Shown: piece after piece, positions 1 to 64,000 of the stretch
Position numbering within the stretch: the first letter of the stretch is position 1
Layout: every line of letters begins with the position of its first letter
Origin: Promethearchaeota archaeon Loki_b32
GTDB lineage: Archaea > Asgardarchaeota > Lokiarchaeia > Sigyniarchaeales > SOKP01
Direction: 5' to 3'
DNA length: 64,000 nucleotides
Assembly (NCBI GenBank): GCA_005223125.1
Contig: NJBH01000003.1
Span: forward strand, 124,001 to 188,000
Notes under the pieces: generated by a model
Told to the model about the DNA's origin: nothing
The model's database searches: none
Seen by the model: the letters and a program-made list of their open reading frames with translations, nothing else
Translations under genes and position numbers: made by a program

Positions 1-497
1 TGGTAGATTGGATAAATTTCATAGATAAAGAAGGCGAATTTTGGTATAGAAGATATCTTAATAAGCATAAAAGACTTAAGAGAGGTAAATATCCAAAAAA
101 AGGAATTTTATCTAGAAGACCCTCAGGAGAAAGAGCAGTTCCAATAATTGAAGCTATAATTAATGATAAGAATTCATATGAAACAGCAGTTAATATTCCC
201 AATAATGGAATAATAGATAATTTACCAAAAGATTTAGTTTTAGAATGCTCGGCAACGGTTGATAAAAATGGTGTTCATGGTATACGAGTAGGAGCTTTAC
301 CTAAAAATATTGCGGCATTACTTCGCATAGAAGCCACAATCCAAGATTTATGTATTGAAGCAGTTCTTAAAAAATCCAAAGATCTTGCGATCGCATGTTT
401 AGCCATCGATCCGAATGTTGGCAGTTTTGAAATGGCAGAAAATATCTATAATGAGATGATTGAAGTACAGAAAAACTTTTTACCGAATTTTAAGTAA
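1..497 (+). CDS. GH4-family glycosidase, C-terminal part (partial)
   Basis: This reading frame is open from the left window edge to the TAA at 495-497, so only the last 164 residues of a longer gene are present. The visible part resembles the C-terminal domain of glycoside hydrolase family 4 (alpha-galactosidase/6-phospho-glucosidase type). It has a SGERAVPIIEAI stretch, then NIPNNGIIDNLPKDL, then GALPKNIAALLRIEA, in the order expected for that family, and ends with a DPNVGSFE segment. GH4 enzymes use NAD and a divalent metal for redox-assisted cleavage of glycosides; the NAD-binding N-terminus and catalytic residues lie outside the window, so substrate cannot be judged. It is followed by about 225 bases without a gene. 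Confidence 0.75.
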   Translation, partial: VDWINFIDKEGEFWYRRYLNKHKRLKRGKYPKKGILSRRPSGERAVPIIEAIINDKNSYETAVNIPNNGIIDNLPKDLVLECSATVDKNGVHGIRVGALPKNIAALLRIEATIQDLCIEAVLKKSKDLAIACLAIDPNVGSFEMAENIYNEMIEVQKNFLPNFK

Positions 498-618
498 TCT
501 ATAGTTATTTTAATATTAATTTAAATTAAAAAAATTTATAGAATTGTCAAAATAGTAACACATTTTCTGGTTTTTTACCCTTTTAGAAAATATTTTTAAA
601 AAAGCTGTAAGAATTTGA

Positions 619-636
619 TAAAACCTTTTAAATATT
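619..636 (+). promoter_or_regulatory. Probable archaeal BRE/TATA promoter of the giant membrane protein gene
   Basis: The sequence AAACCTTTTAAATATTC matches the archaeal BRE plus TATA-box pattern. Transcription would be expected to start about 25 bases downstream, leaving a leader of roughly 60 bases before the ATG at 724. Assigned by pattern only. Confidence 0.4.
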
Positions 637-723
637 CTTTACACATTAGTAAATATACTTCTAATATATTTATAAACTTATATTTTCATTATTCCCACAA
701 TACAATTAAAATTGTGTTGGGCG

Positions 724-3700
724 ATGCAATCAGAAACTAGTAATAATTCACAAGAAAGGATTAGGAAAGCCACAGACCTACTTCAAAAGTCTTGGTGGTT
801 TTGTTTCTATCTTATTATTGCTCCATTGATTATTACATTATTAGTAATTATAATCTTTACTCAATCTGGAGTAAATTTATTCATTTCATTATCTTTTTCT
901 GTTTTAACTTTTATGTTTGCTTTCCTCTTTTTTTATAAGGTATATGACAAATATAGAAAAACTCCATTTTTCTTAAATAAAGAAAATAATCTTATAGCTA
1001 GAATCCAGATTTTGTTCCTAATTTCCATCTTATCTTTTATAGTAACCCCAATATTTTATTTAATTTCACCTCCAGGTACCTCTTTTGCTTTACTTCCTCT
1101 AATTAGCTATGCTGTTCTCTATAATATTGTATATTACTATTATTACTTCCAACCTATAGATTTTTTTAACTTAGAAGAAGGGACATTCAAACATACTGGA
1201 AATTTAAAATTAATGGTTAAGCAACCATATAACTTTACAATTTTTCTCAATTATTTAATTCATCTTATTTTTCTAGGTTTTACAGCCTTCACTGACTTTT
1301 CTTGGCTTTTTGGTCTTATTTCAAACTTAATTTTTTATTTCATCACAGTAAAAACTACCAAAGTTCAGGTTGATAAAATTAAAGCCCTTTTAAATGAAAA
1401 AAAGCCAATTTTAAAAGAATTAACTTCTTTTAAACAGAGTTTTGTATTATCTATAGTTAGCCTTCTTTTTATCATATTAATTCAAATGCCTTTTGTCATT
1501 ATCGTAATATTCAGTCTTTTGGGTGTTCAGTATTCGAGCTTAGAACTGATAAGCACCTCTTTTTTAACAATAATCTTTGTCCTATTTTATTTTAAATCTA
1601 GGTTTTATGTTAGTGTGTATTATACTTCGAAACTTAACCTGTTCGATATGCCTGAAAAAGTTGAAGATTCTGAAGTAAAATCTTCGCTAACACATATTAA
1701 GTATCAGAAACAGAATTCCTATGTATCCGGGATATTAATTCTATTAATAACAATATTCTCTTTTTTACTTGAGATTCCCCTATTAAACTTAATTATTCTT
1801 CCATTTCTATTTATTATCCTTCATTATGAACAAAAATCAGAACTCTGTCCTAAAGAGTATAATAGATTTGTGGTTATATTAAATACTATTGCACTTTTGA
1901 TAACTATCGCTTTTGGTATAATTCCAGTGATACTGGAAACCATCTTACTAAATTTCTTAGTATTTTCTCTTTCCTTGTATTTTATTTTGCAAGTATTTGT
2001 GAAATATGAGTATTTCATTAAAGAAGATATTCTCGTTTACCAAAATTTACTTGCTATGGCCAGTTTTGCATTAATATTATATTCATTCTTCCCGATAGCT
2101 ATATTTGAATATACTGCTTTTACATCAGATCCCCTAATCATTTTCGTTTCAAATTTTCTCTTACACTCATTACTAATTTCGATCACCTTCCTAATTTCAC
2201 TGTATATATTAGGTGTTCGATATTTTTATGCAAAGAGCCCTAAGTTATTCAGAAGGCTTATAGTAGGATTTAGTTTTTTAATTGAACTCGCAATTTTTAC
2301 TTTTATTAATTTTCGGTATTTTTTTGTGATGGACTTTATCAGATTTTTACTGGTAATTTGCATTTCATCTATTTTATTCCCAATTATCTTCTTAGTTTTT
2401 CTTTTAATAAATTATAGTTTAAACACATTTCCACTGGAATACTTCTTAAAATTAAGCTATATATCTTTTTGGATATTATTAGTTGATTTTTTCCTCTCTC
2501 TATTGGTCATATCTCTACTAAGCACTTATTTTATTATTATAATAATAATAGATTTCCTCATCTCATCTGTTTTTTATTATTATATCTTAAAGTTTGGACT
2601 GAAATTAGAAAGAGTGAATGAAGTCAAGTTTAAAAAGTACGTTAAAATCAATTCATATAGCATTACTATTGAGCTTTTATCTCTGTTTTTCATAATATTT
2701 TTTATAGCTTTTCAAGCTCTTTCGTTATTTGAAAATATAATTTATTCATTATATTTATCTTTGGCATTAGTTTGTTTATTAATCAATCTTTTTTCTAAGA
2801 AGGAAATCTTTTCTGAAGGGCTTTATTTCAAAATTAACACATTTATTCTTCTCTATAGCTCATTAATAGCATTCTATTACTTTTTGTTGCTCACTCTTGA
2901 TACTTTTTATGTGTTTATAATTCCTCTAATGGTTTTTAACATAATTTTTTACTTTCCTCTTTTATATCTTAGAAAAAAGAGTGTATTACAAATATTAACA
3001 TCTAAGTTATTGAAAATAAATAGTATACTATTCTCAGTGACATTATCATTAATTCCGACTATTAGAGGATTAGAACTCTACAATTTGGGCGAATTTTTTG
3101 ATATTATTTTCTTAATAATGACTGTGATAAACTTTACTCTATATATTGATTTTACAATTCTTACAATTTATTACTATATATCGAAGAAAATCAAAACCAA
3201 TGAAGAACGAGTAGGATTTTTCCAAAAAGTACAAGTGCTCATAACAATATGCATTGGTATTACAACAATATTCTATTATCCTTTTTTCTTGCTTATTGAT
3301 ACGCTCTATTGCGTAGTTTTACCTTCAATTTTTATGTTCTGCTTCCTTTATATTCCTCTTTATTATTCTTACAAGAGAGTGGCATTCAATATAGGATTTA
3401 TTAAAAGATTAATCCTTTTCAATACTTTAATTTTAACAGGGCTATTTACTTCAATTCCAACAATAATTAGCGTTAACTTAATTAATTTAGGATTTGTTTT
3501 TGATTTTAATAGTTTTGTGCTGAACACAATAAACTTTTCCACATACATATTCTATATTTTCTTATTAATCCTGAATAGTTTATTAAAAAAATTTGAGATA
3601 AAGCAAAAGTACATCCTTGTTTTAAATCGATTACGGTATATTACTATATTTAGCATTTCTATCACAACCATTTTCTTTTATCCCTTTTTATTACTCTATG

Positions 3701-6700
3701 GAACTTATTATAGTGTAATTGTACCTTTAATCGCATTACTATTTTCTTGGTTCTTTCTTTTCTATTATTCATATAAAAAAGAGTACTTCAACCTAGAATG
3801 GGTTAAAAGATTAACAATCTATAATTTTACAGGTTTATCTAGTTTAATTATATCTTTACCAACTATTATTGGTTTAGAATTAATCAGAATTGGATTTGAA
3901 GCGAACATAATTCTTATAACAACTATAACTCTAATCTTACTCTTTATTTTTTTTAAGATTTCTGAGATTATAAGTGTTAAAGTAAAATTAAAGGAGAATT
4001 ACATAAGATTTTTTAAATTATCTGAATTAGTTAGTTGGTTTCTATTCTCATTGCTTTTATCTTATTATATTGCTTCAATCTTTATTATTGAATTAGTGCT
4101 AACCCCTACAAATTTACTAATACTAAGTTGTTCCTTGTTTGTTTTTTTTATTTTAAGTGTTTATACATTAGTTCTGGTATCTTCTTCTATCCCAAAACTT
4201 TCAAACTTAATTAAGTATCAAGATATCATTATTTACGGAATAATTCTTTCGATATCATCTATATTTACTTTTTTAAGTCTTTCAACCAATCTTTTTGCTT
4301 TTATATTTCCAGGACTAGTATTATTAGAATCATCAATGCTTATTGGTTTTTTTGCAACTTTATTTCTCTTGTTTTTAATTCTGTGTGATAACTTTATAGA
4401 GTTTAAACTTACTCAGGTAAAGATTATCTGTGAGTTAACCACATGGCTGATTATAAAAATAATATTATGTATTTTCATTTCTTCTCTTATAGAAATTTTT
4501 GCATATCAATTTTTTATTATAAATAAAATATTTTTGTTTTCATTAATTTTCACATTTCTTACACCCATAAGTCTTTCACTATTAGAGAATTCGAGGTTTA
4601 TTTCAACAAAAAATAAATTTTTAATGAAAAAAATAACTGTAATTGCATTTGCGATTTTTTTACTAAGTTTATATATTGAAGTCCTATACATTTTAACATT
4701 ATCGATTCCTATCTTTTATCAAAATACATTATTACAAATCACATCTATTACAGCTAATCTGGTTATATTTGTATATTATTACTTTTTAAGGTTTAATGAA
4801 GTAACAGAAGAACCTTCTACTTCTAAAATATATAAGTTATATTTTTTATCATCGATATTATTCGTGTGTCTTCTTTATTCAAACTCAATTTTGATGATTT
4901 TTCTAATATTTTTCTCATATACAATTGTTCTATCGCAGAGAAGTATAATTCCCATTACACGATTTCTATTGTATTTTTTACTAAGTTTTGTTGCTTTCAT
5001 TGAAATTATTATAATTCTAAATTTTTATGAAGTTATAACTGGATTTGATATAGTGTTTGTTGGTATTTTCATAGATATTTATATTTTAACCACAATTTGT
5101 GTTTTGTTTTTCTCAATCTTGTTAAATATAAAGAAGAAGAATAATCTAGAAAAAATTGCTTTGTATGCGCTCATTTCTCTTTTAACCTTCTTTACTTTGA
5201 TGATCTTTACCAACATCTTAGTAATTTACAATATAACAATTTCAATTTTTGTATTTTTGCTATTCATGGGAATTTTCTTCTACCGTCAACAAGATGAGCG
5301 ATACAAATGGTTTACTAAACCCTGCGTAATTTTATTTATCTTTGATGCTATCAGCTTTATGTCATATTCTTGGCTTTTTAATAATCAAATTTTTAGGGCA
5401 TACAATCCTATCCTAACTTTTACTCTTACTATGAGTATAACAGGATTGGGATTTGTTCTTTTGTATAATTCTGCACCTGCACGATTTAGGAAGAAATCCT
5501 TCTATATTGTATTAGCTTCGATTGTTATCTCTTTTCCAACTTTTATATATTTCCTTATAATCTCTTCCTTATCTATGTCTTTTGGAGCTGTAGTCCCTTT
5601 AATAGTAGCAATTAATTTAGGAGTTTTTCTATTTTATCTTTGTATTGGAATTTATCAATGGAAAATATCATGGGCGATTTGGAAATCTGGATGGTATATT
5701 TGGAACATTCTACCCTTTGTTAACTTTTTAATCATCTATGAAAGTTTTACAGGGATAGATGTTTTTACTGATTCATTGCAATTTGGATTATATAACGTTC
5801 ATGGTTCATTAATTATATCGATAATAATATCCTCGTTATTCTTTTTACCAGTATTGTACACTAAAATAAAGAAATACTTTTTTCAAATCATATTTATTAT
5901 TTGGGGAGAAAGTTTATTCTTGCTCTATTGGCTTAGCTTAAACTTATTTGATTATGATCTTTTATTATTAAGGAATTTATCTTTTATTTTATTTTCAGTC
6001 ATTCTTTTGATGCCCCTATTTGCGGGATTTAAATATTGGAAAATTGTGTCAATTTTATGGCTATTATTAATACTCATTAATGCAACTTTTTTGTTATTTT
6101 ATTTATCATCAATTGGTATCATTATGGAAGTTACAATTTCAATTGACATCTTAGTTATAGGGTTATTTTTAATTGTCTATTCATTTTTCCCTAATATTAG
6201 GTCAATAGGGGTCGTTTTGATAACTGCGTATTTCATAACTTTATCAGGTATATTCTTTACAATTTATTTTATTCTCTATTCTATAATTTTAAATCCCTTA
6301 TTTTCTGTGAATATTAGTTTTATTGTAGTTGGATTTAGTCTTTTTTCCTCAAAATATATAAAATTATCAAAAAGAATTATAGATTTATGTCTCTCCTGGA
6401 TTCTAATTTTTAATTTCTCATGGCTGACTTTCAACACATTTAGCTTATTTCCAGGGTTAATTATATTTGCATTTTCTCTAGCTTTAACCGTTTTTGGATG
6501 CTCCTTTTTTATATTTAATCGTTATAAAATGAAAACTAATATTAATATTATAATTCCATACTCAATTATTACCATTGGAGCATCATTGTCAATAACTTCC
6601 CTAATTTCAATTATTTTCAAAGCATCACCAGGGGTTTTAGTTTCTACGTTTTCTTCAGTGTTTATTCTGTTTTTGTACTTTCTAATTAGGGAGTATCGAT

Positions 6701-9700
6701 ATGTATTGTGGTTTGGTTTTCCAATTCCTATAACATCACCGATATTAGAATTATTGTTAAGATTTGATGTTATCCAACCTTTTTGGTTTTTAACTTGGGC
6801 AATGTTATATCTCATTACATTTCAGATTTTAATTAATATGTTCAAAAATTATATAAAAGAAGACATACCAGATTCTATAGAAGAGGAAAAACCAGATTCT
6901 TCAAAAGAAGAAAAATTAGATTCTATAAAAGAGGAAACACGGAATTCTGTGAAGGAGGAAAATCCAGATTCTGTAAAAAATGAAAAACCAAAAACAAAAA
7001 ACAGCTTATTTAAGATTTATGAGGATAAAAATCAATTAAAATGGTTTAACTTTACATGTTTTCTATTAAATTCAATTTTTATTTCACTATTTATATCAAT
7101 CATTTTCCCATATTTAATTAAACAGATAATTTTTACTCAAATTCTATTAATTTACCAGATATGCGATTTTCTAATAATATGGTCAATATTATTTTTATTT
7201 TGTATAAAATATGTCGAAAAATCAGAATTAGATATAAAAATAAAGGACCAATTAATCTATTTCAATAAATTTAGTATTGTACTTTATATTTTAATTCCAT
7301 TGTCTTCAGGAATTAATCTTTTGCTTTATCTTTTTCTTATAAACACAGATTTTCTCATTTTAATTTATTCATTTTTATTATTAGGAAGTGGAATTGCTTT
7401 TATAGAGGGATACATAATTGATAGACGCCACTTTTATTTTCTGTTTGATTCAACACGAAATAAGTTTACATTGTGGTCATGGTTGGTTTTCAGTAATACA
7501 TTTGCACTCTTCTTTTATGTATTATATTCAAATATATTCTTCTTGGTATTAACAATTTCAATCTTAAATATTATCTCTGTTCATTTCTTATCTTATTTAG
7601 ATATTGGACAACCAAAAATTTCTACTTACCGATTAATTCTTATTTATAATTCATTCATTTGGAGTTCTTTTTATATAGCTTCTCTAATTTCAGAAGGATT
7701 ATTAATTCTTTTTGAAGGATTAAATGAATTCACTTATTATTCAATGTTATTTCAAAACTCTTTTCTATTCTTATATATTTTCAGTCATTTTTTCATTAAA
7801 TTTGAAAAAACTCTTAAAAATTGGGTTGAATTTACTCTTTTCATCACTTTCCAAGGATTACTAGCAATTAACCTGATCCTCATATTCACAATATTTACTC
7901 CCTTAAATTTTCTCATGGTAAATTTAATTATTTTAGTAGAAATATGTCTTACATTTAATCCTATTAAGTTATTTGACAAAATTTTGTCAGAACAAAAATA
8001 TCCGAACTTCTTGGATAAAATGTATTCGATTTTAGTCTTGTTCTTATACTGTGAAATAAGTCTAATGGTTTATGGGTTAACCTTTGAAGTTATTGGAGTA
8101 TTTGAGAGTATACTTTCTTCTCTATCGATATTATTAATTTTAACGTTATTTGATATTTATTCAATAAAAAAAATAAAGAGAAGCTATGCTACATTTGTTC
8201 ATACGATTAGTTTTTTTACGATCTCAATCATGCTACTTTTAATTTTAAATCAATTTGTAAATCAATATCCATTCTTATTCAGTTTGGAGTTTTTTATTTT
8301 TCTAATTATGCAATTCTACACGAATTTTTCTCTTTTTAATTCATTAAAATTATTTTACCAAAATAAAGTGGATGCTCTTGAAAAACTTCAAAGCTCAATT
8401 CAACGCATATTAGGGACTGCATTCTACGCTATGCTATGCTTTTTTATATTACAATCATTAATTTTACAACGGATTGAATTCCAATTGATCTTGTTGATTT
8501 TGAGCATCGTAATCCATGTGCTAATGATTATTGATAACTCTCTTTTAAAATTTATTGGAAAGGCTACTAGTTATGCAAAGTTAATATCCTGGATCTTTAT
8601 TATGACATTTACATCAACTTATCTAATCTGGATTTATAATACTTATTTTATATCATTCTTCTTTACAGTTATACCCATCGTTATTATTATTCTTATCCTT
8701 GAGCTCGCATATCTTTTTAGACTATTTTCTTTTTGGCAGTTAATTGCTTCAAATAAAGAAAAAATTCGATTTAATCTAATTCTTGTCTCTTATGTCAATT
8801 TTATTACATGGCCTTTGTATTTTTCTAGCTTAAATCCATTTCTTATTCTTAATCTATTTCTAGCTTCTTTTTTCATTATGTTATTAATTACTTTAATTGA
8901 TAATATTTTAAAAGAGAAATTCCGAAAACTTTTGAGATCCTACTCATTTCTAATGGTTGGGGGGTTAGTGTCCATTGATTTGTACATATTATTAGATACA
9001 ATTCCAAATTTCAATATTTTCCTAAATTTAAGCATATCATCTTTAATCTTTGTAATCTTCTTAATTATCTTAGTCAAACCATTTAAAGAGCATTCGGTTG
9101 TAGCATTCGTCTATTGGATTGTAACTTTCTTTTTACTGAGTTCAATTATTTATCATGTTTCATTAACTTTTATCTTTAGTGGTGTAATTTTTGGCTTATT
9201 GTTTTTAGCCTATCCATTTGTTTTCCTTTTGGAAGAATTAAGAGAGCTCTTTAATAAATTTATAGATATTATAGCTAAATTCTTTAAAAAACTCAAAACC
9301 CTAATTAAGACCATCTTTAATAAGATAGGCAATTTTATAAAAACTCATTTCAGATTAATTTGGGCAATTATCAATTTATTCATTTCAATATTCCTTGGTG
9401 TTCTTTTTTCACCCAACGAATATATTGGATTAAATTTATTAAATTGGATCCACTCCACACTTTTAATTTTTCCTCTTTTTGGCCTGCTATGCTCACTCAT
9501 ACCTTCTAAAAAGTCTGACGATGCCGATATTAGATTTAAACGTAGAATGTTTCGTTTAGTTATCAGTTGGGGAAGTATTATTATAGTGATGTTTGCTTTT
9601 ATAAACCCTGACTGGTATATATTTACTATTTGGATATCAATTTGGATTATAGGGGCCATTCTATTACCCTATATGATTTTTAAAGAAAAAAGAGAAAATA

Positions 9701-9804
9701 TTTCAATAAAATGGCGCTTTTATACACTCATTATATTAATATTCCTTCTTGTTTTATTTGGAATAATATTTGGGACACAAGTTTATGTGAATTTATTTTC
9801 TTAA
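724..9804 (+). CDS. Giant polytopic membrane protein of unknown function (about 3,026 aa)
   Basis: I do not recognise a family. Almost the whole protein consists of hydrophobic helices of Leu, Ile, Phe and Tyr separated by very short charged loops; by eye there are roughly 80-90 membrane segments. I prefer the ATG at 724 over the in-frame TTG at 712, because it begins a normal hydrophilic N-terminus (MQSETSNNSQERIRK) directly before the first helix. Three copies of an [IL]PTI-x-[GS]-[LV]-[EN]-L motif are spaced exactly 402 bp (134 residues) apart at 3052, 3454 and 3856, so at least the middle is made of tandem repeats of about four helices. The one long soluble loop is an acidic/basic repeat near residue 2050. 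A basic amphipathic helix (EELRELFNKFIDIIAKF and following) lies near the C-terminus. No signal peptide, enzymatic motif or nucleotide-binding site is visible. It stands alone, with its own promoter. Confidence 0.85.
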   Translation: MQSETSNNSQERIRKATDLLQKSWWFCFYLIIAPLIITLLVIIIFTQSGVNLFISLSFSVLTFMFAFLFFYKVYDKYRKTPFFLNKENNLIARIQILFLISILSFIVTPIFYLISPPGTSFALLPLISYAVLYNIVYYYYYFQPIDFFNLEEGTFKHTGNLKLMVKQPYNFTIFLNYLIHLIFLGFTAFTDFSWLFGLISNLIFYFITVKTTKVQVDKIKALLNEKKPILKELTSFKQSFVLSIVSLLFIILIQMPFVIIVIFSLLGVQYSSLELISTSFLTIIFVLFYFKSRFYVSVYYTSKLNLFDMPEKVEDSEVKSSLTHIKYQKQNSYVSGILILLITIFSFLLEIPLLNLIILPFLFIILHYEQKSELCPKEYNRFVVILNTIALLITIAFGIIPVILETILLNFLVFSLSLYFILQVFVKYEYFIKEDILVYQNLLAMASFALILYSFFPIAIFEYTAFTSDPLIIFVSNFLLHSLLISITFLISLYILGVRYFYAKSPKLFRRLIVGFSFLIELAIFTFINFRYFFVMDFIRFLLVICISSILFPIIFLVFLLINYSLNTFPLEYFLKLSYISFWILLVDFFLSLLVISLLSTYFIIIIIIDFLISSVFYYYILKFGLKLERVNEVKFKKYVKINSYSITIELLSLFFIIFFIAFQALSLFENIIYSLYLSLALVCLLINLFSKKEIFSEGLYFKINTFILLYSSLIAFYYFLLLTLDTFYVFIIPLMVFNIIFYFPLLYLRKKSVLQILTSKLLKINSILFSVTLSLIPTIRGLELYNLGEFFDIIFLIMTVINFTLYIDFTILTIYYYISKKIKTNEERVGFFQKVQVLITICIGITTIFYYPFFLLIDTLYCVVLPSIFMFCFLYIPLYYSYKRVAFNIGFIKRLILFNTLILTGLFTSIPTIISVNLINLGFVFDFNSFVLNTINFSTYIFYIFLLILNSLLKKFEIKQKYILVLNRLRYITIFSISITTIFFYPFLLLYGTYYSVIVPLIALLFSWFFLFYYSYKKEYFNLEWVKRLTIYNFTGLSSLIISLPTIIGLELIRIGFEANIILITTITLILLFIFFKISEIISVKVKLKENYIRFFKLSELVSWFLFSLLLSYYIASIFIIELVLTPTNLLILSCSLFVFFILSVYTLVLVSSSIPKLSNLIKYQDIIIYGIILSISSIFTFLSLSTNLFAFIFPGLVLLESSMLIGFFATLFLLFLILCDNFIEFKLTQVKIICELTTWLIIKIILCIFISSLIEIFAYQFFIINKIFLFSLIFTFLTPISLSLLENSRFISTKNKFLMKKITVIAFAIFLLSLYIEVLYILTLSIPIFYQNTLLQITSITANLVIFVYYYFLRFNEVTEEPSTSKIYKLYFLSSILFVCLLYSNSILMIFLIFFSYTIVLSQRSIIPITRFLLYFLLSFVAFIEIIIILNFYEVITGFDIVFVGIFIDIYILTTICVLFFSILLNIKKKNNLEKIALYALISLLTFFTLMIFTNILVIYNITISIFVFLLFMGIFFYRQQDERYKWFTKPCVILFIFDAISFMSYSWLFNNQIFRAYNPILTFTLTMSITGLGFVLLYNSAPARFRKKSFYIVLASIVISFPTFIYFLIISSLSMSFGAVVPLIVAINLGVFLFYLCIGIYQWKISWAIWKSGWYIWNILPFVNFLIIYESFTGIDVFTDSLQFGLYNVHGSLIISIIISSLFFLPVLYTKIKKYFFQIIFIIWGESLFLLYWLSLNLFDYDLLLLRNLSFILFSVILLMPLFAGFKYWKIVSILWLLLILINATFLLFYLSSIGIIMEVTISIDILVIGLFLIVYSFFPNIRSIGVVLITAYFITLSGIFFTIYFILYSIILNPLFSVNISFIVVGFSLFSSKYIKLSKRIIDLCLSWILIFNFSWLTFNTFSLFPGLIIFAFSLALTVFGCSFFIFNRYKMKTNINIIIPYSIITIGASLSITSLISIIFKASPGVLVSTFSSVFILFLYFLIREYRYVLWFGFPIPITSPILELLLRFDVIQPFWFLTWAMLYLITFQILINMFKNYIKEDIPDSIEEEKPDSSKEEKLDSIKEETRNSVKEENPDSVKNEKPKTKNSLFKIYEDKNQLKWFNFTCFLLNSIFISLFISIIFPYLIKQIIFTQILLIYQICDFLIIWSILFLFCIKYVEKSELDIKIKDQLIYFNKFSIVLYILIPLSSGINLLLYLFLINTDFLILIYSFLLLGSGIAFIEGYIIDRRHFYFLFDSTRNKFTLWSWLVFSNTFALFFYVLYSNIFFLVLTISILNIISVHFLSYLDIGQPKISTYRLILIYNSFIWSSFYIASLISEGLLILFEGLNEFTYYSMLFQNSFLFLYIFSHFFIKFEKTLKNWVEFTLFITFQGLLAINLILIFTIFTPLNFLMVNLIILVEICLTFNPIKLFDKILSEQKYPNFLDKMYSILVLFLYCEISLMVYGLTFEVIGVFESILSSLSILLILTLFDIYSIKKIKRSYATFVHTISFFTISIMLLLILNQFVNQYPFLFSLEFFIFLIMQFYTNFSLFNSLKLFYQNKVDALEKLQSSIQRILGTAFYAMLCFFILQSLILQRIEFQLILLILSIVIHVLMIIDNSLLKFIGKATSYAKLISWIFIMTFTSTYLIWIYNTYFISFFFTVIPIVIIILILELAYLFRLFSFWQLIASNKEKIRFNLILVSYVNFITWPLYFSSLNPFLILNLFLASFFIMLLITLIDNILKEKFRKLLRSYSFLMVGGLVSIDLYILLDTIPNFNIFLNLSISSLIFVIFLIILVKPFKEHSVVAFVYWIVTFFLLSSIIYHVSLTFIFSGVIFGLLFLAYPFVFLLEELRELFNKFIDIIAKFFKKLKTLIKTIFNKIGNFIKTHFRLIWAIINLFISIFLGVLFSPNEYIGLNLLNWIHSTLLIFPLFGLLCSLIPSKKSDDADIRFKRRMFRLVISWGSIIIVMFAFINPDWYIFTIWISIWIIGAILLPYMIFKEKRENISIKWRFYTLIILIFLLVLFGIIFGTQVYVNLFS
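2650..4260 (+). repeat. Tandem 134-residue membrane repeats inside the giant protein gene
   Basis: Protein-level repeats of 402 bp. The motif pairs LIPTIRGLELYNLG (3049 on), SIPTIISVNLINLGF (3451 on) and SLPTIIGLELIRIGF (3853 on) keep exact spacing. Each unit also carries a segment of the type GITTIFYYPF / SITTIFFYPF and a PLYYSYKR / FYYSYKKEYFN segment. Weaker matches continue one unit to either side (about 2650 and 4255). The DNA itself has diverged, so the duplication is old. Confidence 0.7.
6865..6984 (+). repeat. Five tandem 24-bp units coding a charged loop
   Basis: Five in-frame 24-bp units encode the octapeptides IPDSIEEE, KPDSSKEE, KLDSIKEE, TRNSVKEE and NPDSVKNE (residues about 2048-2087 from the ATG at 724). 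This is the only extended hydrophilic stretch in the middle of the giant membrane protein and splits it into a large N-terminal and a smaller C-terminal membrane block. Confidence 0.85.
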
Positions 9805-9841
9805 TAGACTCCTAACATTTAAAAATAATGACTTAGGACCG

Positions 9842-9868
9842 GTTAGACGGTTCTAGCGATTTTTTACA
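9842..9868 (+). terminator. Possible hairpin plus T-run terminator
   Basis: ACCG and CGGT arms separated by GTTAGA are followed by a T-rich run (GATTTTTTA). The stem is short, so this is only a candidate end for the giant-protein transcript. Confidence 0.25.
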
Positions 9869-9892
9869 TATCTTCTCTAAAATGAAAAGTTG

Positions 9893-9909
9893 AAAACTTT
9901 AAATATATG
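9893..9909 (+). promoter_or_regulatory. BRE/TATA promoter of the livK-like gene
   Basis: AAAACTTTAAATATATG is a good archaeal BRE/TATA match about 80 bases upstream of the ATG at 9990. It would drive the binding-protein gene and perhaps the transporter genes downstream. Confidence 0.5.
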
Positions 9910-9989
9910 TTAAAATGAACTAATATTTGTAGATATTAATTTAAACATAAAAATTTAATAAAAAAAATAATAAAGAAGTGATCTAATAT

Positions 9990-11429
9990 ATGGAAAAATT
10001 AGCAAAAAGAATAATAGCAATTGTTATTATTGCGGGTCTTGGTGTAGGAGGAGGATTAGGAGCTTGGTTTCTCTTTTTAGCACCAGGTGCTGGGGAATAC
10101 TCTTGGAGTTCCAAAGATTGTCCTGGAGCTCCATCAGGAATAAGTTCTGATCAAATAATTAAGTTTGGAATTACAGGTGATGTGGGTGAAATAACTGGAG
10201 ATGGTGCTTGGGAAGGGTGTTATCTTGCTGCAAAAGAAATAAATGAAGCAGGTGGTATTAAAATTAATGACACTACTTATTATATTGGGGTTACAAGGGA
10301 AGATAGTGATGAAGCTAATCCTAATTTAGTTACATCAAGAGGAATTGCTGCTGCAGAGAGATTAGTTTATAATAAAAAGGTTCAATTCGGTATTGGAGGT
10401 TTCAGATCAGAAGCATTATTGGCATATCAAGAAGTTTTCATGGATAATGAAATCATCTTTATTAATACTGGTGCTGCCACTGATGTTTTCTGTGAAAATG
10501 TTAGATCTTGGTATACGAGATACAAGTACTTCTGGAGATCCATGCCTATAAACTCATCTTCATTGGGTGAACAAATCTTTAATTATCTTTTTAGGTTGAT
10601 ATATGTTTTGAACGCGACATATTCTGGAGAAATTGCAAATGTTGGAATAATTTACGAAGATTTGACCTGGACAGAAGACTTGGTTACAGGGATTGAATAT
10701 TACTTTGGTCCTTATGGACCTTTGCCAGCATATAGAAATATGCTTACGGCAAATATCCCATATGATGTTACCTTAACTGCTGCAGACATGCTTACTCATG
10801 TGAATACACTCATGGCAGCTGACTGTGATATTGTAATACCCATAATATCCGCTCAAGGTGGACTCATGCTGATGCAACACTACGCCACTCTTCAACCAAA
10901 TTTTTTGGTCGTTGGTATTGATGTACAATCGCAGTTGGATACATTTTGGACGCAAACTAATGGAGATTGTATATACGAAATTCAGATGCAGAGCATACAC
11001 GTAACCAATAAGACTCCTACTACAATACCATTTTGGAACGCTTTTCGCGCTGAGTGGGGGCACGACCCACTTTATACAGCTTCAGGTTCTTATGATGCTT
11101 TAAACTTTATTGTATGGGCAATCAACGAAACTCAATCATTACAGGCATATCCAACCCTTACTCAAAAGATGGAGACAGCTACTAAAGCAAATATACTAGC
11201 AAATCCTGAACTATTCCCATCAAGTGTTGGTGGACTTGGGGCTTACTGGCCTACTACTCATGATCTTGTAGCAGGATATCCATTTGGGTTTACTCTATTT
11301 TGCCAATGGCAAGCAAACGCAACTAAAGTGATCATGCCATCATATAACTCTGTATACATTGATAGTCAACTTTCAAACATAGGAACATTGATATTACCAC
11401 CATGGCTTATTACAGATTGGACTACATAA
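9990..11429 (+). CDS. livK: Branched-chain amino acid type ABC transporter substrate-binding protein
   Basis: This is the extracellular receptor of an ABC importer of the Liv/HAAT family. Residues 8-31 form a glycine-rich hydrophobic segment after a basic start, giving an N-terminal signal/anchor. The remainder is a type 1 periplasmic-binding fold: FGITGDVGEITGDGAWEG begins the first beta-alpha unit, followed by AAKEINEAGGIKING-like and QFGIGGFRSEA segments typical of the receptor ligand-binding region. At 479 residues it is longer than bacterial LivK (about 370). The ligand cannot be read from sequence; amino acids are usual, but related receptors bind amides, urea or aromatic acids. It is the first gene of the set livKHMGF and is separated from livH by 215 bases, consistent with higher, separately ended expression of the receptor. 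Confidence 0.85.
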   Translation: MEKLAKRIIAIVIIAGLGVGGGLGAWFLFLAPGAGEYSWSSKDCPGAPSGISSDQIIKFGITGDVGEITGDGAWEGCYLAAKEINEAGGIKINDTTYYIGVTREDSDEANPNLVTSRGIAAAERLVYNKKVQFGIGGFRSEALLAYQEVFMDNEIIFINTGAATDVFCENVRSWYTRYKYFWRSMPINSSSLGEQIFNYLFRLIYVLNATYSGEIANVGIIYEDLTWTEDLVTGIEYYFGPYGPLPAYRNMLTANIPYDVTLTAADMLTHVNTLMAADCDIVIPIISAQGGLMLMQHYATLQPNFLVVGIDVQSQLDTFWTQTNGDCIYEIQMQSIHVTNKTPTTIPFWNAFRAEWGHDPLYTASGSYDALNFIVWAINETQSLQAYPTLTQKMETATKANILANPELFPSSVGGLGAYWPTTHDLVAGYPFGFTLFCQWQANATKVIMPSYNSVYIDSQLSNIGTLILPPWLITDWTT

Positions 11430-11644
11430 TTAAAGAAATGAAATTATAATTTAAATAATAAATATCATTTTTTTTTATATTTTACTAAAATAAAATTCCC
11501 TCTTAATTGTATTTTTTTTACTTCTTTAAATAAATTTGACAACATTTTTGTCTAGAAATAATCAAAAGGTTAGCTTTATAAAAAATGAGATAGAATTATA
11601 TTTATCAAATATAAAATAATGAACAATCACCAGAGTAAACAATT

Positions 11645-12535
11645 ATGATTGTAGATATAATGAATATGTTATTTAATGGCACCTTAACTGGTGCTGTATA
11701 TGCATTAATTGCTATGGGATACTCCTTAGTCTATGGTGTAGGAGGTATCATGAATTTATCTCATGGAGCATATTTTATGCTAACAGGGTATTTACTATTA
11801 TGGATGTTACAAACTCCATTTTTCATTGGTCTTGAATGGTTAACTGTTGTTTTTGCTTTAATTATAATAACGGTTATTGGAGGACTTACATTTTTACTCC
11901 TAGTAAAGCCTCTACAGGATTCCCATGTAGCTGTTGTTATTGTTACTTTTGGATTAGCGTTCTTGTTGGAACAAGTAGTATTAATTTCTCCCTCCGGAAC
12001 TGAAGTATGGTCTATTGGTCAATTACGATTGTTCCAAGGATATACGATGGTTTTCGGATATCCTATTGTTCATCAGTATGTTTTTCTCATCGTTATGTCA
12101 ATCGTAATTGTTTTATTATTTGCATTATTCATTAACAAATCCAAACTCGGGAAATCAATTAGAGCAGTCTCACAAGATCGTGAGGCTGCTGGACTTATGG
12201 GGATAAATGCTAGTAGAATTCTCTTATATACTGTTATGATTTCAGCACTTCTAGCAGGTTTAGCTGCTTTTCTGTATTTGCCAGGAGCTTCATTAGATGG
12301 CCCTTCTATGGGTTGGGGATATTTACTAAATTCATTTGCAGTTGTGATTCTAGGAGGGATGGGTAGTCTCATAGGAAGTGTAGCTGGAGCATTCATTGTT
12401 GGTTATACGATCAGTTTCACTAATGTCTTCGTTCCTTACGGTCCATCTTGGGCTCATTTGGTACCAATAATAATTATAATTGTAATACTTTTAATAAGAC
12501 CTCAAGGGTTATTTGGAAAGAAAGAACTTAGGTAA
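11645..12535 (+). CDS. livH: Branched-chain amino acid type ABC permease LivH
   Basis: Membrane permease of the Liv importer, 296 residues with about eight helices, the usual size. GIMNLSHGAYFMLTGYLLL near the N-terminus and the cytoplasmic SQDREAAGLMGIN loop (which docks the ATPase) are hallmark features of LivH; the C-terminal GGMGSLIGSVAGAF and LIRPQGLFGKKE ends are also typical. It lies 20 bases upstream of livM. The 215-base gap before it contains an AT-rich stretch with a TTTATAAAAAAT box around 11577, which may be an internal promoter. Confidence 0.92.
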   Translation: MIVDIMNMLFNGTLTGAVYALIAMGYSLVYGVGGIMNLSHGAYFMLTGYLLLWMLQTPFFIGLEWLTVVFALIIITVIGGLTFLLLVKPLQDSHVAVVIVTFGLAFLLEQVVLISPSGTEVWSIGQLRLFQGYTMVFGYPIVHQYVFLIVMSIVIVLLFALFINKSKLGKSIRAVSQDREAAGLMGINASRILLYTVMISALLAGLAAFLYLPGASLDGPSMGWGYLLNSFAVVILGGMGSLIGSVAGAFIVGYTISFTNVFVPYGPSWAHLVPIIIIIVILLIRPQGLFGKKELR

Positions 12536-12555
12536 TAGATGAAAATATTAATGAG

Positions 12556-13623
12556 ATGTATATAAAAATGTTAAATTTAAAAATAGTAAAGGAAAAAATG
12601 AATGAATTTCCAAGTTACTTAAAGTCTTGGGTTAAAACTTTCACTGGAAGCTTAACGATATTTTGTTTACTCATTCTTTTTGTCATGCCGTTTCTTTCTG
12701 CTAATCAAAGTTTTACACATGTGTTCCTGCGCCAATTTTCTCTTGCAATGATATTTGCAATTTTTGCCGCAAGTTGGGATCTTCTAACCGGCATCTCTGG
12801 ACAAATAAGTTTTGGGCATGCAATATTTTTTGGAATATCAGGATATATTTGTGCTTACTTAATTAAATATCAATCCTTCCCGATATGGATATCAATAATT
12901 ATTAGTACAGTTGTGGCAGTATTTTTTGGTTTAGCGATAGGATTTCCATTATTAAGGCTAAAAGGTCCATATCTAGCATTAGGAACTCTCGCAATGAGCT
13001 TAATTTTATTAAAATTATTTTTAATGGGTTCATTAGCAGATTGGCTTTTTGGTTCAGAAGGGATATCAGCGCTTCCGGGTTTGGCTGCAACCCCAGTGAT
13101 AGAATATTTTATATTATTTATTTTTATGATACTTACATTTGTAATTTTAATTCAAATATCAAAATCTAAATTTGGTACAATTCTAAAATCTATTAGAGAT
13201 GACGAGGTAGGATCTGATGCATCAGGAATTAATACAACTAAATATAAAATTTATGCTTTCATGTTAAGTTCTTTCTTCGCGGGACTTGCAGGTGGTTTCT
13301 ATGCTTTGTACATTGGAGCTGTAAATCCTACAGGAAATTTTGGTACCGTCCTTTCATTTTTCGCAATTCTAATGGCATCCTTAGGTGGATTAGCAACAAT
13401 TTCTGGAGCAGCTTTAGGAGCATTTTTCTTTATCTTTCTTGAATATGCCCTTATTGAGATTGGAGTTGTTGAGATTGGTAATCTTGCAATTGATTTTGGT
13501 CTTTACAAATTTGCAATATTCGCAGTAATTTTAATTGTTATTATTCGGTTTGCTGAGCATGGTATACTAAAACCATTGTTGGAACGTTTAAAAGATCTAT
13601 GGGATTTGTTGTTAGGAAGATAA
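12556..13623 (+). CDS. livM: Branched-chain amino acid type ABC permease LivM
   Basis: Second permease of the importer, 355 residues. The family signature GISGQISFGHAIFFGISGYI follows an N-terminal helix, and the ATPase-docking loop SIRDDEVGSDASGIN is present near residue 215. The last residues are charged and cytoplasmic. It forms a heterodimeric channel with LivH in the cytoplasmic membrane and is cotranscribed with it (20-base gap) and with livG (34-base gap with TAGGTGA upstream of livG). Confidence 0.92.
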   Translation: MYIKMLNLKIVKEKMNEFPSYLKSWVKTFTGSLTIFCLLILFVMPFLSANQSFTHVFLRQFSLAMIFAIFAASWDLLTGISGQISFGHAIFFGISGYICAYLIKYQSFPIWISIIISTVVAVFFGLAIGFPLLRLKGPYLALGTLAMSLILLKLFLMGSLADWLFGSEGISALPGLAATPVIEYFILFIFMILTFVILIQISKSKFGTILKSIRDDEVGSDASGINTTKYKIYAFMLSSFFAGLAGGFYALYIGAVNPTGNFGTVLSFFAILMASLGGLATISGAALGAFFFIFLEYALIEIGVVEIGNLAIDFGLYKFAIFAVILIVIIRFAEHGILKPLLERLKDLWDLLLGR

Positions 13624-13657
13624 AATATATAGGTGACTTTATCAGAGGGATTTAATT

Positions 13658-14398
13658 ATGGGTGTTATTTTAGAAGTTAAAAATTTAACTAAGAAATTTG
13701 GTGGCTTAACGGCTGTCAACGATTTCAGCTTTGAAATCAAACGAGGAGAATTTATAGGGTTAATTGGTCCAAATGGAGCTGGGAAAACCACAGTTTTTAA
13801 TTTAATTAGTGGATTTGAGAAACCAAGCTCTGGAAGAATTAGATTTAATGGAATTGATATTACTGGAATGAAACCTTATAAAATTGTAAATTTAGGAATT
13901 GCGCGGACTTTTCAATTAGTAAGATCGTTTAAATACTTAAGTTTGCTTGATAATATAACAGTATCGTGTCTCTCAAAAAGAGGTAAAGAGGTTTCAAAAA
14001 AAACAGGTACTGATAATTATGCAAGTTCAATTCTTGCTTCAGTTGGTCTTATTGATAAAGCTAGAATACCACCAATCATATTACCTCATGGAGACTTAAG
14101 AAAATTACAGATTGGTAAAGCTGTTGGTACTAATCCAGAATTACTTCTGCTTGATGAACCATTTAGTGGTCTTTCTTTCGAAGAACAATTAGGAATTACT
14201 GATTTGATAAAAAAATTGCATGCTGATGGTGTGACTATTTTTATTACAGGTCATGTTCTTCGTGAACTTATGACATTAGTACCAAGAGTAATAGCAATGC
14301 ATCAAGGTAAATTCATTGCTGATGGACCTCCGGTACAAGTTGCAAATAATAAAATTGTTCTTGAAGCATATTTAGGAAGAGGTGTAAAAATTGCTTGA
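13658..14398 (+). CDS. livG: ABC transporter ATP-binding protein LivG
   Basis: Cytoplasmic ATPase of the Liv importer, 246 residues. Visible motifs are Walker A GPNGAGKTT (near residue 36), Q-loop ARTFQLVR, Walker B ELLLLDEP and the switch histidine in FITGH. The family signature is unusual: the expected LAYGQQRRLEIA-like sequence reads LPHGDLRKLQIGKA, keeping only one glycine. The downstream partner LivF has a canonical signature, so the ATPase pair may be asymmetric. Its stop overlaps the TTG start of livF by eight bases, indicating translational coupling. Confidence 0.9.
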   Translation: MGVILEVKNLTKKFGGLTAVNDFSFEIKRGEFIGLIGPNGAGKTTVFNLISGFEKPSSGRIRFNGIDITGMKPYKIVNLGIARTFQLVRSFKYLSLLDNITVSCLSKRGKEVSKKTGTDNYASSILASVGLIDKARIPPIILPHGDLRKLQIGKAVGTNPELLLLDEPFSGLSFEEQLGITDLIKKLHADGVTIFITGHVLRELMTLVPRVIAMHQGKFIADGPPVQVANNKIVLEAYLGRGVKIA

Positions 14399-15095
14399 AA
14401 TAAAAAAAATTTATCATTACTATGGAAAAGCAAAAGCCCTTGAAGAAATTAGTTTAAAAATTGAGGAAAAGGCTCTCGATGCCGTTATCGGTCCAAATGG
14501 AGCTGGAAAATCTACCCTTCTCAGAGTTATATCTGGTTTAGAAGAACCAGATAGAGGAAAAATCGAATTCCTAGGTGAGAGGATAGATAAATTAAAAGCT
14601 CATAAAATAACAAAAAAAGGAATTTCTCATTGCCCAGAACGCCGTCGGCTGTTTTTTGATATGAGTGTTGCTGATAATCTCAAAATGGGAGCATACCCCG
14701 TAAAAAATAAGGAGGTGTATAAGGCGATGAAAAATTTTGTTTATGAACTATTCCCCCGATTAAACGAGAGACGAAAACAGCGAGCTGGAACACTAAGTGG
14801 TGGGGAGCAACAAATGCTTGCCATAGCACGTGCATTGATGTCAAAACCAAAACTTCTCTTGCTGGATGAACCCTCATTAGGATTAGCTCCAAAAATAAAG
14901 AAAAGAATATTTGACGTAATCGAAAAGATAAAACAAGAAGGTACGACCACCCTACTAGTAGAACAAGATGCAGTTTTAGCAATGGATATTGCTGAAAATA
15001 TTCATCTCCTCGAAGAAGGGAAAATAGAAATGAGAGGAACTAAGAAGGAATTGGAAAAAGAACCTCGAATAAAACAAGTTTATTTAGGAATTTAG
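14391..15095 (+). CDS. livF: ABC transporter ATP-binding protein LivF
   Basis: Second ATPase of the importer, 234 residues, the normal length. It has Walker A GPNGAGKST, a canonical signature LSGGEQQMLAIARAL, Walker B LLLLDEPSLGLAP and the switch histidine replaced in TLLVEQD, as is typical of LivF. The start is a TTG at 14391 lying inside the end of livG; the first residues LEIKKIYHYYGKAKALEE begin the standard LivF N-terminus, so no earlier start is needed. The stop is ten bases before the next ATG. Confidence 0.92.
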   Translation: MLEIKKIYHYYGKAKALEEISLKIEEKALDAVIGPNGAGKSTLLRVISGLEEPDRGKIEFLGERIDKLKAHKITKKGISHCPERRRLFFDMSVADNLKMGAYPVKNKEVYKAMKNFVYELFPRLNERRKQRAGTLSGGEQQMLAIARALMSKPKLLLLDEPSLGLAPKIKKRIFDVIEKIKQEGTTTLLVEQDAVLAMDIAENIHLLEEGKIEMRGTKKELEKEPRIKQVYLGI

Positions 15096-15105
15096 GTGAT
15101 TTAAA

Positions 15106-16566
15106 ATGTCAGCTTCATTAGACAAATTGTTAAGAGATGCTAGAATCGATCTGGTATTATCAAGGATCGAAAAGGACTTATCAGTAATAAATAAGGTTAT
15201 TAGCCATTTAAGCAGTGAAATCAGATCTATAAAATTCAATTCAATACACGTTCTAGGACTCTTAGAGGAAAGATCAGAAAAAGGAATCCCAAAGTTAATC
15301 GAACTCTTAGGAAGTGATGACTGGAGCATCTGTCGCGAAGCAGTACGCTCATTGGGGAAGATTGGGAGCATTGCTAAAAATGCAGTACCAAAATTATCGG
15401 ATTTATTAAGTAATAAAGAAGTATCAATCCGAAAAGAAGCTGCGATTGCTCTCGGCAAAATTGGAAATGCTACAGATCAATCAATTCCTAGTTTAATCAT
15501 GGCATGCAATGATGAAGATGAAGATGTGAGAATGGAAGTAGCCAAAACTATCGGTGAGTTAGGTGCAGATGCTCAAGGAGCAATCCCTGAATTAATGAAG
15601 TGCCTTAAAGATGTAAACTGGAAAGTTAGAACTGCTTCTGCTCAATCAATTAGTCAAATAGGGAGAGAATCTATAACAGCAATACCGAGTTTGATTAGTG
15701 CCTTGGATGATAATGATTGGAGAGTGCGATATCGAGTTGTAAATACTTTATCAGAAATAGGAGAAGAAGCTGTTCCACATCTTATAAATAAATTGACTAG
15801 CAAAAGTGCGATAGTTAGAAAAGGAGCAATAGATGCATTGAGCGAAATGAAAATTGCTGATCCTAAAATCATCAATAGTATCTCTCTTTTACTCACTGAT
15901 AATGTAGAAGCGGTTCGAGGTAAAACTGCTGATGCACTTCGGAATATCGGTAAGGCAGCTATTCCGGCATTAATTGAAATATACGATTTTTATTCTAAGA
16001 ATTATGTCTTTCATTTTATCATTCCTATCTCTAATAAAGAAATGCAAATTCTCGTTATTTCAGCTATTGGTGGAATTGGTGAGGAAGCAAAAGAAGCAAT
16101 TCCTTTTGTTATTGAACGATTAACAGATAAAAGAAAACTGATTCGTGTTGAAGCTGCACGAGCATTAGGAAGAATAGGTACAGAATCTGGATTAGCTGCT
16201 GTCGCTCTATTTCATGCACTAACCGATAAAAAAAGTTTAGTACGCAAGGAAGCGGCTCTTGCTTTAGGAAAAGTGGGGTACTCTGCTGGATTAGCAATCT
16301 CATCGTTAATAATCACTTTAAGGGATAAGAACCCAGATGTTAGGTGGAGAGCATCTGATACACTAGGGATTATCGGAGAGAGTTTTTCAGATATAATAAA
16401 AAGAGCTCTTGAATTAGATGATAAAGAAGCAATTTTTAAGGCAGTTGAATTACTTAGAATAGGATTAAATGAAATTATTTCGAGCTTAACAGATTTAAGG
16501 CAAGATGAATGTGATTATGTATGCGAAGCAGCTCTAAGCGCTCTAGATACTTTGACTGAAGAATAA
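15106..16566 (+). CDS. HEAT-repeat (PBS-lyase-type) protein
   Basis: A 486-residue soluble protein built almost wholly of HEAT-like helical repeats of 31-37 residues. At least ten can be seen through recurrent cores such as REAVRSLGKIG, RKEAAIALGKIGN, RMEVAKTIGELG, RTASAQSISQIG, RVEAARALGRIG, RKEAALALGKVG and RWRASDTLGIIG. Such proteins are scaffolds for protein-protein contacts; no catalytic residues are visible. Its ribosome binding site (TAGGTGA, 15094-15100) overlaps the livF stop, so it is very probably cotranslated with the importer. A regulatory or assembly role for the transporter is inference from position only. Confidence 0.85.
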   Translation: MSASLDKLLRDARIDLVLSRIEKDLSVINKVISHLSSEIRSIKFNSIHVLGLLEERSEKGIPKLIELLGSDDWSICREAVRSLGKIGSIAKNAVPKLSDLLSNKEVSIRKEAAIALGKIGNATDQSIPSLIMACNDEDEDVRMEVAKTIGELGADAQGAIPELMKCLKDVNWKVRTASAQSISQIGRESITAIPSLISALDDNDWRVRYRVVNTLSEIGEEAVPHLINKLTSKSAIVRKGAIDALSEMKIADPKIINSISLLLTDNVEAVRGKTADALRNIGKAAIPALIEIYDFYSKNYVFHFIIPISNKEMQILVISAIGGIGEEAKEAIPFVIERLTDKRKLIRVEAARALGRIGTESGLAAVALFHALTDKKSLVRKEAALALGKVGYSAGLAISSLIITLRDKNPDVRWRASDTLGIIGESFSDIIKRALELDDKEAIFKAVELLRIGLNEIISSLTDLRQDECDYVCEAALSALDTLTEE

Positions 16567-16650
16567 CTTAAAAAATCATTAACTTTTTTTAAATATAATA
16601 TAGATCATTGAAATTAAATTAAAACTAAAGAATAAGAGGAAATTAAAAAA

Positions 16651-18348
16651 ATGAGTGAAAACCCCTACGCTGAAAAGCCTTGGTTAAGTAGTTATGACGA
16701 AGGCGTTCCAAGTCACATTGATTATCCTGAAATGAATATCTATGAGTTTCTGGATAATTCAGCAAAAGAATTTGGCTCACGAACAGCCATATGGTTTTTA
16801 AAAAACAAAATATCATATAAAAAATTAAAAGATATAACAGATAGACTTGCTACTGCACTTGTTAATTTAGGGGCTAAAAAAGGCGACGTTATTGCTATAA
16901 TGATCCCAAATTTTCCCCAATTCATAATGAGTTATTATGCTATCTTAAAAGCAGGGTGTATTTCAACAGCAGTTAGTGTTCTCCATACTGAATACGAATT
17001 AGCTTATCAGTTAAACGATTCGGGAGCCAAGATATTAATTGCTTGGGATAATCAAGTAGAGAAAATAAATAAAATAAAAGATAGAACACCGCTTAGGCAT
17101 ATAATAATAACGAATTTATTCGACTATGCTCCCTTAGCTAATCCATTGGGTAAAAAAGATCCCCCTGAAATTGCAGGAACATTACAATTCCTTAATTTAG
17201 TTAATAAAACAAAACCTAATCCACCTAAATTTGAAATCAATGCTAAAGAAGATGTAGCATGCCTCCAATACACAGGAGGAACTTCAGGATTACCTAAAGG
17301 AGCAATGCTTACACATTATAACATTGTATCTAATTGTACCGCTATTTACATTTGGAATATTTCAGAAGTCCGGAAGGGCAAAGATACCGCTCTCACAAAT
17401 TTACCACTATTTCATATATATGGTCAAACTGTTTGTATGAATTTTGCGATTTCTACAGGTACTACTATTGCTTTGAATCCCGATCCTCGAGACCAAAAAT
17501 CTTTATTTGAGATAATTCGAGCAACAAGACCTGCTTTATTCCCCGGTGTTCCGACAATGTACATGCGTTTATTAGAACGAGATGATCTTGAAGACTATGC
17601 TAAGGATCTTAAATCGATTAGAGTATGTAATACCGGTGCAGCCCCCATGCCTCCTGAAGTCTTAAAAGAGTTTGAAGAAAGAACTGGAGGTAAAATAATC
17701 GAAGGATATGGAATGACAGAGACATCACCAGTAACTATTGTAAATCCTATAAATGGTGTAAGAAAAATAGGTTCAGTTGGATTTCCTTATCCCGATACTG
17801 ATGTTAAAATAGTCGATATTGATGATTATACTAAAATTGTTCCACAAGGGGAATCAGGTGAAATTATGATAAAAGGACCTCAAGTTATGAAAGGATATTG
17901 GAATAAGCCTGAAGAAACTGTTAATCAATTGAAGGGGGATTGGCTTTTAACTGGAGATATAGCAAGAATGGATGAAGACGGCTATTTCTTCATTGTAGAT
18001 AGAAAGAAAGACATGATTAACGTTAGTGGATTTAAAGTATACCCCAGAGAAATCGAAGATGTGTTATTTGAACACGAAGCTATTGAAAATGCTGCCATAA
18101 TAGGAATTCCTGACCCTAACCTTCCTGGAAGTGAAAAAGTTAAGGGTTTTATCGTGTTAAAAGATGGTTATAAAGAATCAGATGAAATGACAGCCGAAAT
18201 AAAGGAATTCTGTCGAAAAAATGTGTCCCCATATAAAGTTCCTAAGTTTATTGAATTTCGTAAAGAGCTACCAGAGACACTTGTGGGAAAAGTATTACGA
18301 AAGGACCTGAAAGTAATAGAGGCTAAGCGCAGAGGAGAAGAAGTATAA
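16651..18348 (+). CDS. AMP-forming acyl-CoA synthetase (long-chain fatty acid CoA ligase family)
   Basis: Activates a carboxylic acid to its acyl-CoA through an acyl-adenylate. The 565-residue ANL-superfamily enzyme has the phosphate loop YTGGTSGLPKGAM at residue 207, the adenine motif EGYGMTETSP, the hinge-region LTGDIARMDEDGYFFIVDR and the C-terminal catalytic lysine in ETLVGKVLRKDL. It is closest in layout to medium/long-chain fatty acid ligases; the acid is not predictable. It follows the transporter and HEAT genes by 84 bases on the same strand, and a second ligase of the same family is found at 34717-36429. Confidence 0.9.
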   Translation: MSENPYAEKPWLSSYDEGVPSHIDYPEMNIYEFLDNSAKEFGSRTAIWFLKNKISYKKLKDITDRLATALVNLGAKKGDVIAIMIPNFPQFIMSYYAILKAGCISTAVSVLHTEYELAYQLNDSGAKILIAWDNQVEKINKIKDRTPLRHIIITNLFDYAPLANPLGKKDPPEIAGTLQFLNLVNKTKPNPPKFEINAKEDVACLQYTGGTSGLPKGAMLTHYNIVSNCTAIYIWNISEVRKGKDTALTNLPLFHIYGQTVCMNFAISTGTTIALNPDPRDQKSLFEIIRATRPALFPGVPTMYMRLLERDDLEDYAKDLKSIRVCNTGAAPMPPEVLKEFEERTGGKIIEGYGMTETSPVTIVNPINGVRKIGSVGFPYPDTDVKIVDIDDYTKIVPQGESGEIMIKGPQVMKGYWNKPEETVNQLKGDWLLTGDIARMDEDGYFFIVDRKKDMINVSGFKVYPREIEDVLFEHEAIENAAIIGIPDPNLPGSEKVKGFIVLKDGYKESDEMTAEIKEFCRKNVSPYKVPKFIEFRKELPETLVGKVLRKDLKVIEAKRRGEEV

Positions 18349-18364
18349 ATTTCTATAAATGTTT

Positions 18365-18535
18365 TTAATTTAAATTATTTTTCTTCCATTTTTTTAAAAA
18401 GTTCTTAAAGTTATCTTCAGAAATACCAATAGAAGTAGTTGATTGTGTTTCAATCTTTTTTTCTGATTCAGACTTAATCTTGAACGATTTTTCCCAATCA
18501 TAAAAAGAATCATAATTAGAAATTGCTTTTGACAT
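18365..18535 (-). CDS. Small hypothetical protein (56 aa)
   Basis: A complete ATG-to-TAA frame on the minus strand in an otherwise empty gap. The product starts MSKAISNYDSFYDWEKSFK, has a polar, Ser/Thr/Lys-rich middle and ends in a basic helix (NFKNFLKKWKKNNLN). Composition is protein-like, but no family is recognised and no clear ribosome binding site is present. It is convergent with the acyl-CoA synthetase. Confidence 0.4.
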   Translation of the reverse strand: MSKAISNYDSFYDWEKSFKIKSESEKKIETQSTTSIGISEDNFKNFLKKWKKNNLN

Positions 18536-18567
18536 AATATTATTATCAAATTTTATACAAATAAACC

Positions 18568-18580
18568 GATACAGTGTATC
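18568..18580. promoter_or_regulatory. 13-bp palindrome, possible operator
   Basis: GATACAGTGTATC is a perfect inverted repeat around a central G, 33 bases upstream of the small minus-strand frame and in the gap beside the TrmB-family gene. The rest of the gap (18581-18739) shows no gene. Confidence 0.3.
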
Positions 18581-18739
18581 AGTTTTCTAATAGGCATACA
18601 AATAATACAAATTTGTCTATTTAGATTTAAGTCTTATAATCTATAATTCGTGCCAAAAGCACAAAAAAATGAATTTAACAAAGATATATAAGTGAGAACT
18701 TTCACGGACTATATAGTAGTAAAGTATCCGACAAAAATA

Positions 18740-19765
18740 TTAGATTTTTAATTTGCTGGCTAGAGTGTATTCCTTTCTGGGTTTACCAGTGGCTCCCTTT
18801 ATCTCTGATTCTTTAATAATACCCTCATTAATTAAGAAATTTAATATTTCTCTTAGTTTTCCCCCTCCCACTCTTGATTGAGTACTTAATTCTCTTGTCA
18901 TTATAGGTTGTTTTGCTTTGATTACATCTAAAATAGTTTGAATAGGTTCAGGGAATTCAATTTTTATCTGTTTCTCAACTGTTTTAATCTCCATAAACCG
19001 TTTCGACTGCTCTACAAATGTAGGCCCATAAAAACCATCAAAATGAAGAATATCATCATCAATAAAATTTATTGCATTTAAGTATTTTCCATCAATAAGT
19101 ATTACACCTACATTGACTAAAATATCATTGTATCTAGCTCTCTGACAAGTACGTTCTTTAGTTTGAATTATAGTTATTTTGACTCTACTTAAAATATCTG
19201 TAATTAAATTAAAATAATTGTTAATTGAATCGAAATCTGCATTAGAGAAATATAATTTGATTTGCACTCCTCTCATATATGCATTATATAGAACAGATTC
19301 GATTTTTTTTAAAAGTATTGGCGGTAAAGAAGATAAAACAATCTCTTCCATGGAATTTTCAATTAATTCAAAAAAATTATTCATAGCTAAATTTAAATCC
19401 GAATAATGGTAAAAAGGAACATTCTTAAGGCAAACTCCTTGAACACTTTCTTCAATATTAACCTTTTCTTCTATCTTATCTATTTGTTTTTTGAAATTTT
19501 TTACTCGATCTTCCAAGACTTTCGTCAAGGCTATTTTTGGATCAATTCTATAAAATTTTTTATTTTTTTCACTCTTAGTTGAGAAAATCAATCCCATGTC
19601 TTCTAAAACTGACAAGTTGTAATTTACTTGGGAATAAGAGAGATTCAATTCTTCCTTCAATTCAATAACCGCCCCACTTTTATTCTCTATAATATAATCA
19701 TACAATTTAATTTGTACTTCAGATAATCCAATGTCTCTTAAGTAAGGATGATATTTTTTAAGCAT
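18740..19765 (-). CDS. TrmB-family transcriptional regulator
   Basis: A 341-residue archaeal regulator of the TrmB type. Residues about 10-80 form a winged helix-turn-helix (LSEVQIKLYDYIIENKSG, then a helix pair ending YNLSVLEDMGLI), followed by a short coiled coil (EDRVKNFKKQIDKIEEKV). The middle (about 115-270) is a phospholipase-D-like ligand domain with SSLPPILLKKIESVL and YFSNADFDSINNYF segments. An unusual second winged helix closes the protein (TRELSTQSRVGGGKLREILN, then EGIIKESEIKGATGKPRKEY). TrmB proteins respond to sugars or related metabolites, but no target is evident; nearby candidates are the acyl-CoA synthetase and the glycosidase. It starts at an ATG and is divergent from the small cysteine-rich gene at 19903. 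Confidence 0.8.
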   Translation of the reverse strand: MLKKYHPYLRDIGLSEVQIKLYDYIIENKSGAVIELKEELNLSYSQVNYNLSVLEDMGLIFSTKSEKNKKFYRIDPKIALTKVLEDRVKNFKKQIDKIEEKVNIEESVQGVCLKNVPFYHYSDLNLAMNNFFELIENSMEEIVLSSLPPILLKKIESVLYNAYMRGVQIKLYFSNADFDSINNYFNLITDILSRVKITIIQTKERTCQRARYNDILVNVGVILIDGKYLNAINFIDDDILHFDGFYGPTFVEQSKRFMEIKTVEKQIKIEFPEPIQTILDVIKAKQPIMTRELSTQSRVGGGKLREILNFLINEGIIKESEIKGATGKPRKEYTLASKLKI

Positions 19766-19902
19766 AATTAAATTTTCAACTTTCAGGTGTTAAAAATAGT
19801 ATGTGACACAATTAAGAAGTAATTTACAATATATATTAGTTTTTTATGAGTAAGATTATTCCTTTAAATTAATAGAAAAAAACAAATTTAATGTGAAAAA
19901 AA

Positions 19903-20040
19903 ATGGCTCAATGTAAAGATTGCAAATTTTATAAACCATTAGATGATACGAAAGGCGATTGTTTTGGCCATGAAGTTCCTGCGGGCTTAGATTCAGATAA
20001 ATGCCCTACAAAAAGCTTCCAACCGCGAGACCAGATTTAA
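19903..20040 (+). CDS. Small cysteine-rich protein resembling iron-sulfur small subunits of glycyl-radical enzymes
   Basis: A complete 45-residue frame. It reads MAQCKDCKFYKPLDDTKGDC, then FGHEVPAGLDSDKCPTKSFQ and PR. The spacing C-x2-C-x12-C-x13-C with KGDCFG and CP-x-KxFxPR resembles the [4Fe-4S]-binding small subunits found with benzylsuccinate synthase and 4-hydroxyphenylacetate decarboxylase. No glycyl-radical large subunit lies nearby, so the partner is unknown and the protein may be a free relative. It overlaps the over-long upstream extension of the next frame, whose real start is at 20067. Confidence 0.65.
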   Translation: MAQCKDCKFYKPLDDTKGDCFGHEVPAGLDSDKCPTKSFQPRDQI

Positions 20041-20066
20041 AATGGGAGATATTTTTTATAATAACT

Positions 20067-20375
20067 ATGATTACACAGTTCTTTTATTCATTCGAAGTTT
20101 TACAGCAGAATGAAGAGAAGTTTGTAGAGTATATGAACAACTATGGTATACCAGTAATGTCAAAATACTGTAAAAATTGGCAATTATTCAAACAAAAAGC
20201 GACATTAAGAGGAAACAATGCTCCTCAATATATCGGTTATTTTGAAATTCCTGATATTGATTCTTTCTTTAAAACTGATCCACCTGAAGAAATGACAACA
20301 ACAATAGAAGAAGCTTCAAAAGTTTGCTCAAATGTAAAGGAATGGATTGCAGAACAAATAGCTTCAAATATTTAA
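20067..20375 (+). CDS. Small protein, possible dimeric alpha-beta barrel (102 aa)
   Basis: Starting at the ATG at 20067, which avoids overlap with the preceding small gene (27-base gap), the product is 102 residues. It begins MITQFFYSFEVLQQNEEKF and contains a beta-alpha-beta pattern (WQLFKQKATLRGNNAPQYIG, then YFEIPDIDSFFKTDPPEEM) reminiscent of the dimeric alpha-beta barrel/antibiotic monooxygenase fold. No catalytic residues are identifiable. It ends 14 bases before the GyrI-like gene, so the three small genes 19903-21022 are likely one transcript. Confidence 0.6.
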   Translation: MITQFFYSFEVLQQNEEKFVEYMNNYGIPVMSKYCKNWQLFKQKATLRGNNAPQYIGYFEIPDIDSFFKTDPPEEMTTTIEEASKVCSNVKEWIAEQIASNI

Positions 20376-20389
20376 TAAAAGGTTAGAAG

Positions 20390-21022
20390 GTGAAGATTAT
20401 TCCAGCAAAAATAGATTTTAAAAAAACTCAAAAAGAATTATATCAACCTAGTTCTAAAGAAGTTGTAATGATTAAAGTACCTGAAATGCAATTCTTGATG
20501 ATTGATGGTATGGGTTCACCTGGTGATTCCCAAGAGTACCAAAACGCACTTGCTGCTCTATATCCTGTAGCGTTTAAAACGAAATTCTTAAGCAAAGCAA
20601 AAGGAAAAGACTATGTTGTACCTCCTTTAGAAGGTCTCTGGTGGGCTGATGATATGAATGATTTTCGATCAGGAAACCGAGACAAATGGAAATGGACTAT
20701 GATGATAAGGCAACCAGATTGGATCACAGAGAAATTTATTGAAGAAGCAATTGAAATAACTAAAAAAAATAAACCGGAACTTTCTGAACTACTTGATAAA
20801 CTACGTTTTGAAAGATATAATGAGGGTCAGTGTGCTCAAATTATGCATCTTGGTCCTTTTTCAGAAGAAGGACCTACAGTAGATAAAGTTCATAACTTTA
20901 TAGAAGATCAAAATGGGAAATTTGATGGGTTTAATCAAAAACATCATGAAATATATCTAAGTGATCCAAGAAAATCAAAACCAGAAAACATGAAAACTGT
21001 AATAAGACAACCGTTTGATTAA
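20390..21022 (+). CDS. GyrI-like small-molecule-binding domain protein
   Basis: A 210-residue protein of the GyrI-like superfamily. The start is GTG, with AAGG just upstream. Typical segments are VPEMQFLMIDGMGSPGDSQE near residue 28, ALYPVAFKTKF, the aromatic VPPLEGLWWADD ligand pocket, and the C-terminal GQCAQIMHLGPFSEEGPTV repeat followed by HHEIYLSDPRKSKPENMKT. Such proteins bind or hydrolyse small lipophilic or cyclopropanoid compounds and often act as multidrug-sensing modules; here the domain is stand-alone without a DNA-binding part. It is cotranscribed with the two small genes upstream. Confidence 0.85.
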   Translation: MKIIPAKIDFKKTQKELYQPSSKEVVMIKVPEMQFLMIDGMGSPGDSQEYQNALAALYPVAFKTKFLSKAKGKDYVVPPLEGLWWADDMNDFRSGNRDKWKWTMMIRQPDWITEKFIEEAIEITKKNKPELSELLDKLRFERYNEGQCAQIMHLGPFSEEGPTVDKVHNFIEDQNGKFDGFNQKHHEIYLSDPRKSKPENMKTVIRQPFD

Positions 21023-21133
21023 AATTTGGAAAGTATAAAATAATTTTTTCTTTTATTCTATTTTAATTCATTGTTCTCAAAATATAAAGCATTACCTAAA
21101 TTTAATTTGTTTCATTAAATTTAAAATAATAAG

Positions 21134-23722
21134 ATGTTTATTTATTTAGAGAATTTAGATGTATCGGAAGATATCGAAAAAGATTTATTTTTAATTCCTC
21201 AACCTCGTTACTTTAAATTTAAAAATTTTAAAAAATCCAAAATTACAGACCAATCTAAATTATTCACAGACTTAGAAGAAGACTATTCTTTTATTATTAA
21301 ACAGTTTCAAGAAAAATTAGAATATTTTGGTTTAAAAAAAGAAATAGAAGTTCACTATGTCCATGATGTTAATAGATTTCCAAAAATTGAATCGTTTTTA
21401 GAAAATAATAAAAAATTATTTCCAGATAAGCTTTATCAGAAAATCTTAAATGAACAAAATTATACTGATCAAGGATACATTTTAGTTTCTCAAGAATCTT
21501 CTATATATATCGAAGCACCCTCATACCAAGGGATATTCTATGGTATCCAAACATTAATTCAATTATTAAATTCAAGTCAGGATAAATTATCTATAAACGA
21601 AGTAAGAATAATTGATTATCCTGCATTAAAAATTAGAGGTGTTTCAGATGATATTTCAAGAGGTCAATCACCTACTATTGCGAATTTAAAGAAATTCATC
21701 AAAGAATTAAGTCACTACAAAATTAATCAGTATTTTTTAGTATACATGAATGATATGTTTAAATTTTCTAATCACCCTAAAATTGGAAAGGATCGAGGGG
21801 GTTTCTCAAAAGAAGATATCATAGAATTATTGGTTTTCGCAAAAGAACACTTTATTGAAGTGATTCCAGTTTTTCAAACTATTGGTCATTGGGATAATAT
21901 TCTAAATAATCCAGATTATTGGGAGTATGGGGAATTTCCCGGTTCTAATAGTTTAAATATAGCTAATGAAAAGATCTATGAACTTTTGGATGAAATGATA
22001 GGTGAATTGAGTACTGCTTTTAGTTCTGAGTATTTTCATATTGGAGCAGATGAAAGTTGGGATGTTGGAAAACTAGGTTCAAGAGAAATGGTGGAAAATA
22101 TTGGCATTGGACAGGCTTATCTTAACCATTATAAAAAAGTATATGAAATTGTGAAGAAATATGGGTATAAGAAAGTGATTATTTACCATGACATTCTCTA
22201 TAAATATAAAGAAGTCCTCGAAGGTTTACCAAAAGATGTAATAATAATGTACTGGAAATATAATACCCACAAAAATCATCCTATAATAAAGAAAATTAAA
22301 AAATATAATTTTCCATTAATAGTAAGCCCATCTATTATGGATTATAATCGGATTTTCCCTTCTTTTGATAAATATGAAAAAAATATTATAAATTTAATCA
22401 AATTTGGTTATGAAAATGGCGCAATTGGAGAAATAACCTCGAGCTGGGGCGATTATCGGAATAAGGAAATTCGAGAAAATCGATTTTATGGATTTATTTT
22501 TTCTGCTATGATTGGATGGGATCCAACTAGAGAAATTAATACTTTTTATTTTTGGAAGGGTTTATTTCTTCACTTTTTTGGTATTATAGATATCAAACTA
22601 ATCCATATTTTAAGCAAATTTCGTTCAATCCAAGATAGAAGCCTTTTATTTGTGCGTCCTACTGCATACTTTAATCACTTTTTTGCTCATCCATATTCAA
22701 ATAACACGACGAGACATAAAAAAAATATAAAAACTTCCAAGTTTGATAGGTTGGTAACTGATTTGAATGAAATTGTAAAAAATTGTGAAGAGTTAGAAGA
22801 GAAAGTCCTCAGAAATAAAATTAATATTAGAAATCTTGCGTTTGTTGCAAAACACAATAGATTTTTCTGCAAAAAAAGATTGAATTCAAAATCCTTGGTA
22901 GGAGTTAAGTTTTTTAGTGAAGATTATAAAGATCAGAAAATCAATGAAATTAGAGATTTATTATCTGATTTAACATTATTATTAGAAGAATATGAAATTT
23001 TGTGGTTAGAAAGTGCAAAAAAGGAAGGATTTGAGTCAATTAAAAGGTTATATTTATGGTTAATAAAGTTTTATGAAGAAAAAATTGAACAATTACAAAA
23101 TAATATAAATTGGAAAAATCCTAATATCCCTAGTGAGTTAATATATCTAGATAATGAATCTTTACAGACAGTTCATACAACTTATTATAAGTATGTGATA
23201 AATATTGAAGGAAAAATAGAAGCTGCTTATCTACAGGTAATTGCAGGTACTTTTGCCAAAATTTTCGTAAATAACTCATATATAGGGCATACAATTACAA
23301 GACATTCACTTAATTTTATTGTAATAGAAAATAATATTCAAATATTTGATATAAAGGAATGTCTCAATCAAGGAGAAAATGAAATTAGAATTGAAAATTC
23401 TGATTTTATTGGTGGTATAGGTCCTATAAATATTTATGGCGAAATTGAATTATTGAATGAAGAAAGAATTGAAATATCGACTGATAAGACATGGTTGGCT
23501 ACGAGAAAATTAAATGGAGAGTGGAGAGGGGTAAAAAGTTTTGGTAGGCCTCCTAAAGGTACTGGAGGTTTATATTATCCAGATTTTAAAAATTCCCTAC
23601 ACTCAAAAGAAAATGATGCTCTAGCATTTTTAAATTCAATTGTGAGTAGAAAATCTAGAAGATCTTTTTGGCTATTAAAAATGGTATTTAGGCTTTTTTA
23701 TCGCTTAAGTATTTTAGTATAA
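21134..23722 (+). CDS. GH20 beta-N-acetylhexosaminidase-like glycosidase
   Basis: An 862-residue enzyme expected to remove terminal N-acetylhexosamine residues. Residues about 20-165 form the GH20b domain ([30 protein letters not shown]). The TIM barrel starts [17 protein letters not shown] and carries the catalytic Asp-Glu pair D306-E307 in [13 protein letters not shown], followed by a substrate Trp in [10 protein letters not shown]. About residues 690-800 form a beta-sandwich resembling the sugar-binding jelly roll of GH2 enzymes ([28 protein letters not shown]). No signal peptide is present, so it probably acts inside the cell. It follows the GyrI-like gene by 110 bases. Confidence 0.85.
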
Positions 23723-23815
23723 GAAAGTATATGGAATTTCTAACAATAACATCAAAATTTATATATTCCAACCATATAGTAATTTTAATAAAAACATAAT
23801 TTATTGGTTTAGAAA

Positions 23816-23965
23816 ATGAGTAATCAAGAGCGAGAAAAAATCAATGTAAGAGATTGGATAACACTTAGCACAGTTATGACTGGTGCTGTTTTAACAATTC
23901 TAGCTTTAATTTGGCAAGTTCCACCACCTACTGCTAATCTTTTACATTATTTAATTAAAAAATAA
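23816..23965 (+). CDS. Small single-helix membrane protein (49 aa)
   Basis: An ATG-to-TAA frame of 49 residues: a charged start (MSNQEREKINVRDW), one membrane helix (ITLSTVMTGAVLTILALIW) and a short basic tail. It fills the gap and ends 13 bases before the MaoC gene on the same strand, which supports expression. No family recognised. Confidence 0.5.
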   Translation: MSNQEREKINVRDWITLSTVMTGAVLTILALIWQVPPPTANLLHYLIKK

Positions 23966-23978
23966 TAAGAATCTGAAT

Positions 23979-24446
23979 ATGTCAAAATTAAAATTGAAGC
24001 CTTCTGATTGGAAGGATTATATAGGTAAAGAGATAGGAATCTCTGATTGGTATGAGGTAACCCAAGAGGAAATTACCGAATATGGAAAGTTAATTGGCGA
24101 TATGCAATGGATACACACCGACCCCTATCGGGCTAAAAAAGAATCTCCTTATGGAACAACTATAGCACATGGGAACTGGTTAATCTCTATTGTGGTTCCA
24201 AAATTGTTATTTCCACTTTATCGACCAATCAATACTGGAATGATCATTAATTATGGTTGGAATAAAATTAGATTCCCTGCACCAGCGCCCGTTGGAAAAC
24301 GTATTAGAAGTAATATGAAAGTGACTGACGTAAGAGAGATCGGTAATGATGCTTATGATGTAGAATACGAAATGACAATCAATGTTGAAGGAGAAAGTAA
24401 ACCATGTTGTGTAGCTAGCAAAATTACTAGGTATTATCCAAGTTAA
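23979..24446 (+). CDS. MaoC-like (R)-enoyl-CoA hydratase
   Basis: A 155-residue hot-dog-fold protein. The hydratase 2 signature is visible as MQWIHTDPYRAKKE followed by TIAHGNWLISI; the Asp and His of this motif are the catalytic pair in (R)-specific enoyl-CoA hydratases. A C-terminal beta strand segment (RSNMKVTDVREIGNDAYDVE) is also typical. It would hydrate trans-2-enoyl-CoA esters. It faces a convergent crotonase/acyl-CoA dehydrogenase pair, consistent with acyl-CoA metabolism in this neighbourhood. Confidence 0.85.
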   Translation: MSKLKLKPSDWKDYIGKEIGISDWYEVTQEEITEYGKLIGDMQWIHTDPYRAKKESPYGTTIAHGNWLISIVVPKLLFPLYRPINTGMIINYGWNKIRFPAPAPVGKRIRSNMKVTDVREIGNDAYDVEYEMTINVEGESKPCCVASKITRYYPS

Positions 24447-24514
24447 AATGATACAATAGAAAAATTCAGTAATCTATTTTTTATTCATCTTTTATTTATT
24501 TTTAATGGCTACTC

Positions 24515-25306
24515 TTATTTACCAACAAAATCAGGCTCTTTTTCTTCAATTAAAGCATAAACACCTATCTTATAATCTTCGGTTTCGGCAGATTTAACTT
24601 GCATTTGTTTTTCATTTTCGAGATGATTTTCAAGGGGGGTGCTTAGAGAGTTAAAGAATAATTTCTTAGTTCTAGCATATGCTAATGTTGGCCCTCTAGC
24701 AAGTCGTTGTGCCCATTTTAGAGTAACTTCTTCTAAATTTTCATGAGAAGTAATTTCATTTATAAAACCAAGTTTAAACATTTCTTCAGCAGAATAGGTA
24801 TCTCCAAAAAAAGACATTTGAGTAGCTTGCTGCCATGTAAGTTGGCGACTGAGCAAAATTGTTCCAGCAAATCCAGGTATTAAACCAAGTTTACTAAAAG
24901 ATTGTCTAAATTTTGCATTTTCTGATGCGATAATGAAATCGCATGATAACGCAAGATTCATTCCAGCACCAATAGCCCATCCATTCACGGCCGCTATTAC
25001 TGGCTTTGGATAAAGTCGTAAGGTTATCGCAATCTTATACAAATCATTCAATGTTTCCTCCATAACTTGACCTGGCGTACCATTTTCTATACCTGATTTA
25101 AATTGCTTTATATCCCCACCAGCAGAAAAAGCTCTCCCAGAACCTATGATTATTAAACATCTCACTCCATTATTATCCTTAAGAATTTCTAAAGCATCAT
25201 ATAATTCTTTTCCAGTTTCTTTGTTTAGTGGATTTAAATTTTCAGGATCCATTAATTTTATAGTAGCAATATTGTCTCTAATTTCTAAAGTAATTTTATT
25301 TCCCAT
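24515..25306 (-). CDS. Enoyl-CoA hydratase/isomerase (crotonase) family protein
   Basis: A 263-residue crotonase-fold protein. The two oxyanion-hole segments are clear: GSGRAFSAGGDIKQF and GWAIGAGMNLALSCDF. The segment that holds the second catalytic glutamate in classical hydratases (FxQPEI) reads KFRQSFSKLGLIPG, with Phe at the Glu position, so plain hydration is doubtful; an isomerase, hydrolase or lyase activity is possible. The C-terminus KEPDFVGK is the usual family end. It is the second gene of a minus-strand operon, four bases after the acyl-CoA dehydrogenase stop. Confidence 0.88.
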   Translation of the reverse strand: MGNKITLEIRDNIATIKLMDPENLNPLNKETGKELYDALEILKDNNGVRCLIIIGSGRAFSAGGDIKQFKSGIENGTPGQVMEETLNDLYKIAITLRLYPKPVIAAVNGWAIGAGMNLALSCDFIIASENAKFRQSFSKLGLIPGFAGTILLSRQLTWQQATQMSFFGDTYSAEEMFKLGFINEITSHENLEEVTLKWAQRLARGPTLAYARTKKLFFNSLSTPLENHLENEKQMQVKSAETEDYKIGVYALIEEKEPDFVGK

Positions 25307-25310
25307 GGCT

Positions 25311-26531
25311 TTACTTACCCCACATTCTTATCATTTCTCTTGAAATTAAATACTTCATTATTTCAGTCGATCCCGCTGCTATTTGCCCTACTTTAGCATC
25401 TCTGTAATAGCGTTCTAAGGGATATTCTTCAGAATAACCTAAACCACCAACAATCTGAATAGCATCTTGTGTAATTTTTACAGTAGCATCTGCAAGCTTA
25501 GCTTTAACCGCAGCAACTGATGCTCTACAGTAATGCCCTTCATCAAGCATTCTCGCTATTTGCGCCATAGCCATCCTATTTAATTCTATGTCCATAAACA
25601 TTTCACTTAGTTTGAACGAAATTCCTTCAAATGAGTAAATTGGTTTTTTAAATTGAATCCTCTTATGAGCATACTTGTATGCCACTTCGAACGCACTTCT
25701 TGCTAAACCAACATATTGAGATGCAGTAAAGGTTCTCTCACCATCAAGTCCAAACATCAATACCTCAACTCCTTCATTTTCCTTATGGATTAAATTTTCG
25801 ACTGGTACTTTACAATTATTAAATTGGAGATGAGAATTTGGCATTCCTCTACGGCCCATATGATTATAATCTTTGATAACCTCAAATCCTGATGTCTCCG
25901 TCTCAAAGATGAAGGCTGAAATACCTTGATGCCTTCTAACTTGGTCATTAGTAACTGCATATAAACAAATGTAGTCTGCAACACTTCCGTTAGTTATAAA
26001 TCTTTTTTCTCCATTTAGTATATAGTAATCTCCCTGTTTCCTGGCTCTTAGATTCATTCCTCCTACAGCATCAGAACCTCCTGTAGGTTCTGTTATCCCT
26101 ATTGCCCCAATTTTTGTACCATCAGCAATACCTGTAAGATATTTCTTTTTTTGTTCAGAAGTTCCATATTCAATAATAGGGCCAGTAAATAGACAAGAGG
26201 AAGCGCCAAATATTGTTGCGATGGAATAATTAAAAGCAGATAACTCTTCGCCAAAAATCGTACGGTACAGTATTCCCTTACCTAATCCCCCAGCTTCTTC
26301 AGGAATTACTATGTTTAGATATGGTTTCATTTTTCGTAGAGTTTCCACAGCTAATTTTGTATTTCTTTCCTTATCAATCTTATCAGAAACGGGTTGTATA
26401 TTTTCTTCGCACCATTTACGCACTTCCATGCGGAATTCGTTTTCTTCTTCTGAATAATAATATAATCTATCAGGCATACAAGAATATCCAAAATTTAAAT
26501 TTAAATCCTCAAATTGTATATTTCCAACCAT
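25311..26531 (-). CDS. Acyl-CoA dehydrogenase
   Basis: FAD-dependent oxidation of an acyl-CoA to the 2-enoyl-CoA. The 406-residue protein carries IGAIGITEPTGGSDAVGG and LNGEKRFITNGSVAD, the two classic ACAD signatures, and ends with YRDAKVGQIAAGSTEIMKYL. The usual glutamate of the C-terminal YEGT motif is absent (IAAGST). Instead E265 in GLDGERTFTA lies where isovaleryl-CoA dehydrogenase has its catalytic base, so a branched- or medium-chain specificity like that enzyme is plausible. This fits the branched-chain amino acid type importer upstream, though the link is inference. The start is an ATG; it leads the two-gene operon with the crotonase. Confidence 0.9.
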   Translation of the reverse strand: MVGNIQFEDLNLNFGYSCMPDRLYYYSEEENEFRMEVRKWCEENIQPVSDKIDKERNTKLAVETLRKMKPYLNIVIPEEAGGLGKGILYRTIFGEELSAFNYSIATIFGASSCLFTGPIIEYGTSEQKKKYLTGIADGTKIGAIGITEPTGGSDAVGGMNLRARKQGDYYILNGEKRFITNGSVADYICLYAVTNDQVRRHQGISAFIFETETSGFEVIKDYNHMGRRGMPNSHLQFNNCKVPVENLIHKENEGVEVLMFGLDGERTFTASQYVGLARSAFEVAYKYAHKRIQFKKPIYSFEGISFKLSEMFMDIELNRMAMAQIARMLDEGHYCRASVAAVKAKLADATVKITQDAIQIVGGLGYSEEYPLERYYRDAKVGQIAAGSTEIMKYLISREMIRMWGK

Positions 26532-26710
26532 TTAAATCAATTTATTATTAATTTTAGAGATAGTTAAAAATTAATTAAAAACCTCAATGAAATATCAAAT
26601 TATAAGTTTGTTACGTATAAAATCTCTCTAATTAAAATATTTTATTTCGTATAATGCTCTTGCTATTGATTCTTAAGGAAATAGAAAATATTAAAGTCAA
26701 GAAATATAAT

Positions 26711-29125
26711 TCATTCAGTAAAACACAGTAAATCCTTCTGGATGGATTTATTATTGAAATCTAATTTCAGAAGCGCTTCAAGTTCGGGGAATTTAAAAGG
26801 AAAAATGTTTTCAAACGCTCTTTTTAGCAGTTCAACATATTTCTTTCTGTCGTATTCGTGCCTTTTCTCATCATACAAATCTGAAAGTATTACTTTTTTT
26901 TCAGGAAAATCAGCATCAGCATCAGCATTAAGAATAATATATCTCACATTTTTCCCAGCAGACGCTACTACACCTGATCTTTCTAACTGTCTAGCAGCAA
27001 CCGCTTGGTAGCTATTTACTTTGTATTGATTTGGACTTCGAGAGATCTTTTGTTTTATCGTTAGCTCATCTCTTGATACTTCTCCTGAGTACACCCTCTC
27101 CACATATTCGAAGAGCTTTTTCTTTGCTTGAGGAATTCTTTCATTGAACTCATCAGCGGTCTTTGCTCCTTGAAATATGTCAATAAAAGCGTATTGAGCA
27201 TCTTTCACAATTTTGGGCGTATCTCTACGTCTCACTTCAATGCCTCTCACCTTAATCTCTCCGTTACTTTTTATCCCCCAGTAGTGATTTAGTGTCGGAA
27301 TGTCGTGTTCTGCTCGGGAAGGTAAGAAAACGATTACATTATATATCCCCTCCCAATTCATGGGAATTTTCATCTCTCGTGTGATTTTTTCCGCAATACC
27401 TTTTGTCAACTTTTCAAATTCTTCTGGAGTTCTTCCTTTCGTATCTTGGAGCCACAATGAATCCACAATTCCATGAATAATTCGGCATCCATGCTGTTCG
27501 GCAATCTCAGCAGAGCGCATTAGAAATTCTCGAGCAAAAGCACATACCGTTTGGTGGGCTTCGATTTTTCCAAAACGTGCATTCTTGAATCCTAAATAGC
27601 CAAAACTTACAACAAGTACCCATTTTAATGCAATATCCGTAAATTTATAACGAAGATCATCATGAGTTTTGTTATAATCTTTATACTGGAGACGTTTTCT
27701 TAGCGGTAGGCTGATTGATTTTGAGATGATTCCTTGCCTTTTGGAGCAAATATGAAAACTTCCACCCCCTGGCACTCTAAGTCCTGTTCCATCATCTTTG
27801 CAACATTTACAGTTTATTGTCTCTGAAGAAATGTTAAAATTTGCCATTAAAGATGGATACATTGAAGAAAAATCTAACTCTACGACTTGATCGAAGACTC
27901 CAATTAACGGTTCGAATATATGTCCTCCTCGATCATTTGTAATCAAATCCATACCACTTCGAAAATCTTCTGGACTCTTCTTGAAAGGGGGGATAAGATG
28001 ATCTAGTTTATATGCATTATAATATTGGATAGATTGAAGAGCACCTCCAATTGTTATTCTGCATAACCTCTGCATTGGTACACGTGAAATACGTGCGACT
28101 TCGATCACACCAGGGATATTACCCTCGCTAAAATGTAAACTGCCATAAGTCGTAGTGTCTAAATGAAAACGCCCTGTAAAGTAAACTTGTGTTTTCGAAC
28201 GTCGCATTATTATTCCATAAGACATGTAATGATCTGAGTTTCCTGAAAGGTTGAAGATACAATTTCTAAGTGGTGTTTTAGTACGAGAAAAATATAGATC
28301 CTTTGATACTCGATTCACTGATGCTCGAGCAGCCAAGTAAGGAAATACGAATTCATCTCCTCCATGTGTCAATATTATATCTGGATTTAATCGCTCAATC
28401 ACCTTACTAATTGTCTTGATGGTTTCAGCTTCATCAGCTTTATCGATTAGAATCTTTCTTTTCCTCTGTCCGTCTGCTCTTGGGATGTTGGCTTTTTCAT
28501 CTTTTTCAACAATACTAACTTCTGCATATAGCAGAGGGTCGTTGTAATATGATCTCATTCCACGTTGCTGTATTTTAATATCCAACCACACAGCTTTTAG
28601 AGGAGGTAAATCGTAAAACAATTCTTCGTTGTTGTCTTTTAATTCTAATGATATTAAACGCATTGAGTGCTCGTTTGCTTTTTTCTTCTTTTCAAGTTTG
28701 ACCTTTAAACCGCATAAAGACATTGGAAATAAGTCATTTACATAGAAATACATCTGAGAGATTGGAAGATCTGTATTATATGTTGTAAAAAGACCAATTT
28801 CATCGATTTCTTTTATTGTTTTCTTGAACACCGAAGGTTTTACTACAGAAACTCCAAATATTTTTGCTTTTTCATGATCTTCCAGCTTCACATATTTTTC
28901 ACAGATTCTCACACCTTTTATATTGTGATGAGATTTAAGAATCTGTTTTAGTCTCTTAAAATCTTTGCCAACATGTCGTTTTGGCACGGCGAAAAACTCG
29001 GGGTGGAAGTCATGGAAAATTTTTACTACCTTTTGCTCTTTTACAGTTTTCACCCAAAGAATGACTCCATTGTTATACGTGGTGACATCTAACAGCCAAC
29101 CATCAAATTGATCTTGGAAATCCAA
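26711..29125 (-). CDS. Family B DNA polymerase with degraded exonuclease motifs (PolB2-like)
   Basis: An 804-residue polymerase. Motif A is intact (LDFSSMYPSLM, D418). Motif B is K501-WVLVVSFGY and motif C reads HGIVDSLW, keeping D555 but lacking the first Asp of DTDS. The 3'-5' exonuclease looks inactive: Exo I is LDIKIQ (Glu to Lys), Exo II is THGGDEFVFPYL (final Asp to Val), and no Exo III YxxxD is visible. A Cys cluster after motif A (C439, C441, C442, C460) could bind metal or Fe-S. These traits resemble the archaeal PolB2 group, whose members are accessory rather than replicative. It lies three bases downstream of the small gene 29129-29401, with which it must be cotranscribed. Confidence 0.85.
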   Translation of the reverse strand: MDFQDQFDGWLLDVTTYNNGVILWVKTVKEQKVVKIFHDFHPEFFAVPKRHVGKDFKRLKQILKSHHNIKGVRICEKYVKLEDHEKAKIFGVSVVKPSVFKKTIKEIDEIGLFTTYNTDLPISQMYFYVNDLFPMSLCGLKVKLEKKKKANEHSMRLISLELKDNNEELFYDLPPLKAVWLDIKIQQRGMRSYYNDPLLYAEVSIVEKDEKANIPRADGQRKRKILIDKADEAETIKTISKVIERLNPDIILTHGGDEFVFPYLAARASVNRVSKDLYFSRTKTPLRNCIFNLSGNSDHYMSYGIIMRRSKTQVYFTGRFHLDTTTYGSLHFSEGNIPGVIEVARISRVPMQRLCRITIGGALQSIQYYNAYKLDHLIPPFKKSPEDFRSGMDLITNDRGGHIFEPLIGVFDQVVELDFSSMYPSLMANFNISSETINCKCCKDDGTGLRVPGGGSFHICSKRQGIISKSISLPLRKRLQYKDYNKTHDDLRYKFTDIALKWVLVVSFGYLGFKNARFGKIEAHQTVCAFAREFLMRSAEIAEQHGCRIIHGIVDSLWLQDTKGRTPEEFEKLTKGIAEKITREMKIPMNWEGIYNVIVFLPSRAEHDIPTLNHYWGIKSNGEIKVRGIEVRRRDTPKIVKDAQYAFIDIFQGAKTADEFNERIPQAKKKLFEYVERVYSGEVSRDELTIKQKISRSPNQYKVNSYQAVAARQLERSGVVASAGKNVRYIILNADADADFPEKKVILSDLYDEKRHEYDRKKYVELLKRAFENIFPFKFPELEALLKLDFNNKSIQKDLLCFTE

Positions 29126-29128
29126 TCC

Positions 29129-29401
29129 CTAACCTTTTCTTTTTATCATTTTTTCTAATTCTTTTACTTTCTCTTCTAACATCTCGATTTTTTTTTCTTG
29201 TTCAACTGCAAAGGAGATGAATAATACTTCTGATAGCAGTGGACGTGCACTCAAACTCCCCGCATCTGCGTGTATTCGAGCAAAATTCATCAATTTATCA
29301 AATATTTTCTGTTCTTCTGGACGCAATGCTCTTTTGAAGTCCTTCCAGCTTTCAATTTCATGCTCCAAAGCAGGTCTAAAAGAAGGTACAGTTCTACCCA
29401 T
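29129..29401 (-). CDS. Small conserved partner of the PolB gene (90 aa)
   Basis: A 90-residue helical protein starting MGRTVPSFRPALEHEIESW and ending in a coiled coil (AVEQEKKIEMLEEKVKELEK). Short proteins with the MGRTxPSFR start occur next to archaeal polB genes; this is from memory of the family and no function is established. It is the first gene of the two-gene polymerase operon, with only three bases between the genes. I infer a physical or regulatory link to the polymerase. Confidence 0.65.
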   Translation of the reverse strand: MGRTVPSFRPALEHEIESWKDFKRALRPEEQKIFDKLMNFARIHADAGSLSARPLLSEVLFISFAVEQEKKIEMLEEKVKELEKMIKRKG

Positions 29402-29547
29402 TTTTTATTTCATCCGATTCTGTTAGAATCCCAGAGAATAAGTATTTCGATAAATTAAAAGGAGAATACATTACTAATTTTCTAATTTCTGAGACAATCT
29501 AATTCACTAAGATTTATTCCATCTAAATAAATAGAATCCTTAATTAC

Positions 29548-29563
29548 TATTTCTTATAAATTT
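29548..29563 (+). promoter_or_regulatory. TATA box of the amidohydrolase gene
   Basis: CTATTTCTTATAAATT places a TATA box about 35 bases upstream of the ATG at 29592, giving an almost leaderless transcript and arguing against the TTG at 29562 as start. Confidence 0.4.
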
Positions 29564-29591
29564 GATTATAAATAATGTAAGCACGATAGAA

Positions 29592-30562
29592 ATGAGTTAT
29601 AAAATCATTGATTCTCTTTGTTATGTTCCTACTGAAGAAGTGTTCGTTGATCTTTTAGTATCTTTGCCTCCACAAATGACTAGATACCTAAAAGATGTTT
29701 TTGGTCCAAGAGTAGCCCCTCTCTTAGGTATTACATCAGATGAACTATATAAAATAAAATCAACTCTAAGTACATTCGAACTTAAGAAAGCAATTAAACC
29801 TTATTTACCCAAAATAAGGAAATTAACTATGTCAGTTGAAAAATTTGTTGAACTACTCAATAAAATGGGAGTAGAAAAAGCAGTGATCTTCAATTTAGAT
29901 GAAGAAACCCCTAGTGGTATCGCTGGGCTTCCAAATGATTATTATGCGGAGATAGTAAGACAATTTCCAGACAAGTTCATAGGATTTGCTGGTATTGACC
30001 CCTGAAAAAAAAGAAGGCTATTCAAGAAATTAAGCGATCGTATGAGTTAGGTCTAAGAGGGATCGCAATCAGACCTTTTATGTTTCAAATCCCTCCCACT
30101 GATAAAAAAATGTATCCAATTTATTCTACATGCGTAGAATTTGATATACCTATTTGGTTTCATATATCTATTAATTATTCAACAAATACAATGGGAGTCG
30201 AACGTCCAATCTATCTTGATGTTGTTGCTCAAGACTTTCCTGAATTAAAAATAATTGCCGGACATGGAGGATGGCCTTGGGTAAATGAAATGGTTGCTGT
30301 TGCCTGGCGTAATCCTAATATTTATATTGATATTGCTTCTTACTTGCCTAAATATATAGGCATGCAAGGAACAGGATGGGAACCCCTAATGCACTTTGGT
30401 AATTCTGTTTTACAAGATAAAATCCTATTTGGCTCCACTTGGCTTTTCATGGGAATGTCAATAAAACAACTTGCAGATGAAGTCATGAAATTACTTTTAA
30501 AGGAAAAAGTAAAAGAAAAATGGCTCTATGGTAACGCGGCTCGACTTTTGGGTATAAAGTGA
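29592..30562 (+). pseudogene. Amidohydrolase-2 family protein, interrupted by a single-base frameshift
   Basis: A TIM-barrel metal-dependent hydrolase/decarboxylase-like protein in two frames. The first part (MSYKIIDSLCYVPTEE to GFAGIDP) stops at TGA 30003-30005. The second part continues in the -1 frame without loss (KKKAIQEIKRSYELGLRGIA, then IRPFMFQIPP to LLGIK). Adding one C to the CCCC run at 29999-30002 would restore IDPLKKKKAIQEI, an unbroken protein of about 323 residues. The C-terminal half has GHGGWPWVNE, the usual metal-ligand His segment; the N-terminal HxH motif of the family is replaced by SLCYVP. It may be an assembly error, a recent pseudogene, or -1 slippage on CCC. An ATG start is supported by the TATA spacing. 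Confidence 0.75.
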
Positions 30563-30579
30563 ACAATTATTTTATATTT

Positions 30580-30717
30580 TTACTCTTTATCTTCACACTC
30601 AGGACATTTTATCTCATCAAAATCTTCTAAATCACTTCTCCAAACATAAATTATACTATTACCTTCACATAATTTACATTTTTTCACATCGCCTTTAGGG
30701 TATACAATATAACTCAA
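30580..30717 (-). CDS. Small zinc-ribbon protein (45 aa)
   Basis: A complete minus-strand frame with two CxxC knuckles: KKCKLCEGNSIIYVW and EIKCPECEDKE, 26 residues apart, as in zinc ribbons. The proposed start is a TTG at 30717 with a GGAAGGTGA ribosome binding site about nine bases upstream, an arrangement common in this window. Function unknown. It is convergent with the amidohydrolase. Bases 30718-30919 contain no other gene. Confidence 0.5.
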   Translation of the reverse strand: MSYIVYPKGDVKKCKLCEGNSIIYVWRSDLEDFDEIKCPECEDKE

Positions 30718-30919
30718 ATTTTTATTTCACCTTCCAAATGAAATCAAGCTACAATATCTATACCTAATTCCAACAAACTATGATAATTTTACCTATTTAA
30801 ATGTTTTCATATTTTTTGAAACTTGAGAAGATATTTCTTCTTAAAAAATATAAAAAAATATTAATTAATCTCGAAACTTATTAGTTTAAAACAGAAAAAC
30901 AAAGCATAATGATGTAGCA

Positions 30920-31339
30920 ATGGTTGAAGACATAAAAAAATGGCATGCTCCTTGTGGCATCTATTGCAAGAGATGTCCTGGTGTAGAATCTTTTGGATGT
31001 AATGGGTGTCGTGATCAAAAAGGCCAAATATTAAAATTTCCAGTTTGTAAAACTTATGATTGTGTTACTAGTAAGGGTTATGAATTTTGCTATGAATGTG
31101 CTGATTTTCCTTGTGAAATGTTGCAGCCTATAGTAAATTTTGAAATCTTTAAACCCCATAATTCTAAAGTGTACAACTCAATTATGATAAAAAAGTTAGG
31201 TTTAGAGGAATGGAATAAAATCTGTGATTATAAAACTACCCTTTATTACCAGGGGAGAAAAGTACAATATGGTGGCGATCCTCTCACTTTAGAGGAAAAG
31301 GACCCTAATATGTATAAAAAAAAGAATGAAGAAGACTAA
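30920..31339 (+). CDS. DUF3795-type cysteine-rich protein
   Basis: A 139-residue protein with the DUF3795 pattern: HAPCGIYCKRCPGVESFGCN, then GCRDQKG, KTYDCVTSKGYEFCYEC and DFPCEMLQP, ten or more cysteines in all. The family is widespread in anaerobes and presumably binds metal or Fe-S; its role is unknown. The ATG at 30920 directly precedes a typical N-terminus, so the start is secure. No operon partner. Confidence 0.8.
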   Translation: MVEDIKKWHAPCGIYCKRCPGVESFGCNGCRDQKGQILKFPVCKTYDCVTSKGYEFCYECADFPCEMLQPIVNFEIFKPHNSKVYNSIMIKKLGLEEWNKICDYKTTLYYQGRKVQYGGDPLTLEEKDPNMYKKKNEED

Positions 31340-31435
31340 ATTCATTTTAGGTTAGTTATATGCTACAAATCTCCTAAAATACCTAGACTATCACTAATCC
31401 TCGAAAAAGTAAATCAAATTATACTATCAAAAAAG

Positions 31436-31984
31436 CTAAGTTTTCTCTGCTTTCGTCTTAGCTTCCTCCTTAATTCTCTCAACTCCCTTCGTAGCTTTCT
31501 CAGCCCTCTTCTTAGCGCCCTCAGCAACCTTCTTAGTTTTCTCTGCTTTCCGCTTAGCTTTCTCAGCTGCCTTCTCAGCTGCCTTCTCAGCTTTCTCAGT
31601 TGCCTTCTCAGCTTTCTCAGCTACCGTCTTAGCTACCTTTTCAGCTTTCTCAGTTTCCTTCTCAATATCCTTACTTTTTTTAACTACTTTCTCAGATACA
31701 TCCTTAGCTTTTATCTCAGCTTTCTCAGCAACCATCCTAGCTTTCTCAGCTACTTTCTCAGCTCTCTCAGCAATCATTTTAGTTTCCTCAGCTGCCTCAG
31801 ATCCTATTCGAGATTTTTTAGCGACTCTTAGTGTTTCCATTTCATATCTCGTATAATCCTCATTTGTTGCCTTCCTTATAGTCTTTACACCACATTTTTC
31901 ACAATATTCTGTTACTGTAGTTGTAAATTCTCCACATTCATCACAGACAAATTTAAATGTCTTTTTAAATGTTTTCATGTCCAA
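31436..31984 (-). CDS. Zinc-ribbon protein with Lys/Ala/Glu-rich helical repeat tail
   Basis: A 182-residue protein. The N-terminus has a zinc ribbon (C14-DEC-17 and C28-EKC-31). From about residue 60 the sequence is a long charged helix of near-repeats AEKAEK, EKAAEK and AKRKAEK, which gives the DNA a run of CTCAGCTTTCTC-like units. Such tails resemble histone H1-like or LEA-like proteins and may bind nucleic acid or form a stalk; this is inference. An alternative start is the ATG two codons later. It stands alone. Confidence 0.7.
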   Translation of the reverse strand: MDMKTFKKTFKFVCDECGEFTTTVTEYCEKCGVKTIRKATNEDYTRYEMETLRVAKKSRIGSEAAEETKMIAERAEKVAEKARMVAEKAEIKAKDVSEKVVKKSKDIEKETEKAEKVAKTVAEKAEKATEKAEKAAEKAAEKAKRKAEKTKKVAEGAKKRAEKATKGVERIKEEAKTKAEKT

Positions 31985-32152
31985 AATTCTTCACATCTCT
32001 AAAATTTTTTTTTCTATACAATACTGACTATTCTTTACATTATTTAAAAATTGTTCACAATTATATATTTATTCGCATGGTATAGATAAATTCATGTTTT
32101 CTTAATAGATATAAATCGCATGAAATAAATTTAAATTAGAGGAGAACTAAAC

Positions 32153-32278
32153 TTAATAATCTAATGTCGTATTTTTTAAAGAAACTTTTCTCTTGGATAT
32201 ACGAGGTTTCCACCTTAACAACTTATTATCTGAAAGATATGGGTGTTGGACGAGAACTAAAAAAGAAAATTTAAATTT
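32153..32278 (-). pseudogene. C-terminal relic of a RecA/RadA-like gene
   Basis: The minus strand reads LVLVQHPYLSDNKLLRWKPR, then ISKRKVSLKNTTLDY and TAA. This matches the end of the RecA-like protein at 33607-34374 (YTLVQHPYLPEKGLKKWKPR, then KSKKKVPLKNTTIDYWF). Upstream of the matching part the frame runs into TGA (32279-32281), and there is no start or ATPase core, so only about 35 residues of a duplicated gene survive. Nucleotide identity to the other copy is roughly 70% by eye. The rest of the 31985-32354 gap holds no gene. Confidence 0.75.
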
Positions 32279-32354
32279 TCAGATAATCAACAAATTTAAT
32301 CTATAATTTTTAAAATAAAATTTTAAATTAGACTTATTTTGATATTATTATATT

Positions 32355-33089
32355 ATGGTTGATTTAATCATATTTCTAAATTTTATTGGGATGATCTTTG
32401 AAATTTTTATCATCATTTTTGCTGCGATTTTACTAATACTTATATTAAAAAAGTATTTCATTAAGCGTCATAAACTAACTCGGCTGCTTTTAATAATTTT
32501 CACTTGCTATTTTCTTGCAATTCTCTTTTCTTGGATATCAAAAGTTTTTGTAGTTGTACAATTAAATGTGGTCCAGGATGGATCTATAATTACTTGGATG
32601 TATAATATAATATTAGGCTTTAGATTAAGTGAATTCTTCGTGACGATTGCCATTTTCTTATCTTATATATTAAAAGTAAATGTATTTGAAAAAGGATATA
32701 ATACCTTACAAAGATATATCATAATAATATATGGAATATTCGCATGCGTTTATGTTTTTATTTTCTATGAAGACGGTAATACTTTATTAGATATTATTGC
32801 GTTCTTAATTGTTTTCATATATATGGTTATGGTTTACGCACCCTTTTTACGAAGAGCAATAGAATCTTATCGTGGAGTAGATGTGAAGATTTATAAACAA
32901 GCCTTTTTATCATTAGCAATCATGTCTTTTAGTTTTATATTGATATTTCTCAATTTTGCAATCGACCGAGTATTAATCTTTTTAGGGAGCCCTGGTTTTA
33001 CAGTGTTTTATTTTCTAGCGTGGATTTTTGCTATAGTCGGAATTTTTGGAGCATATTATGGATATATTAGACCAAAATCTATTGAATAA
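32355..33089 (+). CDS. Integral membrane protein with about seven helices
   Basis: A 244-residue protein with seven evident hydrophobic segments and short charged loops (KKYFIKRHKLTRLL after helix 1; RRAIESYRGVDVKIYKQ after helix 5). It ends in a short cytoplasmic tail (GYIRPKSIE). The layout resembles the 7TM sensor modules found in archaeal signalling proteins, but no kinase or other output domain is attached. It is followed after 89 bases by a longin-like protein on the same strand; the pair may act together (inference). Confidence 0.6.
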   Translation: MVDLIIFLNFIGMIFEIFIIIFAAILLILILKKYFIKRHKLTRLLLIIFTCYFLAILFSWISKVFVVVQLNVVQDGSIITWMYNIILGFRLSEFFVTIAIFLSYILKVNVFEKGYNTLQRYIIIIYGIFACVYVFIFYEDGNTLLDIIAFLIVFIYMVMVYAPFLRRAIESYRGVDVKIYKQAFLSLAIMSFSFILIFLNFAIDRVLIFLGSPGFTVFYFLAWIFAIVGIFGAYYGYIRPKSIE

Positions 33090-33178
33090 TAAATATTAAT
33101 TTTTTAAAAATTAAACATTAAATATTTTATATATATTTTTTTTTATTAACTTCATAGTTAATTTAAATATAATAATCT

Positions 33179-33601
33179 GTGATTTCTGTGGAAAAGGTAA
33201 TACAAGATATTTGGATATTAAATGATGCTGGCGCTGTCTTATATCATCGTATTTTTAATAAAAACGTTGATGACCAATTAATTGGTGCATTAATGTCTGC
33301 GTTAAACCTACTAGCGGAAGAATTAGAAAGAGGAGGTTTATCTAATTTCGAGATAAAAGACAAAAAATATATTATCCTGAAACAGCATGGATTATCTTTT
33401 ATTGTAAACTCTTCGAAAAAGACTAAGGAGAAAAAAATTAAAGAGGAAATGAAAAGTATTGTAAATAAATTCTTTAATTTATATCCAAAAGAGATGCTAA
33501 ATAACTGGGATAATGATGTAAGTATTTTTACTGATTTTGAAAAGCATATTAAAGATAGTTTGCAAGATACTATAGATAAATTCGAAAAAGCTTTTTGGTG
33601 A
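33179..33601 (+). CDS. Longin/roadblock-like domain protein
   Basis: A 140-residue protein beginning with GTG at 33179. The opening VIQDIWILNDAGAVLYHR, a long helix (LIGALMSALNLLAEELERGG), then strands (FEIKDKKYIILKQHGLSFIV) and a C-terminal helical region give the beta-beta-alpha-beta order of longin domains, which in eukaryotes occur in SNAREs and adaptor subunits and in Asgard archaea as GTPase-linked proteins. Assignment is by fold pattern only. It is convergent with the RecA-like gene, five bases apart. Confidence 0.6.
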   Translation: MISVEKVIQDIWILNDAGAVLYHRIFNKNVDDQLIGALMSALNLLAEELERGGLSNFEIKDKKYIILKQHGLSFIVNSSKKTKEKKIKEEMKSIVNKFFNLYPKEMLNNWDNDVSIFTDFEKHIKDSLQDTIDKFEKAFW

Positions 33602-33606
33602 TATGC

Positions 33607-34374
33607 TTAAAACCAGTAGTCTATCGTTGTATTCTTTAAAGGAACTTTTTTCTTAGACTTACGGGGTTTCCACTTTTTCAGCCCCTTTTCAGGTAAGTAG
33701 GGATGTTGAACAAGTGTATATTCTACATACCGATCATCATCATTTATCATTACTAGCACGTTTCCAAAATGAGAAAGGATTTTACCTCCTTTTGGTCTGA
33801 ATAGGGAATGCTCATGTAAGGGTGCTGTTATAATAATTAAAGGTTTTGTTTTCTCGAGCATTTGTTTAATTCCATCTATTGCTCGTAGCAGGTCTTCAAA
33901 AGTCTGTTTTTCATAGTTTTCGAACATGGTTGTAATCCCAGAGATTAACACAACTTTCACATCTTCAAGTGTAGAAAGTTTATTCTCCAATATTTCAACT
34001 GTTTGGTCCCAAGTAAAGGCCCTAGAGATCAGGATACTTTCCAAAACTTTCCGAGGAGACAAATTTTGGGAAACCGCAAACTTGCTTACATTATAAGGAT
34101 TAAACCGATTGTTTCCATCTATAAAGGCAACTCTAATACCTTCTCCAAGGCCTCCATTGATAAAAGCTTTCTGAGCAATAACAGCCGTTGTTAATAGAAT
34201 ATTGGTTGTAAGCTTCTTGTCTCCATAGAGCAGATAAACTAAATCTCTGTGAAACCCCCCAGAAAGCAACTCGTCTAGAGTAAGATCCCCACTTGAAACG
34301 AGTGGATAATGACTGTTTCTTTTAAACACCTTAAATCCATCATCATATGAGAGTAACGATTCTTCGAACGTCAT
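33607..34374 (-). CDS. RecA/RadA-like ATPase-fold protein with degenerate Walker motifs
   Basis: From the ATG at 34374 the product is 255 residues (a TTG eleven codons earlier is possible but its extension is not conserved-looking). The order of elements follows RadA/RadB: SSGDLTLDELLSGGFHRDLV before the P-loop, AFIDGNNRFNP, a Walker-B-like strand and a C-terminal FGNVLVMINDDDRYVEY. However, Walker A reads GDKKLTTN (residues 51-58) with no GKT, and Walker B reads VVLISGITTM with Ser for Asp. It should therefore not hydrolyse ATP in the normal way and may be a structural or recombinase-mediator paralogue. A relic of its 3' end lies at 32153-32278. Confidence 0.75.
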   Translation of the reverse strand: MTFEESLLSYDDGFKVFKRNSHYPLVSSGDLTLDELLSGGFHRDLVYLLYGDKKLTTNILLTTAVIAQKAFINGGLGEGIRVAFIDGNNRFNPYNVSKFAVSQNLSPRKVLESILISRAFTWDQTVEILENKLSTLEDVKVVLISGITTMFENYEKQTFEDLLRAIDGIKQMLEKTKPLIIITAPLHEHSLFRPKGGKILSHFGNVLVMINDDDRYVEYTLVQHPYLPEKGLKKWKPRKSKKKVPLKNTTIDYWF

Positions 34375-34716
34375 TATATGGAGTAAGAATTCTTCAAAAT
34401 AAAACAAAGATACACCGACAATTTTCTAAAATACATGCAATTTCTCCATAGTTTAGAAATATCATTTCTATTTTCAAGAAAAAGTGTTCTCTTAAAAGAA
34501 ACATTGTTTCATGGAGACGGAGAGGGGTAATTAAAAGTAAAAATAAAGTATAGAAAATATCTGAATATGGCTTAAGGGCGACAAAATTGATAAAATATTT
34601 TTGATCATATTTGGCAATATGGAGGATAACTAAAATCAAACTTTATAATAAGTGTTACAAAATAATATATTATCATTTTTTTAAATTATAAAAATCAAAA
34701 AAACCAATATATTAAA

Positions 34717-36429
34717 ATGTCATATAAAGATAGGTTTTGGAAGTCAAACTGGGACTCACATATTAAGGATTTGGATCCTAGAGAGTTCAATACTTCTTTT
34801 AACGAAACAATAAGAAGAACTTTTGAGGAACTTCCTGAAAAATTAGCTATTGCTTTTTATGGAACAGAAATTTCATACGGAGAATTGGATAAGCTATCTA
34901 ATGAATTTGCTCATATGCTTATTGAAAATGGAATGAAAAAAGGGGATGTTCTAGGAATAAATGTTGCTAATATTCCTGAATATGTAATTGGAATTTTGGG
35001 AGCAATGAAGGCAGGAGTAATTGTTTCTGGGGTTTCACCTCTTCTCTCAGCTGTTCAGATACAATATCAATTAAATGATTTAGGATCTGGTGGAAAACAA
35101 GTTGCACTTCTCACTTTAGATGCAATATTTGCAGGTCATATTACTAAAATTTATACAAAACTTCCTTCGTTAAAATTAGTCATAACCACAAGTGTGGGTG
35201 GTTTTATGCCAAAAATGTTAGCCAAGCTAGGAAAATTAGTAGGGAAAATCCCAAAAGGAAAAGTAACTCCATTAGAAGGAAAAACTGTCCTTGAATATCA
35301 TAAAGTCGTTAAAGGAAAATATTCTGATGAACTACCTGATGTTAAAATAAGTCCAGATGATATTATATTTATTCAATATACAGGTGGAACAACTGGTCCT
35401 CCAAAAGGGGCAAGGTTGAGTCACAGAAATTTCGTTGCAGATATTAAAATATTCCAACACTGGCTTAGTTGGGAATTTGGAACGGGTTTTGGATTATCAG
35501 GATTTCCATTTTTCCATATAGCAGGCGTATTTACTTGTGCGAATGTGATAATGTTAGGTTGGAGTCAGGTTCTAATCCCAAATCCAAGAGATACTGACCA
35601 TATTATAAAAGAAATGTTAAAATACAGACCCAATGTCTTAGCAAACGTGCCTACATTGTATCAAATGATAATAAAGAATCCTAAATTCAAGAAAATCGAT
35701 AAAGATATGATTAAGTATGCCGTATCTGCCGCTGCTCCTTTTCCAAAAGAATCACAGGAAATATTTGAAGGTGTTATAGGTAAAGGAAAAATAATAGAGT
35801 TATATGGGATGACTGAAACTTCACCATTAACAATAGGTAATCCTTCAAGAGGAACAAAGAAGTTAGGACATGTTGGTTTACCCTTCCCAAATGTAGAATT
35901 TAAATTATTAGATCCTGATACTGGTAAAGAAGTACCTTTAGGGGAACCTGGAGAAATCTGCATTAAAGGCCCAATGGTTATGGAAGGTTATCATAATAAA
36001 CCAGAAGAAACGAAAAAAGCTATTGATTCTGATGGGTTCATGCATTCTGGAGATGTTGGAATAATGGATGAAGAAGGCTATGTAAGAATCGCCGATCGAA
36101 CTAAAGATATGATTATCGTTGGAGGTTTTAAAGTATTCTCTGCAAAATTAGAAGATACTTTAACCAAGCATCCAGCTATTGAGATGATAGCCACTATCGG
36201 CGTCCCTAACCCAGATAGACCCGGCTCGGAAATTGTAAAAGCTTTTATCCAAATAGCTCCAGATTATGAATTCGATGGAGACAAGGAAGCATTAAAAGAA
36301 AATATAACGGCATTTGCTAAAGAAAAGTGTTCACCTTACGAAGTACCAAAAATAATTGAATTTACAGAAGAATTGCCACTTACAGTAGTTGGCAAGGTAG
36401 ATAAGAAAGTTTTACGAAAGAGTGAGTAG
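34717..36429 (+). CDS. AMP-forming acyl-CoA synthetase
   Basis: A 570-residue ANL-superfamily ligase that activates a carboxylic acid as acyl-AMP and then acyl-CoA. Motifs are the phosphate loop YTGGTTGPPKGARL at residue 221, ELYGMTETSPLTIG, HSGDVGIMDEEGYVRIADR and the catalytic lysine in VVGKVDKKVL. It is a paralogue of 16651-18348, with about 40 extra residues around the KLVGKIPKGKVTPLEG insertion. The gap upstream (34408-34716) holds no convincing gene. A flavodoxin follows after 214 bases with its own TATA-like element. Confidence 0.9.
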   Translation: MSYKDRFWKSNWDSHIKDLDPREFNTSFNETIRRTFEELPEKLAIAFYGTEISYGELDKLSNEFAHMLIENGMKKGDVLGINVANIPEYVIGILGAMKAGVIVSGVSPLLSAVQIQYQLNDLGSGGKQVALLTLDAIFAGHITKIYTKLPSLKLVITTSVGGFMPKMLAKLGKLVGKIPKGKVTPLEGKTVLEYHKVVKGKYSDELPDVKISPDDIIFIQYTGGTTGPPKGARLSHRNFVADIKIFQHWLSWEFGTGFGLSGFPFFHIAGVFTCANVIMLGWSQVLIPNPRDTDHIIKEMLKYRPNVLANVPTLYQMIIKNPKFKKIDKDMIKYAVSAAAPFPKESQEIFEGVIGKGKIIELYGMTETSPLTIGNPSRGTKKLGHVGLPFPNVEFKLLDPDTGKEVPLGEPGEICIKGPMVMEGYHNKPEETKKAIDSDGFMHSGDVGIMDEEGYVRIADRTKDMIIVGGFKVFSAKLEDTLTKHPAIEMIATIGVPNPDRPGSEIVKAFIQIAPDYEFDGDKEALKENITAFAKEKCSPYEVPKIIEFTEELPLTVVGKVDKKVLRKSE

Positions 36430-36594
36430 AATTAATTAAAATTTTATTTCAACTTAATTTTTTTATTTTTCTTATTTTTTATTTTCATTAATATAATGAT
36501 ATGTATTCTACAATAAATGTGTTTAGGATATTGTAATTAGGTTTGATGAAAGATTGGACTATTGAAATTTCAAATAGAATTTTATTTTCCCAAT

Positions 36595-36611
36595 CCTATA
36601 AATAAATATAT
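36595..36611 (+). promoter_or_regulatory. TATA box of the flavodoxin gene
   Basis: CCTATAAATAAATATA lies about 35 bases upstream of the ATG at 36644, matching archaeal promoter spacing; GAGGT immediately before the ATG provides a ribosome binding site. The remaining bases 36430-36594 show no gene. Confidence 0.4.
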
Positions 36612-36643
36612 TTCTAATTTAATTATGATTTGAGGTTATAACC

Positions 36644-37105
36644 ATGAAAAAGATTTGGATAATTCATAACTCTATGCATGGAAATTCTGAGAAGATTTCA
36701 CAACAACTTGCTGAAGGTTTAAAAGATAGTTATGATGTAAGTGTAGATAGTATTAAAAACATATCACCTGAAGATATAGCTAAAGATGAGCCTTATGGCT
36801 TGATCATTGCTGTTCGAATCGTCGCTTTTGGGTCAGATAAAGAGATTCGAAAGTTTACCAATAATTTAGATAAAGCCATAACTAAACCAATTTCGAAAGT
36901 CGCCTATTTTTCTACCCATGCATTGGGTTGGAAAAAATTCTTTATAAAGGGAATGAAAAAGACTCTTGAGAAAATTGGATGTGTTGAAGAAGTCTGTCCT
37001 GAATATCTTGAAGTAAAAATGCAGGGGCCTGAAGGACCAGCTGTAGAAGGGGCCGATGCGAAAATTGAAAATTTTATTTCTACATTAAAGGAATTTATGA
37101 AATAA
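36644..37105 (+). CDS. Flavodoxin-domain protein
   Basis: A 153-residue flavodoxin-like protein. The FMN phosphate loop is SMHGNSEKISQQL after strand 1 (KKIWIIHN); strand 3 YGLIIAVRIVAFGS and strand 4 KVAYFSTHALGW follow. It is close in length to short-chain flavodoxins and would carry electrons in the cytoplasm. The C-terminal half (CVEEVCPEYLEVKMQGPEG) matches archaeal flavodoxin-like proteins. It is followed by the fragment of a 4Fe-4S protein on the opposite strand. Confidence 0.8.
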   Translation: MKKIWIIHNSMHGNSEKISQQLAEGLKDSYDVSVDSIKNISPEDIAKDEPYGLIIAVRIVAFGSDKEIRKFTNNLDKAITKPISKVAYFSTHALGWKKFFIKGMKKTLEKIGCVEEVCPEYLEVKMQGPEGPAVEGADAKIENFISTLKEFMK

Positions 37106-37148
37106 AATAACTAACAATAGTTTTATGAGTTTTATAATTAAAATTTTT

Positions 37149-37418
37149 TTAATTCCTACTTTTTAAAATTTTCTCATGTAAAATCTGAAAATCTTTTTCA
37201 GGTATTTTATTTCTTAAATCCTCTCTTAAAACAATTTTAATTGCATCATTAGAACACTTAGAAACACATACGCCACATCCTATACACCAGTTATTATCAA
37301 TTTGAGCAATTTCATTTTCTAAGTTTACCGCATCTACTGGACATATTTCAATACAATTACCACAACCTACACACTTATCATTTAATGTCTCACATATTAA
37401 ATCGTTTCGGTTTTGTTT
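37149..37418 (-). pseudogene. C-terminal half of a split 4Fe-4S ferredoxin-domain protein
   Basis: Open minus-strand frame encoding two ferredoxin clusters: CVGCGNCIEICPVDAV and CIGCGVCVSKCSNDAI, ending PEKDFQILHEKILKSRN. There is no ATG, GTG or TTG in frame between the upstream stop (37419-37421) and the first cluster, so it cannot be translated as it stands. Its missing N-terminal half lies about 0.9 kb away at 38309-38452, beyond a gene on the other strand. The break coincides with the 29-bp direct repeat. Confidence 0.75.
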
Positions 37419-37422
37419 TTAA
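37394..37422 (+). repeat. 29-bp direct repeat, copy 1
   Basis: A 29-base sequence starting ATATTAAATC and ending GTTTTTAA, identical to 38306-38334, same orientation, 912 bp apart. It sits exactly at the broken 5' end of the ferredoxin fragment. Confidence 0.9.
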
Positions 37423-37545
37423 ATTAATAAAAAGAGAAAGAAAAAGTATAGAAAATTTAAAAGTATAAATAGAAGAATTGGATTAGTATAACTTAATACA
37501 ACTTTATTTAAAGTCCAAAGAAAATTTCATTTGAGAGTGATTGAC

Positions 37546-38226
37546 ATGAAAAAGTTAATGAAAATAACTCTATTTTTATTTTGCACTACTTTATTCTTAT
37601 TTCCCTTTATATTTAGTGCTACATGTACCACTACACAAGGGGATACAACATTTGGTGTAGATGAGGGAGAAACTCTTGTATGGACAGCTACTAGCGGGTC
37701 ACCTGAATTTGTTGGAAATAAGTATAATATAACTATTGAGGACATTTATAATGGAACCTACATGACAGTAGATTCATACTTAATAGATGTTACTATGAGT
37801 GAATACAATAAAACTGCAGATAAATGGTCCATTTGGATTAATGATGACTTTTTTGTCGCAGCTAACGAAACTCAGAATTTCATTGAATATACAGGTACTC
37901 TTTCTGGGGCACCATTATGGTTTATAATCCCTACTCCAATAAATTTAACCATGCTTGGTGAATACCTTGTATCCACAGGATCTTATACAGATTATACTGT
38001 TAGTGGAAACAGAATTGAAATCATGGGTTTTGGAACTTATAAATTAACTTATAATTCAGATGGTATATTGACAAAACATGTAACTGAATTCGTTGGAGTA
38101 GTTATCTTAGTAATGGTATTAGGTGGAGGAGGTAAAGATGCGATACCATATGGTTATTCTTTCCTGATTTTCACCGTAATTGGAACGATGGCACTAATAT
38201 ATCTGGAAAAAAGAAAAACTAAATAA
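37546..38226 (+). CDS. Secreted, C-terminally membrane-anchored protein of unknown function
   Basis: Starting at the ATG at 37546 the product has 226 residues: a signal peptide (MKKLMKITLFLFCTTLFLFP), an extracellular beta-rich domain with Asn-x-Thr/Ser sites (EDIYNGTYMTVDSY and others), and a C-terminal helix (YSFLIFTVIGTMALIYL) followed by EKRKTK. A glycine stretch (LGGGGKDA) precedes the anchor. The TTG at 37531 would add only five residues and weaken the signal peptide. I recognise no function. The gene is the sole content of a 0.9-kb segment bounded by 29-bp direct repeats inside a split 4Fe-4S gene. Confidence 0.7.
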   Translation: MKKLMKITLFLFCTTLFLFPFIFSATCTTTQGDTTFGVDEGETLVWTATSGSPEFVGNKYNITIEDIYNGTYMTVDSYLIDVTMSEYNKTADKWSIWINDDFFVAANETQNFIEYTGTLSGAPLWFIIPTPINLTMLGEYLVSTGSYTDYTVSGNRIEIMGFGTYKLTYNSDGILTKHVTEFVGVVILVMVLGGGGKDAIPYGYSFLIFTVIGTMALIYLEKRKTK

Positions 38227-38305
38227 TTGAGTAAATACTAATTTTTTATCTTTTTATTTCTTTTATTAGACTTCTGAAAGAATAACACCCAGATTTATTT
38301 TTTTT

Positions 38306-38334
38306 ATATTAAATCGTTTCGGTTTTGTTTTTAA
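38306..38334 (+). repeat. 29-bp direct repeat, copy 2
   Basis: Identical to 37394-37422. On the minus strand it forms the end of the N-terminal fragment, coding KNKTETI and its stop. Confidence 0.9.
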
Positions 38335-38452
38335 CTTCTTCCTCGGAGAAGTTTGATTTCAATATTATAAGTAAATCTTCTCTAGGTGGACACATCATCC
38401 CCATTGAGGATAAATGGTCCATAAATTGTTTGTAGATATCTTGTGTCATCAT
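38309..38452 (-). pseudogene. N-terminal half of a split 4Fe-4S protein
   Basis: The minus strand reads MMTQDIYKQFMDHLSSMG, then MMCPPREDLLIILKSNFSEE and EVKNKTETI before TAA (47 residues). This has the pattern of the N-terminal domain of a common 4Fe-4S protein family (VYxxLxxHLxxLGxGYPxxxxLxxxLKxxFTPEE), whose C-terminus is a two-cluster ferredoxin such as the fragment at 37149-37418. The reading frame ends inside the 29-bp repeat. The middle of the gene is absent. Confidence 0.65.
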
Positions 38453-38557
38453 GGGAATTGATTAATTTTATTATATTTATGTGAATGGAGCGATAAGTGC
38501 ATAATTGTTCTTGTCTGTTCTTTGGTTACAATCTTTTGGTTGAATCTATATTTTCAA

Positions 38558-38938
38558 TTATACCTTCCCATTCAATCTCATCGCAAAAGTTTTAAGAAAA
38601 TATAAAGCTTTGGGTGGATCTGCTCGAGGCATGGCATATGATACAAGTACGCCTCCTTGAAAAGGAGCGAATATTACATGTCCCAACCCACTCTCGTTGG
38701 TGCCAACAATTCCTTCAGTAGTAGTTTCAACAACCGAAAATTCTAAATCGTTTAAAACAAATGAGCAGTCTCCTTTAATGACATTCAATATAATGTTCGT
38801 TTGATTGGTTAGATCCCAATTGTCTGTCTGGAAAACCATATTTCCCGAATCAGACACAACTGCGATGCCAGCAATTTTTATGTTAGTCTCTAGCGCAACA
38901 ATTCCCAATTCGTCAATAATCTTTTTTATTTCATCCAT
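38558..38938 (-). CDS. Roadblock/LC7-domain protein
   Basis: A 126-residue protein with the roadblock/LC7 layout: an N-terminal helix (MDEIKKIIDELGIVALET), a beta hairpin (KIAGIAVVSDSGNMVFQTDN), a long helix and then FSVVETTTEGIVGTNESGLG and HVIFAPFQGGVLVSYAMP strands, ending in a helix (ALYFLKTFAMRLNGKV). In Asgard archaea such proteins are abundant and are thought to regulate small GTPases, one of which lies at 43298-43854. Single minus-strand gene. Confidence 0.75.
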   Translation of the reverse strand: MDEIKKIIDELGIVALETNIKIAGIAVVSDSGNMVFQTDNWDLTNQTNIILNVIKGDCSFVLNDLEFSVVETTTEGIVGTNESGLGHVIFAPFQGGVLVSYAMPRADPPKALYFLKTFAMRLNGKV

Positions 38939-39050
38939 ATTAAGTATTCATAAGGTTTATTGTTTTTAGATATTATTTTTACTTTTTACTCTTAAATTTT
39001 TCTTATTTTGCTCTTTTTTTGTTATTCAACTTTCATCGAAAAATTGCTTC

Positions 39051-39512
39051 TTAACTTAATTTTACGATTTCTATCTTTGAGTATTTCAACAAATCTGCTT
39101 TTACGATATTTTCCATATTATAACCTTCTTTATAGATTAATCGCTTAATTTTTGCGTTGATAATTAGTTTTAAACAGCTCATACAAGGAAATGTTGTAGT
39201 ATAAAGAGAAGTATTACCTTCAATTGTCGTTCCATGGAGTGCTACTTGAATAATACAATTAATTTCAGCATGAACACCCCTACACAATTCTGGTTTTTCA
39301 CCAGGATTAAGATGTTTCCGAACACATGTATCTGGAGTACAATGTGGTAATCCTGTTGGGGCACCATTATACCCTGTTGACAAAATATGGTTATCTTTAA
39401 CAAGTACAGCTCCAACATTCCTACTTATACAAGTTGATCTCATTGAGATCACTTCAGCTATCTTCATAAAATAGTTATCTTTTGAAATTCTTTGATTAGT
39501 GGACGTATTCAT
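39051..39512 (-). CDS. dCMP deaminase family protein
   Basis: Zinc-dependent deamination of dCMP to dUMP, supplying dTTP synthesis. The 153-residue protein has the zinc site GVHAEINCI (H81, catalytic E83) and FPCMSCLK (C110, C113), plus the RSTCISRNVGAVLVKD and STGYNGAPTGLPHC segments that bind the nucleotide in dCMP deaminases. It is followed after 37 bases by the sirtuin gene upstream on the same strand, so the two are probably cotranscribed from the sirtuin side. Confidence 0.9.
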   Translation of the reverse strand: MNTSTNQRISKDNYFMKIAEVISMRSTCISRNVGAVLVKDNHILSTGYNGAPTGLPHCTPDTCVRKHLNPGEKPELCRGVHAEINCIIQVALHGTTIEGNTSLYTTTFPCMSCLKLIINAKIKRLIYKEGYNMENIVKADLLKYSKIEIVKLS

Positions 39513-39549
39513 TTCTTATATTCACTCTAAACATAATTTTAAAAAAATT

Positions 39550-40332
39550 TTATTGCTTATTTTTATTAATTTTTTCTTCAACAATAGAAACTACTTTTGG
39601 AAGTACGTCTCCAATTTTATCATGAATAACGACTTCAGCTGCTGAATCCATATCAGTCTCCTGAATATTTATAATAGCTAATTTTGCGCCAATTGATAAT
39701 ACTTTTTGAGGATAGAACGCAACAGGGTAAACCACAAGGGAAGATCCAAGGACAAGAAATAAATCGCACTTAGCAATCATTTGATCTGCGGCTTCGAGTG
39801 TTGTAGACTCAAGTGGTTCCCCGAAAAATATAGCGTTTGGTTTTAGCATTCCTCTACATTTTTCACAAGATGGCGAATAATTCCCTTTCATAACTTGATT
39901 AACCATAAATGTTATTTCATAAATTTGGCCACAAGTCATACATTTTGCTTCATAAGCATTTCCATGAAATTCTACGATGTTTTTAGTCTTTGCTTTATGA
40001 TGTAATCTATCAATATTTTGAGTAAGAACTCCTTTTAATTTGCCAAGTCTTTGAAGTTTAGTCAAGGCTTTATGACCTTTGTTTGGTCGTGCTTTAAAAA
40101 TTGCCTTTCCTGTTTCTAACATAAATTCCAAATTTTTAGCAGGATTTCCTACGTACGAATGAATCGAGGCAAATTCATAAGGATCTACCTTTTCCCACAA
40201 TCCTACACCTGGTGAACGAAAATCTGAGATTCCACTTTCTGTACTCATGCCAGCTCCTGTTAATGCTACTATATTGTTAGAGTCAACGATTAATTCCGCT
40301 AATTTTTCAACTTTTTCTTCTAATGACTCCAT
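39550..40332 (-). CDS. Sir2-family NAD-dependent protein deacylase (sirtuin)
   Basis: A 260-residue class III-like sirtuin. Motifs: GAGMSTESGISDFRSPG (residues 26-42, NAD binding), TQNIDRLH, the catalytic His in VEFHG (H123), zinc cysteines C131/C134 and C156/C159, and VLGSSLVVYP. It removes acyl groups from lysines, using NAD. The ATG at 40332 is well supported. Two partial copies of its 5' region lie just upstream (40422-40484 and 42063-42097), part of a duplicated segment. Confidence 0.92.
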   Translation of the reverse strand: MESLEEKVEKLAELIVDSNNIVALTGAGMSTESGISDFRSPGVGLWEKVDPYEFASIHSYVGNPAKNLEFMLETGKAIFKARPNKGHKALTKLQRLGKLKGVLTQNIDRLHHKAKTKNIVEFHGNAYEAKCMTCGQIYEITFMVNQVMKGNYSPSCEKCRGMLKPNAIFFGEPLESTTLEAADQMIAKCDLFLVLGSSLVVYPVAFYPQKVLSIGAKLAIINIQETDMDSAAEVVIHDKIGDVLPKVVSIVEEKINKNKQ

Positions 40333-40424
40333 TTTGTAATATTTCTGATTTTATTAATAAAATATTTTATTGTCTTATGATTTTATTGTATTAATGCTTA
40401 CAGAAGAATTTAAACAAATTAAAT
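40298..40424 (+). repeat. Duplicated sirtuin/crotonase divergent 5' region, copy A
   Basis: This stretch contains the first codons of the sirtuin (minus), a divergent promoter region, and the first 12 codons of the crotonase (plus, MLTEEFKQIKS at 40394 on). It matches 42063-42219 at high identity, apart from about 33 extra bases in the latter. The crotonase part ends abruptly at 40424, where sirtuin-like sequence begins. Confidence 0.8.
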
Positions 40425-40484
40425 CGATGCGAATTCATACGGATCTACTTTTTCCCATAAGCTTGTTCTTGGAGTTCGAAAATT
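40422..40484 (-). pseudogene. Sirtuin fragment
   Basis: The minus strand reads FRTPRTSLWEKVDPYEFASI, matching residues 38-57 of the sirtuin next door (FRSPGVGLWEKVDPYEFASI). No flanking sirtuin sequence continues to the right. The junction with the truncated crotonase start at 40422-40424 looks like a tandem-duplication breakpoint. Confidence 0.8.
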
Positions 40485-40528
40485 TTTATACACAATAGAA
40501 AATATTTATGAATTCTTTTAACTGTTTT

Positions 40529-40648
40529 CTAATATATGAGTCTATCTTTTATCTCTTTACCCTTTTTATTCAAAAGTTTCAAAAATAAGTGGTGCTTCCT
40601 CCTTAAACTATTAATGAAATCTACCAAATCATCATTTTTGATTTTCAT
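40529..40648 (-). CDS. Possible small basic protein (39 aa)
   Basis: A minus-strand ATG frame giving MKIKNDDLVDFINSLRRKHH, then LFLKLLNKKGKEIKDRLIY. Codon content looks coding, but there is no recognised family and it could be a gene remnant. It lies in the 40485-40736 gap between the sirtuin fragment and the LRR gene; nothing else is visible there. Confidence 0.3.
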   Translation of the reverse strand: MKIKNDDLVDFINSLRRKHHLFLKLLNKKGKEIKDRLIY

Positions 40649-40736
40649 CAACTGCTTGTAAACTCTACTACATAATAGGTTTTTAAAAACTCCATAACCG
40701 ATATTATTTAAATATACAGTTAATTATATTAAAAAT

Positions 40737-42002
40737 GTGAAGGAATTTAAAATAAATGATTACTTGACACTAAGACTTCAAGACTATAGAACATTTATTT
40801 ATATAGCTGGAAAAAAGTTTAGACAATGTAAGTTCTTACTTCTTAATATTCCCGCAGACGAGATAAAGTTATTGGATGAGGTTCAATCTATTGACGAGGC
40901 TACTGAAAGGTTAAATAATTCTTTAGAGAGAGATGATCAGACTAAAATTACTATTGACTCAAAAACGGAGTTTTGGGCACATTGTTCTAACTTACAAGTA
41001 TGGTATGAACATAATTATGACACACGGTTGCTCCATAGCAATTTAGCATTCCCCTTACTGCACGCTCTTACTAAAGCTGGTGATCCGATTGCGAAAAAAG
41101 TCTTTAAAGAAGAAATTGCAAAGCGTATTAGCTCAGGTAATGAAAAAATAATAGAGTTCTTGGTGAATGAGCGCTATATCGACTTTCTGGAAAGGGAACA
41201 ATATTTGATGTCATTATTAAATCCAGCCGAAGCAGAAATTTTAATTAAACTTGAAAAATTTACGGACCAACAATTTACACAAATTGGAAGGCGAAAATAT
41301 TTCGATAGTGGAGTGGAAGAATACATCTATCCTCAATTTATGGCAAGAAATAAATCTGTATCAGCATTACTGATTTATTGGTATAATAAACCTCCTAAAC
41401 CTCTCCCAGAATGGATATGCAATCTAAAAAACCTTGAAATCTTTCACTATTTCGGAGATAATATACCTTCACTACCAAAACATTTTAGTAAACTAAAAAA
41501 TTTAAAAGAATTGGCAGTAGATAGTGAGATTTTAGAGAAAATATCCAGCTCAATTACACAACTTCCTCACCTAGAAGAACTATATATAAAAAGCGGGCTT
41601 TTAAAGACAATTCCAGAAAATATTGGAGATTTAAAAAAATTGAAAATCTTTTCTGTTGGAAATATGCTAACTACTCTTCCCGAATCTATAACAAAATTGA
41701 AAGAACTTGAATATCTTTATATAAATCATAATCGGTTATGTCAGTTACCAGAATCTCTTTATTCTCTTAAAAGCCTAAAAGAATTAAACATAAAGAATAA
41801 TTCTATTGAAGAAATATCAGAATCGATCAGTGAACTAAAAAACCTTGAAGTATTTATTATAAAAAAAAATAAAATAAGAACCCTACCAGAGTCGTTGTTA
41901 CAACTTAAAAAACTAAGAATTTTATTTATTGATAACGAAATAATAGAAAAAAATAAAGATATTATAAAAAAATTAGAAACTAATGGTGTAATGATATCTT
42001 AA
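40737..42002 (+). CDS. Leucine-rich-repeat protein with Asgard-type N-terminal domain
   Basis: A 421-residue protein starting with GTG. Residues 1-180 form a domain I associate with expanded Lokiarchaeal LRR families (YLTLRLQDYRTFIYIAGKKF, NIPADEI, WAHCSNLQVWYEHNYDTR, LLHSNLAFPLLHAL). Residues about 215-405 hold eight LRRs of about 23 residues with cores such as LPEWICNLKNLEIF, IPENIGDLKKLKIF, LPESITKLKELEYL and LPESLLQLKKLRIL. LRRs of this LPxxIxxLxxL type bind other proteins; in Asgards they often accompany small GTPases. The gene lies between two copies of a duplicated sirtuin/crotonase region, so it was probably inserted there. Confidence 0.85.
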   Translation: MKEFKINDYLTLRLQDYRTFIYIAGKKFRQCKFLLLNIPADEIKLLDEVQSIDEATERLNNSLERDDQTKITIDSKTEFWAHCSNLQVWYEHNYDTRLLHSNLAFPLLHALTKAGDPIAKKVFKEEIAKRISSGNEKIIEFLVNERYIDFLEREQYLMSLLNPAEAEILIKLEKFTDQQFTQIGRRKYFDSGVEEYIYPQFMARNKSVSALLIYWYNKPPKPLPEWICNLKNLEIFHYFGDNIPSLPKHFSKLKNLKELAVDSEILEKISSSITQLPHLEELYIKSGLLKTIPENIGDLKKLKIFSVGNMLTTLPESITKLKELEYLYINHNRLCQLPESLYSLKSLKELNIKNNSIEEISESISELKNLEVFIIKKNKIRTLPESLLQLKKLRILFIDNEIIEKNKDIIKKLETNGVMIS

Positions 42003-42097
42003 TTCTTTATAGGAATTATTGTCTTTTTCCTCCTAATAGCAGATCTAAGATGTCTCTCATAAGCTAATTGTTCAATTTTCTCTTCAAATGATTTCAT
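41999..42097 (-). pseudogene. 5' relic of a second sirtuin copy
   Basis: The minus-strand frame starts MKSFEEKIEQLAYERHLRSA; the first 12 residues match the sirtuin start (MESLEEKVEKLA), then similarity is lost and the frame ends at 41999-42001, overlapping the LRR stop. It is the remainder of the second sirtuin copy in the duplicated segment. Confidence 0.65.
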
Positions 42098-42219
42098 ATG
42101 TTAATATTTCTGATTTTATAAGTTAAAAAAGTATTACGATTATATTACCTTATAAAATATTTTATTGTTTTATGATTTTAATGTATTAATGCTTGTAGAA
42201 GAATTTAAACAAATAAAAT
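42063..42219 (+). repeat. Duplicated sirtuin/crotonase divergent 5' region, copy B
   Basis: Counterpart of 40298-40424. It keeps the intact start of the crotonase gene and only a decayed sirtuin 5' end; the shared TAAAATATTTTATTGT-type promoter stretch begins about 42152. Confidence 0.8.
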
Positions 42220-43010
42220 ATGAAAAAGAAGAAAACGGAATTTTAACGGTTACCCTAAATTGGCCCGAAAAAAAAAATGCTCTTTCACCATTAGGTCTTT
42301 TAGAGCTCTGGTATGCAGTTGAGCATGCCGATAAGGATAAACAAGTTAAAGTTATGATATTAACAGGGTGTGAGGAAGCAGGAGCTTTTTCTTCAGGAGG
42401 GTATTTTTCAGATGAAATATTGAAAGATATACCTGAAAAGTACAGGACAGAAGTTAATTTAAGAGACATGGCATCAAAAAAGTTGTGCCTTAAGTTTTGG
42501 GATTTTTCAAAACCTTTAATATCTGTGATTAACGGTTTTGCTGTGGGTGGTGGATTTACACTTCCTGTGATTTGCTCAGATTTGGTCTATATGGCTGAAG
42601 ACGCATGGTGGGCATTATATTTTGTAAAAAGAGCGGTTATGCCTGATTTTGCTACTACAGTTCTTTTACCTTTAATGATAGGTTTGAACAGAGCTAAAGA
42701 ACTGTTCTATTTTGGCGACCGGATGACTGCCCAAGAAGCAGAAAGATTAGGTCTCATTAATAAAGTATTGCCCAAAGAGAAATTAATGCCTTATGCGAGA
42801 AATCAAGCCTTAAGACTTATTCCCCCCAAGGGTCCATCACTTTCAATTAAATTAATGAAAAAAACCATGCATACATATTTCAGGGATATAATAGAAAAAC
42901 AACTAGATTTAGAAAATAAAATGTGGACCAAGGCAATTCGAAGTAAAGATTTTGGAGAATCTTTAAAAGCTTTAAAGGAAAAAAGGGATCCAACTTTTCT
43001 GGGAAGGTAA
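42189..43010 (+). CDS. Enoyl-CoA hydratase/isomerase (crotonase) family protein
   Basis: A 273-residue crotonase-fold protein from the ATG at 42189 (an in-frame TTG at 42165 lies in the duplicated promoter region). Oxyanion-hole segments are EEAGAFSSGGYFSDE and GFAVGGGFTLPVICSDL. The catalytic-Glu region reads LYFVKRAVMPDFATT and lacks the classical Glu. LGLINKVLPKEKL and the end KEKRDPTFLGR are family-typical. The protein probably acts on a CoA thioester but not as a standard hydratase. Confidence 0.88.
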   Translation: MLVEEFKQIKYEKEENGILTVTLNWPEKKNALSPLGLLELWYAVEHADKDKQVKVMILTGCEEAGAFSSGGYFSDEILKDIPEKYRTEVNLRDMASKKLCLKFWDFSKPLISVINGFAVGGGFTLPVICSDLVYMAEDAWWALYFVKRAVMPDFATTVLLPLMIGLNRAKELFYFGDRMTAQEAERLGLINKVLPKEKLMPYARNQALRLIPPKGPSLSIKLMKKTMHTYFRDIIEKQLDLENKMWTKAIRSKDFGESLKALKEKRDPTFLGR

Positions 43011-43297
43011 ATTCATATTTTTGAAAAAAATCAAAGGAATATTCGATAATTATTTTTTATTTAGGATTAAATTAGGTAGACTTTCGACTTTTTAATCTAA
43101 ACTATTCATATGTATAATGACCTTAAAAAGTGAATTTAAAAAAAAAATTAATAACGATTATTTTTATTTATTGAATATAATATATTATTATTAATATTAC
43201 TCAAACATGCAAAATTCACTGTTTTAAAAATATTAATTTATTTAAAATGATGGATAGAAACATGATTAAAATTAAGATAATTAACTAGAACGGTGAA

Positions 43298-43854
43298 ATG
43301 GTAAAATTTCTGCGACCAAATCGTTTATCTATAAGGTTGTAGTTGTAGGTGACGGTGGTGTAGGGAAAACATCTATGGTTCTCCGCTACTGTGAGAATAC
43401 CTTTAAAGAAAATTATATCATGACTATTGGCTCTAATTTTTCGACGAAACAGATTGAGCTGGAAGAGTATCCAAATTATTTGGTTAAGCTCCAGCTCTGG
43501 GATTTAGCGGGACAGAAACATTTTAGCTTTGTACGGCCACCATTTTACCGAGGAGCTACAGCAATCGTATACGTATTCGATCTCACACGAAGAAGTTCAT
43601 TTCAAAACATTTTAGACTGGAAAATTGAGGTAGAAAAAGTGATTGGCGATGGAAAGCCAACTGTGCTCGTCGGGAACAAAATTGACTTAGCAGAACAAGG
43701 TAACAGGGAAGTCGGGGAAGGTGATGGGGAGGCCCTAAAGGATGAGATAAACTCGATAGCTTATTATGAAACAAGTGCTAAGCAAGATATTAAAGTCGAG
43801 CCTGTCTTTAAGAATATTACAATGGCTATTTTAGAAAAGACTAAAAAGATTTAG
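43298..43854 (+). CDS. Ras/Rab-like small GTPase, apparent frameshift near its start
   Basis: All GTPase motifs are present: G1 GDGGVGKTS, G2 Thr in MTIGSNF, G3 WDLAGQ, G4 VGNKIDL and G5 ETSAK. The in-frame ATG at 43375 falls inside the P-loop and cannot be the start. Upstream, an ATG with GGTGA at 43298 lies in another frame (MVKFLRPNRL); adding one A to the AAAA run at 43303-43306 gives MVKISATKSFIYKVVVVGDG, a normal start, and a protein of about 185 residues. This suggests a missing base in the assembly or a broken gene. There is no C-terminal cysteine for prenylation (EKTKKI). It stands between a crotonase and proteasome alpha. Confidence 0.82.
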
Positions 43855-43958
43855 CTTTTTATTTGTTATAAACAATAAATTAAAATTTTGGAAAATATTT
43901 GCAATAATTATCACATAAAATCATTAAAGTAATTAATTAAGATAATAAGGTAATATGT

Positions 43959-44678
43959 ATGTTTGGTGGAGCTCAGCGCGCATATGATCGTGCACTTACT
44001 GTTTTTAGCCCAGAAGGAAGGTTGTATCAGGTAGAGTATGCATTAGAGGCAGTTAGAAGAGGAACTCTTGCTGTAGCAGTAAAATCTAAAGATGATGTCT
44101 GTATAGCAGCCCAAATTAAAATACCATCAATATTAATAGATGCTGATGCAATAGATAAAATTTTTCAAGTAGATGAACATATCGGAGTAGCAATTTCTGG
44201 TTTACATGCTGATTCTCGAGCACTGATTAATTACTCCCGAGTCCAAGCTCAATCATTTAGATTGACATATGATGAACCAGTAAGGCTTAACATGTTGGCC
44301 AAAAGCATTGCTGATTTAACTCAGCAGTATTCTCAGTTTGGAGGTATTAGACCTTTCGGATGTGCGCTTTTTTTCATTGCGATTGATGCGGGGGGCCCAC
44401 AAATTTATACTGTTTCACCAAGTGGAATATATCGTTCATTCAAATCATATGCGATTGGAACAGGAGAGGCAAGTGCGAGAGAATATCTTATTGAGAATTA
44501 TAAAGAAGAAATGACTTTTGATGAGCTTATAAATTTTACTTTAAAAACACTTAAAGAATCGATTAATGAAGATGCCACTAAAGAGAATATTCGATTGGCA
44601 TATATTAAAGGTGAAGACAAAAAGTTTCATATGTGTAATAAAGAAGAAGTAGAAGAATTTTTGAATAAATTATCATAA
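43959..44678 (+). CDS. psmA: Proteasome alpha subunit
   Basis: Forms the outer rings of the 20S proteasome and gates entry of substrates. The 239-residue protein begins MFGGAQRAYDRALTVFSPEG, then RLYQVEYALEAVRRGT, the invariant alpha-subunit N-terminal helix and gate region. The usual GIxxxDG-type segment is DEHIGVAISGLHADSR. Length matches archaeal PsmA. A small winged-helix gene and the giant coiled-coil gene follow on the same strand; no beta subunit lies in the window. Confidence 0.95.
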   Translation: MFGGAQRAYDRALTVFSPEGRLYQVEYALEAVRRGTLAVAVKSKDDVCIAAQIKIPSILIDADAIDKIFQVDEHIGVAISGLHADSRALINYSRVQAQSFRLTYDEPVRLNMLAKSIADLTQQYSQFGGIRPFGCALFFIAIDAGGPQIYTVSPSGIYRSFKSYAIGTGEASAREYLIENYKEEMTFDELINFTLKTLKESINEDATKENIRLAYIKGEDKKFHMCNKEEVEEFLNKLS

Positions 44679-44787
44679 TCTTTCTTTTTGAAATCATCAT
44701 AAAAGAATTTATTTTTGGAATCTATATTATAGATATTAATATAATATCTAGAATTTTTCTTATATAACGAAAAAATAGGCAACCGTC

Positions 44788-45180
44788 ATGGCTAAGAAGA
44801 AGATTAGAGAAGAGTTCGATAAACTTTTTAAGAAAGGCAATGAAAAAGCAATTAAAAAGATGTTAGATAAGAATCCATGGCTACTTAACGAAGTTTCGCA
44901 TACTATGGGCGCGGGAATGGTAGAACAATCTCAAATTATTGCGGCTTTAGGCGTAATGGAAGATGAACTTGGAGGTCCCGTACCAATTGATGAGATTATA
45001 TTTAGTTTAAGAGTTGATTTTAATATTCGAAAAAGTGAGGATGAAGTACATACGATTTTAACTAGTGCTGAAAATCTGCATCTTGTAAAAAGAGATGCTA
45101 ATGGGTGGAGTTTGACAAATGAAGGAGGTAGAATTTGCGACGATTATCTAAATAAAAATCTAGGTAAATTTGATTTATAA
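44788..45180 (+). CDS. Winged-helix-like protein (130 aa)
   Basis: The N-terminal half is helical and basic (MAKKKIREEFDKLFKKGNEK, AIKKMLDKNPWLL). The C-terminal half looks like a winged helix: VPIDEIIFSLRVDF, then EDEVHTILTSAENLHLVKRD and NGWSLTNEGGRICDDYL. This is the form of a MarR/PCI-like module, but no family is recognised. Its position 109 bases after proteasome alpha on the same strand suggests cotranscription. Confidence 0.65.
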   Translation: MAKKKIREEFDKLFKKGNEKAIKKMLDKNPWLLNEVSHTMGAGMVEQSQIIAALGVMEDELGGPVPIDEIIFSLRVDFNIRKSEDEVHTILTSAENLHLVKRDANGWSLTNEGGRICDDYLNKNLGKFDL

Positions 45181-45303
45181 TTGCTTAAATATTTATTTTC
45201 GTTAAATGATTTTTAAATTATAACTAAATTATTATATAAATTTGTATTGAGATTTTTGTTTAATAAGTTCATTCTTAATTCTTCTTAAAAATAGGTGAAA
45301 TTT

Positions 45304-48300
45304 ATGGAAGAGAAAAGAGAAGAAGATTTAGATCAAGAATTCGATGATGAGGAGTTAGATTTAACGAAGGATGCTTTTTTTGCCGATATGATAGAGATGG
45401 AGGAAGAGATTGCTACAGAAGCCTATGAGTTAGTGGAACATGCGCTTAATTTAATAACGTCGCATTATTATGATGATGGCATTGAAATTCTTCGTCAGGC
45501 TATAGGACTATATACCCAGATAAATAGAGAAGATGAAATTAAAGCTATAAATGAAAAAATATCAGAGGTTTACATACTAAAAGAACAAGCATTCAGGGAA
45601 GTTGAAATTGAAGCAGATAAAGTAGTTGAAAAGTTTGAGGAAATTGAAGAAGTTGAGGTTACTGAAGAAGTTGGAAAGATTGAAGAAGTTGGACGGGCTG
45701 AAGATTTGGAAGTAGAGGTAGATTTGATTAAGAAAGCAGACCAATTAGTAGTTGAAGCCCATCAATTAACAAAAAATAACAGATTTGAGGAATCTCTTGA
45801 TAAATATGATGAAGCGGAAAAAATTCTTGAAGAGTTAGGTAAAACAGATGAAGTCGAAAGATTATATTCATTAATTGAAGATTGTTATAATAAAAAGGCT
45901 GACTTCTTACGGAGCGTTAAGAAAGAAGAACTAGAAGAGGAACTAGTGGTTAGTGAAGAATTAGAAGCGCCACGAAGTGAGGAGCAGTTAAAAGCTAAAA
46001 GATTAAAAAAGTTTCTTGAAACAAAAAAGCATGAGGAAGAGATCTCCTCTAGGGCGTATGAAGTATTAGACAAAGCGGTAGAGTTAGCTAAATTACATGA
46101 ATATGATCAAGCTTTGAGTTTATATGAAGAAGGAGCAAATTTGTTTAAAGAATTGAACTGGACTTATGAAACCAAGAAAATTAGGGATACAATAGAGCAA
46201 TTAGAAAAAGAAAAATTTAGGCATTTTCAAGCTCTTGAAAAAGAAAAAGTACAAATTGAGCAAAAAATTGAAACTGAACTTCAAAAAGAAAAACTAATTG
46301 ATCAGCAGGTAAAAGAAATAGAGGAGAAGAAAAAACTTACTCAGATGGAAAGGATAAGAGGAATAGAATTTCAAAAAATGGAAACCGAATTCTTCAAAGT
46401 ACAAATTGATAATATGGTAACTGAAGCTGCTAGAATGGCACGCGAATATGAATTGGCAATGCAGAAAGCTATAAAAAAAGGAAGATTAGTAGAAGAATGT
46501 ATTTATCCTAAAGTTATTGAAATTTATAAAAAAGTAAAGGAATTACTTATTGATAAAGGTTGGAATAATGAAGCAGCTATTTATGATGATACAATAAAAG
46601 TTTATATTCAGAAATTTGAAAAGGATCAAAAGGTAAGACAAATCGAAGCTGAAAAGACTATAAAACAGAAAGAAGCGGAAGAATTGATTAAGTTTAAAAA
46701 AGAAGATGTAGAAGCGGAATTGAGCGAAGAGCAATTAAGAGCTAGAGAAAAACACCGTCAAGGGGAAATAGAAATACAAAATATTCGAAATAGCATAGAA
46801 GAAATGACAAAAAGAGCCGAACGAGTAGGAAGAGAGTATGAAGTAGCGTTAAGGAAAGGGAAATTTGAATTAAAATGTCCATACCCTGAAATTATCAATA
46901 TCTATGAAAAAGCCAAAGAAATGGCACAAGAAAGAGGATGGGATACAGATGTAGCAATTTTCTTAAGTCAGATTAACAAATTTAAAGAAAAATTAGAGAA
47001 AGACAAAAGATTACGACAAATAGAAGCTGAAAAGGCAAAAAAGCAAGAAGAAGTAGAAGAAATGCATAAAGTTAAAAAAGAAGAACTTGGAGTAGGTTTA
47101 AATGCTGAGAAGCTCAAATTATTAGAGGAACAAAGAAGATTAGAAGAAGAAAAAGAAGATTTTGATGAAATTTTAAATACAATGATAAATCGAGCCGAAA
47201 AAATGGCTCGGGAATATGATGTTGCTATGAAAAAAGCCATAAGAAAGGGGGAATTGGCAGAAAACCCTCCATTTTTAAAGATTATTAGTATTTATGAAAG
47301 AGTAATACGAATGTTACTTGATAAAGGAAGAAATGAAGAAGCTGCCACATATGGAAATCAAATAACTTTTTACAATCAAAAATTAGAAAAAGATAATAAA
47401 TTAAGAGAAGTTGAGGCGCAAAAAGCCCAAAGAGAAAAAGCACTTGAAGATATGCACAAAGTAGGAAAAAAAGTCGAAATTGATCAAAAAAAATTAAGCA
47501 CTGTTGAGAAAAAAAGAGAAGAAAAAGAATTTCAGAAATACATTATCAATATGGCCAATAAAGCAGAAAAATTAGAGAGAGAATTTGATTCATCAATGAA
47601 AAAAGCTGTAAAAAAAGGGGGTGTAATAGAACAAACACCATATTCCGAAATAATAGAAATATATAAGCAAATTAAAGACAATTTATATGAGAGAGGCTGG
47701 ATAGAACAATCACAAATTTATTCAAACCAAATAAAGATTTATCAAGAGAAATCAGAGAAACATGAAAAATTACTAAAAATTGAAGCTCAAAAAATTCAAA
47801 GAGAAAAGGAGTTTGGAGAATTACAAAAAGTAGGTAAAAAAGAAATTAAACCTGCTAAACCTGAAAAAATAAAAGAACTTGAAACTGAAGACAAAGAAGA
47901 AGATATATTTTTAGATAAAGCAATGAACCTGATTGATGAAGCTGAAAAAGATGTTAGAAGCTATGAACTAAGTATCAAAAAAGATATTTTGGTATATGAG
48001 AGTCCTTATATTAAAGCAATTTCTAATTATGAAGAAGCTAGAGAATTATTCAAAAAAATAGGATGGAATGATGAAGCTAACAGATTAATTAAAACTATTA
48101 AATTTTATAAGGATAAAAAAGAAAAAGATGATAAATTAAGAATAATTGAACAAAAGAAATTAGAGAAACCAGAAATTAAATTGGAAGCGGTTAAGACTGA
48201 AACTGAAAAAGAATTTTTAAAAAGGCAGGAGAGGTTGGCAGAATTTGAAGAAAAACAGAAGGAAGCTGATGAGATTGCTGTAAAGATCTTCAGTATGATT

Positions 48301-49866
48301 CAAAATGCTGAGAGAATGGCTCAAGAATACGAATTAAAACTAAAATCTGGAGTTTTTGACTATGAAGCCCCTTATGAAAAAATTATTGATATATATCGCG
48401 AAGCACGAAAGCGTTTTGAAGAAGTCAATTGGAAAGAAGAATCCGTAAAATTAATAGATACTGTTAACTTTTATAAAGAGAAACTGGCGCAAGATAAAAA
48501 AATTCGCGCTTTAGAATCAGAGAAGGCTAAAAAAAGAGAAGAAGAATTGATGCTTCAACAGGACCTATTAGAGCAAGCGAGATTGGAACAAGAAAAATTG
48601 ATACAACAGAGAAAAGAATCTTTACATTTAAAAAAAGAACGTATAGCTCAGTTTGAAACTTATAAAGATAAAGCCTTTCGGTTAATGGATCAAGCTAAAC
48701 GTGAATTAAGACAAAGTAATTTTGTGAAAGCTATAGAATTTTATAAAGAGAGTGAAAAAATATTCATTGATATAAAATGGGAAGAAGGAATTAAAATGGT
48801 TCGAGATTCAGTCGTAATGATAAGTGGCAAGAAAAAGGCTTATGAACTCGAACAAAAGTCGATTGAAGAAAGAAAAGTTGAAAAATTACTAATAGAAGAA
48901 AAGATAGAAGCAAAATTAGCGGAGGCTCAAGATATAAGAAGAAAACAACAAGAAAAGAAGAGAAGAGAATTTTTAAAAATTCAGAGGGGAAAAGAACAGG
49001 AAAGGGAGATTTCTACAGAGGCGTATGGACTTTTGGAAGAAGGAACCGCTTTAATGGCACGCAAAAATTTCACAGAAGCTTTCGATAGATATATGGAAGC
49101 TCGAGAATTATTTAAAAAAATTTCTTGGCAACGAGAGGTTTCGAGAATAAATAATGAACTATTATTCAAACTTAAAAGGGAGAGGAAGAACGCTGAGATT
49201 CTAGAAGAGATCAAAGTAAAGAAAGTTGAAGAAGAGAAAGAAATAACACTATTAAAAGAAGAAGCAAAGAAAGACCGTAGAGAATTTGAGAGAAGAAAGA
49301 AAGAAGAAAAACGTAAACGCGCCAAAGAAGAACTTGGTAGAAAGATTTCCATTAAATTAGATAAAGCAAGCAAGTTAATCGATGGTTTTAGATATAATGA
49401 GGGAATATTAATGATGCAAGAAGAGCTCCAAAGATTAACAAAATTAGAAAAACATGATGAAATAAAGAGAATTCAGGAACAAATTGATAATTTAAAAGAT
49501 GGAGCGGAAATTCCATTAATAACATTAGACGTTAATTCTAAAGATGTTCAAAATAAAAATTTTAAATCTGCATATAAAGCGTTAGATGAAGCTTATGTAT
49601 CAATTGCTAATAATCTCTTCAAGAAAGCGATTTCTGAATTAAGTGAAGCCAAATTTAAACTCAAGGAACTACACATTGGAAAAAAATTCATGAAAGAAAT
49701 TGATAAAAAAATCAATGAATTCAAAAGTAAAGTTAGTAAAAAACCAATCAAAGAAAAAGAAGAGCCTGTTGAAGACGAAATGGAAATTCTCAGAAGACGT
49801 GTTGCTGCAAGACGGGAAGAGAGAAGGAAAAAGGTATTAAATTTATTGGGAAAGCATGAAGAATAA
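45304..49866 (+). CDS. Large helical-repeat coiled-coil protein (1,520 aa)
   Basis: The ATG at 45304 is preceded by AGGTGA at 45293-45298, which selects it over the GTG at 45295. The protein is acidic/basic and wholly helical, with about 13 modules, each a helix pair of the type (A-x-RMAREYELAMKKAIKKG) and (IIxIYEKxRELLxxKGWxxEA) followed by a charged coiled coil (EKLEKDKKLRQIEAEKAKKQ). Modules start near 45415, 45740, 46055, 46405, 46790, 47175, 47535, 47905, 48290, 48665, 49010, 49345 and 49565; the six central ones carry a longer 95-residue form. The helix pairs resemble TPR- or MIT-like hairpins, used in eukaryotes for ESCRT/Vps4 and cytoskeletal contacts. No membrane segment or signal is present. 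A cytoskeletal or scaffold role is inference. Confidence 0.85.
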   Translation: MEEKREEDLDQEFDDEELDLTKDAFFADMIEMEEEIATEAYELVEHALNLITSHYYDDGIEILRQAIGLYTQINREDEIKAINEKISEVYILKEQAFREVEIEADKVVEKFEEIEEVEVTEEVGKIEEVGRAEDLEVEVDLIKKADQLVVEAHQLTKNNRFEESLDKYDEAEKILEELGKTDEVERLYSLIEDCYNKKADFLRSVKKEELEEELVVSEELEAPRSEEQLKAKRLKKFLETKKHEEEISSRAYEVLDKAVELAKLHEYDQALSLYEEGANLFKELNWTYETKKIRDTIEQLEKEKFRHFQALEKEKVQIEQKIETELQKEKLIDQQVKEIEEKKKLTQMERIRGIEFQKMETEFFKVQIDNMVTEAARMAREYELAMQKAIKKGRLVEECIYPKVIEIYKKVKELLIDKGWNNEAAIYDDTIKVYIQKFEKDQKVRQIEAEKTIKQKEAEELIKFKKEDVEAELSEEQLRAREKHRQGEIEIQNIRNSIEEMTKRAERVGREYEVALRKGKFELKCPYPEIINIYEKAKEMAQERGWDTDVAIFLSQINKFKEKLEKDKRLRQIEAEKAKKQEEVEEMHKVKKEELGVGLNAEKLKLLEEQRRLEEEKEDFDEILNTMINRAEKMAREYDVAMKKAIRKGELAENPPFLKIISIYERVIRMLLDKGRNEEAATYGNQITFYNQKLEKDNKLREVEAQKAQREKALEDMHKVGKKVEIDQKKLSTVEKKREEKEFQKYIINMANKAEKLEREFDSSMKKAVKKGGVIEQTPYSEIIEIYKQIKDNLYERGWIEQSQIYSNQIKIYQEKSEKHEKLLKIEAQKIQREKEFGELQKVGKKEIKPAKPEKIKELETEDKEEDIFLDKAMNLIDEAEKDVRSYELSIKKDILVYESPYIKAISNYEEARELFKKIGWNDEANRLIKTIKFYKDKKEKDDKLRIIEQKKLEKPEIKLEAVKTETEKEFLKRQERLAEFEEKQKEADEIAVKIFSMIQNAERMAQEYELKLKSGVFDYEAPYEKIIDIYREARKRFEEVNWKEESVKLIDTVNFYKEKLAQDKKIRALESEKAKKREEELMLQQDLLEQARLEQEKLIQQRKESLHLKKERIAQFETYKDKAFRLMDQAKRELRQSNFVKAIEFYKESEKIFIDIKWEEGIKMVRDSVVMISGKKKAYELEQKSIEERKVEKLLIEEKIEAKLAEAQDIRRKQQEKKRREFLKIQRGKEQEREISTEAYGLLEEGTALMARKNFTEAFDRYMEARELFKKISWQREVSRINNELLFKLKRERKNAEILEEIKVKKVEEEKEITLLKEEAKKDRREFERRKKEEKRKRAKEELGRKISIKLDKASKLIDGFRYNEGILMMQEELQRLTKLEKHDEIKRIQEQIDNLKDGAEIPLITLDVNSKDVQNKNFKSAYKALDEAYVSIANNLFKKAISELSEAKFKLKELHIGKKFMKEIDKKINEFKSKVSKKPIKEKEEPVEDEMEILRRRVAARREERRKKVLNLLGKHEE

Positions 49867-49909
49867 ACATCTTTTTCTCCAATATCAAAAAAGAATAAAA
49901 AAAATTATT

Positions 49910-50131
49910 TTAATTTACTAAATTTTCTTGAAGTTCGTTTTCCAACTCAGATTCTATCAAACTAGGAGAAAGACTCCTATTTATAGATTCTTCTATCAAA
50001 TATTCTGTTCTAATTAAGTCTCGAATCGCCACTCGAATCGCTTCACTCCTATTCGGGAATTTTCCGTCAACGACAAGGATCTCTAATACTTTTAGATAAG
50101 ATTCAGGTAAGTTTACTGAAATTAGTTTCAT
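49910..50131 (-). CDS. Ribbon-helix-helix (CopG/Arc-type) regulator
   Basis: A 73-residue DNA-binding protein. The start MKLISVNLPESYLKVLEILV is the beta strand and first helix, and KFPNRSEAIRVAIRDLI is the second helix of the ribbon-helix-helix fold, with the conserved NRSEAIR turn. The C-terminus is a short acidic tail, as in antitoxins or NikR-like regulators without a sensor domain. It has a strong TATA box placed for a leaderless transcript. No toxin gene is adjacent. Confidence 0.88.
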   Translation of the reverse strand: MKLISVNLPESYLKVLEILVVDGKFPNRSEAIRVAIRDLIRTEYLIEESINRSLSPSLIESELENELQENLVN

Positions 50132-50150
50132 ATTTATACATACCTCAGTG

Positions 50151-50167
50151 ATATATTTAAAGGTTTA
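50151..50167 (-). promoter_or_regulatory. BRE/TATA promoter of the ribbon-helix-helix gene (leaderless)
   Basis: On the minus strand AAACCTTTAAATATATC matches the archaeal BRE/TATA consensus, centred about 26 bases before the ATG at 50131, so the mRNA should start at or next to the initiation codon. Confidence 0.55.
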
Positions 50168-50327
50168 GTGGAAATCGACCCCAAGAAATCCGACAGAATG
50201 CATGAATGCCTTTAAATATGCATCTAGAATAATTTCCTATCAGTCATTTAACAATTGGTCATCTTATAAAACATTTAGTAAATTGTGATATTTCAATTCA
50301 TTCCCAAAATTTTTATATATGTACTAT

Positions 50328-50341
50328 ATGTAACATGTAAC
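50328..50341 (+). promoter_or_regulatory. Direct heptamer repeat, possible regulator site
   Basis: ATGTAACATGTAAC, preceded by TATATGTACTAT, lies in the intergenic region between the ribbon-helix-helix regulator and the next gene, about 60 bases before the ATG. It could be an operator for the small regulator. The rest of the 50132-50403 gap has no gene. Confidence 0.25.
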
Positions 50342-50403
50342 ACTAGATAATTAAAAAAATATTAGGAAAAAAAAATTTTACGGAAAATATTACATAAAAA
50401 GGG

Positions 50404-50727
50404 ATGAAAATGTCAAATATTGAAAACCAATTAGAAGATCATTTAAAAGGTGGAGCAGACTGGGAAAAAATGGAAACTCCTATTCCAGGTGTTTTTGTAG
50501 TCAAGGTTCCTGCAACAAAAACCAAACCAGCATTATTGTTCTTAGAGGTTAATCCTTTAAAGGATGATGGAAAGCCCCTAAAAAAGAGAGGGTTATTTAT
50601 AGGCTCTAAAGAAATGCTTTTAAAATTTAGTGAAGCGTTGAATGACGATAAAACCTTTCAATTGATTGGAGAATTAGAGAAAATAAATCCTGAAGTTAAA
50701 ACAAAAGCCAAAAAATTAAAGATGTAA
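50404..50727 (+). CDS. Conserved hypothetical protein (107 aa)
   Basis: The product reads MKMSNIENQLEDHLKGGADW, then EKMETPIPGVFVVKVPATKT and KPALLFLEVNPL. The region from GGADWEKMETPIPGVFVVKV to KKRGLFIGSKEMLLKF looks like a compact beta-rich domain seen in several archaea and anaerobic bacteria, with no assigned role. A second ATG at 50410 is an equally possible start. Single gene downstream of the repeat element. Confidence 0.6.
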   Translation: MKMSNIENQLEDHLKGGADWEKMETPIPGVFVVKVPATKTKPALLFLEVNPLKDDGKPLKKRGLFIGSKEMLLKFSEALNDDKTFQLIGELEKINPEVKTKAKKLKM

Positions 50728-50921
50728 TGATGAAATTGTTTCTTATAATTCATCAATGCCAATTTAGTTTTAACTTTTAAGAAAATATTTTATTTATTAA
50801 ATTTATTATTAATTTAATATTACTATAGAGGAAAAGTATAAATTTCAATTACTTTAAACCTATAATATAAAAAAATTGTCAAATTAAAGAAATCATTAAA
50901 AATTAGAGTTGAAATAGAAAA

Positions 50922-51235
50922 ATGTCAGAAGCAGACGGAATTCACTGTCAAGTTTGTGGAAAAGATCAATTTTCTCTTGCTCACGATGAGTTAAATTCCT
51001 AAATCAGGTTTTACGTCATTGGATGAGAAGGGCATTTCCCTTTGTCGAGCAAGGTCAATTAAAAATGTGTGCTGGATGTGGAGCAAAATATCTGGTTTGT
51101 GAGAGTTGTGGAGGTTTATATTGTCGAATTCATCCAGCTTTAGAGAGTTGGGAACTTCCTGATAAATGTTCTAAGTGTGGACATGTAAATAAAGATGTAA
51201 CTGCCTGGGATGGTACATCTGCTCGTCACTTCTAA
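50922..51235 (+). CDS. Zinc-finger protein, apparent frameshift near residue 23
   Basis: Two frames form one plausible protein of about 104 residues. The first (ATG 50922) gives MSEADGIHCQVCGKDQFSLA and then HDELNS and TAA at 51000-51002. The second frame has no stop from 50992 and reads VKFLNQVLRHWMRRAFPFVE and onward to CAGCGAKYLVCESCGGLYCR, CSKCGHVNKDV and SARHF at 51235. Adding one G after 50991 joins them as HDEVKFLNQV. Four CxxC knuckles plus the first CQVC suggest several zinc sites. Alternatively the second frame is used alone from the ATG at 51023. Function unknown. Confidence 0.65.
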
Positions 51236-51417
51236 TATCCTTATATTACTTCGTTTATTTAATTTTAATTTTTTTAAAATGCTATTATTTTAATTAAAAG
51301 CTGTATTCTTTAATATCTCATCTGTTATTTTATTAAATTTAAGTCAAGAAAATTTAAATTTTAAAATTGCAATAATAATGTTAATAAGAAAGTTTATGAC
51401 ATACACGATGATTTAAC

Positions 51418-51900
51418 ATGAGTTCAAATATTAAAGTACAAGTCGCGAATCCTGAAGACATTGATGATTTAAGAGATTTAACAAAGCAATTAATTGAAGG
51501 ATTGGGGCAGAAATTTGATCCAAAACGCTTTGATTGGGGAATTCGACGTCGTCTTTATGATCCTCTTCAACGCCATGGAATACTATTAGCTTTAGATGAA
51601 GATAATGATGATTTTGTGGGAATGATTATCGCAGAACTTAGAATTGATCCATTTGGATCATCAGAAGGAGCTATCAAGCAATTTTTTCTGAAAGAACCTT
51701 ATCGTAAGAAAGGAGTGGGGAGTCTTCTATTAGAAAAAGCATTAGAACATTTGAAAAAAATAAAAGTGGAGAAAATTAGGGTAAATATTAAGGAAAAAGC
51801 CGTAGGAGCAGCTAAGTTATATGAAAAAATGAACTTTAAAAAAGTTTATGAAGTCTTAGAATTAGACTTAATGAAAGAGAGCAAGTGGAATAAAGAATAA
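51418..51900 (+). CDS. GNAT-family N-acetyltransferase
   Basis: A 160-residue acetyl-CoA-dependent acetyltransferase. The acetyl-CoA pyrophosphate loop is YRKKGVGSLLLEKALEHLKK, preceded by the central strand AIKQFFLKEPY and followed by KIRVNIKEKAVGAAKLYEKM, the typical GNAT end (NFKKVYEVLELD). The substrate is unknown. It ends nine bases before the RFC small subunit, so it belongs to the clamp-loader operon. Confidence 0.88.
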   Translation: MSSNIKVQVANPEDIDDLRDLTKQLIEGLGQKFDPKRFDWGIRRRLYDPLQRHGILLALDEDNDDFVGMIIAELRIDPFGSSEGAIKQFFLKEPYRKKGVGSLLLEKALEHLKKIKVEKIRVNIKEKAVGAAKLYEKMNFKKVYEVLELDLMKESKWNKE

Positions 51901-51909
51901 TTTGAAAAG

Positions 51910-52881
51910 ATGAGTTTAGAAATACCATGGGTCGAGAAATATCGCCCAAAGACATTTAATGATATTGTGAGTCAAAGTATTGCAATTAATAATCTTAAAA
52001 AATTCGTACAGAATACTAATATACCACACCTTATTTTTACTGGCCCTGCGGGAACGGGAAAAACTAGTACTGCTTTAATAATAGCAAGACATTTTCTTAA
52101 AAAAGAAGAGTTAGATACCAATCTTTTAGAATTAAATGCTTCTGATACAGTTAGAATTGATTTTGTAAGAAATGTGTTAAAGAATTTTGTTAATCAAAGT
52201 CTTTTTAAAGATGGGTCTTTAAAATTTATTGTTTTAGATGAAGCAGATAATATTCCAGGACAAGTCCAACAAGCACTTAGAAGAATCATTGAAAAAACGT
52301 CTAATAACATAAAATTCATTCTTTTATGTAATTACATAAATAAGATAATAGATCCAATTATATCACGATGCGCTGTATTCAGATTTGTATCTTTACCAAA
52401 GGAGAAAATAATAGAAAGATTAAAATATATTAGTGAAGAAGAGAAATTAAAAATACCTTCTGAGAAGAGAGAAGAATTTTTTAAGCATTTGTTTTTTATT
52501 TCAGGAGGGGATTTAAGAAAAGCGATAAATACCCTTCAAATGTCGGTCGCTCTTGAACTTCTGGAAAATTTAGACTTAAATGAGATTTTAAAAATTTCAG
52601 GATTTTTAGATGTGGGAACTTTGGAAAATCTAATTACAGCAATTAAAAATAAAGATTTTATTAAATCTAAAGAGATTATTCGGTTAATTGAAACCCTTGA
52701 TAGCCGTAATTTCATAAGACAAATATCAGAAGTTTTACCATCACTAAATATTGCCCCTGTAAATATTATTAATTTAAAAACATATATTGGAGATATAGAT
52801 TATCGAATAAGCCAAGGAGCAGATGAATTTATACAGATTTCGGCACTTCTAGCAATGATAATTGAAAATGTTCAATCTTAA
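51910..52881 (+). CDS. rfcS: Replication factor C small subunit
   Basis: AAA+ ATPase of the clamp loader that places PCNA on DNA. The 323-residue protein begins PWVEKYRPKTFNDIV, with Walker A GPAGTGKTS (near residue 44), Walker B IVLDEADNIP, sensor 1 FILLCNY and the SRC motif (ISRCAVFRF). Sensor 2 is GGDLRKAIN. Length and motifs are canonical for archaeal RfcS. It is the second gene of the GNAT-rfcS-rfc2-rfcL operon. Confidence 0.93.
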   Translation: MSLEIPWVEKYRPKTFNDIVSQSIAINNLKKFVQNTNIPHLIFTGPAGTGKTSTALIIARHFLKKEELDTNLLELNASDTVRIDFVRNVLKNFVNQSLFKDGSLKFIVLDEADNIPGQVQQALRRIIEKTSNNIKFILLCNYINKIIDPIISRCAVFRFVSLPKEKIIERLKYISEEEKLKIPSEKREEFFKHLFFISGGDLRKAINTLQMSVALELLENLDLNEILKISGFLDVGTLENLITAIKNKDFIKSKEIIRLIETLDSRNFIRQISEVLPSLNIAPVNIINLKTYIGDIDYRISQGADEFIQISALLAMIIENVQS

Positions 52882-52923
52882 TTAATCATGAATACGAAAT
52901 TTTAGAATCGAAGGTAATCAAAC

Positions 52924-53970
52924 TTGAATGAAGAAATCCCTATTTGGAGAATTAAGTACCATCCTAAGAATTTAGACCAAATTTGTGGAAGAAAAGAGGT
53001 TAAGGAAACCCTAAAGCACATCATTCAACAAAAAAATTTTCCACATATGTTATTTGTCGGATCGAAAGGTATTGGAAAAACATTAATTGCTCAATTATTT
53101 TCAAAAGAGTTTCTTGATAAAGATTATAATGCAAATTTTAAATTGATTTATGCTAATGTGCCACTAAATGAAGAAGAAAGGAAACAAGCGAGAGCTGATG
53201 CGTATGTTTCTACAAGTAAGATAGGAAGTAGTGCTGGAAGAAGAATAACGACTCCGGCTTTCATTCAAGCACGAGTAAAGCCTTTTGTTCAAGTGAAAGT
53301 TTTAGGAAGTGCCCCTTTTAAAATTTTAATAGTGAAAAATTTTGAAGCATTGGGTCAAAATCAACAAGGCTTTAGGAGATTAATGGAAATATATGGTAGA
53401 AATTGCAGGATGATTTTAATTACTACTAAAATTTCAAGTATAATTAGCCCCATTGTTAGTAGATGTCAAATTGTATTAATTTCTGCTGTAAAGTTGAATC
53501 ATTTTAAAAATTTGATAAACAAAATTGCCGTCCAAGAATCTTTAGAGGTCTCTGATGAGGTTGTTGAAGTTTTATATAAAATTTCTGAAGGAAGAATATC
53601 TCGTGCTATAGATCTATTACAATTGAGCAGCATTTCGGGAAAGAGTATTGATATGGAAAAATTATATGAAAATTCTCAACAATTTAGCAATGATAATATA
53701 AGGAGCCTATTAATGGTAGCTTTTAAAGGAGACTTTCCAAAAGTTCGAGAATTATCGCGCAAAATCATTTCTAGCTATAAGTATGATATTCATGAATTTT
53801 TTAAGTTCATTATTGACGAAATTAATAAATTACCTTTAAGCAAATTTGTCCGGAGTAATTTAATAAATTTCATTGCAGATTCTGATTTCAGAGCACTTGA
53901 AGGGAGAGATATAGATATTCAAATATCTGCTCTGTTATCAAAGATTTGCCTGTTTTCAGAATTTATGTAA
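52924..53970 (+). CDS. Second RFC small-subunit-like protein with lost Walker B
   Basis: A 348-residue clamp-loader paralogue starting with TTG at 52924. The N-terminus (IPIWRIKYHPKNLDQICGRK) and Walker A (GSKGIGKT) are intact, and SRC is kept (VSRCQIVLI). Walker B reads ILIVKNFEALGQ instead of LDEAD, and a basic insert of about 25 residues (SKIGSSAGRRITTPAF) lies before it. It can probably bind ATP but not hydrolyse it. In the loader it may fill the position of a non-catalytic subunit, as Rfc5 does in eukaryotes. It sits 42 bases after rfcS and 12 before rfcL. Confidence 0.82.
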   Translation: MNEEIPIWRIKYHPKNLDQICGRKEVKETLKHIIQQKNFPHMLFVGSKGIGKTLIAQLFSKEFLDKDYNANFKLIYANVPLNEEERKQARADAYVSTSKIGSSAGRRITTPAFIQARVKPFVQVKVLGSAPFKILIVKNFEALGQNQQGFRRLMEIYGRNCRMILITTKISSIISPIVSRCQIVLISAVKLNHFKNLINKIAVQESLEVSDEVVEVLYKISEGRISRAIDLLQLSSISGKSIDMEKLYENSQQFSNDNIRSLLMVAFKGDFPKVRELSRKIISSYKYDIHEFFKFIIDEINKLPLSKFVRSNLINFIADSDFRALEGRDIDIQISALLSKICLFSEFM

Positions 53971-53982
53971 GGAGGTTAAAAT

Positions 53983-55338
53983 TTGTCAAAAGTGAAGACT
54001 GAAATTCCTTGGGTCGAGAAATACCGTCCAAATAGTGTCAAGGAAATGGCTTTACCCACAGCAAGGCTGGGGGGTCAAAGGGTGAGATTAGCTGAAGAAT
54101 TAATGAATTTTATTAAGTTATTTTTTGAAGAACGGAAACGAGTTAATGCAGAAAACAAACAGATTCGAGAGTTTAATAGAACTGTTATTGAAAAAGACCA
54201 AAAAGAAGAAATTAAAATTCCCTCTGAAAAAGCTGCGATTTTGTTAGAGGGTCCTCCGGGGATTGGAAAAACATCAATTGTTTACGCTCTTGCTAATGAC
54301 TTCAATATGGACGTAATAGAAACAAATGCGTCTGATACACGAACAAGAGCTACGATAGAAAGAAGATTAAAGGAGACCACTAAGTCTCGTGGAATTATGG
54401 ATTTTATTACAGAATCTAAAGAGAAGTTAATTCTTATTGATGAAATTGATGGAATATATGGAGTTCAAGATAGAGGGGCAATACCTACTGTAATTGATCT
54501 AGCTCAGAATACACAATTTCCCATTATAATGTGTTCTAATGAATATAAAACAAATTTGCAGCAACTTTATAAAAAAGTTAGAAGATATGAAGTTCACCCA
54601 TTACCCAAACAAGAAGTAATAAAGATTGCTAAAAACATTCTTAAGAAGGAAAAAATCATAAATCTTAAAGAAGAGGATTTAGAATTAATTATTGATAAAA
54701 ATAATGGTGACTTAAGAGGAGTAATTAACGATCTTCAAGGAATTGGCCAAGGTAAGGTCAATGGAGATGTAAAGGAATTAATTCTTAGTTTACGCCGAGA
54801 TAATATAGAAGAAATATTTTCTCTAATAAGAAATTTATTTCAAGTAACCTCTTTAAGAGAAGCCCGCAACCTTATGGATAAATCTGATGTAGATTATAAT
54901 TTCTTATATAAATGGATAAATGAGAATCTTTTAACATTCATAAAATCTAAAAGAGAACTTTCTGTTGCTTTTGAAAATCTTTCAATAGCAGATGAAATCT
55001 TCGGAAGAATTCGTACTAATCAATATTGGGGATTATTACCTTACTTTTTTGACCTTTTTGCGGGAGGTGTTGCTCTATCCAGAAAAGAAACTCCTGCTCC
55101 CAAAGGTTTTCGAAGAGTAGTATTCCCTAGATATACTACTGGTACTTACTTCTCTTTAACGAATGTAGAAAAAGAATTTATTGAGAAAATTAATAGAAAG
55201 TATGAAATTTCACAAGTTGATTTCATTAAAGATTTTCTTCCATTCTTAAAAATCTTATGTGGAACATCAAGAAAACAACTCAAAAGCATAAGTGATTGGT
55301 TAGAATTAGATGCAAAAGAAAAAAAGTTATTGAAATAA
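53983..55338 (+). CDS. rfcL: Replication factor C large subunit
   Basis: A 451-residue large subunit of the clamp loader. It begins with TTG at 53983 preceded by GGAGG at 53971-53975. PWVEKYRPNSVKEM is followed by an insertion of about 50 charged residues (EERKRVNAENKQIREF) not found in short RfcL proteins, then Walker A GPPGIGKTS, Walker B LIDEIDGIY and sensor 2 GDLRGVIN. The C-terminal domain (RTNQYWGLLPYFFDLFAGGV) is the RfcL-type collar region. The C-terminal PIP-like motif is not obvious (SDWLELDAKEKKLLK). Confidence 0.92.
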   Translation: MSKVKTEIPWVEKYRPNSVKEMALPTARLGGQRVRLAEELMNFIKLFFEERKRVNAENKQIREFNRTVIEKDQKEEIKIPSEKAAILLEGPPGIGKTSIVYALANDFNMDVIETNASDTRTRATIERRLKETTKSRGIMDFITESKEKLILIDEIDGIYGVQDRGAIPTVIDLAQNTQFPIIMCSNEYKTNLQQLYKKVRRYEVHPLPKQEVIKIAKNILKKEKIINLKEEDLELIIDKNNGDLRGVINDLQGIGQGKVNGDVKELILSLRRDNIEEIFSLIRNLFQVTSLREARNLMDKSDVDYNFLYKWINENLLTFIKSKRELSVAFENLSIADEIFGRIRTNQYWGLLPYFFDLFAGGVALSRKETPAPKGFRRVVFPRYTTGTYFSLTNVEKEFIEKINRKYEISQVDFIKDFLPFLKILCGTSRKQLKSISDWLELDAKEKKLLK

Positions 55339-55370
55339 CCTATAATTATCAAAAAATTATAAAAAAAAAT

Positions 55371-55430
55371 TTAGTTTGCTCGATATTTGGCAAGTTGTTC
55401 TGCATAAATTTTCCAAGCTTCATCATAAAA
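55371..55430 (-). pseudogene. Possible C-terminal gene remnant
   Basis: In the 387-base gap 55339-55725 the minus strand reads FYDEAWKIYAEQLAKYRAN and TAA, with a stop immediately upstream. It looks like the end of a lost protein, but the stretch is short. The remainder of the gap has no gene and only an AT-rich promoter-like sequence (ATATTTAAATATTCAAA near 55650). Confidence 0.3.
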
Positions 55431-55725
55431 TTATATGCAAATCAGATAGATTTAATAAAAAATTAAACATCTCTCCAAAAATGAGTAGATCAATTAGTTC
55501 ATAAAGTATGATCTAAAAGAATAACAATTATCATATTTAAATGTTTAAAGGTAAAAGCCCTATTAGGTTTATCAGTTTTATAATATAGTCCACATTTTTT
55601 ATTCTTAACATTAACCCACGTTTATTATTCCAAATAGCCTTTTCACTAGAATATTTAAATATTCAAATACACTCTCTAATCCAAGAATTTAAAATAATAA
55701 GTAAATTTTTATTTAAAGGGTAAAA

Positions 55726-56343
55726 ATGACTGATATTGAAGCTGTTAAAGAAGTTGAAACTTTTTTATCTAGAAGTACCCGATTGACCATACAAATAGTG
55801 GGGGCTGCAATTTTTGGTGCATTATCTTTGGTTTTTTCGCTTTATGTAGTACCATATTTACCAAGAACCCCAGAAGGTTTTGCGTTTTTTGATCCTGTAT
55901 CAATTATATGGGTAACATGTTTTCTAATATTTGGTCCTTTAGCAGGAATTTTATGTTCTTTAATTGGAATGGTTGCTCTTTTTCCATTTGATCCATTTAC
56001 TCCAATTGGCCCTCTAATGAAGTTTTCAGCAACATTTTCATTAATTATTGTTCCAATAATATTGTTATACTTGTTTAAAAGACAAAAAGGAGAGAGGTTG
56101 AGTCAAAGATTAAAAGAACCTAAAACGTATATTATATATGGAGCTTTAGGTGTTGCACTTAGAATAATTGTAATGGTAATTTTAAATATTATAGTTTATT
56201 TACATTTCTACGGCTCTGAAGGATTAGAATACTGGATAGTACTAGTAATTTTACTTAATGCTCTAACTAGTGTATGGGATTTATTATTTTCCTACTTACT
56301 TGTATTCACATCTAAACTTGATGAAAAATTCGAAATTTGGTAA
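55726..56343 (+). CDS. ECF-transporter S-component-like membrane protein
   Basis: A 205-residue protein with about six helices. After a charged N-terminus (MTDIEAVKEVETFLSRSTR) come GAAIFGALSLVFSLYVVPYL, DPVSIIWVTCFLIFGPLAGI and FPFDPFTPIGPLMKFSATF, a pattern like the substrate-binding S components of energy-coupling factor transporters (RibU/BioY-like). No ECF ATPase lies nearby, so it would rely on a shared module. The vitamin is not predictable. Confidence 0.65.
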   Translation: MTDIEAVKEVETFLSRSTRLTIQIVGAAIFGALSLVFSLYVVPYLPRTPEGFAFFDPVSIIWVTCFLIFGPLAGILCSLIGMVALFPFDPFTPIGPLMKFSATFSLIIVPIILLYLFKRQKGERLSQRLKEPKTYIIYGALGVALRIIVMVILNIIVYLHFYGSEGLEYWIVLVILLNALTSVWDLLFSYLLVFTSKLDEKFEIW

Positions 56344-56358
56344 TTTCTTTATTATTAA

Positions 56359-56532
56359 TCAATTTTTTTCTTCTTTAAACTCATTCCAAAAAGAAATCAA
56401 AAAATCGTGCACAATGAAAATGAAAACTAAAAAAAAGGCAATTATTCGGAGCCAATCGATATCATAACGTCTTTCATACTTAACTGTACTTTCAATTAAA
56501 TTTCCATTATTTTTTGATTTCAATAAGTTCAC
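56359..56532 (-). pseudogene. N-terminal fragment of an acyltransferase-3 family protein
   Basis: A 57-residue minus-strand frame (GTG start at 56532) contains YERRYDIDWLRIIAFFLVFI followed by FIVHDFLISFW. The RRYDIDWLRxxAFFLVFxxH start is characteristic of membrane acyltransferase-3 proteins of 350 or more residues; the frame ends after the first helix. It is a truncated remnant. The sequence from 56533 to 56640 shows no gene apart from a TATA-like TTTATATACTTTT near 56573. Confidence 0.55.
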
Positions 56533-56647
56533 TTCTCATAGATCCTTAAACTAGGACTATTATGACAAAATCATTTATATACTTTTAATTAATACATCAT
56601 TGGATTATATTATATTTTTCAAACCAATTTTAAAATTAAAAAAGAAT

Positions 56648-56655
56648 AGGAGGGG
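56648..56655 (+). promoter_or_regulatory. Strong Shine-Dalgarno placing an ATT start
   Basis: AGGAGGGG lies nine bases before the ATT at 56665. The reading frame from that ATT encodes LEKEFKYILYKNENGIGN, a typical crotonase N-terminus, whereas the first canonical start, TTG 56692, has no ribosome binding site and cuts off the first strand. Confidence 0.55.
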
Positions 56656-56664
56656 AATTTTACT

Positions 56665-57462
56665 ATTTTAGAAAAGGAATTTAAATATATTTTGTATAAA
56701 AATGAAAATGGAATAGGAAATATTATACTTAATCGCCCAGCAAAACTAAATGCCTTGCAATATCCATTATTAATGGAAATTGTGAACGTTTTGGAATCTT
56801 TTAAAAAAGATAAAACAGTTCGGGTAATTGTAATCGAAGGAAATGGTAAAGATTTCTGTTCCGGTGACGATTTGGAAAGCATGGGACCAGAGGGCGTTAA
56901 ATCTGCTCCATTAGAAGATGGTTCAAAGATGCCTCATCATAGGGTTGTAAAACTAATAAGAGAAATAGAAAAGCCAGTTATAGCTTTATTGCATGGATAT
57001 TGCCTAGGAGCAGGATTTGATATTGCCCTTGCTTGTGATTTTAGATTAGCAGCAGATAATTTGAAAATTGGGGACCATCGTACTACAAGAGCTCATTGTG
57101 TCTTAAGCGGGGCAAGTTGGTTTCTTCCAAGAATTGTTGGTTTTGGAAGAGCAACAGAAATAATCTTAAGTGGCAGACATCTTGATGCAAAGGAAGCTCT
57201 AGATATTGGTTTGGTAAATCAAGTATACCCCTTTGAAAAATACAAGCAAAAATCATTGGAATTTATAGAAAAAATAGTTAATATGCCAACAAAATGCCTC
57301 GGTTATAATAAAGCTATGCTAAACTTCTCACAATATAATGAATTATTTCCATCATTACAAAATGAGTTTAGATTATATTGTAAAAATATAAGAACTAAAG
57401 ATTTCGGAGAAGGAATGAAATCATTTATGAAAAAGAGAGATCCTAAATTCATTGGAAGGTAA
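56665..57462 (+). CDS. Enoyl-CoA hydratase/isomerase (crotonase) family protein, probable ATT start
   Basis: A 265-residue crotonase if begun at ATT 56665 (257 from TTG 56692). Oxyanion-hole segments are GNGKDFCSGDDLESMG and GYCLGAGFDIALACDF. The region of the second catalytic Glu reads IGDHRTTRAHCVLSGASWFL, again without the standard Glu. The end KKRDPKFIGR is family-typical. Third crotonase in the window; it stands alone upstream of peptidase T, 85 bases apart and possibly cotranscribed. Confidence 0.85.
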   Translation: MLEKEFKYILYKNENGIGNIILNRPAKLNALQYPLLMEIVNVLESFKKDKTVRVIVIEGNGKDFCSGDDLESMGPEGVKSAPLEDGSKMPHHRVVKLIREIEKPVIALLHGYCLGAGFDIALACDFRLAADNLKIGDHRTTRAHCVLSGASWFLPRIVGFGRATEIILSGRHLDAKEALDIGLVNQVYPFEKYKQKSLEFIEKIVNMPTKCLGYNKAMLNFSQYNELFPSLQNEFRLYCKNIRTKDFGEGMKSFMKKRDPKFIGR

Positions 57463-57547
57463 ATATTCAGTAATTTATATTGTTAAACCATAGTATTTTT
57501 CTAAAAATACTATTCAAATTTAAAATTTAAGATTAATTTTCAAGGAT

Positions 57548-58810
57548 ATGGAACTTACAAAAGAGATTCAAAAATTTCTTCTTAATGATGCATTAGAGCG
57601 TTTTTTACGGTATGTGAAAATTTGGACTACCTCCGATGAGAGTGCAGAATCGGTTCCATCTACAAAAGTCCAATTAGATCTAGGAAAAGTGTTAGTCGAG
57701 GAATTGAAAGAATTGAACCTTGATAATATTGTTCTAGATGAATATGGATTTGTTTATGCATATCTCCCTCCAAGTAAGGGTTTTGAAAACGTACAATCTT
57801 TTGGTTTATTAGCTCATATAGATACATCCCCCGCAGTAAGTGGAAAGGATGTAAAACCTGTTATCCATCGAAATTATGATGGAAAAAATATAAAATTTGC
57901 TCAAGATAAAGATTTAATTTTGACTTTTGAAGATTCTCCTAATTTAGAAGAATATATAGGGCTAGATATTATTACATCTGAGGGAGATACTTTATTGGGA
58001 GCAGATGATAAAGCAGGTATTGCAGAAATTATGGCTGCTTGTAATGCCTGGAGAAAATTCGATAAGTTAAAACACGGTCCAATATATATTTGTTTTACTC
58101 CTGATGAAGAAATTGGACTAGGAATTGATAAAGTTGATAAAAATAAAATCCCTGAAATATGTTATACAGTAGATGGCGGTGAAATGGGTGAAATGGAATT
58201 CGAATGTTTTGATGCATGGTTAGCTCAATTTAAATTTAAAGGTTTAAGTGTTCATCCTGGCCACGCAAAAAATAAGATGATTAATGCAATTCAAATTGCG
58301 AGTCGGTATTTTAGTGAACTACCAGAATCTGAAGCACCAGAAAGCACAGAGGAAAGGGAAGGATATTTTCATTTAGCTAAAATGCAGGGTGGTGCAGAGG
58401 AAGCGACAGCAAGAATGATAATACGAGACTTTATTTTAAAAAATAACCAAAGACGTATGGATTACATAAAAAGTTTAAAACAAACATATGAGATTCGTTA
58501 TCCTGGGTTAAAAATTGAAATAGATTTCAAGTATCAGTATCAAAATATGGTTAAATATATTGAGAAAAAACCAATTGTTGTTGACTTAGTTAAACAAGCA
58601 ATGGAAAAGGTTGGATTAGAAGTTAAAACTCACCCAATAAGAGGAGGTACAGATGGAGCCCGATTAAGTGTTGCAGGAATTCCAACACCAAATATTTTTA
58701 CAGGAGGTCAATTATTTCATTCTAGAAAAGAATATATACCCACTTTAGCATTACAAAAATCAGCTGAAGTTCTATTATATTTAGCCCATTTATGGACACA
58801 GCAAAAATAG
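57548..58810 (+). CDS. pepT: Peptidase T (tripeptide aminopeptidase)
   Basis: M20B zinc metallopeptidase that removes N-terminal residues from tripeptides. The 420-residue protein shows FGLLAHIDTSPAVSGKDV (first metal His and Asp), LLGADDKAGIAEIM (bridging Asp), FTPDEEIG (catalytic Glu and metal Glu) and IRGGTDGARLS; the last metal His is in GGQLFHSRKEY. Length matches PepT. It provides amino acids from peptides, consistent with a peptide-degrading lifestyle. Confidence 0.92.
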   Translation: MELTKEIQKFLLNDALERFLRYVKIWTTSDESAESVPSTKVQLDLGKVLVEELKELNLDNIVLDEYGFVYAYLPPSKGFENVQSFGLLAHIDTSPAVSGKDVKPVIHRNYDGKNIKFAQDKDLILTFEDSPNLEEYIGLDIITSEGDTLLGADDKAGIAEIMAACNAWRKFDKLKHGPIYICFTPDEEIGLGIDKVDKNKIPEICYTVDGGEMGEMEFECFDAWLAQFKFKGLSVHPGHAKNKMINAIQIASRYFSELPESEAPESTEEREGYFHLAKMQGGAEEATARMIIRDFILKNNQRRMDYIKSLKQTYEIRYPGLKIEIDFKYQYQNMVKYIEKKPIVVDLVKQAMEKVGLEVKTHPIRGGTDGARLSVAGIPTPNIFTGGQLFHSRKEYIPTLALQKSAEVLLYLAHLWTQQK

Positions 58811-58824
58811 AGTTTATAAACAGG

Positions 58825-59622
58825 TTACATCTTATTTAATCTTCCTATCGTAGCTAAAGCAATATCTCCTTCAAGATTTACGCAATCTTTATAACGTTCA
58901 TCTCTCCAAGATATATTCCAACCATCAAGAGGGTTATAATAACTATAAAAGATTGCACCAAATTTAGTATTAGTTTGATTACATATTGTTGCTAAAACAT
59001 TAAATTCTCCATTTTCCATTGAGATACAGCCCTTCTTTTGTAATTCATCGATTTCTTGTTTATTTATCCGATAGAATGCTTCTTTACTATAATTTTTACC
59101 AACATGGTAGTTGTTTGTTCTTTTCTCTGTTTCTGCTGTGAGAGTTTCTACAACTTCTTTATTTACTTCAATTTCTTCATTTAACTCTCTACCATAATGT
59201 ATCGTTGTTCCATCTGGTCCTAAACCATGTGTAGGTATAATATAATCAAGTAATTTTACTTTCTCTCCAATCCCCCACGAACCACAAACAAGAAGAATCA
59301 CTTTTGCTCCACAAAATATTAAATCTTCTGCAATTGAAGCCATAGGTGAAGCCCCCATTTGTGGTAATATTACTGTAATTGATATATCTTTATACTTACC
59401 TCGATGGATTTTTTCACCGCCATATGGGTGAAATGGTAATAACCATTCTGATTCTTCTAAATTGGCTTTTTCCTTTAAATAAGTTAATAAACCTCCAGAA
59501 AAAATAATCATAACATTAGGATCTATCTGAAAGTCCTTCAGTTTTTTATTAGAAGCTTTCATTGCAGCTTGAATTACATCTTTAGAAGTAAGACACAAAT
59601 TATCTTTCATAGCCTTTAACAC
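58825..59622 (-). CDS. Nucleoside phosphorylase (PNP/UDP family)
   Basis: A 265-residue phosphorylase that cleaves a nucleoside with phosphate. GAKVILLVCGSWGIGEKVKL and YIIPTHGLGPDGTTIHYGRE give the family core; the C-terminal GCISMENGEFNVLATICNQT contains the Met-Glu that binds ribose in uridine/purine phosphorylases. The base specificity is uncertain. Convergent with pepT; about 70 bases separate its start from the MFS stop upstream, so it may follow the MFS gene in one transcript. Confidence 0.85.
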   Translation of the reverse strand: MLKAMKDNLCLTSKDVIQAAMKASNKKLKDFQIDPNVMIIFSGGLLTYLKEKANLEESEWLLPFHPYGGEKIHRGKYKDISITVILPQMGASPMASIAEDLIFCGAKVILLVCGSWGIGEKVKLLDYIIPTHGLGPDGTTIHYGRELNEEIEVNKEVVETLTAETEKRTNNYHVGKNYSKEAFYRINKQEIDELQKKGCISMENGEFNVLATICNQTNTKFGAIFYSYYNPLDGWNISWRDERYKDCVNLEGDIALATIGRLNKM

Positions 59623-59692
59623 CTTTTACAACCAATTTTCCAAGCTATTTAATTGTTTAGGTAATCTCTGGAATAATTTGTAATAAACAAAA

Positions 59693-60943
59693 TCAATTCT
59701 TTTTCTGGAGAATTTTAGAAAAATCAGTGAAAGCAAACACAATTATACAAATAAATAATAAAATTGAGACATAAATAAATGCCCAAGTATATGAAAAGAA
59801 ATCGTAAATTAATCCAAAAATAAGAGATTCTGCCATAGAGATAAGTCCTACAGAGAGGTAATAATAACCATAAGCCCTACCTCTTTTATTTTTTCCTGCT
59901 AAATCGGCGATATAAGCTCTTGAAATTGGGTCAACAGAAGACATGTAGAAACCATATAATATGTAAATTATAATAATTAATATCAATGAAAATGATGATG
60001 TTTCAACAGGGAATATCAAGATAAGGCAAGAAAATAGTAACATGGATAAACCGATAATAATTACAGGCTTGCGTCCGATTTTATCTGAAACTGTTCCTGT
60101 AATTGGTGAAAAAAACATATAAACGACATTACTAAGGAGATAAAGCAGCGGTATTAAGAAAATTAATGGCCCGATATAATCATTGGATCTAATAATAAGA
60201 AATGATACATCTAAGCTGGCAAACTCTATTACTCCTAAAATGATAATTAATTTTATAAATTTTTTGTCGATTTCATCTATTTTTGGTATTCCATAATACT
60301 TTAGCTTTTTTTCATCCAATTTTGTTGGATCAATATCTTTCACCATTAAAATAAAAAAAATAGCACAGAACCCTGGAAATATAGAAAAAAAGATTATTTG
60401 TGAGTATGTCCATGCCCAAATTAAGAATAGAGATGCTAAGAGGGAGCCAACAACAGCCCCAAAAGTATCCATCGCACGGTGCATTCCAAAAGCTTTTCCT
60501 GTCTTAATAGCATGATAAGAAATTAATGTATCTCTAGAAGAAGTTCTTAACCCTTTACCAATGCGATCAGTAGCTTTTAATCCTAATATATACTGCCAAG
60601 AAGGACTAAAACCAATAAAAGGCTTTGAAAGATTAGAGATAGAATATCCTGCAACGACAAATGGCTTTCTTTTGTTTATTTTATCACTTAACCACCCTGA
60701 AAAACCTTTCAAAATATTTGAGAGTGCCGTAGTAACTCCAGAAATTAATCCTAAAATGAACACTGTTCCACCAATAGAAATAATAAATAAAGGTAAAATA
60801 GCTTGGATCATCTCTGAAGAAACATCAGTAAAAAATGAAACAATGCCCATAATGAAGATAGGTACTGAGACCCCTAAAATCATTTTCTTTTTTTGAGTAT
60901 CTTTTTCATTTGAATCGTCATTTTTAGGCTTTGACATTTTCAA
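59693..60943 (-). CDS. Major facilitator superfamily transporter
   Basis: A 416-residue transporter with 12 helices. Loop 2-3 motif: GFSGWLSDKINKRKPF; then DRIGKGLRTSSRDTLIS, characteristic of an MFS subgroup; loop 8-9 motif: GTVSDKIGRKPVII. An N-terminal charged tail (MSKPKNDDSNEKDTQKKK) precedes helix 1. It is divergent from a PadR regulator across a strong dyad operator, so it is probably a regulated efflux pump. Confidence 0.9.
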   Translation of the reverse strand: MKMSKPKNDDSNEKDTQKKKMILGVSVPIFIMGIVSFFTDVSSEMIQAILPLFIISIGGTVFILGLISGVTTALSNILKGFSGWLSDKINKRKPFVVAGYSISNLSKPFIGFSPSWQYILGLKATDRIGKGLRTSSRDTLISYHAIKTGKAFGMHRAMDTFGAVVGSLLASLFLIWAWTYSQIIFFSIFPGFCAIFFILMVKDIDPTKLDEKKLKYYGIPKIDEIDKKFIKLIIILGVIEFASLDVSFLIIRSNDYIGPLIFLIPLLYLLSNVVYMFFSPITGTVSDKIGRKPVIIIGLSMLLFSCLILIFPVETSSFSLILIIIIYILYGFYMSSVDPISRAYIADLAGKNKRGRAYGYYYLSVGLISMAESLIFGLIYDFFSYTWAFIYVSILLFICIIVFAFTDFSKILQKKN

Positions 60944-60976
60944 TCAATCTTTTTTATCATTAATGAATTTGTTTAA

Positions 60977-61004
60977 TATCGATTACCGATATCGGTTTTC
61001 GATA
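60977..61004. promoter_or_regulatory. 28-bp dyad operator between MFS and PadR genes
   Basis: TATCGATTACCGAT and its partner ATCGGTTTTCGATA form a dyad centred at 60990/60991 with 12 of 14 base pairs matched; the core ACCGATATCGGT is a perfect 12-bp palindrome. It sits in the 123-base divergent intergenic region, 34 bases upstream of the MFS start and about 63 before the PadR start, as expected for a PadR operator. Confidence 0.7.
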
Positions 61005-61066
61005 ATATTAAATTTGAATAATAACTTATTAATATTATTGAATTTCAAATTTTTCTATAAAAAAAA

Positions 61067-61390
61067 ATGAGTCCACAAATCAAATCAATAAATCCTTTAA
61101 GAAGATTTCAAAAAAGCTCCATTTTAATACATATTTTATATCACGCTAGTAAGGAACCATTTTATGGTTCATGGTTAAAAAATGAGCTAAATATAAATGA
61201 TTATAATATTTCAGATGGAACTTTATATCCATGGTTAAATAGATTAACATCTTCTGGTTTTTTATCTTTGGAAAAACGAAATGTTGAAGGAAAAATTAGA
61301 AAATATTATTCTATTACAGAAATGGGCAAAACTCATTTTGAGAAAATTAAAGAATATCTTAAAGAACTATATAATGAAGTTATTGAGTAG
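61067..61390 (+). CDS. PadR-family transcriptional regulator
   Basis: A 107-residue winged-helix protein: ILIHILYHASKEPFYGSWLK, then LYPWLNRLTSSGFLSLEKRN, then KIRKYYSITEMGKTHFEKIK. DGTLYPWLNRL is the PadR recognition-helix signature. These proteins normally repress a divergent transporter until a toxic ligand binds; here the neighbour is the MFS gene and the shared operator is at 60977-61004. Confidence 0.9.
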   Translation: MSPQIKSINPLRRFQKSSILIHILYHASKEPFYGSWLKNELNINDYNISDGTLYPWLNRLTSSGFLSLEKRNVEGKIRKYYSITEMGKTHFEKIKEYLKELYNEVIE

Positions 61391-61504
61391 TGTGAAGAAG
61401 AGAAGAAATTTTGATTCTTAATTTAGATTTTTTTTTATATAAGTTTATAATTAGACAATGAATTTTTATTCATACCGAATTAAAAAATAACAATTGTGAT
61501 TCCA

Positions 61505-62188
61505 ATGTCAAATGAAGATAAAACATTGAATGTTATTGACGAAACTATTCAAGCAGCTGAAGCCAGTTTCAAGGATTTTATAGAAGTTCTGGAAACTTCT
61601 AGAACAGCATTAATTAATCTTGAAACAGATAAAGTAGAGTTAAGTAATGAAAAAGAAAAACTTGAACTAGAAAAAAATCAATTAGAAGAAGCAAAAAATA
61701 AATTGGAAAGTGAAAAGAAGTTATTAGAAACAGACAAGAAAAAATTAGAAGAGGAAACAAAGAAACTTGAATTGGAAAAAGAAGAAAGAGATCAAAAAAT
61801 CGGCTCTTTAACAGAAGAACAAATGAAATTATTAGATGAGTACCAAAAAGTTAAGGTCGAATTAGAAAAGTTTATGAAGGTAGCTGAAGAAGCTGGAGAA
61901 GCTGAATATAATTTTGAGAGAGTTCGTGCTTTATTATCAATTTATAGTGTTTTAGTGTCAGAAATTTGGCAAGGACAGCCCCATTATCGAATCTTAATGA
62001 CACTTCACGGTGAGAAGGAGGAAATGACGAGAGAGCAAATAAAAACCACAACTGGAATTGGAGGTGCTTTTGTATTGCATTCAGTTCAAGAATTAGCCAA
62101 AGTCGGATTAGTAGAATATGATATGGACACTAGTACAGTGAAATTAATAAAACGCTTATTTCCAAAAAAAGCTTTAAAACAAAAATAA
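61505..62188 (+). CDS. Coiled-coil protein with C-terminal winged helix
   Basis: From the ATG at 61505 (a GTG three codons earlier is possible) the product is 227 residues. Residues about 35-130 form a continuous coiled coil (LELEKNQLEEAKNKLESEKK and following). The C-terminal third has a winged-helix look: FERVRALLSIYSVLVSEIWQ, then HYRILMTLHGEKEEMTREQI and GGAFVLHSVQELAKVGLVEY. It may be a DNA-binding or partner-sensing protein; no exact family is recognised. Confidence 0.65.
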   Translation: MSNEDKTLNVIDETIQAAEASFKDFIEVLETSRTALINLETDKVELSNEKEKLELEKNQLEEAKNKLESEKKLLETDKKKLEEETKKLELEKEERDQKIGSLTEEQMKLLDEYQKVKVELEKFMKVAEEAGEAEYNFERVRALLSIYSVLVSEIWQGQPHYRILMTLHGEKEEMTREQIKTTTGIGGAFVLHSVQELAKVGLVEYDMDTSTVKLIKRLFPKKALKQK

Positions 62189-62218
62189 ATAAAAAGTTAC
62201 TTAGTCAAACTATTTTTT

Positions 62219-63265
62219 TTATTTAGTGATAACCATTTCATGAAGGGTACTTCCCTTTTCTAGATATGATTTTCCATCATATTTTATTTTGAGGGTAAAG
62301 TCAGAATTTAATCGAAAATAGCCTGGTTTTAATTTTAAGATGTTTTTTGCTAAGAAACGAGTTATGGGCCCTAATTCATAAAGTAAGTTATCAGCGTCAA
62401 TAATCTCTTGAACTTCGAGAATAAATTCATGTTGGTTATTAATATTAAACTTTAAAACTTTTGGATACTTATTTCCGGCTTTTTCATTATATTCAAAATT
62501 CTCTTGAATTAATTCGTATTCACCAGTACTGAGAATTACATTTTCATTTTTCGCAAGCATTAGAACTTGGATTGGGTAATTATCCATTCTTTTATTGCAT
62601 TTAATATAAGCAAAAATAACGGTAAAATTATCAGAGTATATCCTACCCCAATACCAATAGTCTATTATCAAGGCAAAATTAAAATCTAACCAATTATGAT
62701 CATGATATCCTATTCCCTTCACTTGCATTGTTTGGTTATCAACCTTAATAGTTCCTTCAACATCTGCTCGAGGAAGAGCTATGCACCACCCAAAATAATT
62801 TGATTTGCCAAATTCAATATGTCCGTTTCCAGGCTTCCAACCATGAACTAAGGCATTATATTTTAAATGAAGCCCATATTCACCTTCATCTAAGAAAATC
62901 TCATAGTTTGGTAATTCTTTGTTAGAATAATCAACTTTTATATAGTTTTTTCCAATTTGCACATCTGGAAAATCTTGAGAAGCTATAAAATCAGAATGAA
63001 GATAATCAATTACTTTCTGTATTTTTTCTCCATTGGGTTTATAGATCGTAATTTCTACACCAGTTTTGCCAGTTCGTTCATGTTTTGCACGAAAAAATCC
63101 TACTACTGTATATCCATTATCAAGACGTGCGTCAAAATACCACCATTCTCTAGTACCTTTCTTTTTCATATCGATGTGTAACGCATCATCTTTTGGTTGG
63201 ATTGGTTTAATTTCGCCATCTTTTCGACCTGGCCCTAACCAGGCTTCCTTAATTTTAGTACTCAT
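62219..63265 (-). CDS. CrtC/AttH-like lipocalin-domain protein
   Basis: A 348-residue protein with the two lipocalin-like domains of the CrtC/AttH group. The N-terminal motif EWWYFDARLDNGYTVVGFF and the mid-protein GIGYHDHNWLDFNF are the family hallmarks. Members hydrate carotenoids (CrtC) or are uncharacterised lipid-binding proteins, so a lipophilic substrate is likely. It is the last of three convergent minus-strand genes and lies 27 bases after the SCP2-like gene. Confidence 0.8.
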   Translation of the reverse strand: MSTKIKEAWLGPGRKDGEIKPIQPKDDALHIDMKKKGTREWWYFDARLDNGYTVVGFFRAKHERTGKTGVEITIYKPNGEKIQKVIDYLHSDFIASQDFPDVQIGKNYIKVDYSNKELPNYEIFLDEGEYGLHLKYNALVHGWKPGNGHIEFGKSNYFGWCIALPRADVEGTIKVDNQTMQVKGIGYHDHNWLDFNFALIIDYWYWGRIYSDNFTVIFAYIKCNKRMDNYPIQVLMLAKNENVILSTGEYELIQENFEYNEKAGNKYPKVLKFNINNQHEFILEVQEIIDADNLLYELGPITRFLAKNILKLKPGYFRLNSDFTLKIKYDGKSYLEKGSTLHEMVITK

Positions 63266-63292
63266 AATAATATTTCTTTCATTTCTTAATAA

Positions 63293-63709
63293 TTATTCAT
63301 TATAGATTGTTAAAAATTTGAACATTTTTAATAAGATGAGCAATTTTCTTATCCCACGCATTTTTACTTTACCAGTTAACCATTTTTTCGCAACTCCAAG
63401 TAGTGAAAGCCGATTCATAGCAATAGCGAGAAAAGTTTGGGTATCCATCTCTAAAAAAGCATTCCACCCTATCTTTCGCTTTTTTAAATTTTCTTTTGGT
63501 TTATTAAGTATACTCTCAACTCTCACAAATCCATGATCAATAACAATTAGAGCCGCATATTTTAAGTTCGAAGCATTTAAGAGAATTCTAGAACTAACAT
63601 TTTGAAATTTGTCTTGAAACCTTTTATTTTCATTTAGGGGTGTGAGGATACTATTGATAAGAACTGCAAAACCTCTTATCTCATTATTTTCTTGGTTTGA
63701 CTCTACCAT
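63293..63709 (-). CDS. SCP2 sterol-carrier-like protein
   Basis: A 138-residue protein starting MVESNQENNEIRGFAVLINS. Its C-terminal part, TQTFLAIAMNRLSLLGVAKK followed by WLTGKVKMRGIRKLL, has the FxAIAxGRxSxxxAxxxGKxKxxG pattern of SCP2 lipid-transfer domains. It would bind acyl-CoA or other lipids. It is 24 bases downstream of an FAD oxidoreductase and upstream of the CrtC-like gene, suggesting a small lipid-modification operon. Confidence 0.7.
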   Translation of the reverse strand: MVESNQENNEIRGFAVLINSILTPLNENKRFQDKFQNVSSRILLNASNLKYAALIVIDHGFVRVESILNKPKENLKKRKIGWNAFLEMDTQTFLAIAMNRLSLLGVAKKWLTGKVKMRGIRKLLILLKMFKFLTIYNE

Positions 63710-63733
63710 GATATTAGTCTTGAATTTGTTTTT

Positions 63734-64000
63734 TTATTTGTTTTGTGGTGTAATGTAAAATCCGGAATCAGATATATTATTTGGGTCAAATATTTCTTTA
63801 ATTTTTCTTAACCATATATGATAGTTAGACATATGAGGTCCAAATAGCTCATGCATGCGGGTACCTTCCACGAAGAATGGAGCACCAAGATGTTTAAGTA
63901 AATCTAATTGATTACTTTTTTCCATGTACTCGGCCATTCCACTTACACTTTGTTCCGTTGTTTGATCAAACATAGTTGGCGATTCCATATGAAAATAATG
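63734..64000 (-). CDS. FAD-linked oxidoreductase, C-terminal part (partial)
   Basis: The frame is open to the right window edge, so the start lies outside; the first visible residues are HYFHMESPTMFDQTT. The end HIWLRKIKEIFDPNNISDSG is characteristic of the C-terminal domain of FAD-linked oxidases of the glycolate oxidase/vanillyl-alcohol oxidase group (LKxxFDPxNIxxPG). It is the first visible gene of the minus-strand group with the SCP2- and CrtC-like proteins. Confidence 0.75.
   Translation of the reverse strand, partial: HYFHMESPTMFDQTTEQSVSGMAEYMEKSNQLDLLKHLGAPFFVEGTRMHELFGPHMSNYHIWLRKIKEIFDPNNISDSGFYITPQNK

Follow-up and report, generated by a model that had tools for sequence, protein, structure and literature searches.

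Membrane-shaping proteins of the Reticulon/Yop1 type consist of two hairpins, oligomerise, and carry an amphipathic helix at the inner surface of the membrane. Soluble alpha-solenoids of the HEAT/TPR type (e.g., Kap121, Ctr9) are stacks of antiparallel helix pairs that are lengthened by duplication. Piezo has been described as the membrane protein with the highest number of transmembrane (TM) passes; each chain has 38 TM helices and nine 4-helix units, besides a pore and an outer cap (PMC9256749). The protein of interest here, a giant of 3,026 aa, is encoded in a 64,000-nucleotide stretch of Lokiarchaeia DNA (the window), and resembles each of these systems in part. Like Piezo, it has very many TM helices in one chain of similar length, and repeated 4-helix units beside a presumed functional centre; it differs in the number of predicted helices (~93–127 in its family), in having almost no outer parts, in the mid-chain position of its core, and in being archaeal. 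With the HEAT/TPR proteins it shares a chain of helix pairs, presumably stacked, and lengthening by duplication, but those proteins are water-soluble and unrelated in sequence, whereas the helices of the giant are predicted to span the membrane with strict inside/outside alternation. Reticulon/Yop1 proteins, compared with no claim of homology, share the membrane hairpins and the inner amphipathic helix, while the giant has ~46 predicted hairpins in one chain. To our knowledge, the ~90 predicted membrane crossings of this single chain are far above those of any protein known.

The giant gene, its parts and its immediate neighbours occupy the following window positions (residues are those of the giant):

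1–497, + strand: neighbour, end of a family-4 glycosidase (GH4) gene (Pfam Glyco_hydro_4C, E 6e-30; synteny)
724–9804, + strand: coding sequence of the giant polytopic membrane protein, 3,026 aa, ~93 predicted TM helices (intact frame, TM count, charge alternation, orthologues, dN/dS)
724–1662, + strand: N-module, residues 1–313, 8 TM helices (topology; separate gene in several relatives)
1663–5175, + strand: repeat arm 1, residues 314–1484, length varies between species (occupancy and identity per block; repeats)
2872–4026, + strand: three tandem 134-aa, 4-TM units, residues 717–850, 851–984 and 985–1101 (phmmer, profile-profile comparison, TM count)
3850–4830, + strand: first copy of an older internal duplication, residues 1043–1369 (hhalign)
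5176–6813, + strand: conserved core, residues 1485–2030, common to the 3.5–4.3 kaa relatives (alignments, block conservation)
5680–6192, + strand: Trp-rich heart of the core, residues 1653–1823 (alignment of 21 sequences; topology)
6844–7050, + strand: hydrophilic linker, predicted cytoplasmic, residues 2041–2109, with degenerate 16-aa repeats (tandem repeats at 6848–6992; topology)
7051–9231, + strand: repeat arm 2, residues 2110–2836 (gain and loss of repeat-sized blocks in relatives)
7288–8178, + strand: second copy of the older duplication, residues 2189–2485, in arm 2 (hhalign)
9232–9354, + strand: amphipathic helix at the predicted cytoplasmic interface, residues 2837–2877 (hydrophobic moment, model, family consensus)
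9355–9804, + strand: conserved C-terminal TM module, residues 2878–3026 (consensus, block conservation)
9990–15095, + strand: neighbour, branched-chain-type ABC importer (Peripla_BP_6, then LivH, LivM, LivG, LivF; Pfam, sequence reading, synteny)

The coding sequence is a single intact frame from an ATG at 724 to a stop at 9804, as described in a first-pass annotation of this DNA, which had reported a 9.1-kb uninterrupted frame of about 3,026 residues coding almost only for membrane helices. An alternative in-frame TTG at 712 would give 3,030 aa; the ATG is the start position aligned by most orthologues. Leu, Ile and Phe make up 46% of residues, and the mean Kyte-Doolittle hydropathy is +1.08. 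Comparison with orthologous genes gives a dN/dS of ~0.17–0.33 (NG86; 2,534–3,288 codons), which indicates purifying selection over about 2,500–3,300 codons. This, together with orthologues in dozens of independent genomes, almost always in single copy, marks the frame as a real, conserved gene on sequence evidence. The opposite reading, in which the gene is decaying, the open frame arose by chance in AT-rich DNA or faulty assembly created it, can point to rearranged copies in two single-contig relatives. Nevertheless, we give it a negligible chance: the copies in dozens of genomes are full-length or colinear, start and synteny are conserved, and the low dN/dS is that of a maintained gene, such that for the family as a whole the sequence comparisons have already refuted it. 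The two rearranged copies may be real deletions or assembly errors. In one (L030:7319–10453), residues 1–808 are fused to the end of a pyridine-nucleotide oxidoreductase; the other (L025:6560–10591) consists of the second half only, and adjoins an LVIVD-repeat protein.

The number of helices was estimated by (i) charge-blind segmentation of the alignment-averaged hydropathy profile, giving 85–91 helices, and (ii) a topology-aware model that uses charge, giving 89–93 helices with the N-terminus inside; roughly 80–90 had been counted by eye. When run on single sequences of other window proteins, the helix scorer returns 7–8 helices for LivH, 10 for LivM and 0–2 for soluble neighbours, indicating that it is not grossly inflated. 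The successive loops of the charge-blind segmentation alternate in charge, with a statistic of 354 versus 241 ± 16 for shuffled loops (20,000 shuffles, maximum 300). In the topology-aware model, ~197 Lys and Arg residues fall inside and 3–4 outside, a split that is partly forced by the model's use of charge, while the shuffle-tested alternation of charge-blind loops is not. The predicted outer side amounts to ~200 residues spread over 47 loops, of which only four reach 8 residues and the longest has 13; the giant thus has no predicted outer domain. The very short loops of the first-pass annotation hold in general, but not at the linker (~2041–2109), the amphipathic stretch (2837–2877) and a few inner loops of 30–46 residues. 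The prediction supports a chain of ~46 helical hairpins, whose outer turns are tiny and whose inner loops carry positive charge.

The core is the most conserved part of the giant. Residues 1501–1900 are 43–48% identical even in distant members, and 16 positions (Trp, Pro, Asn, Gly, Ser and Phe) are invariant among 21 sequences that include the 3.5–4.3 kaa relatives. Those invariant in 21/21 within the Trp-rich heart are W1653, W1660, P1664, N1667, G1694, S1695, P1709, W1727, W1736, P1764, W1772, W1779 and P1823, and the 13-aa outer loop, the longest predicted, also falls here. The earlier statement that the protein carries no recognisable motif is correct for known families (see below), but passes over a strongly conserved Trp/Pro/Asn/Gly core, which argues against a featureless packing protein; neither this core nor the internal repeats appeared in that sequence-only note. 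Downstream of the core, the linker is partly encoded by 24/48-bp tandem repeats (bases 6848–6992), and in L048 the chain is split into two ORFs near it. The twelve highest hydrophobic-moment windows of the whole giant all lie within the conserved stretch 2837–2877. At the other end, the N-module is a separate gene in several relatives, mostly of genus g2, and often overlaps the next gene by 4–44 bp. In one genome, an N-module loop that should face the cytoplasm by prediction contains an inserted zinc ribbon (CSKCG..CPNCG; L043:12122–13174).

Sequence comparison of the arms indicates that they lengthen through tandem duplication of units with 4, 6 or 8 helices. The three 134-aa units of arm 1 match each other with phmmer E-values down to 3e-18 and a profile-profile E-value of 4e-35. 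An older duplication links residues 1043–1369 with residues 2189–2485, with an hhalign score of up to 55 versus a maximum of 26.7 in 250 reversed-window controls; profile scores on hydrophobic sequence need such controls, and long reversed alignments can also score well. A whole-chain, single-sequence BLAST of the giant against itself returned no repeats, while phmmer on segments and profile comparison did detect them. Relatives have tandem duplications of their own, of 121, 128, 134, 179–184 and 252–276 aa. In all nine of the duplicated units sampled, the predicted number of helices is even (4, 6 or 8), meaning that the chain can lengthen without inverting the topology of the remainder.

Orthologues of the giant were found in 33 of 58 relatives by protein search, and in 59 of 228 Asgard genomes by a search with the core profile. 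All of the latter lie within the window's order, almost always with one copy per genome, and a search of a named genome collection matched only Candidatus Lokiarchaeota/Lokiarchaeia genomes. Orthologues from the Asgard genomes range from 2.5 to 4.3 kaa, so that related genomes do contain homologues as long as the window protein. Full-length orthologues of families f1 and f4 have ~2,520–3,330 aa and 75% to 22% chain identity to the window protein; in the shortest of these, the N-module is carried by a separate gene. Family f2 orthologues are longer (3,508–4,296 aa), with cores 22–27% identical to that of the window protein and with longer arms. Although the arms vary in length, the N-module, core and C-module keep their order in these 3.5–4.3 kaa relatives as well, as befits a single orthologous family. 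Across the family, about 80–127 passes per chain are predicted, more than double Piezo's 38, and such a chain raises questions as to its insertion, its folding and its job. Several fairly complete genomes of the window's own family have no recognisable giant; it is either dispensable in places or diverged beyond recognition, and is not essential to all Lokiarchaeia. A 1,041-aa membrane ORF with weak similarity to the N-module (L139:123–3248, – strand), possibly a paralogue or a fragment, occurs in a genome (G046) that also carries a 3,938-aa giant.

The N-module profile also weakly matches a 2.1-kaa membrane ORF (L138) in another Asgard class. Relatives of L138, of 2.0–2.3 kaa, occur in family f8 of that class (loci L138 and L143–L152; matches in 15 genomes), and have 63–77 predicted TM helices with the same charge and topology pattern as the Loki giant. 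Similarity between the two sets was seen only over the first ~60–110 residues, with HMMER E-values of 7e-7 and 5.7e-5 for the two search directions, and none with reversed sequences; for the remainder, profile-profile comparison did not rise above reversed controls. The f8 giants are thus probably distant relatives of the Loki family. Full-length hhalign of Loki against f8 giants was dropped as proof of homology, because reversed controls score equally high. The relevance to Asgard archaea proposed at first pass is borne out to the extent that the family occurs only in the window's Lokiarchaeia order, with a probable distant relative in a second Asgard class. Many f8 loci have a divergent gene of ~165 aa directly adjacent, with a zinc ribbon in both of those tested (L138, L150).

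Two parts of the giant were modelled with AlphaFold2: residues 850–2048 (alignment of 41 orthologues; pLDDT 79) and residues 2085–3026 (39 orthologues; pLDDT 83). Both models are almost entirely helical, with good local confidence and a pTM of 0.47, at which the overall shape is not fixed. Their helices broadly match the topology model, and the Trp-rich heart is the least confident region. Foldseek searches of the PDB with the two models gave no match at E ≤ 0.001; the best, non-significant neighbours are mostly soluble alpha-solenoids of the HEAT/TPR type, with TM-scores near 0.1, and subunits of transporters or respiratory complexes match sporadically at E > 1 only. These models suggest a local geometry of stacked hairpins that no known membrane fold accounts for. 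At the level of sequence, a whole-chain hmmscan against Pfam-A (E ≤ 1) reported only DUF2730, at E 0.03 and under its cut-off, and searches of Pfam, NCBIfam and PDB sequences with the giant family gave nothing above chance. Pfam searches with 27 core members gave no match, and those with part B gave chance-level matches only. A lone match of part B to PDB entry 8k9e_F, a quinol:cytochrome c oxidoreductase subunit (E 0.005, 18 bits, 93 positions), was judged to be chance; a possible resemblance between the core motif and DUF5684-type motifs was dropped as there was no Pfam match. Thus, no link to a transporter or glycosyltransferase family, which would have spoken against the first-pass interpretation, emerged from Pfam, NCBIfam, PDB sequences or Foldseek on the predicted models. 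A search of a limited literature collection found no described giant polytopic protein of Asgard archaea. We rate the giant as a new protein family and architecture that fits no described family, with a function that is hypothetical.

No constant gene partner accompanies the giant across the loci examined, which is easier to reconcile with a structural protein acting alone than with a subunit. In genera g1, g2 and g3, a GH4 gene adjoins it at most loci, a link that fails in other genera. The ABC importer, whose Peripla_BP_6 protein was assigned by Pfam and whose Liv gene names were read from sequence, adjoins it in genus g1 only, and a functional link between giant and importer was downgraded for this reason. 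Neighbours elsewhere include sensor kinases and zinc-ribbon, WD40, LRR and DUF4838/GH67-like genes. In family f4 (L049:3154–5241 and L051:12563–14785), a DUF4838/GH67-like glycosidase gene is divergent from the giant, with a zinc-ribbon WD40 protein on the opposite side; an alpha-amylase gene lies near the giant in another family. In three genomes of one f2 genus, an SPFH/flotillin gene lies directly upstream of the giant (L099:16965–18188, L100:12961–14202, L140:3710–4933). Proteins of the SPFH/flotillin class are known for scaffolding membrane domains.

The reading that we favour, tentatively and with real room for another, is that the giant is a hairpin solenoid embedded in the membrane, which it would scaffold, bend or sense. 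In this arrangement, ~46 antiparallel helix pairs would be lined up next to each other within the cytoplasmic membrane, and hardly any of the chain would protrude from the cell. The Trp-rich core would sit between the two repeat arms, and the ends would be formed by the 8-helix N-module and by the C-module with its long amphipathic helix on the inner surface. The role would most likely be mechanical: as a large scaffold within the membrane, the giant could set the local thickness or curvature or, alternatively, could sense tension and pass it to the core or to cytoplasmic partners. We infer the side-by-side stacking and the mechanical role from (i) the charge alternation, the missing outer domain, the even-helix units, and the variable arms between fixed modules, and (ii) the all-helical models, their solenoid-like Foldseek neighbours, the amphipathic inner-surface stretch, purifying selection and the SPFH/flotillin neighbour. 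Counting against it are the pTM of 0.47, the TM-scores of ~0.1, the lack of a constant partner, and the absence of the giant from several genomes of the same family. The membrane-structuring or membrane-packing role first proposed fits the anatomy, but stays conjectural. A bolder version, which we regard as speculative and rather unlikely, is a transmembrane alpha-solenoid in which dozens of hairpins stack in the bilayer as one extended ribbon; this ribbon would bend or stiffen the membrane, whose tension it would report via its mid-chain core. It would be the first architecture of this kind, occurring in two Asgard classes and with a length that duplication can adjust.

The main rival is that the giant is a transporter, flippase or channel, in which the core (1485–2030) moves a substrate—perhaps a lipid, an isoprenoid-linked sugar or an ion—and the arms only support it. 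The higher conservation of the core compared with the arms, with invariant Trp, Pro, Asn, Gly and Ser in the core, is as this reading would have it, and conserved polar core residues (N1667, D1679, S1695) could equally serve transport or catalysis; the adjoining GH4 genes and ABC importer also lend themselves to it. However, these neighbours are not conserved outside some genera, no transporter family or fold was matched, and we know of no transporter that needs at least 70 extra helices. On balance, transport is unlikely, while deserving serious attention. If instead the glycosidase genes nearby (GH4, DUF4838/GH67-like, alpha-amylase) are taken as the guide, the giant might be an enzyme of the membrane, for instance a GT-C glycosyltransferase or a polysaccharide machine. 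In GT-C enzymes, a large outer loop holds an acidic motif, while the giant's predicted outer loops have at most 13 residues; with no family match either, a role of this type is very improbable.

A special case, with less support, is tension gating as in Piezo, where arms of 4-helix units would curve the membrane and control the opening of a core pore. The 4-helix repeat units, conserved centre and amphipathic inner-surface helix of the giant resemble Piezo's nine 4-helix units and pore (PMC9256749). The 4-TM tandem units are present in the giant, and a pTM of 0.47 speaks neither for nor against a blade shape. Yet Pfam finds no Piezo model in the full chain (only DUF2730, as above), Piezo is absent among the listed Foldseek matches of both models, and an outer cap, which in Piezo lies between two C-terminal pore helices, is impossible with such short predicted outer loops. 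Furthermore, the core lies mid-chain in the giant versus a C-terminal pore in Piezo. We hold Piezo-like gating to be improbable: Piezo is the nearest system in its arm-plus-core logic, but the giant is not a Piezo.

A role in shaping or sensing membranes would bear on how Lokiarchaeal cells form, and on the origin of complex cell architecture, Lokiarchaea being relatives of the ancestors of complex cells. Cultured Lokiarchaeia are bounded by a single membrane and bear protrusions that are extensive and branched (PMC9834061). Since a 4,296-aa copy is located in a single-contig genome and Lokiarchaeia are in culture, proteomics and imaging are feasible in principle.

Elsewhere in the window, a 182-aa ORF at 31436–31984 (– strand) lies over stacked 21-, 54- and 96-bp tandem repeats, and looks from its sequence like a low-complexity repeat protein. 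Further downstream, positions 45295–49866 (+ strand) hold a 1,523-aa ORF.

Follow-up and report, generated by a model that had tools for sequence, protein, structure and literature searches.

How do genes come to stand between direct repeats that are pieces of their neighbours? The question is raised by three sites, here called C1, C2 and C3, that lie in a 10-kb part of the window, a 64,000-nt stretch of the Lokiarchaeia genome G000 (G000:C24:124001-188000). An earlier note had described direct repeats and gene fragments at all three and had read them as captured cassettes of different ages. The repeats proved real at each site (Table 1), and a difference in age is supported, but the three sites have three different histories: the LRR gene of C3 lies in an old sir2 remnant, and in many relatives the gene pair of C1 has long adjoined the ATPase gene. 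In our reading, the repeats are probably scars left when genes were gained from related strains through homologous recombination on one side only. Syntenic relatives, all Lokiarchaeia metagenome-assembled genomes (MAGs), were picked through a search for a proteasome subunit, and genome-wide scans of G000 covered a sample of 1.19 Mb, taken in stretches and making up about 29% of the genome.

Table 1. Features of the three repeat-bounded sites (positions in the window).
Site	Feature	Position	Strand	Basis
C1	Displaced 3′ end of resident ATPase gene, up to the stop codon	32155..32257	-	
C1	Cargo: 7TM protein, 244 aa	32355..33089	+	
C1	Cargo: longin-domain protein (Fuz_longin_1)	33179..33601	+	PF19036
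C1	Anchor gene, RadA/Rad51-like ATPase, intact	33607..34407	-	Pfam PF08423; allele test
C2	C-terminal Fe-S remnant, residues 284-366 of 366 aa	37153..37401	-	
C2	Left direct repeat	37394..37425	.	
C2	Insert	37430..38228	+	Homologous to G014:C38 (91%)
C2	Secreted anchored protein in insert	37546-38226		
C2	Right direct repeat, 31/32 nt identical to left	38306..38337	.	
C2	N-terminal remnant of same Fe-S gene, residues 1-41	38331..38453	-	
C3	sir2, intact	39550..40332	-	PF02146
C3	Left repeat: intact sir2 start, divergent promoter, first 18 codons of ECH	40298..40424	.	
C3	Inner fragment of second sir2 copy, codons 37-57, directly after left repeat	40422..40483	-	
C3	LRR protein, 421 aa, within remnant of second sir2 copy	40737..42002	+	Pfam LRR
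C3	Right repeat: first ~12 codons of second sir2 copy, promoter, intact ECH start	42063..42219	.	
C3	Enoyl-CoA hydratase (ECH), intact	42165..43010	+	PF00378

At C1, the last 103 nt of the ATPase gene recur over their full length at 69% identity, and this fragment and the intact gene enclose the 7TM and longin genes. The fragment shares 88%, 85% and 83% identity with the ATPase alleles of G002, G004 and G005, compared with the 69% to the gene in its own genome, and the intact 3′ end shares 84%, 83% and 81% with those of G011, G013 and G015. The fragment sides with G005 and G004, in which the 7TM-longin pair is not beside the ATPase gene, and the intact 3′ end sides with the pair carriers G011, G013 and G015. 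A sister relationship of the two copies is rejected (p-AU 0.004; 0.008 and 0.007 after rows for G002 were added). At diagnostic sites within the repeat, the ratio of carrier-type to resident-type states is 13:2 in the intact copy and 1:17 in the fragment. Between nt ~225 and 694 the intact gene is for the most part resident-like, and from nt 705 on, over about the last 100 nt, it is carrier-like; the switch of allele type at nt 694-705 coincides with the start of the fragment and of the 103-nt repeat at nt 699.

Comparison with the genomes of relatives recovered empty or single-copy versions of both C1 and C3. At C1, G005, G014 and G017 have a single ATPase 3′ end and no 7TM-longin pair. The order 7TM-longin-ATPase without the fragment occurs in G007, G010, G011, G012, G013 and G018. 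The arrangement in the window is shared by the independently assembled G002 and is therefore not an assembly artefact. G002 also provides evidence against our reading, since its intact ATPase gene ends in a 3′ sequence of the fragment's type; this calls for a later conversion or some other history. A test of an older duplication at C1, with G004, G005, G014 and G017 as one clade, was borderline (p 0.054). Another recombinant of the same two haplotypes is found in G001, in the order B-7TM-longin-B′-AlaRich-ATPase, where the B side resembles G011 and the B′ side G005, and the tail of gene B measures 43 nt. Beside C1, the window also encodes an alanine/lysine-rich coiled protein built from imperfect 21-nt repeats and carrying a Zn ribbon at its N terminus (31436-31984), whose placement relative to the 7TM-longin pair varies among relatives.

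An LRR gene between the uL2 and TFB-like genes on another contig of the same genome (L064, G000:C4, 11912-15502) is likewise accompanied by a displaced uL2 tail. The intact uL2 3′ end is 94%, 93% and 92% identical to those of G011, G002 and G014, and the fragment is 77% identical to that intact end and finds its best match in G001 (84%). A sister relationship of the two copies is again rejected (p-AU 0.034), and the site is empty in six relatives. At both C1 and uL2, the two copies are thus different alleles.

This bears directly on the possibility that the repeats arose by duplication of the target upon insertion. Such duplication agrees with the single copy found at empty sites, with the short, near-identical, non-coding and sharp-ended repeats at C2 and at three loci described below (L162, L182 and L073), and with a further locus, L180, where the fragment resembles the intact copy more than it resembles any relative. 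Plain target duplication is, however, rejected at C1 and uL2 by the AU tests: at C1, the copies fall with different relatives, and the repeats are for that reason two alleles rather than a duplicated target. In addition, five of the nine 3′-end repeats found in the genome scan stop within about 2 nt of the stop codon, as random duplication would not. We regard target duplication as an unlikely source of the repeats overall.

The preferred alternative, one-sided recombination, would proceed as follows. DNA from a relative would bring in the same conserved gene followed by other genes; it would recombine homologously within the conserved gene and be joined illegitimately to resident DNA at its other end. 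The product would be a hybrid intact gene, then the new gene or genes, then the resident 3′ end as a fragment that ends at the stop codon. A homologous joint of this kind, inside a conserved anchor gene, is placed at nt 694-705 in the ATPase gene and near the start of the repeat in uL2, although uL2 is an allele mosaic that, ahead of the repeat, matches the resident and donor references less distinctly. At two other loci, L070 and L183, the similarity of the intact gene to relatives also jumps at the repeat boundary, while for the fragments of L180 and L066 the allele test does not separate donor from resident. The switch at the boundary suggests repair of a chromosome break with one homologous and one end-joined side, which could have started from a break in the resident chromosome (one-sided invasion with end joining) or from the incoming end, as in the homology-facilitated illegitimate recombination (HFIR) of bacteria. 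Repeats that end at stop codons, a serial array of tails described below, and empty sites and carrier-type arrangements in relatives all support one-sided recombination; the shortness of the fragments (40-130 nt) speaks against it. A possible overlap of 2-3 nt was seen at joints (CC in G001, AAT in C3); an illegitimate joint of HFIR would have 3-10 bp of microhomology.

The earlier note had suggested small circles that integrate through short homology, and circularised DNA entering by one crossover would indeed give the same anatomy. Circle integration is the usual outcome for non-replicative DNA with one homologous end conjugated into E. coli, where it leaves duplications of 109-950 bp (PMC3240628). 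A crossover should, however, fall at random inside the repeat and leave both copies mosaic, whereas at C1 the switch lies at the repeat's edge and the fragment is resident-type throughout (17 sites to 1). Small circles are accordingly not favoured, and we consider them improbable.

C3 has a different structure. Its two repeats align in two blocks, at 82% and 93% identity, and to the description in the earlier note we add the inner sir2 fragment that directly follows the left repeat. In G001, G004, G010, G011, G015 and G018 the site is single-copy, with sir2 and ECH back to back and sharing one promoter, and none of the relatives compared has an LRR gene there. C3 reads best as a partial duplication of sir2-ECH in which the displaced remnant holds the LRR gene. 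A stretch that runs from sir2 codon 57 to ECH codon 18 would have been copied and joined into an older, LRR-bearing sir2 remnant, which fits one-sided recombination; AAT is common to both sides of the joint. Since sir2 is mosaic throughout, donor and resident are not separable at this site. C3 could also be read as a plain tandem duplication of ~280 bp over the same tract, whose second copy holds the LRR gene, followed by decay and involving no gene capture. Extended to the other loci, tandem duplication leaves unexplained why the cargo is absent from empty-site relatives and why the allele types differ, and as a general account it is highly unlikely. In the same gene block of G001 (L042, G001:C321, 5280-6320), a sir2 3′-end tail lies behind the gene for a 226-aa secreted anchored protein, and this is a further event of the kind seen at these sites.

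At C2, the insert is flanked by only the two ends of a 366-aa Fe-S protein. G011, G001 and G015 have this protein whole; about 240 of its residues are also missing here. The secreted gene in the insert has a 91% identical counterpart in G014 in a different context, and the repeat sequence has no match elsewhere among the loci examined. C2 is a recent insertion into a decayed Fe-S gene whose middle part was by then gone. A short target duplication would account for its 32-nt repeat; one-sided recombination fits C2 less well, and no anchor gene was recognised there. Genes between near-identical non-coding direct repeats of 40-57 bp, resembling C2, were also seen at L182 (10194-10830), L162 (10060-11879) and L073 (2284-3483); either short target duplications or copied promoters may explain these. 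Next to C2, a small minus-strand roadblock/longin-like gene (38558-38938) takes the place of the second acyl-CoA synthetase gene of relatives, and is found in other placement, at 88-91% DNA identity, in several relatives, including G007 and, from another genus, G024.

Recurrence across the genome was assessed in two ways. Self-comparison of the 1.19-Mb sample returned 42 direct and 2 inverted short repeat pairs spaced 250-5000 bp apart, an excess of direct pairs that is more than chance, although paralogues and repeat proteins account for some of the pairs. When 935 gene 3′ ends were scanned under stricter rules, nine genes proved to have a second copy of their 3′ coding end downstream, on the same strand and outside an ORF, and no inverted downstream copies were found. 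In five of the nine, the copy ends no more than ~2 nt from the stop codon: uL2, a 113-aa protein gene X, a metallo-beta-lactamase-like gene, a Ras-like GTPase gene and the C1 ATPase gene, the last counted here after gapped alignment. In a GH57 gene the copy ends 9 nt past the stop codon. Cargo at these loci includes LRR, GNAT, glyoxalase, MGS-like, beta-lactamase-like, MarR and DUF1846 proteins. The bias toward 3′ ends may reflect selection, as 3′ fragments would be silent and 5′ fragments would be expressed, so that tails would survive.

Behind gene X (10308-10649 of L066, G000:C6; family not assigned), four inserts with X tails between them extend over 10308-14500. The tails are 40-128 nt long, each runs up to the stop codon, and each lies between different genes. 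In G001, G002, G007, G011 and G013 the site holds other cargo and other tails; by sequence reading, this cargo comprises a VapBC-like pair, F420-type oxidoreductases and membrane proteins. G011 has one extra insert between X and a 98-aa cassette common to G000 and G002. The array is serial, with the youngest insert nearest X. In G007 (L049, G007:C19, 6189-7440), a deaminase 3′-end tail of 82 nt (87%) lies past an inserted gene for a 136-aa membrane protein. In the Harpocratesius genome G030 (L257, 7480-13448), a 118-nt copy of an SNF2 helicase 3′ end (98%) lies 2.5 kb downstream; the similarity ends 10 nt short of the stop codon, which may mean that the final codons of the gene were exchanged.

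Tandem accretion as in this array, a preference for 3′ ends and restoration of the gene are also what a tyrosine recombinase would give if it acted in trans and site-specifically at gene 3′ ends, the cassettes being non-autonomous elements. Against this, the repeat sequence differs at every locus with no constant core, the fragments range from 37 to 304 nt, and the cargo contains no integrase (array ORFs were read and part of them scanned). The three tyrosine-recombinase hits in G000 all lie on contigs other than that of the window and none is near, and we think this explanation very improbable. The absence of transposases and integrases noted earlier is borne out: no Pfam domain of either kind was found in the proteins of C1-C3 or in the cargo tested elsewhere. 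A transposon or IS element was rejected because the cassette ends lack inverted repeats and the cassette proteins lack a transposase domain. Archaeal integrons, in which Asgard MAGs are enriched, form single-gene arrays with repeats between the genes (PMC9668308), but an integron seems unlikely here too, as no attC-like sequence common to the repeats was seen, each repeat derives from the gene next to it, and no IntI lies nearby.

The same scan of 3′ ends gave 9/935 for G000, 1/160 for G004, 1/226 for Harpocratesius, 0/142 for three other genomes of the order, 0/278 for other archaea and 2/242 for E. coli, one of the latter at an IS-like repeat; the difference between G000 and the controls does not establish an excess over other prokaryotes. 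The idea in the earlier note that small segments are gained recurrently through homology to neighbouring genes is supported, the pattern recurring at nine genes in 1.19 Mb. In E. coli K-12 (NC_000913.3), the kdpE 3′ end is copied as the pseudogene ybfI past the speF-potE operon (L329, 16720-21733). As at the Lokiarchaeia loci, this 145-bp copy (90%) runs to the stop codon behind an inserted operon, but it stands in a bacterium and is a single instance in the 300 kb scanned.

HFIR is known from S. pneumoniae, Acinetobacter and P. stutzeri, and HFIR and its circularisation variant yield such products in bacteria (PMC3240628). The Lokiarchaeia loci share with it one homologous anchor, one illegitimate joint, a kilobase-sized foreign insert and the lack of a mobile-element enzyme. 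In the laboratory, HFIR usually deletes resident DNA, whereas at both C1 and uL2 the anchor gene's resident 3′ end is kept as a second copy, in an uncultured archaeon known by sequence alone. Serial displacement has been described for T6SS immunity arrays of Vibrio and orphan 3′ ends of Rhs genes, with HFIR proposed (PMC5361080); there too, insertions accumulate on the 3′ side of one gene and leave a row of displaced remnants, but the anchors here are housekeeping genes (uL2, ATPase, GH57) and the 113-aa protein gene, and the cargo is not toxin-immunity. Insertion with long target duplication in H. pylori (Nobusato et al. 2000, as cited in PMC2869330) is similar, as far as that citing account describes it, in placing genes between long direct repeats that are single-copy in the empty allele (C1, C3 and uL2 here), and differs in that the copies at C1 and uL2 are distinct alleles instead of a duplicated target. 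In Arabidopsis, moved genes also lie between genic direct repeats, with LRR genes a frequent cargo, but the transposition is intragenomic, in a eukaryote, and a circle model was proposed for it (PMC2869330). Among the papers covered by a literature search, none combined Lokiarchaeota, direct repeats, horizontal gene transfer and insertion.

The pattern appears to show a scar of DNA uptake from related strains and not a mobile system of a new type; such a mechanism is already known in bacteria, and it is the host that is new and interesting. We give very little credence to an active, host-encoded capture in Lokiarchaeia, in which conserved genes would be cut near the 3′ end and cassettes carrying a restoring 3′ end inserted; if true, it would build integron-like arrays such as that behind the 113-aa protein gene. 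How Asgard archaea acquired such a mixed set of genes is a central, still open problem in the study of eukaryote origins. For each gene gain, the scars give direction (resident versus donor allele), order (serial arrays) and sometimes the carrier lineage, and gene flow in Lokiarchaeia thereby becomes traceable event by event from sequence alone.
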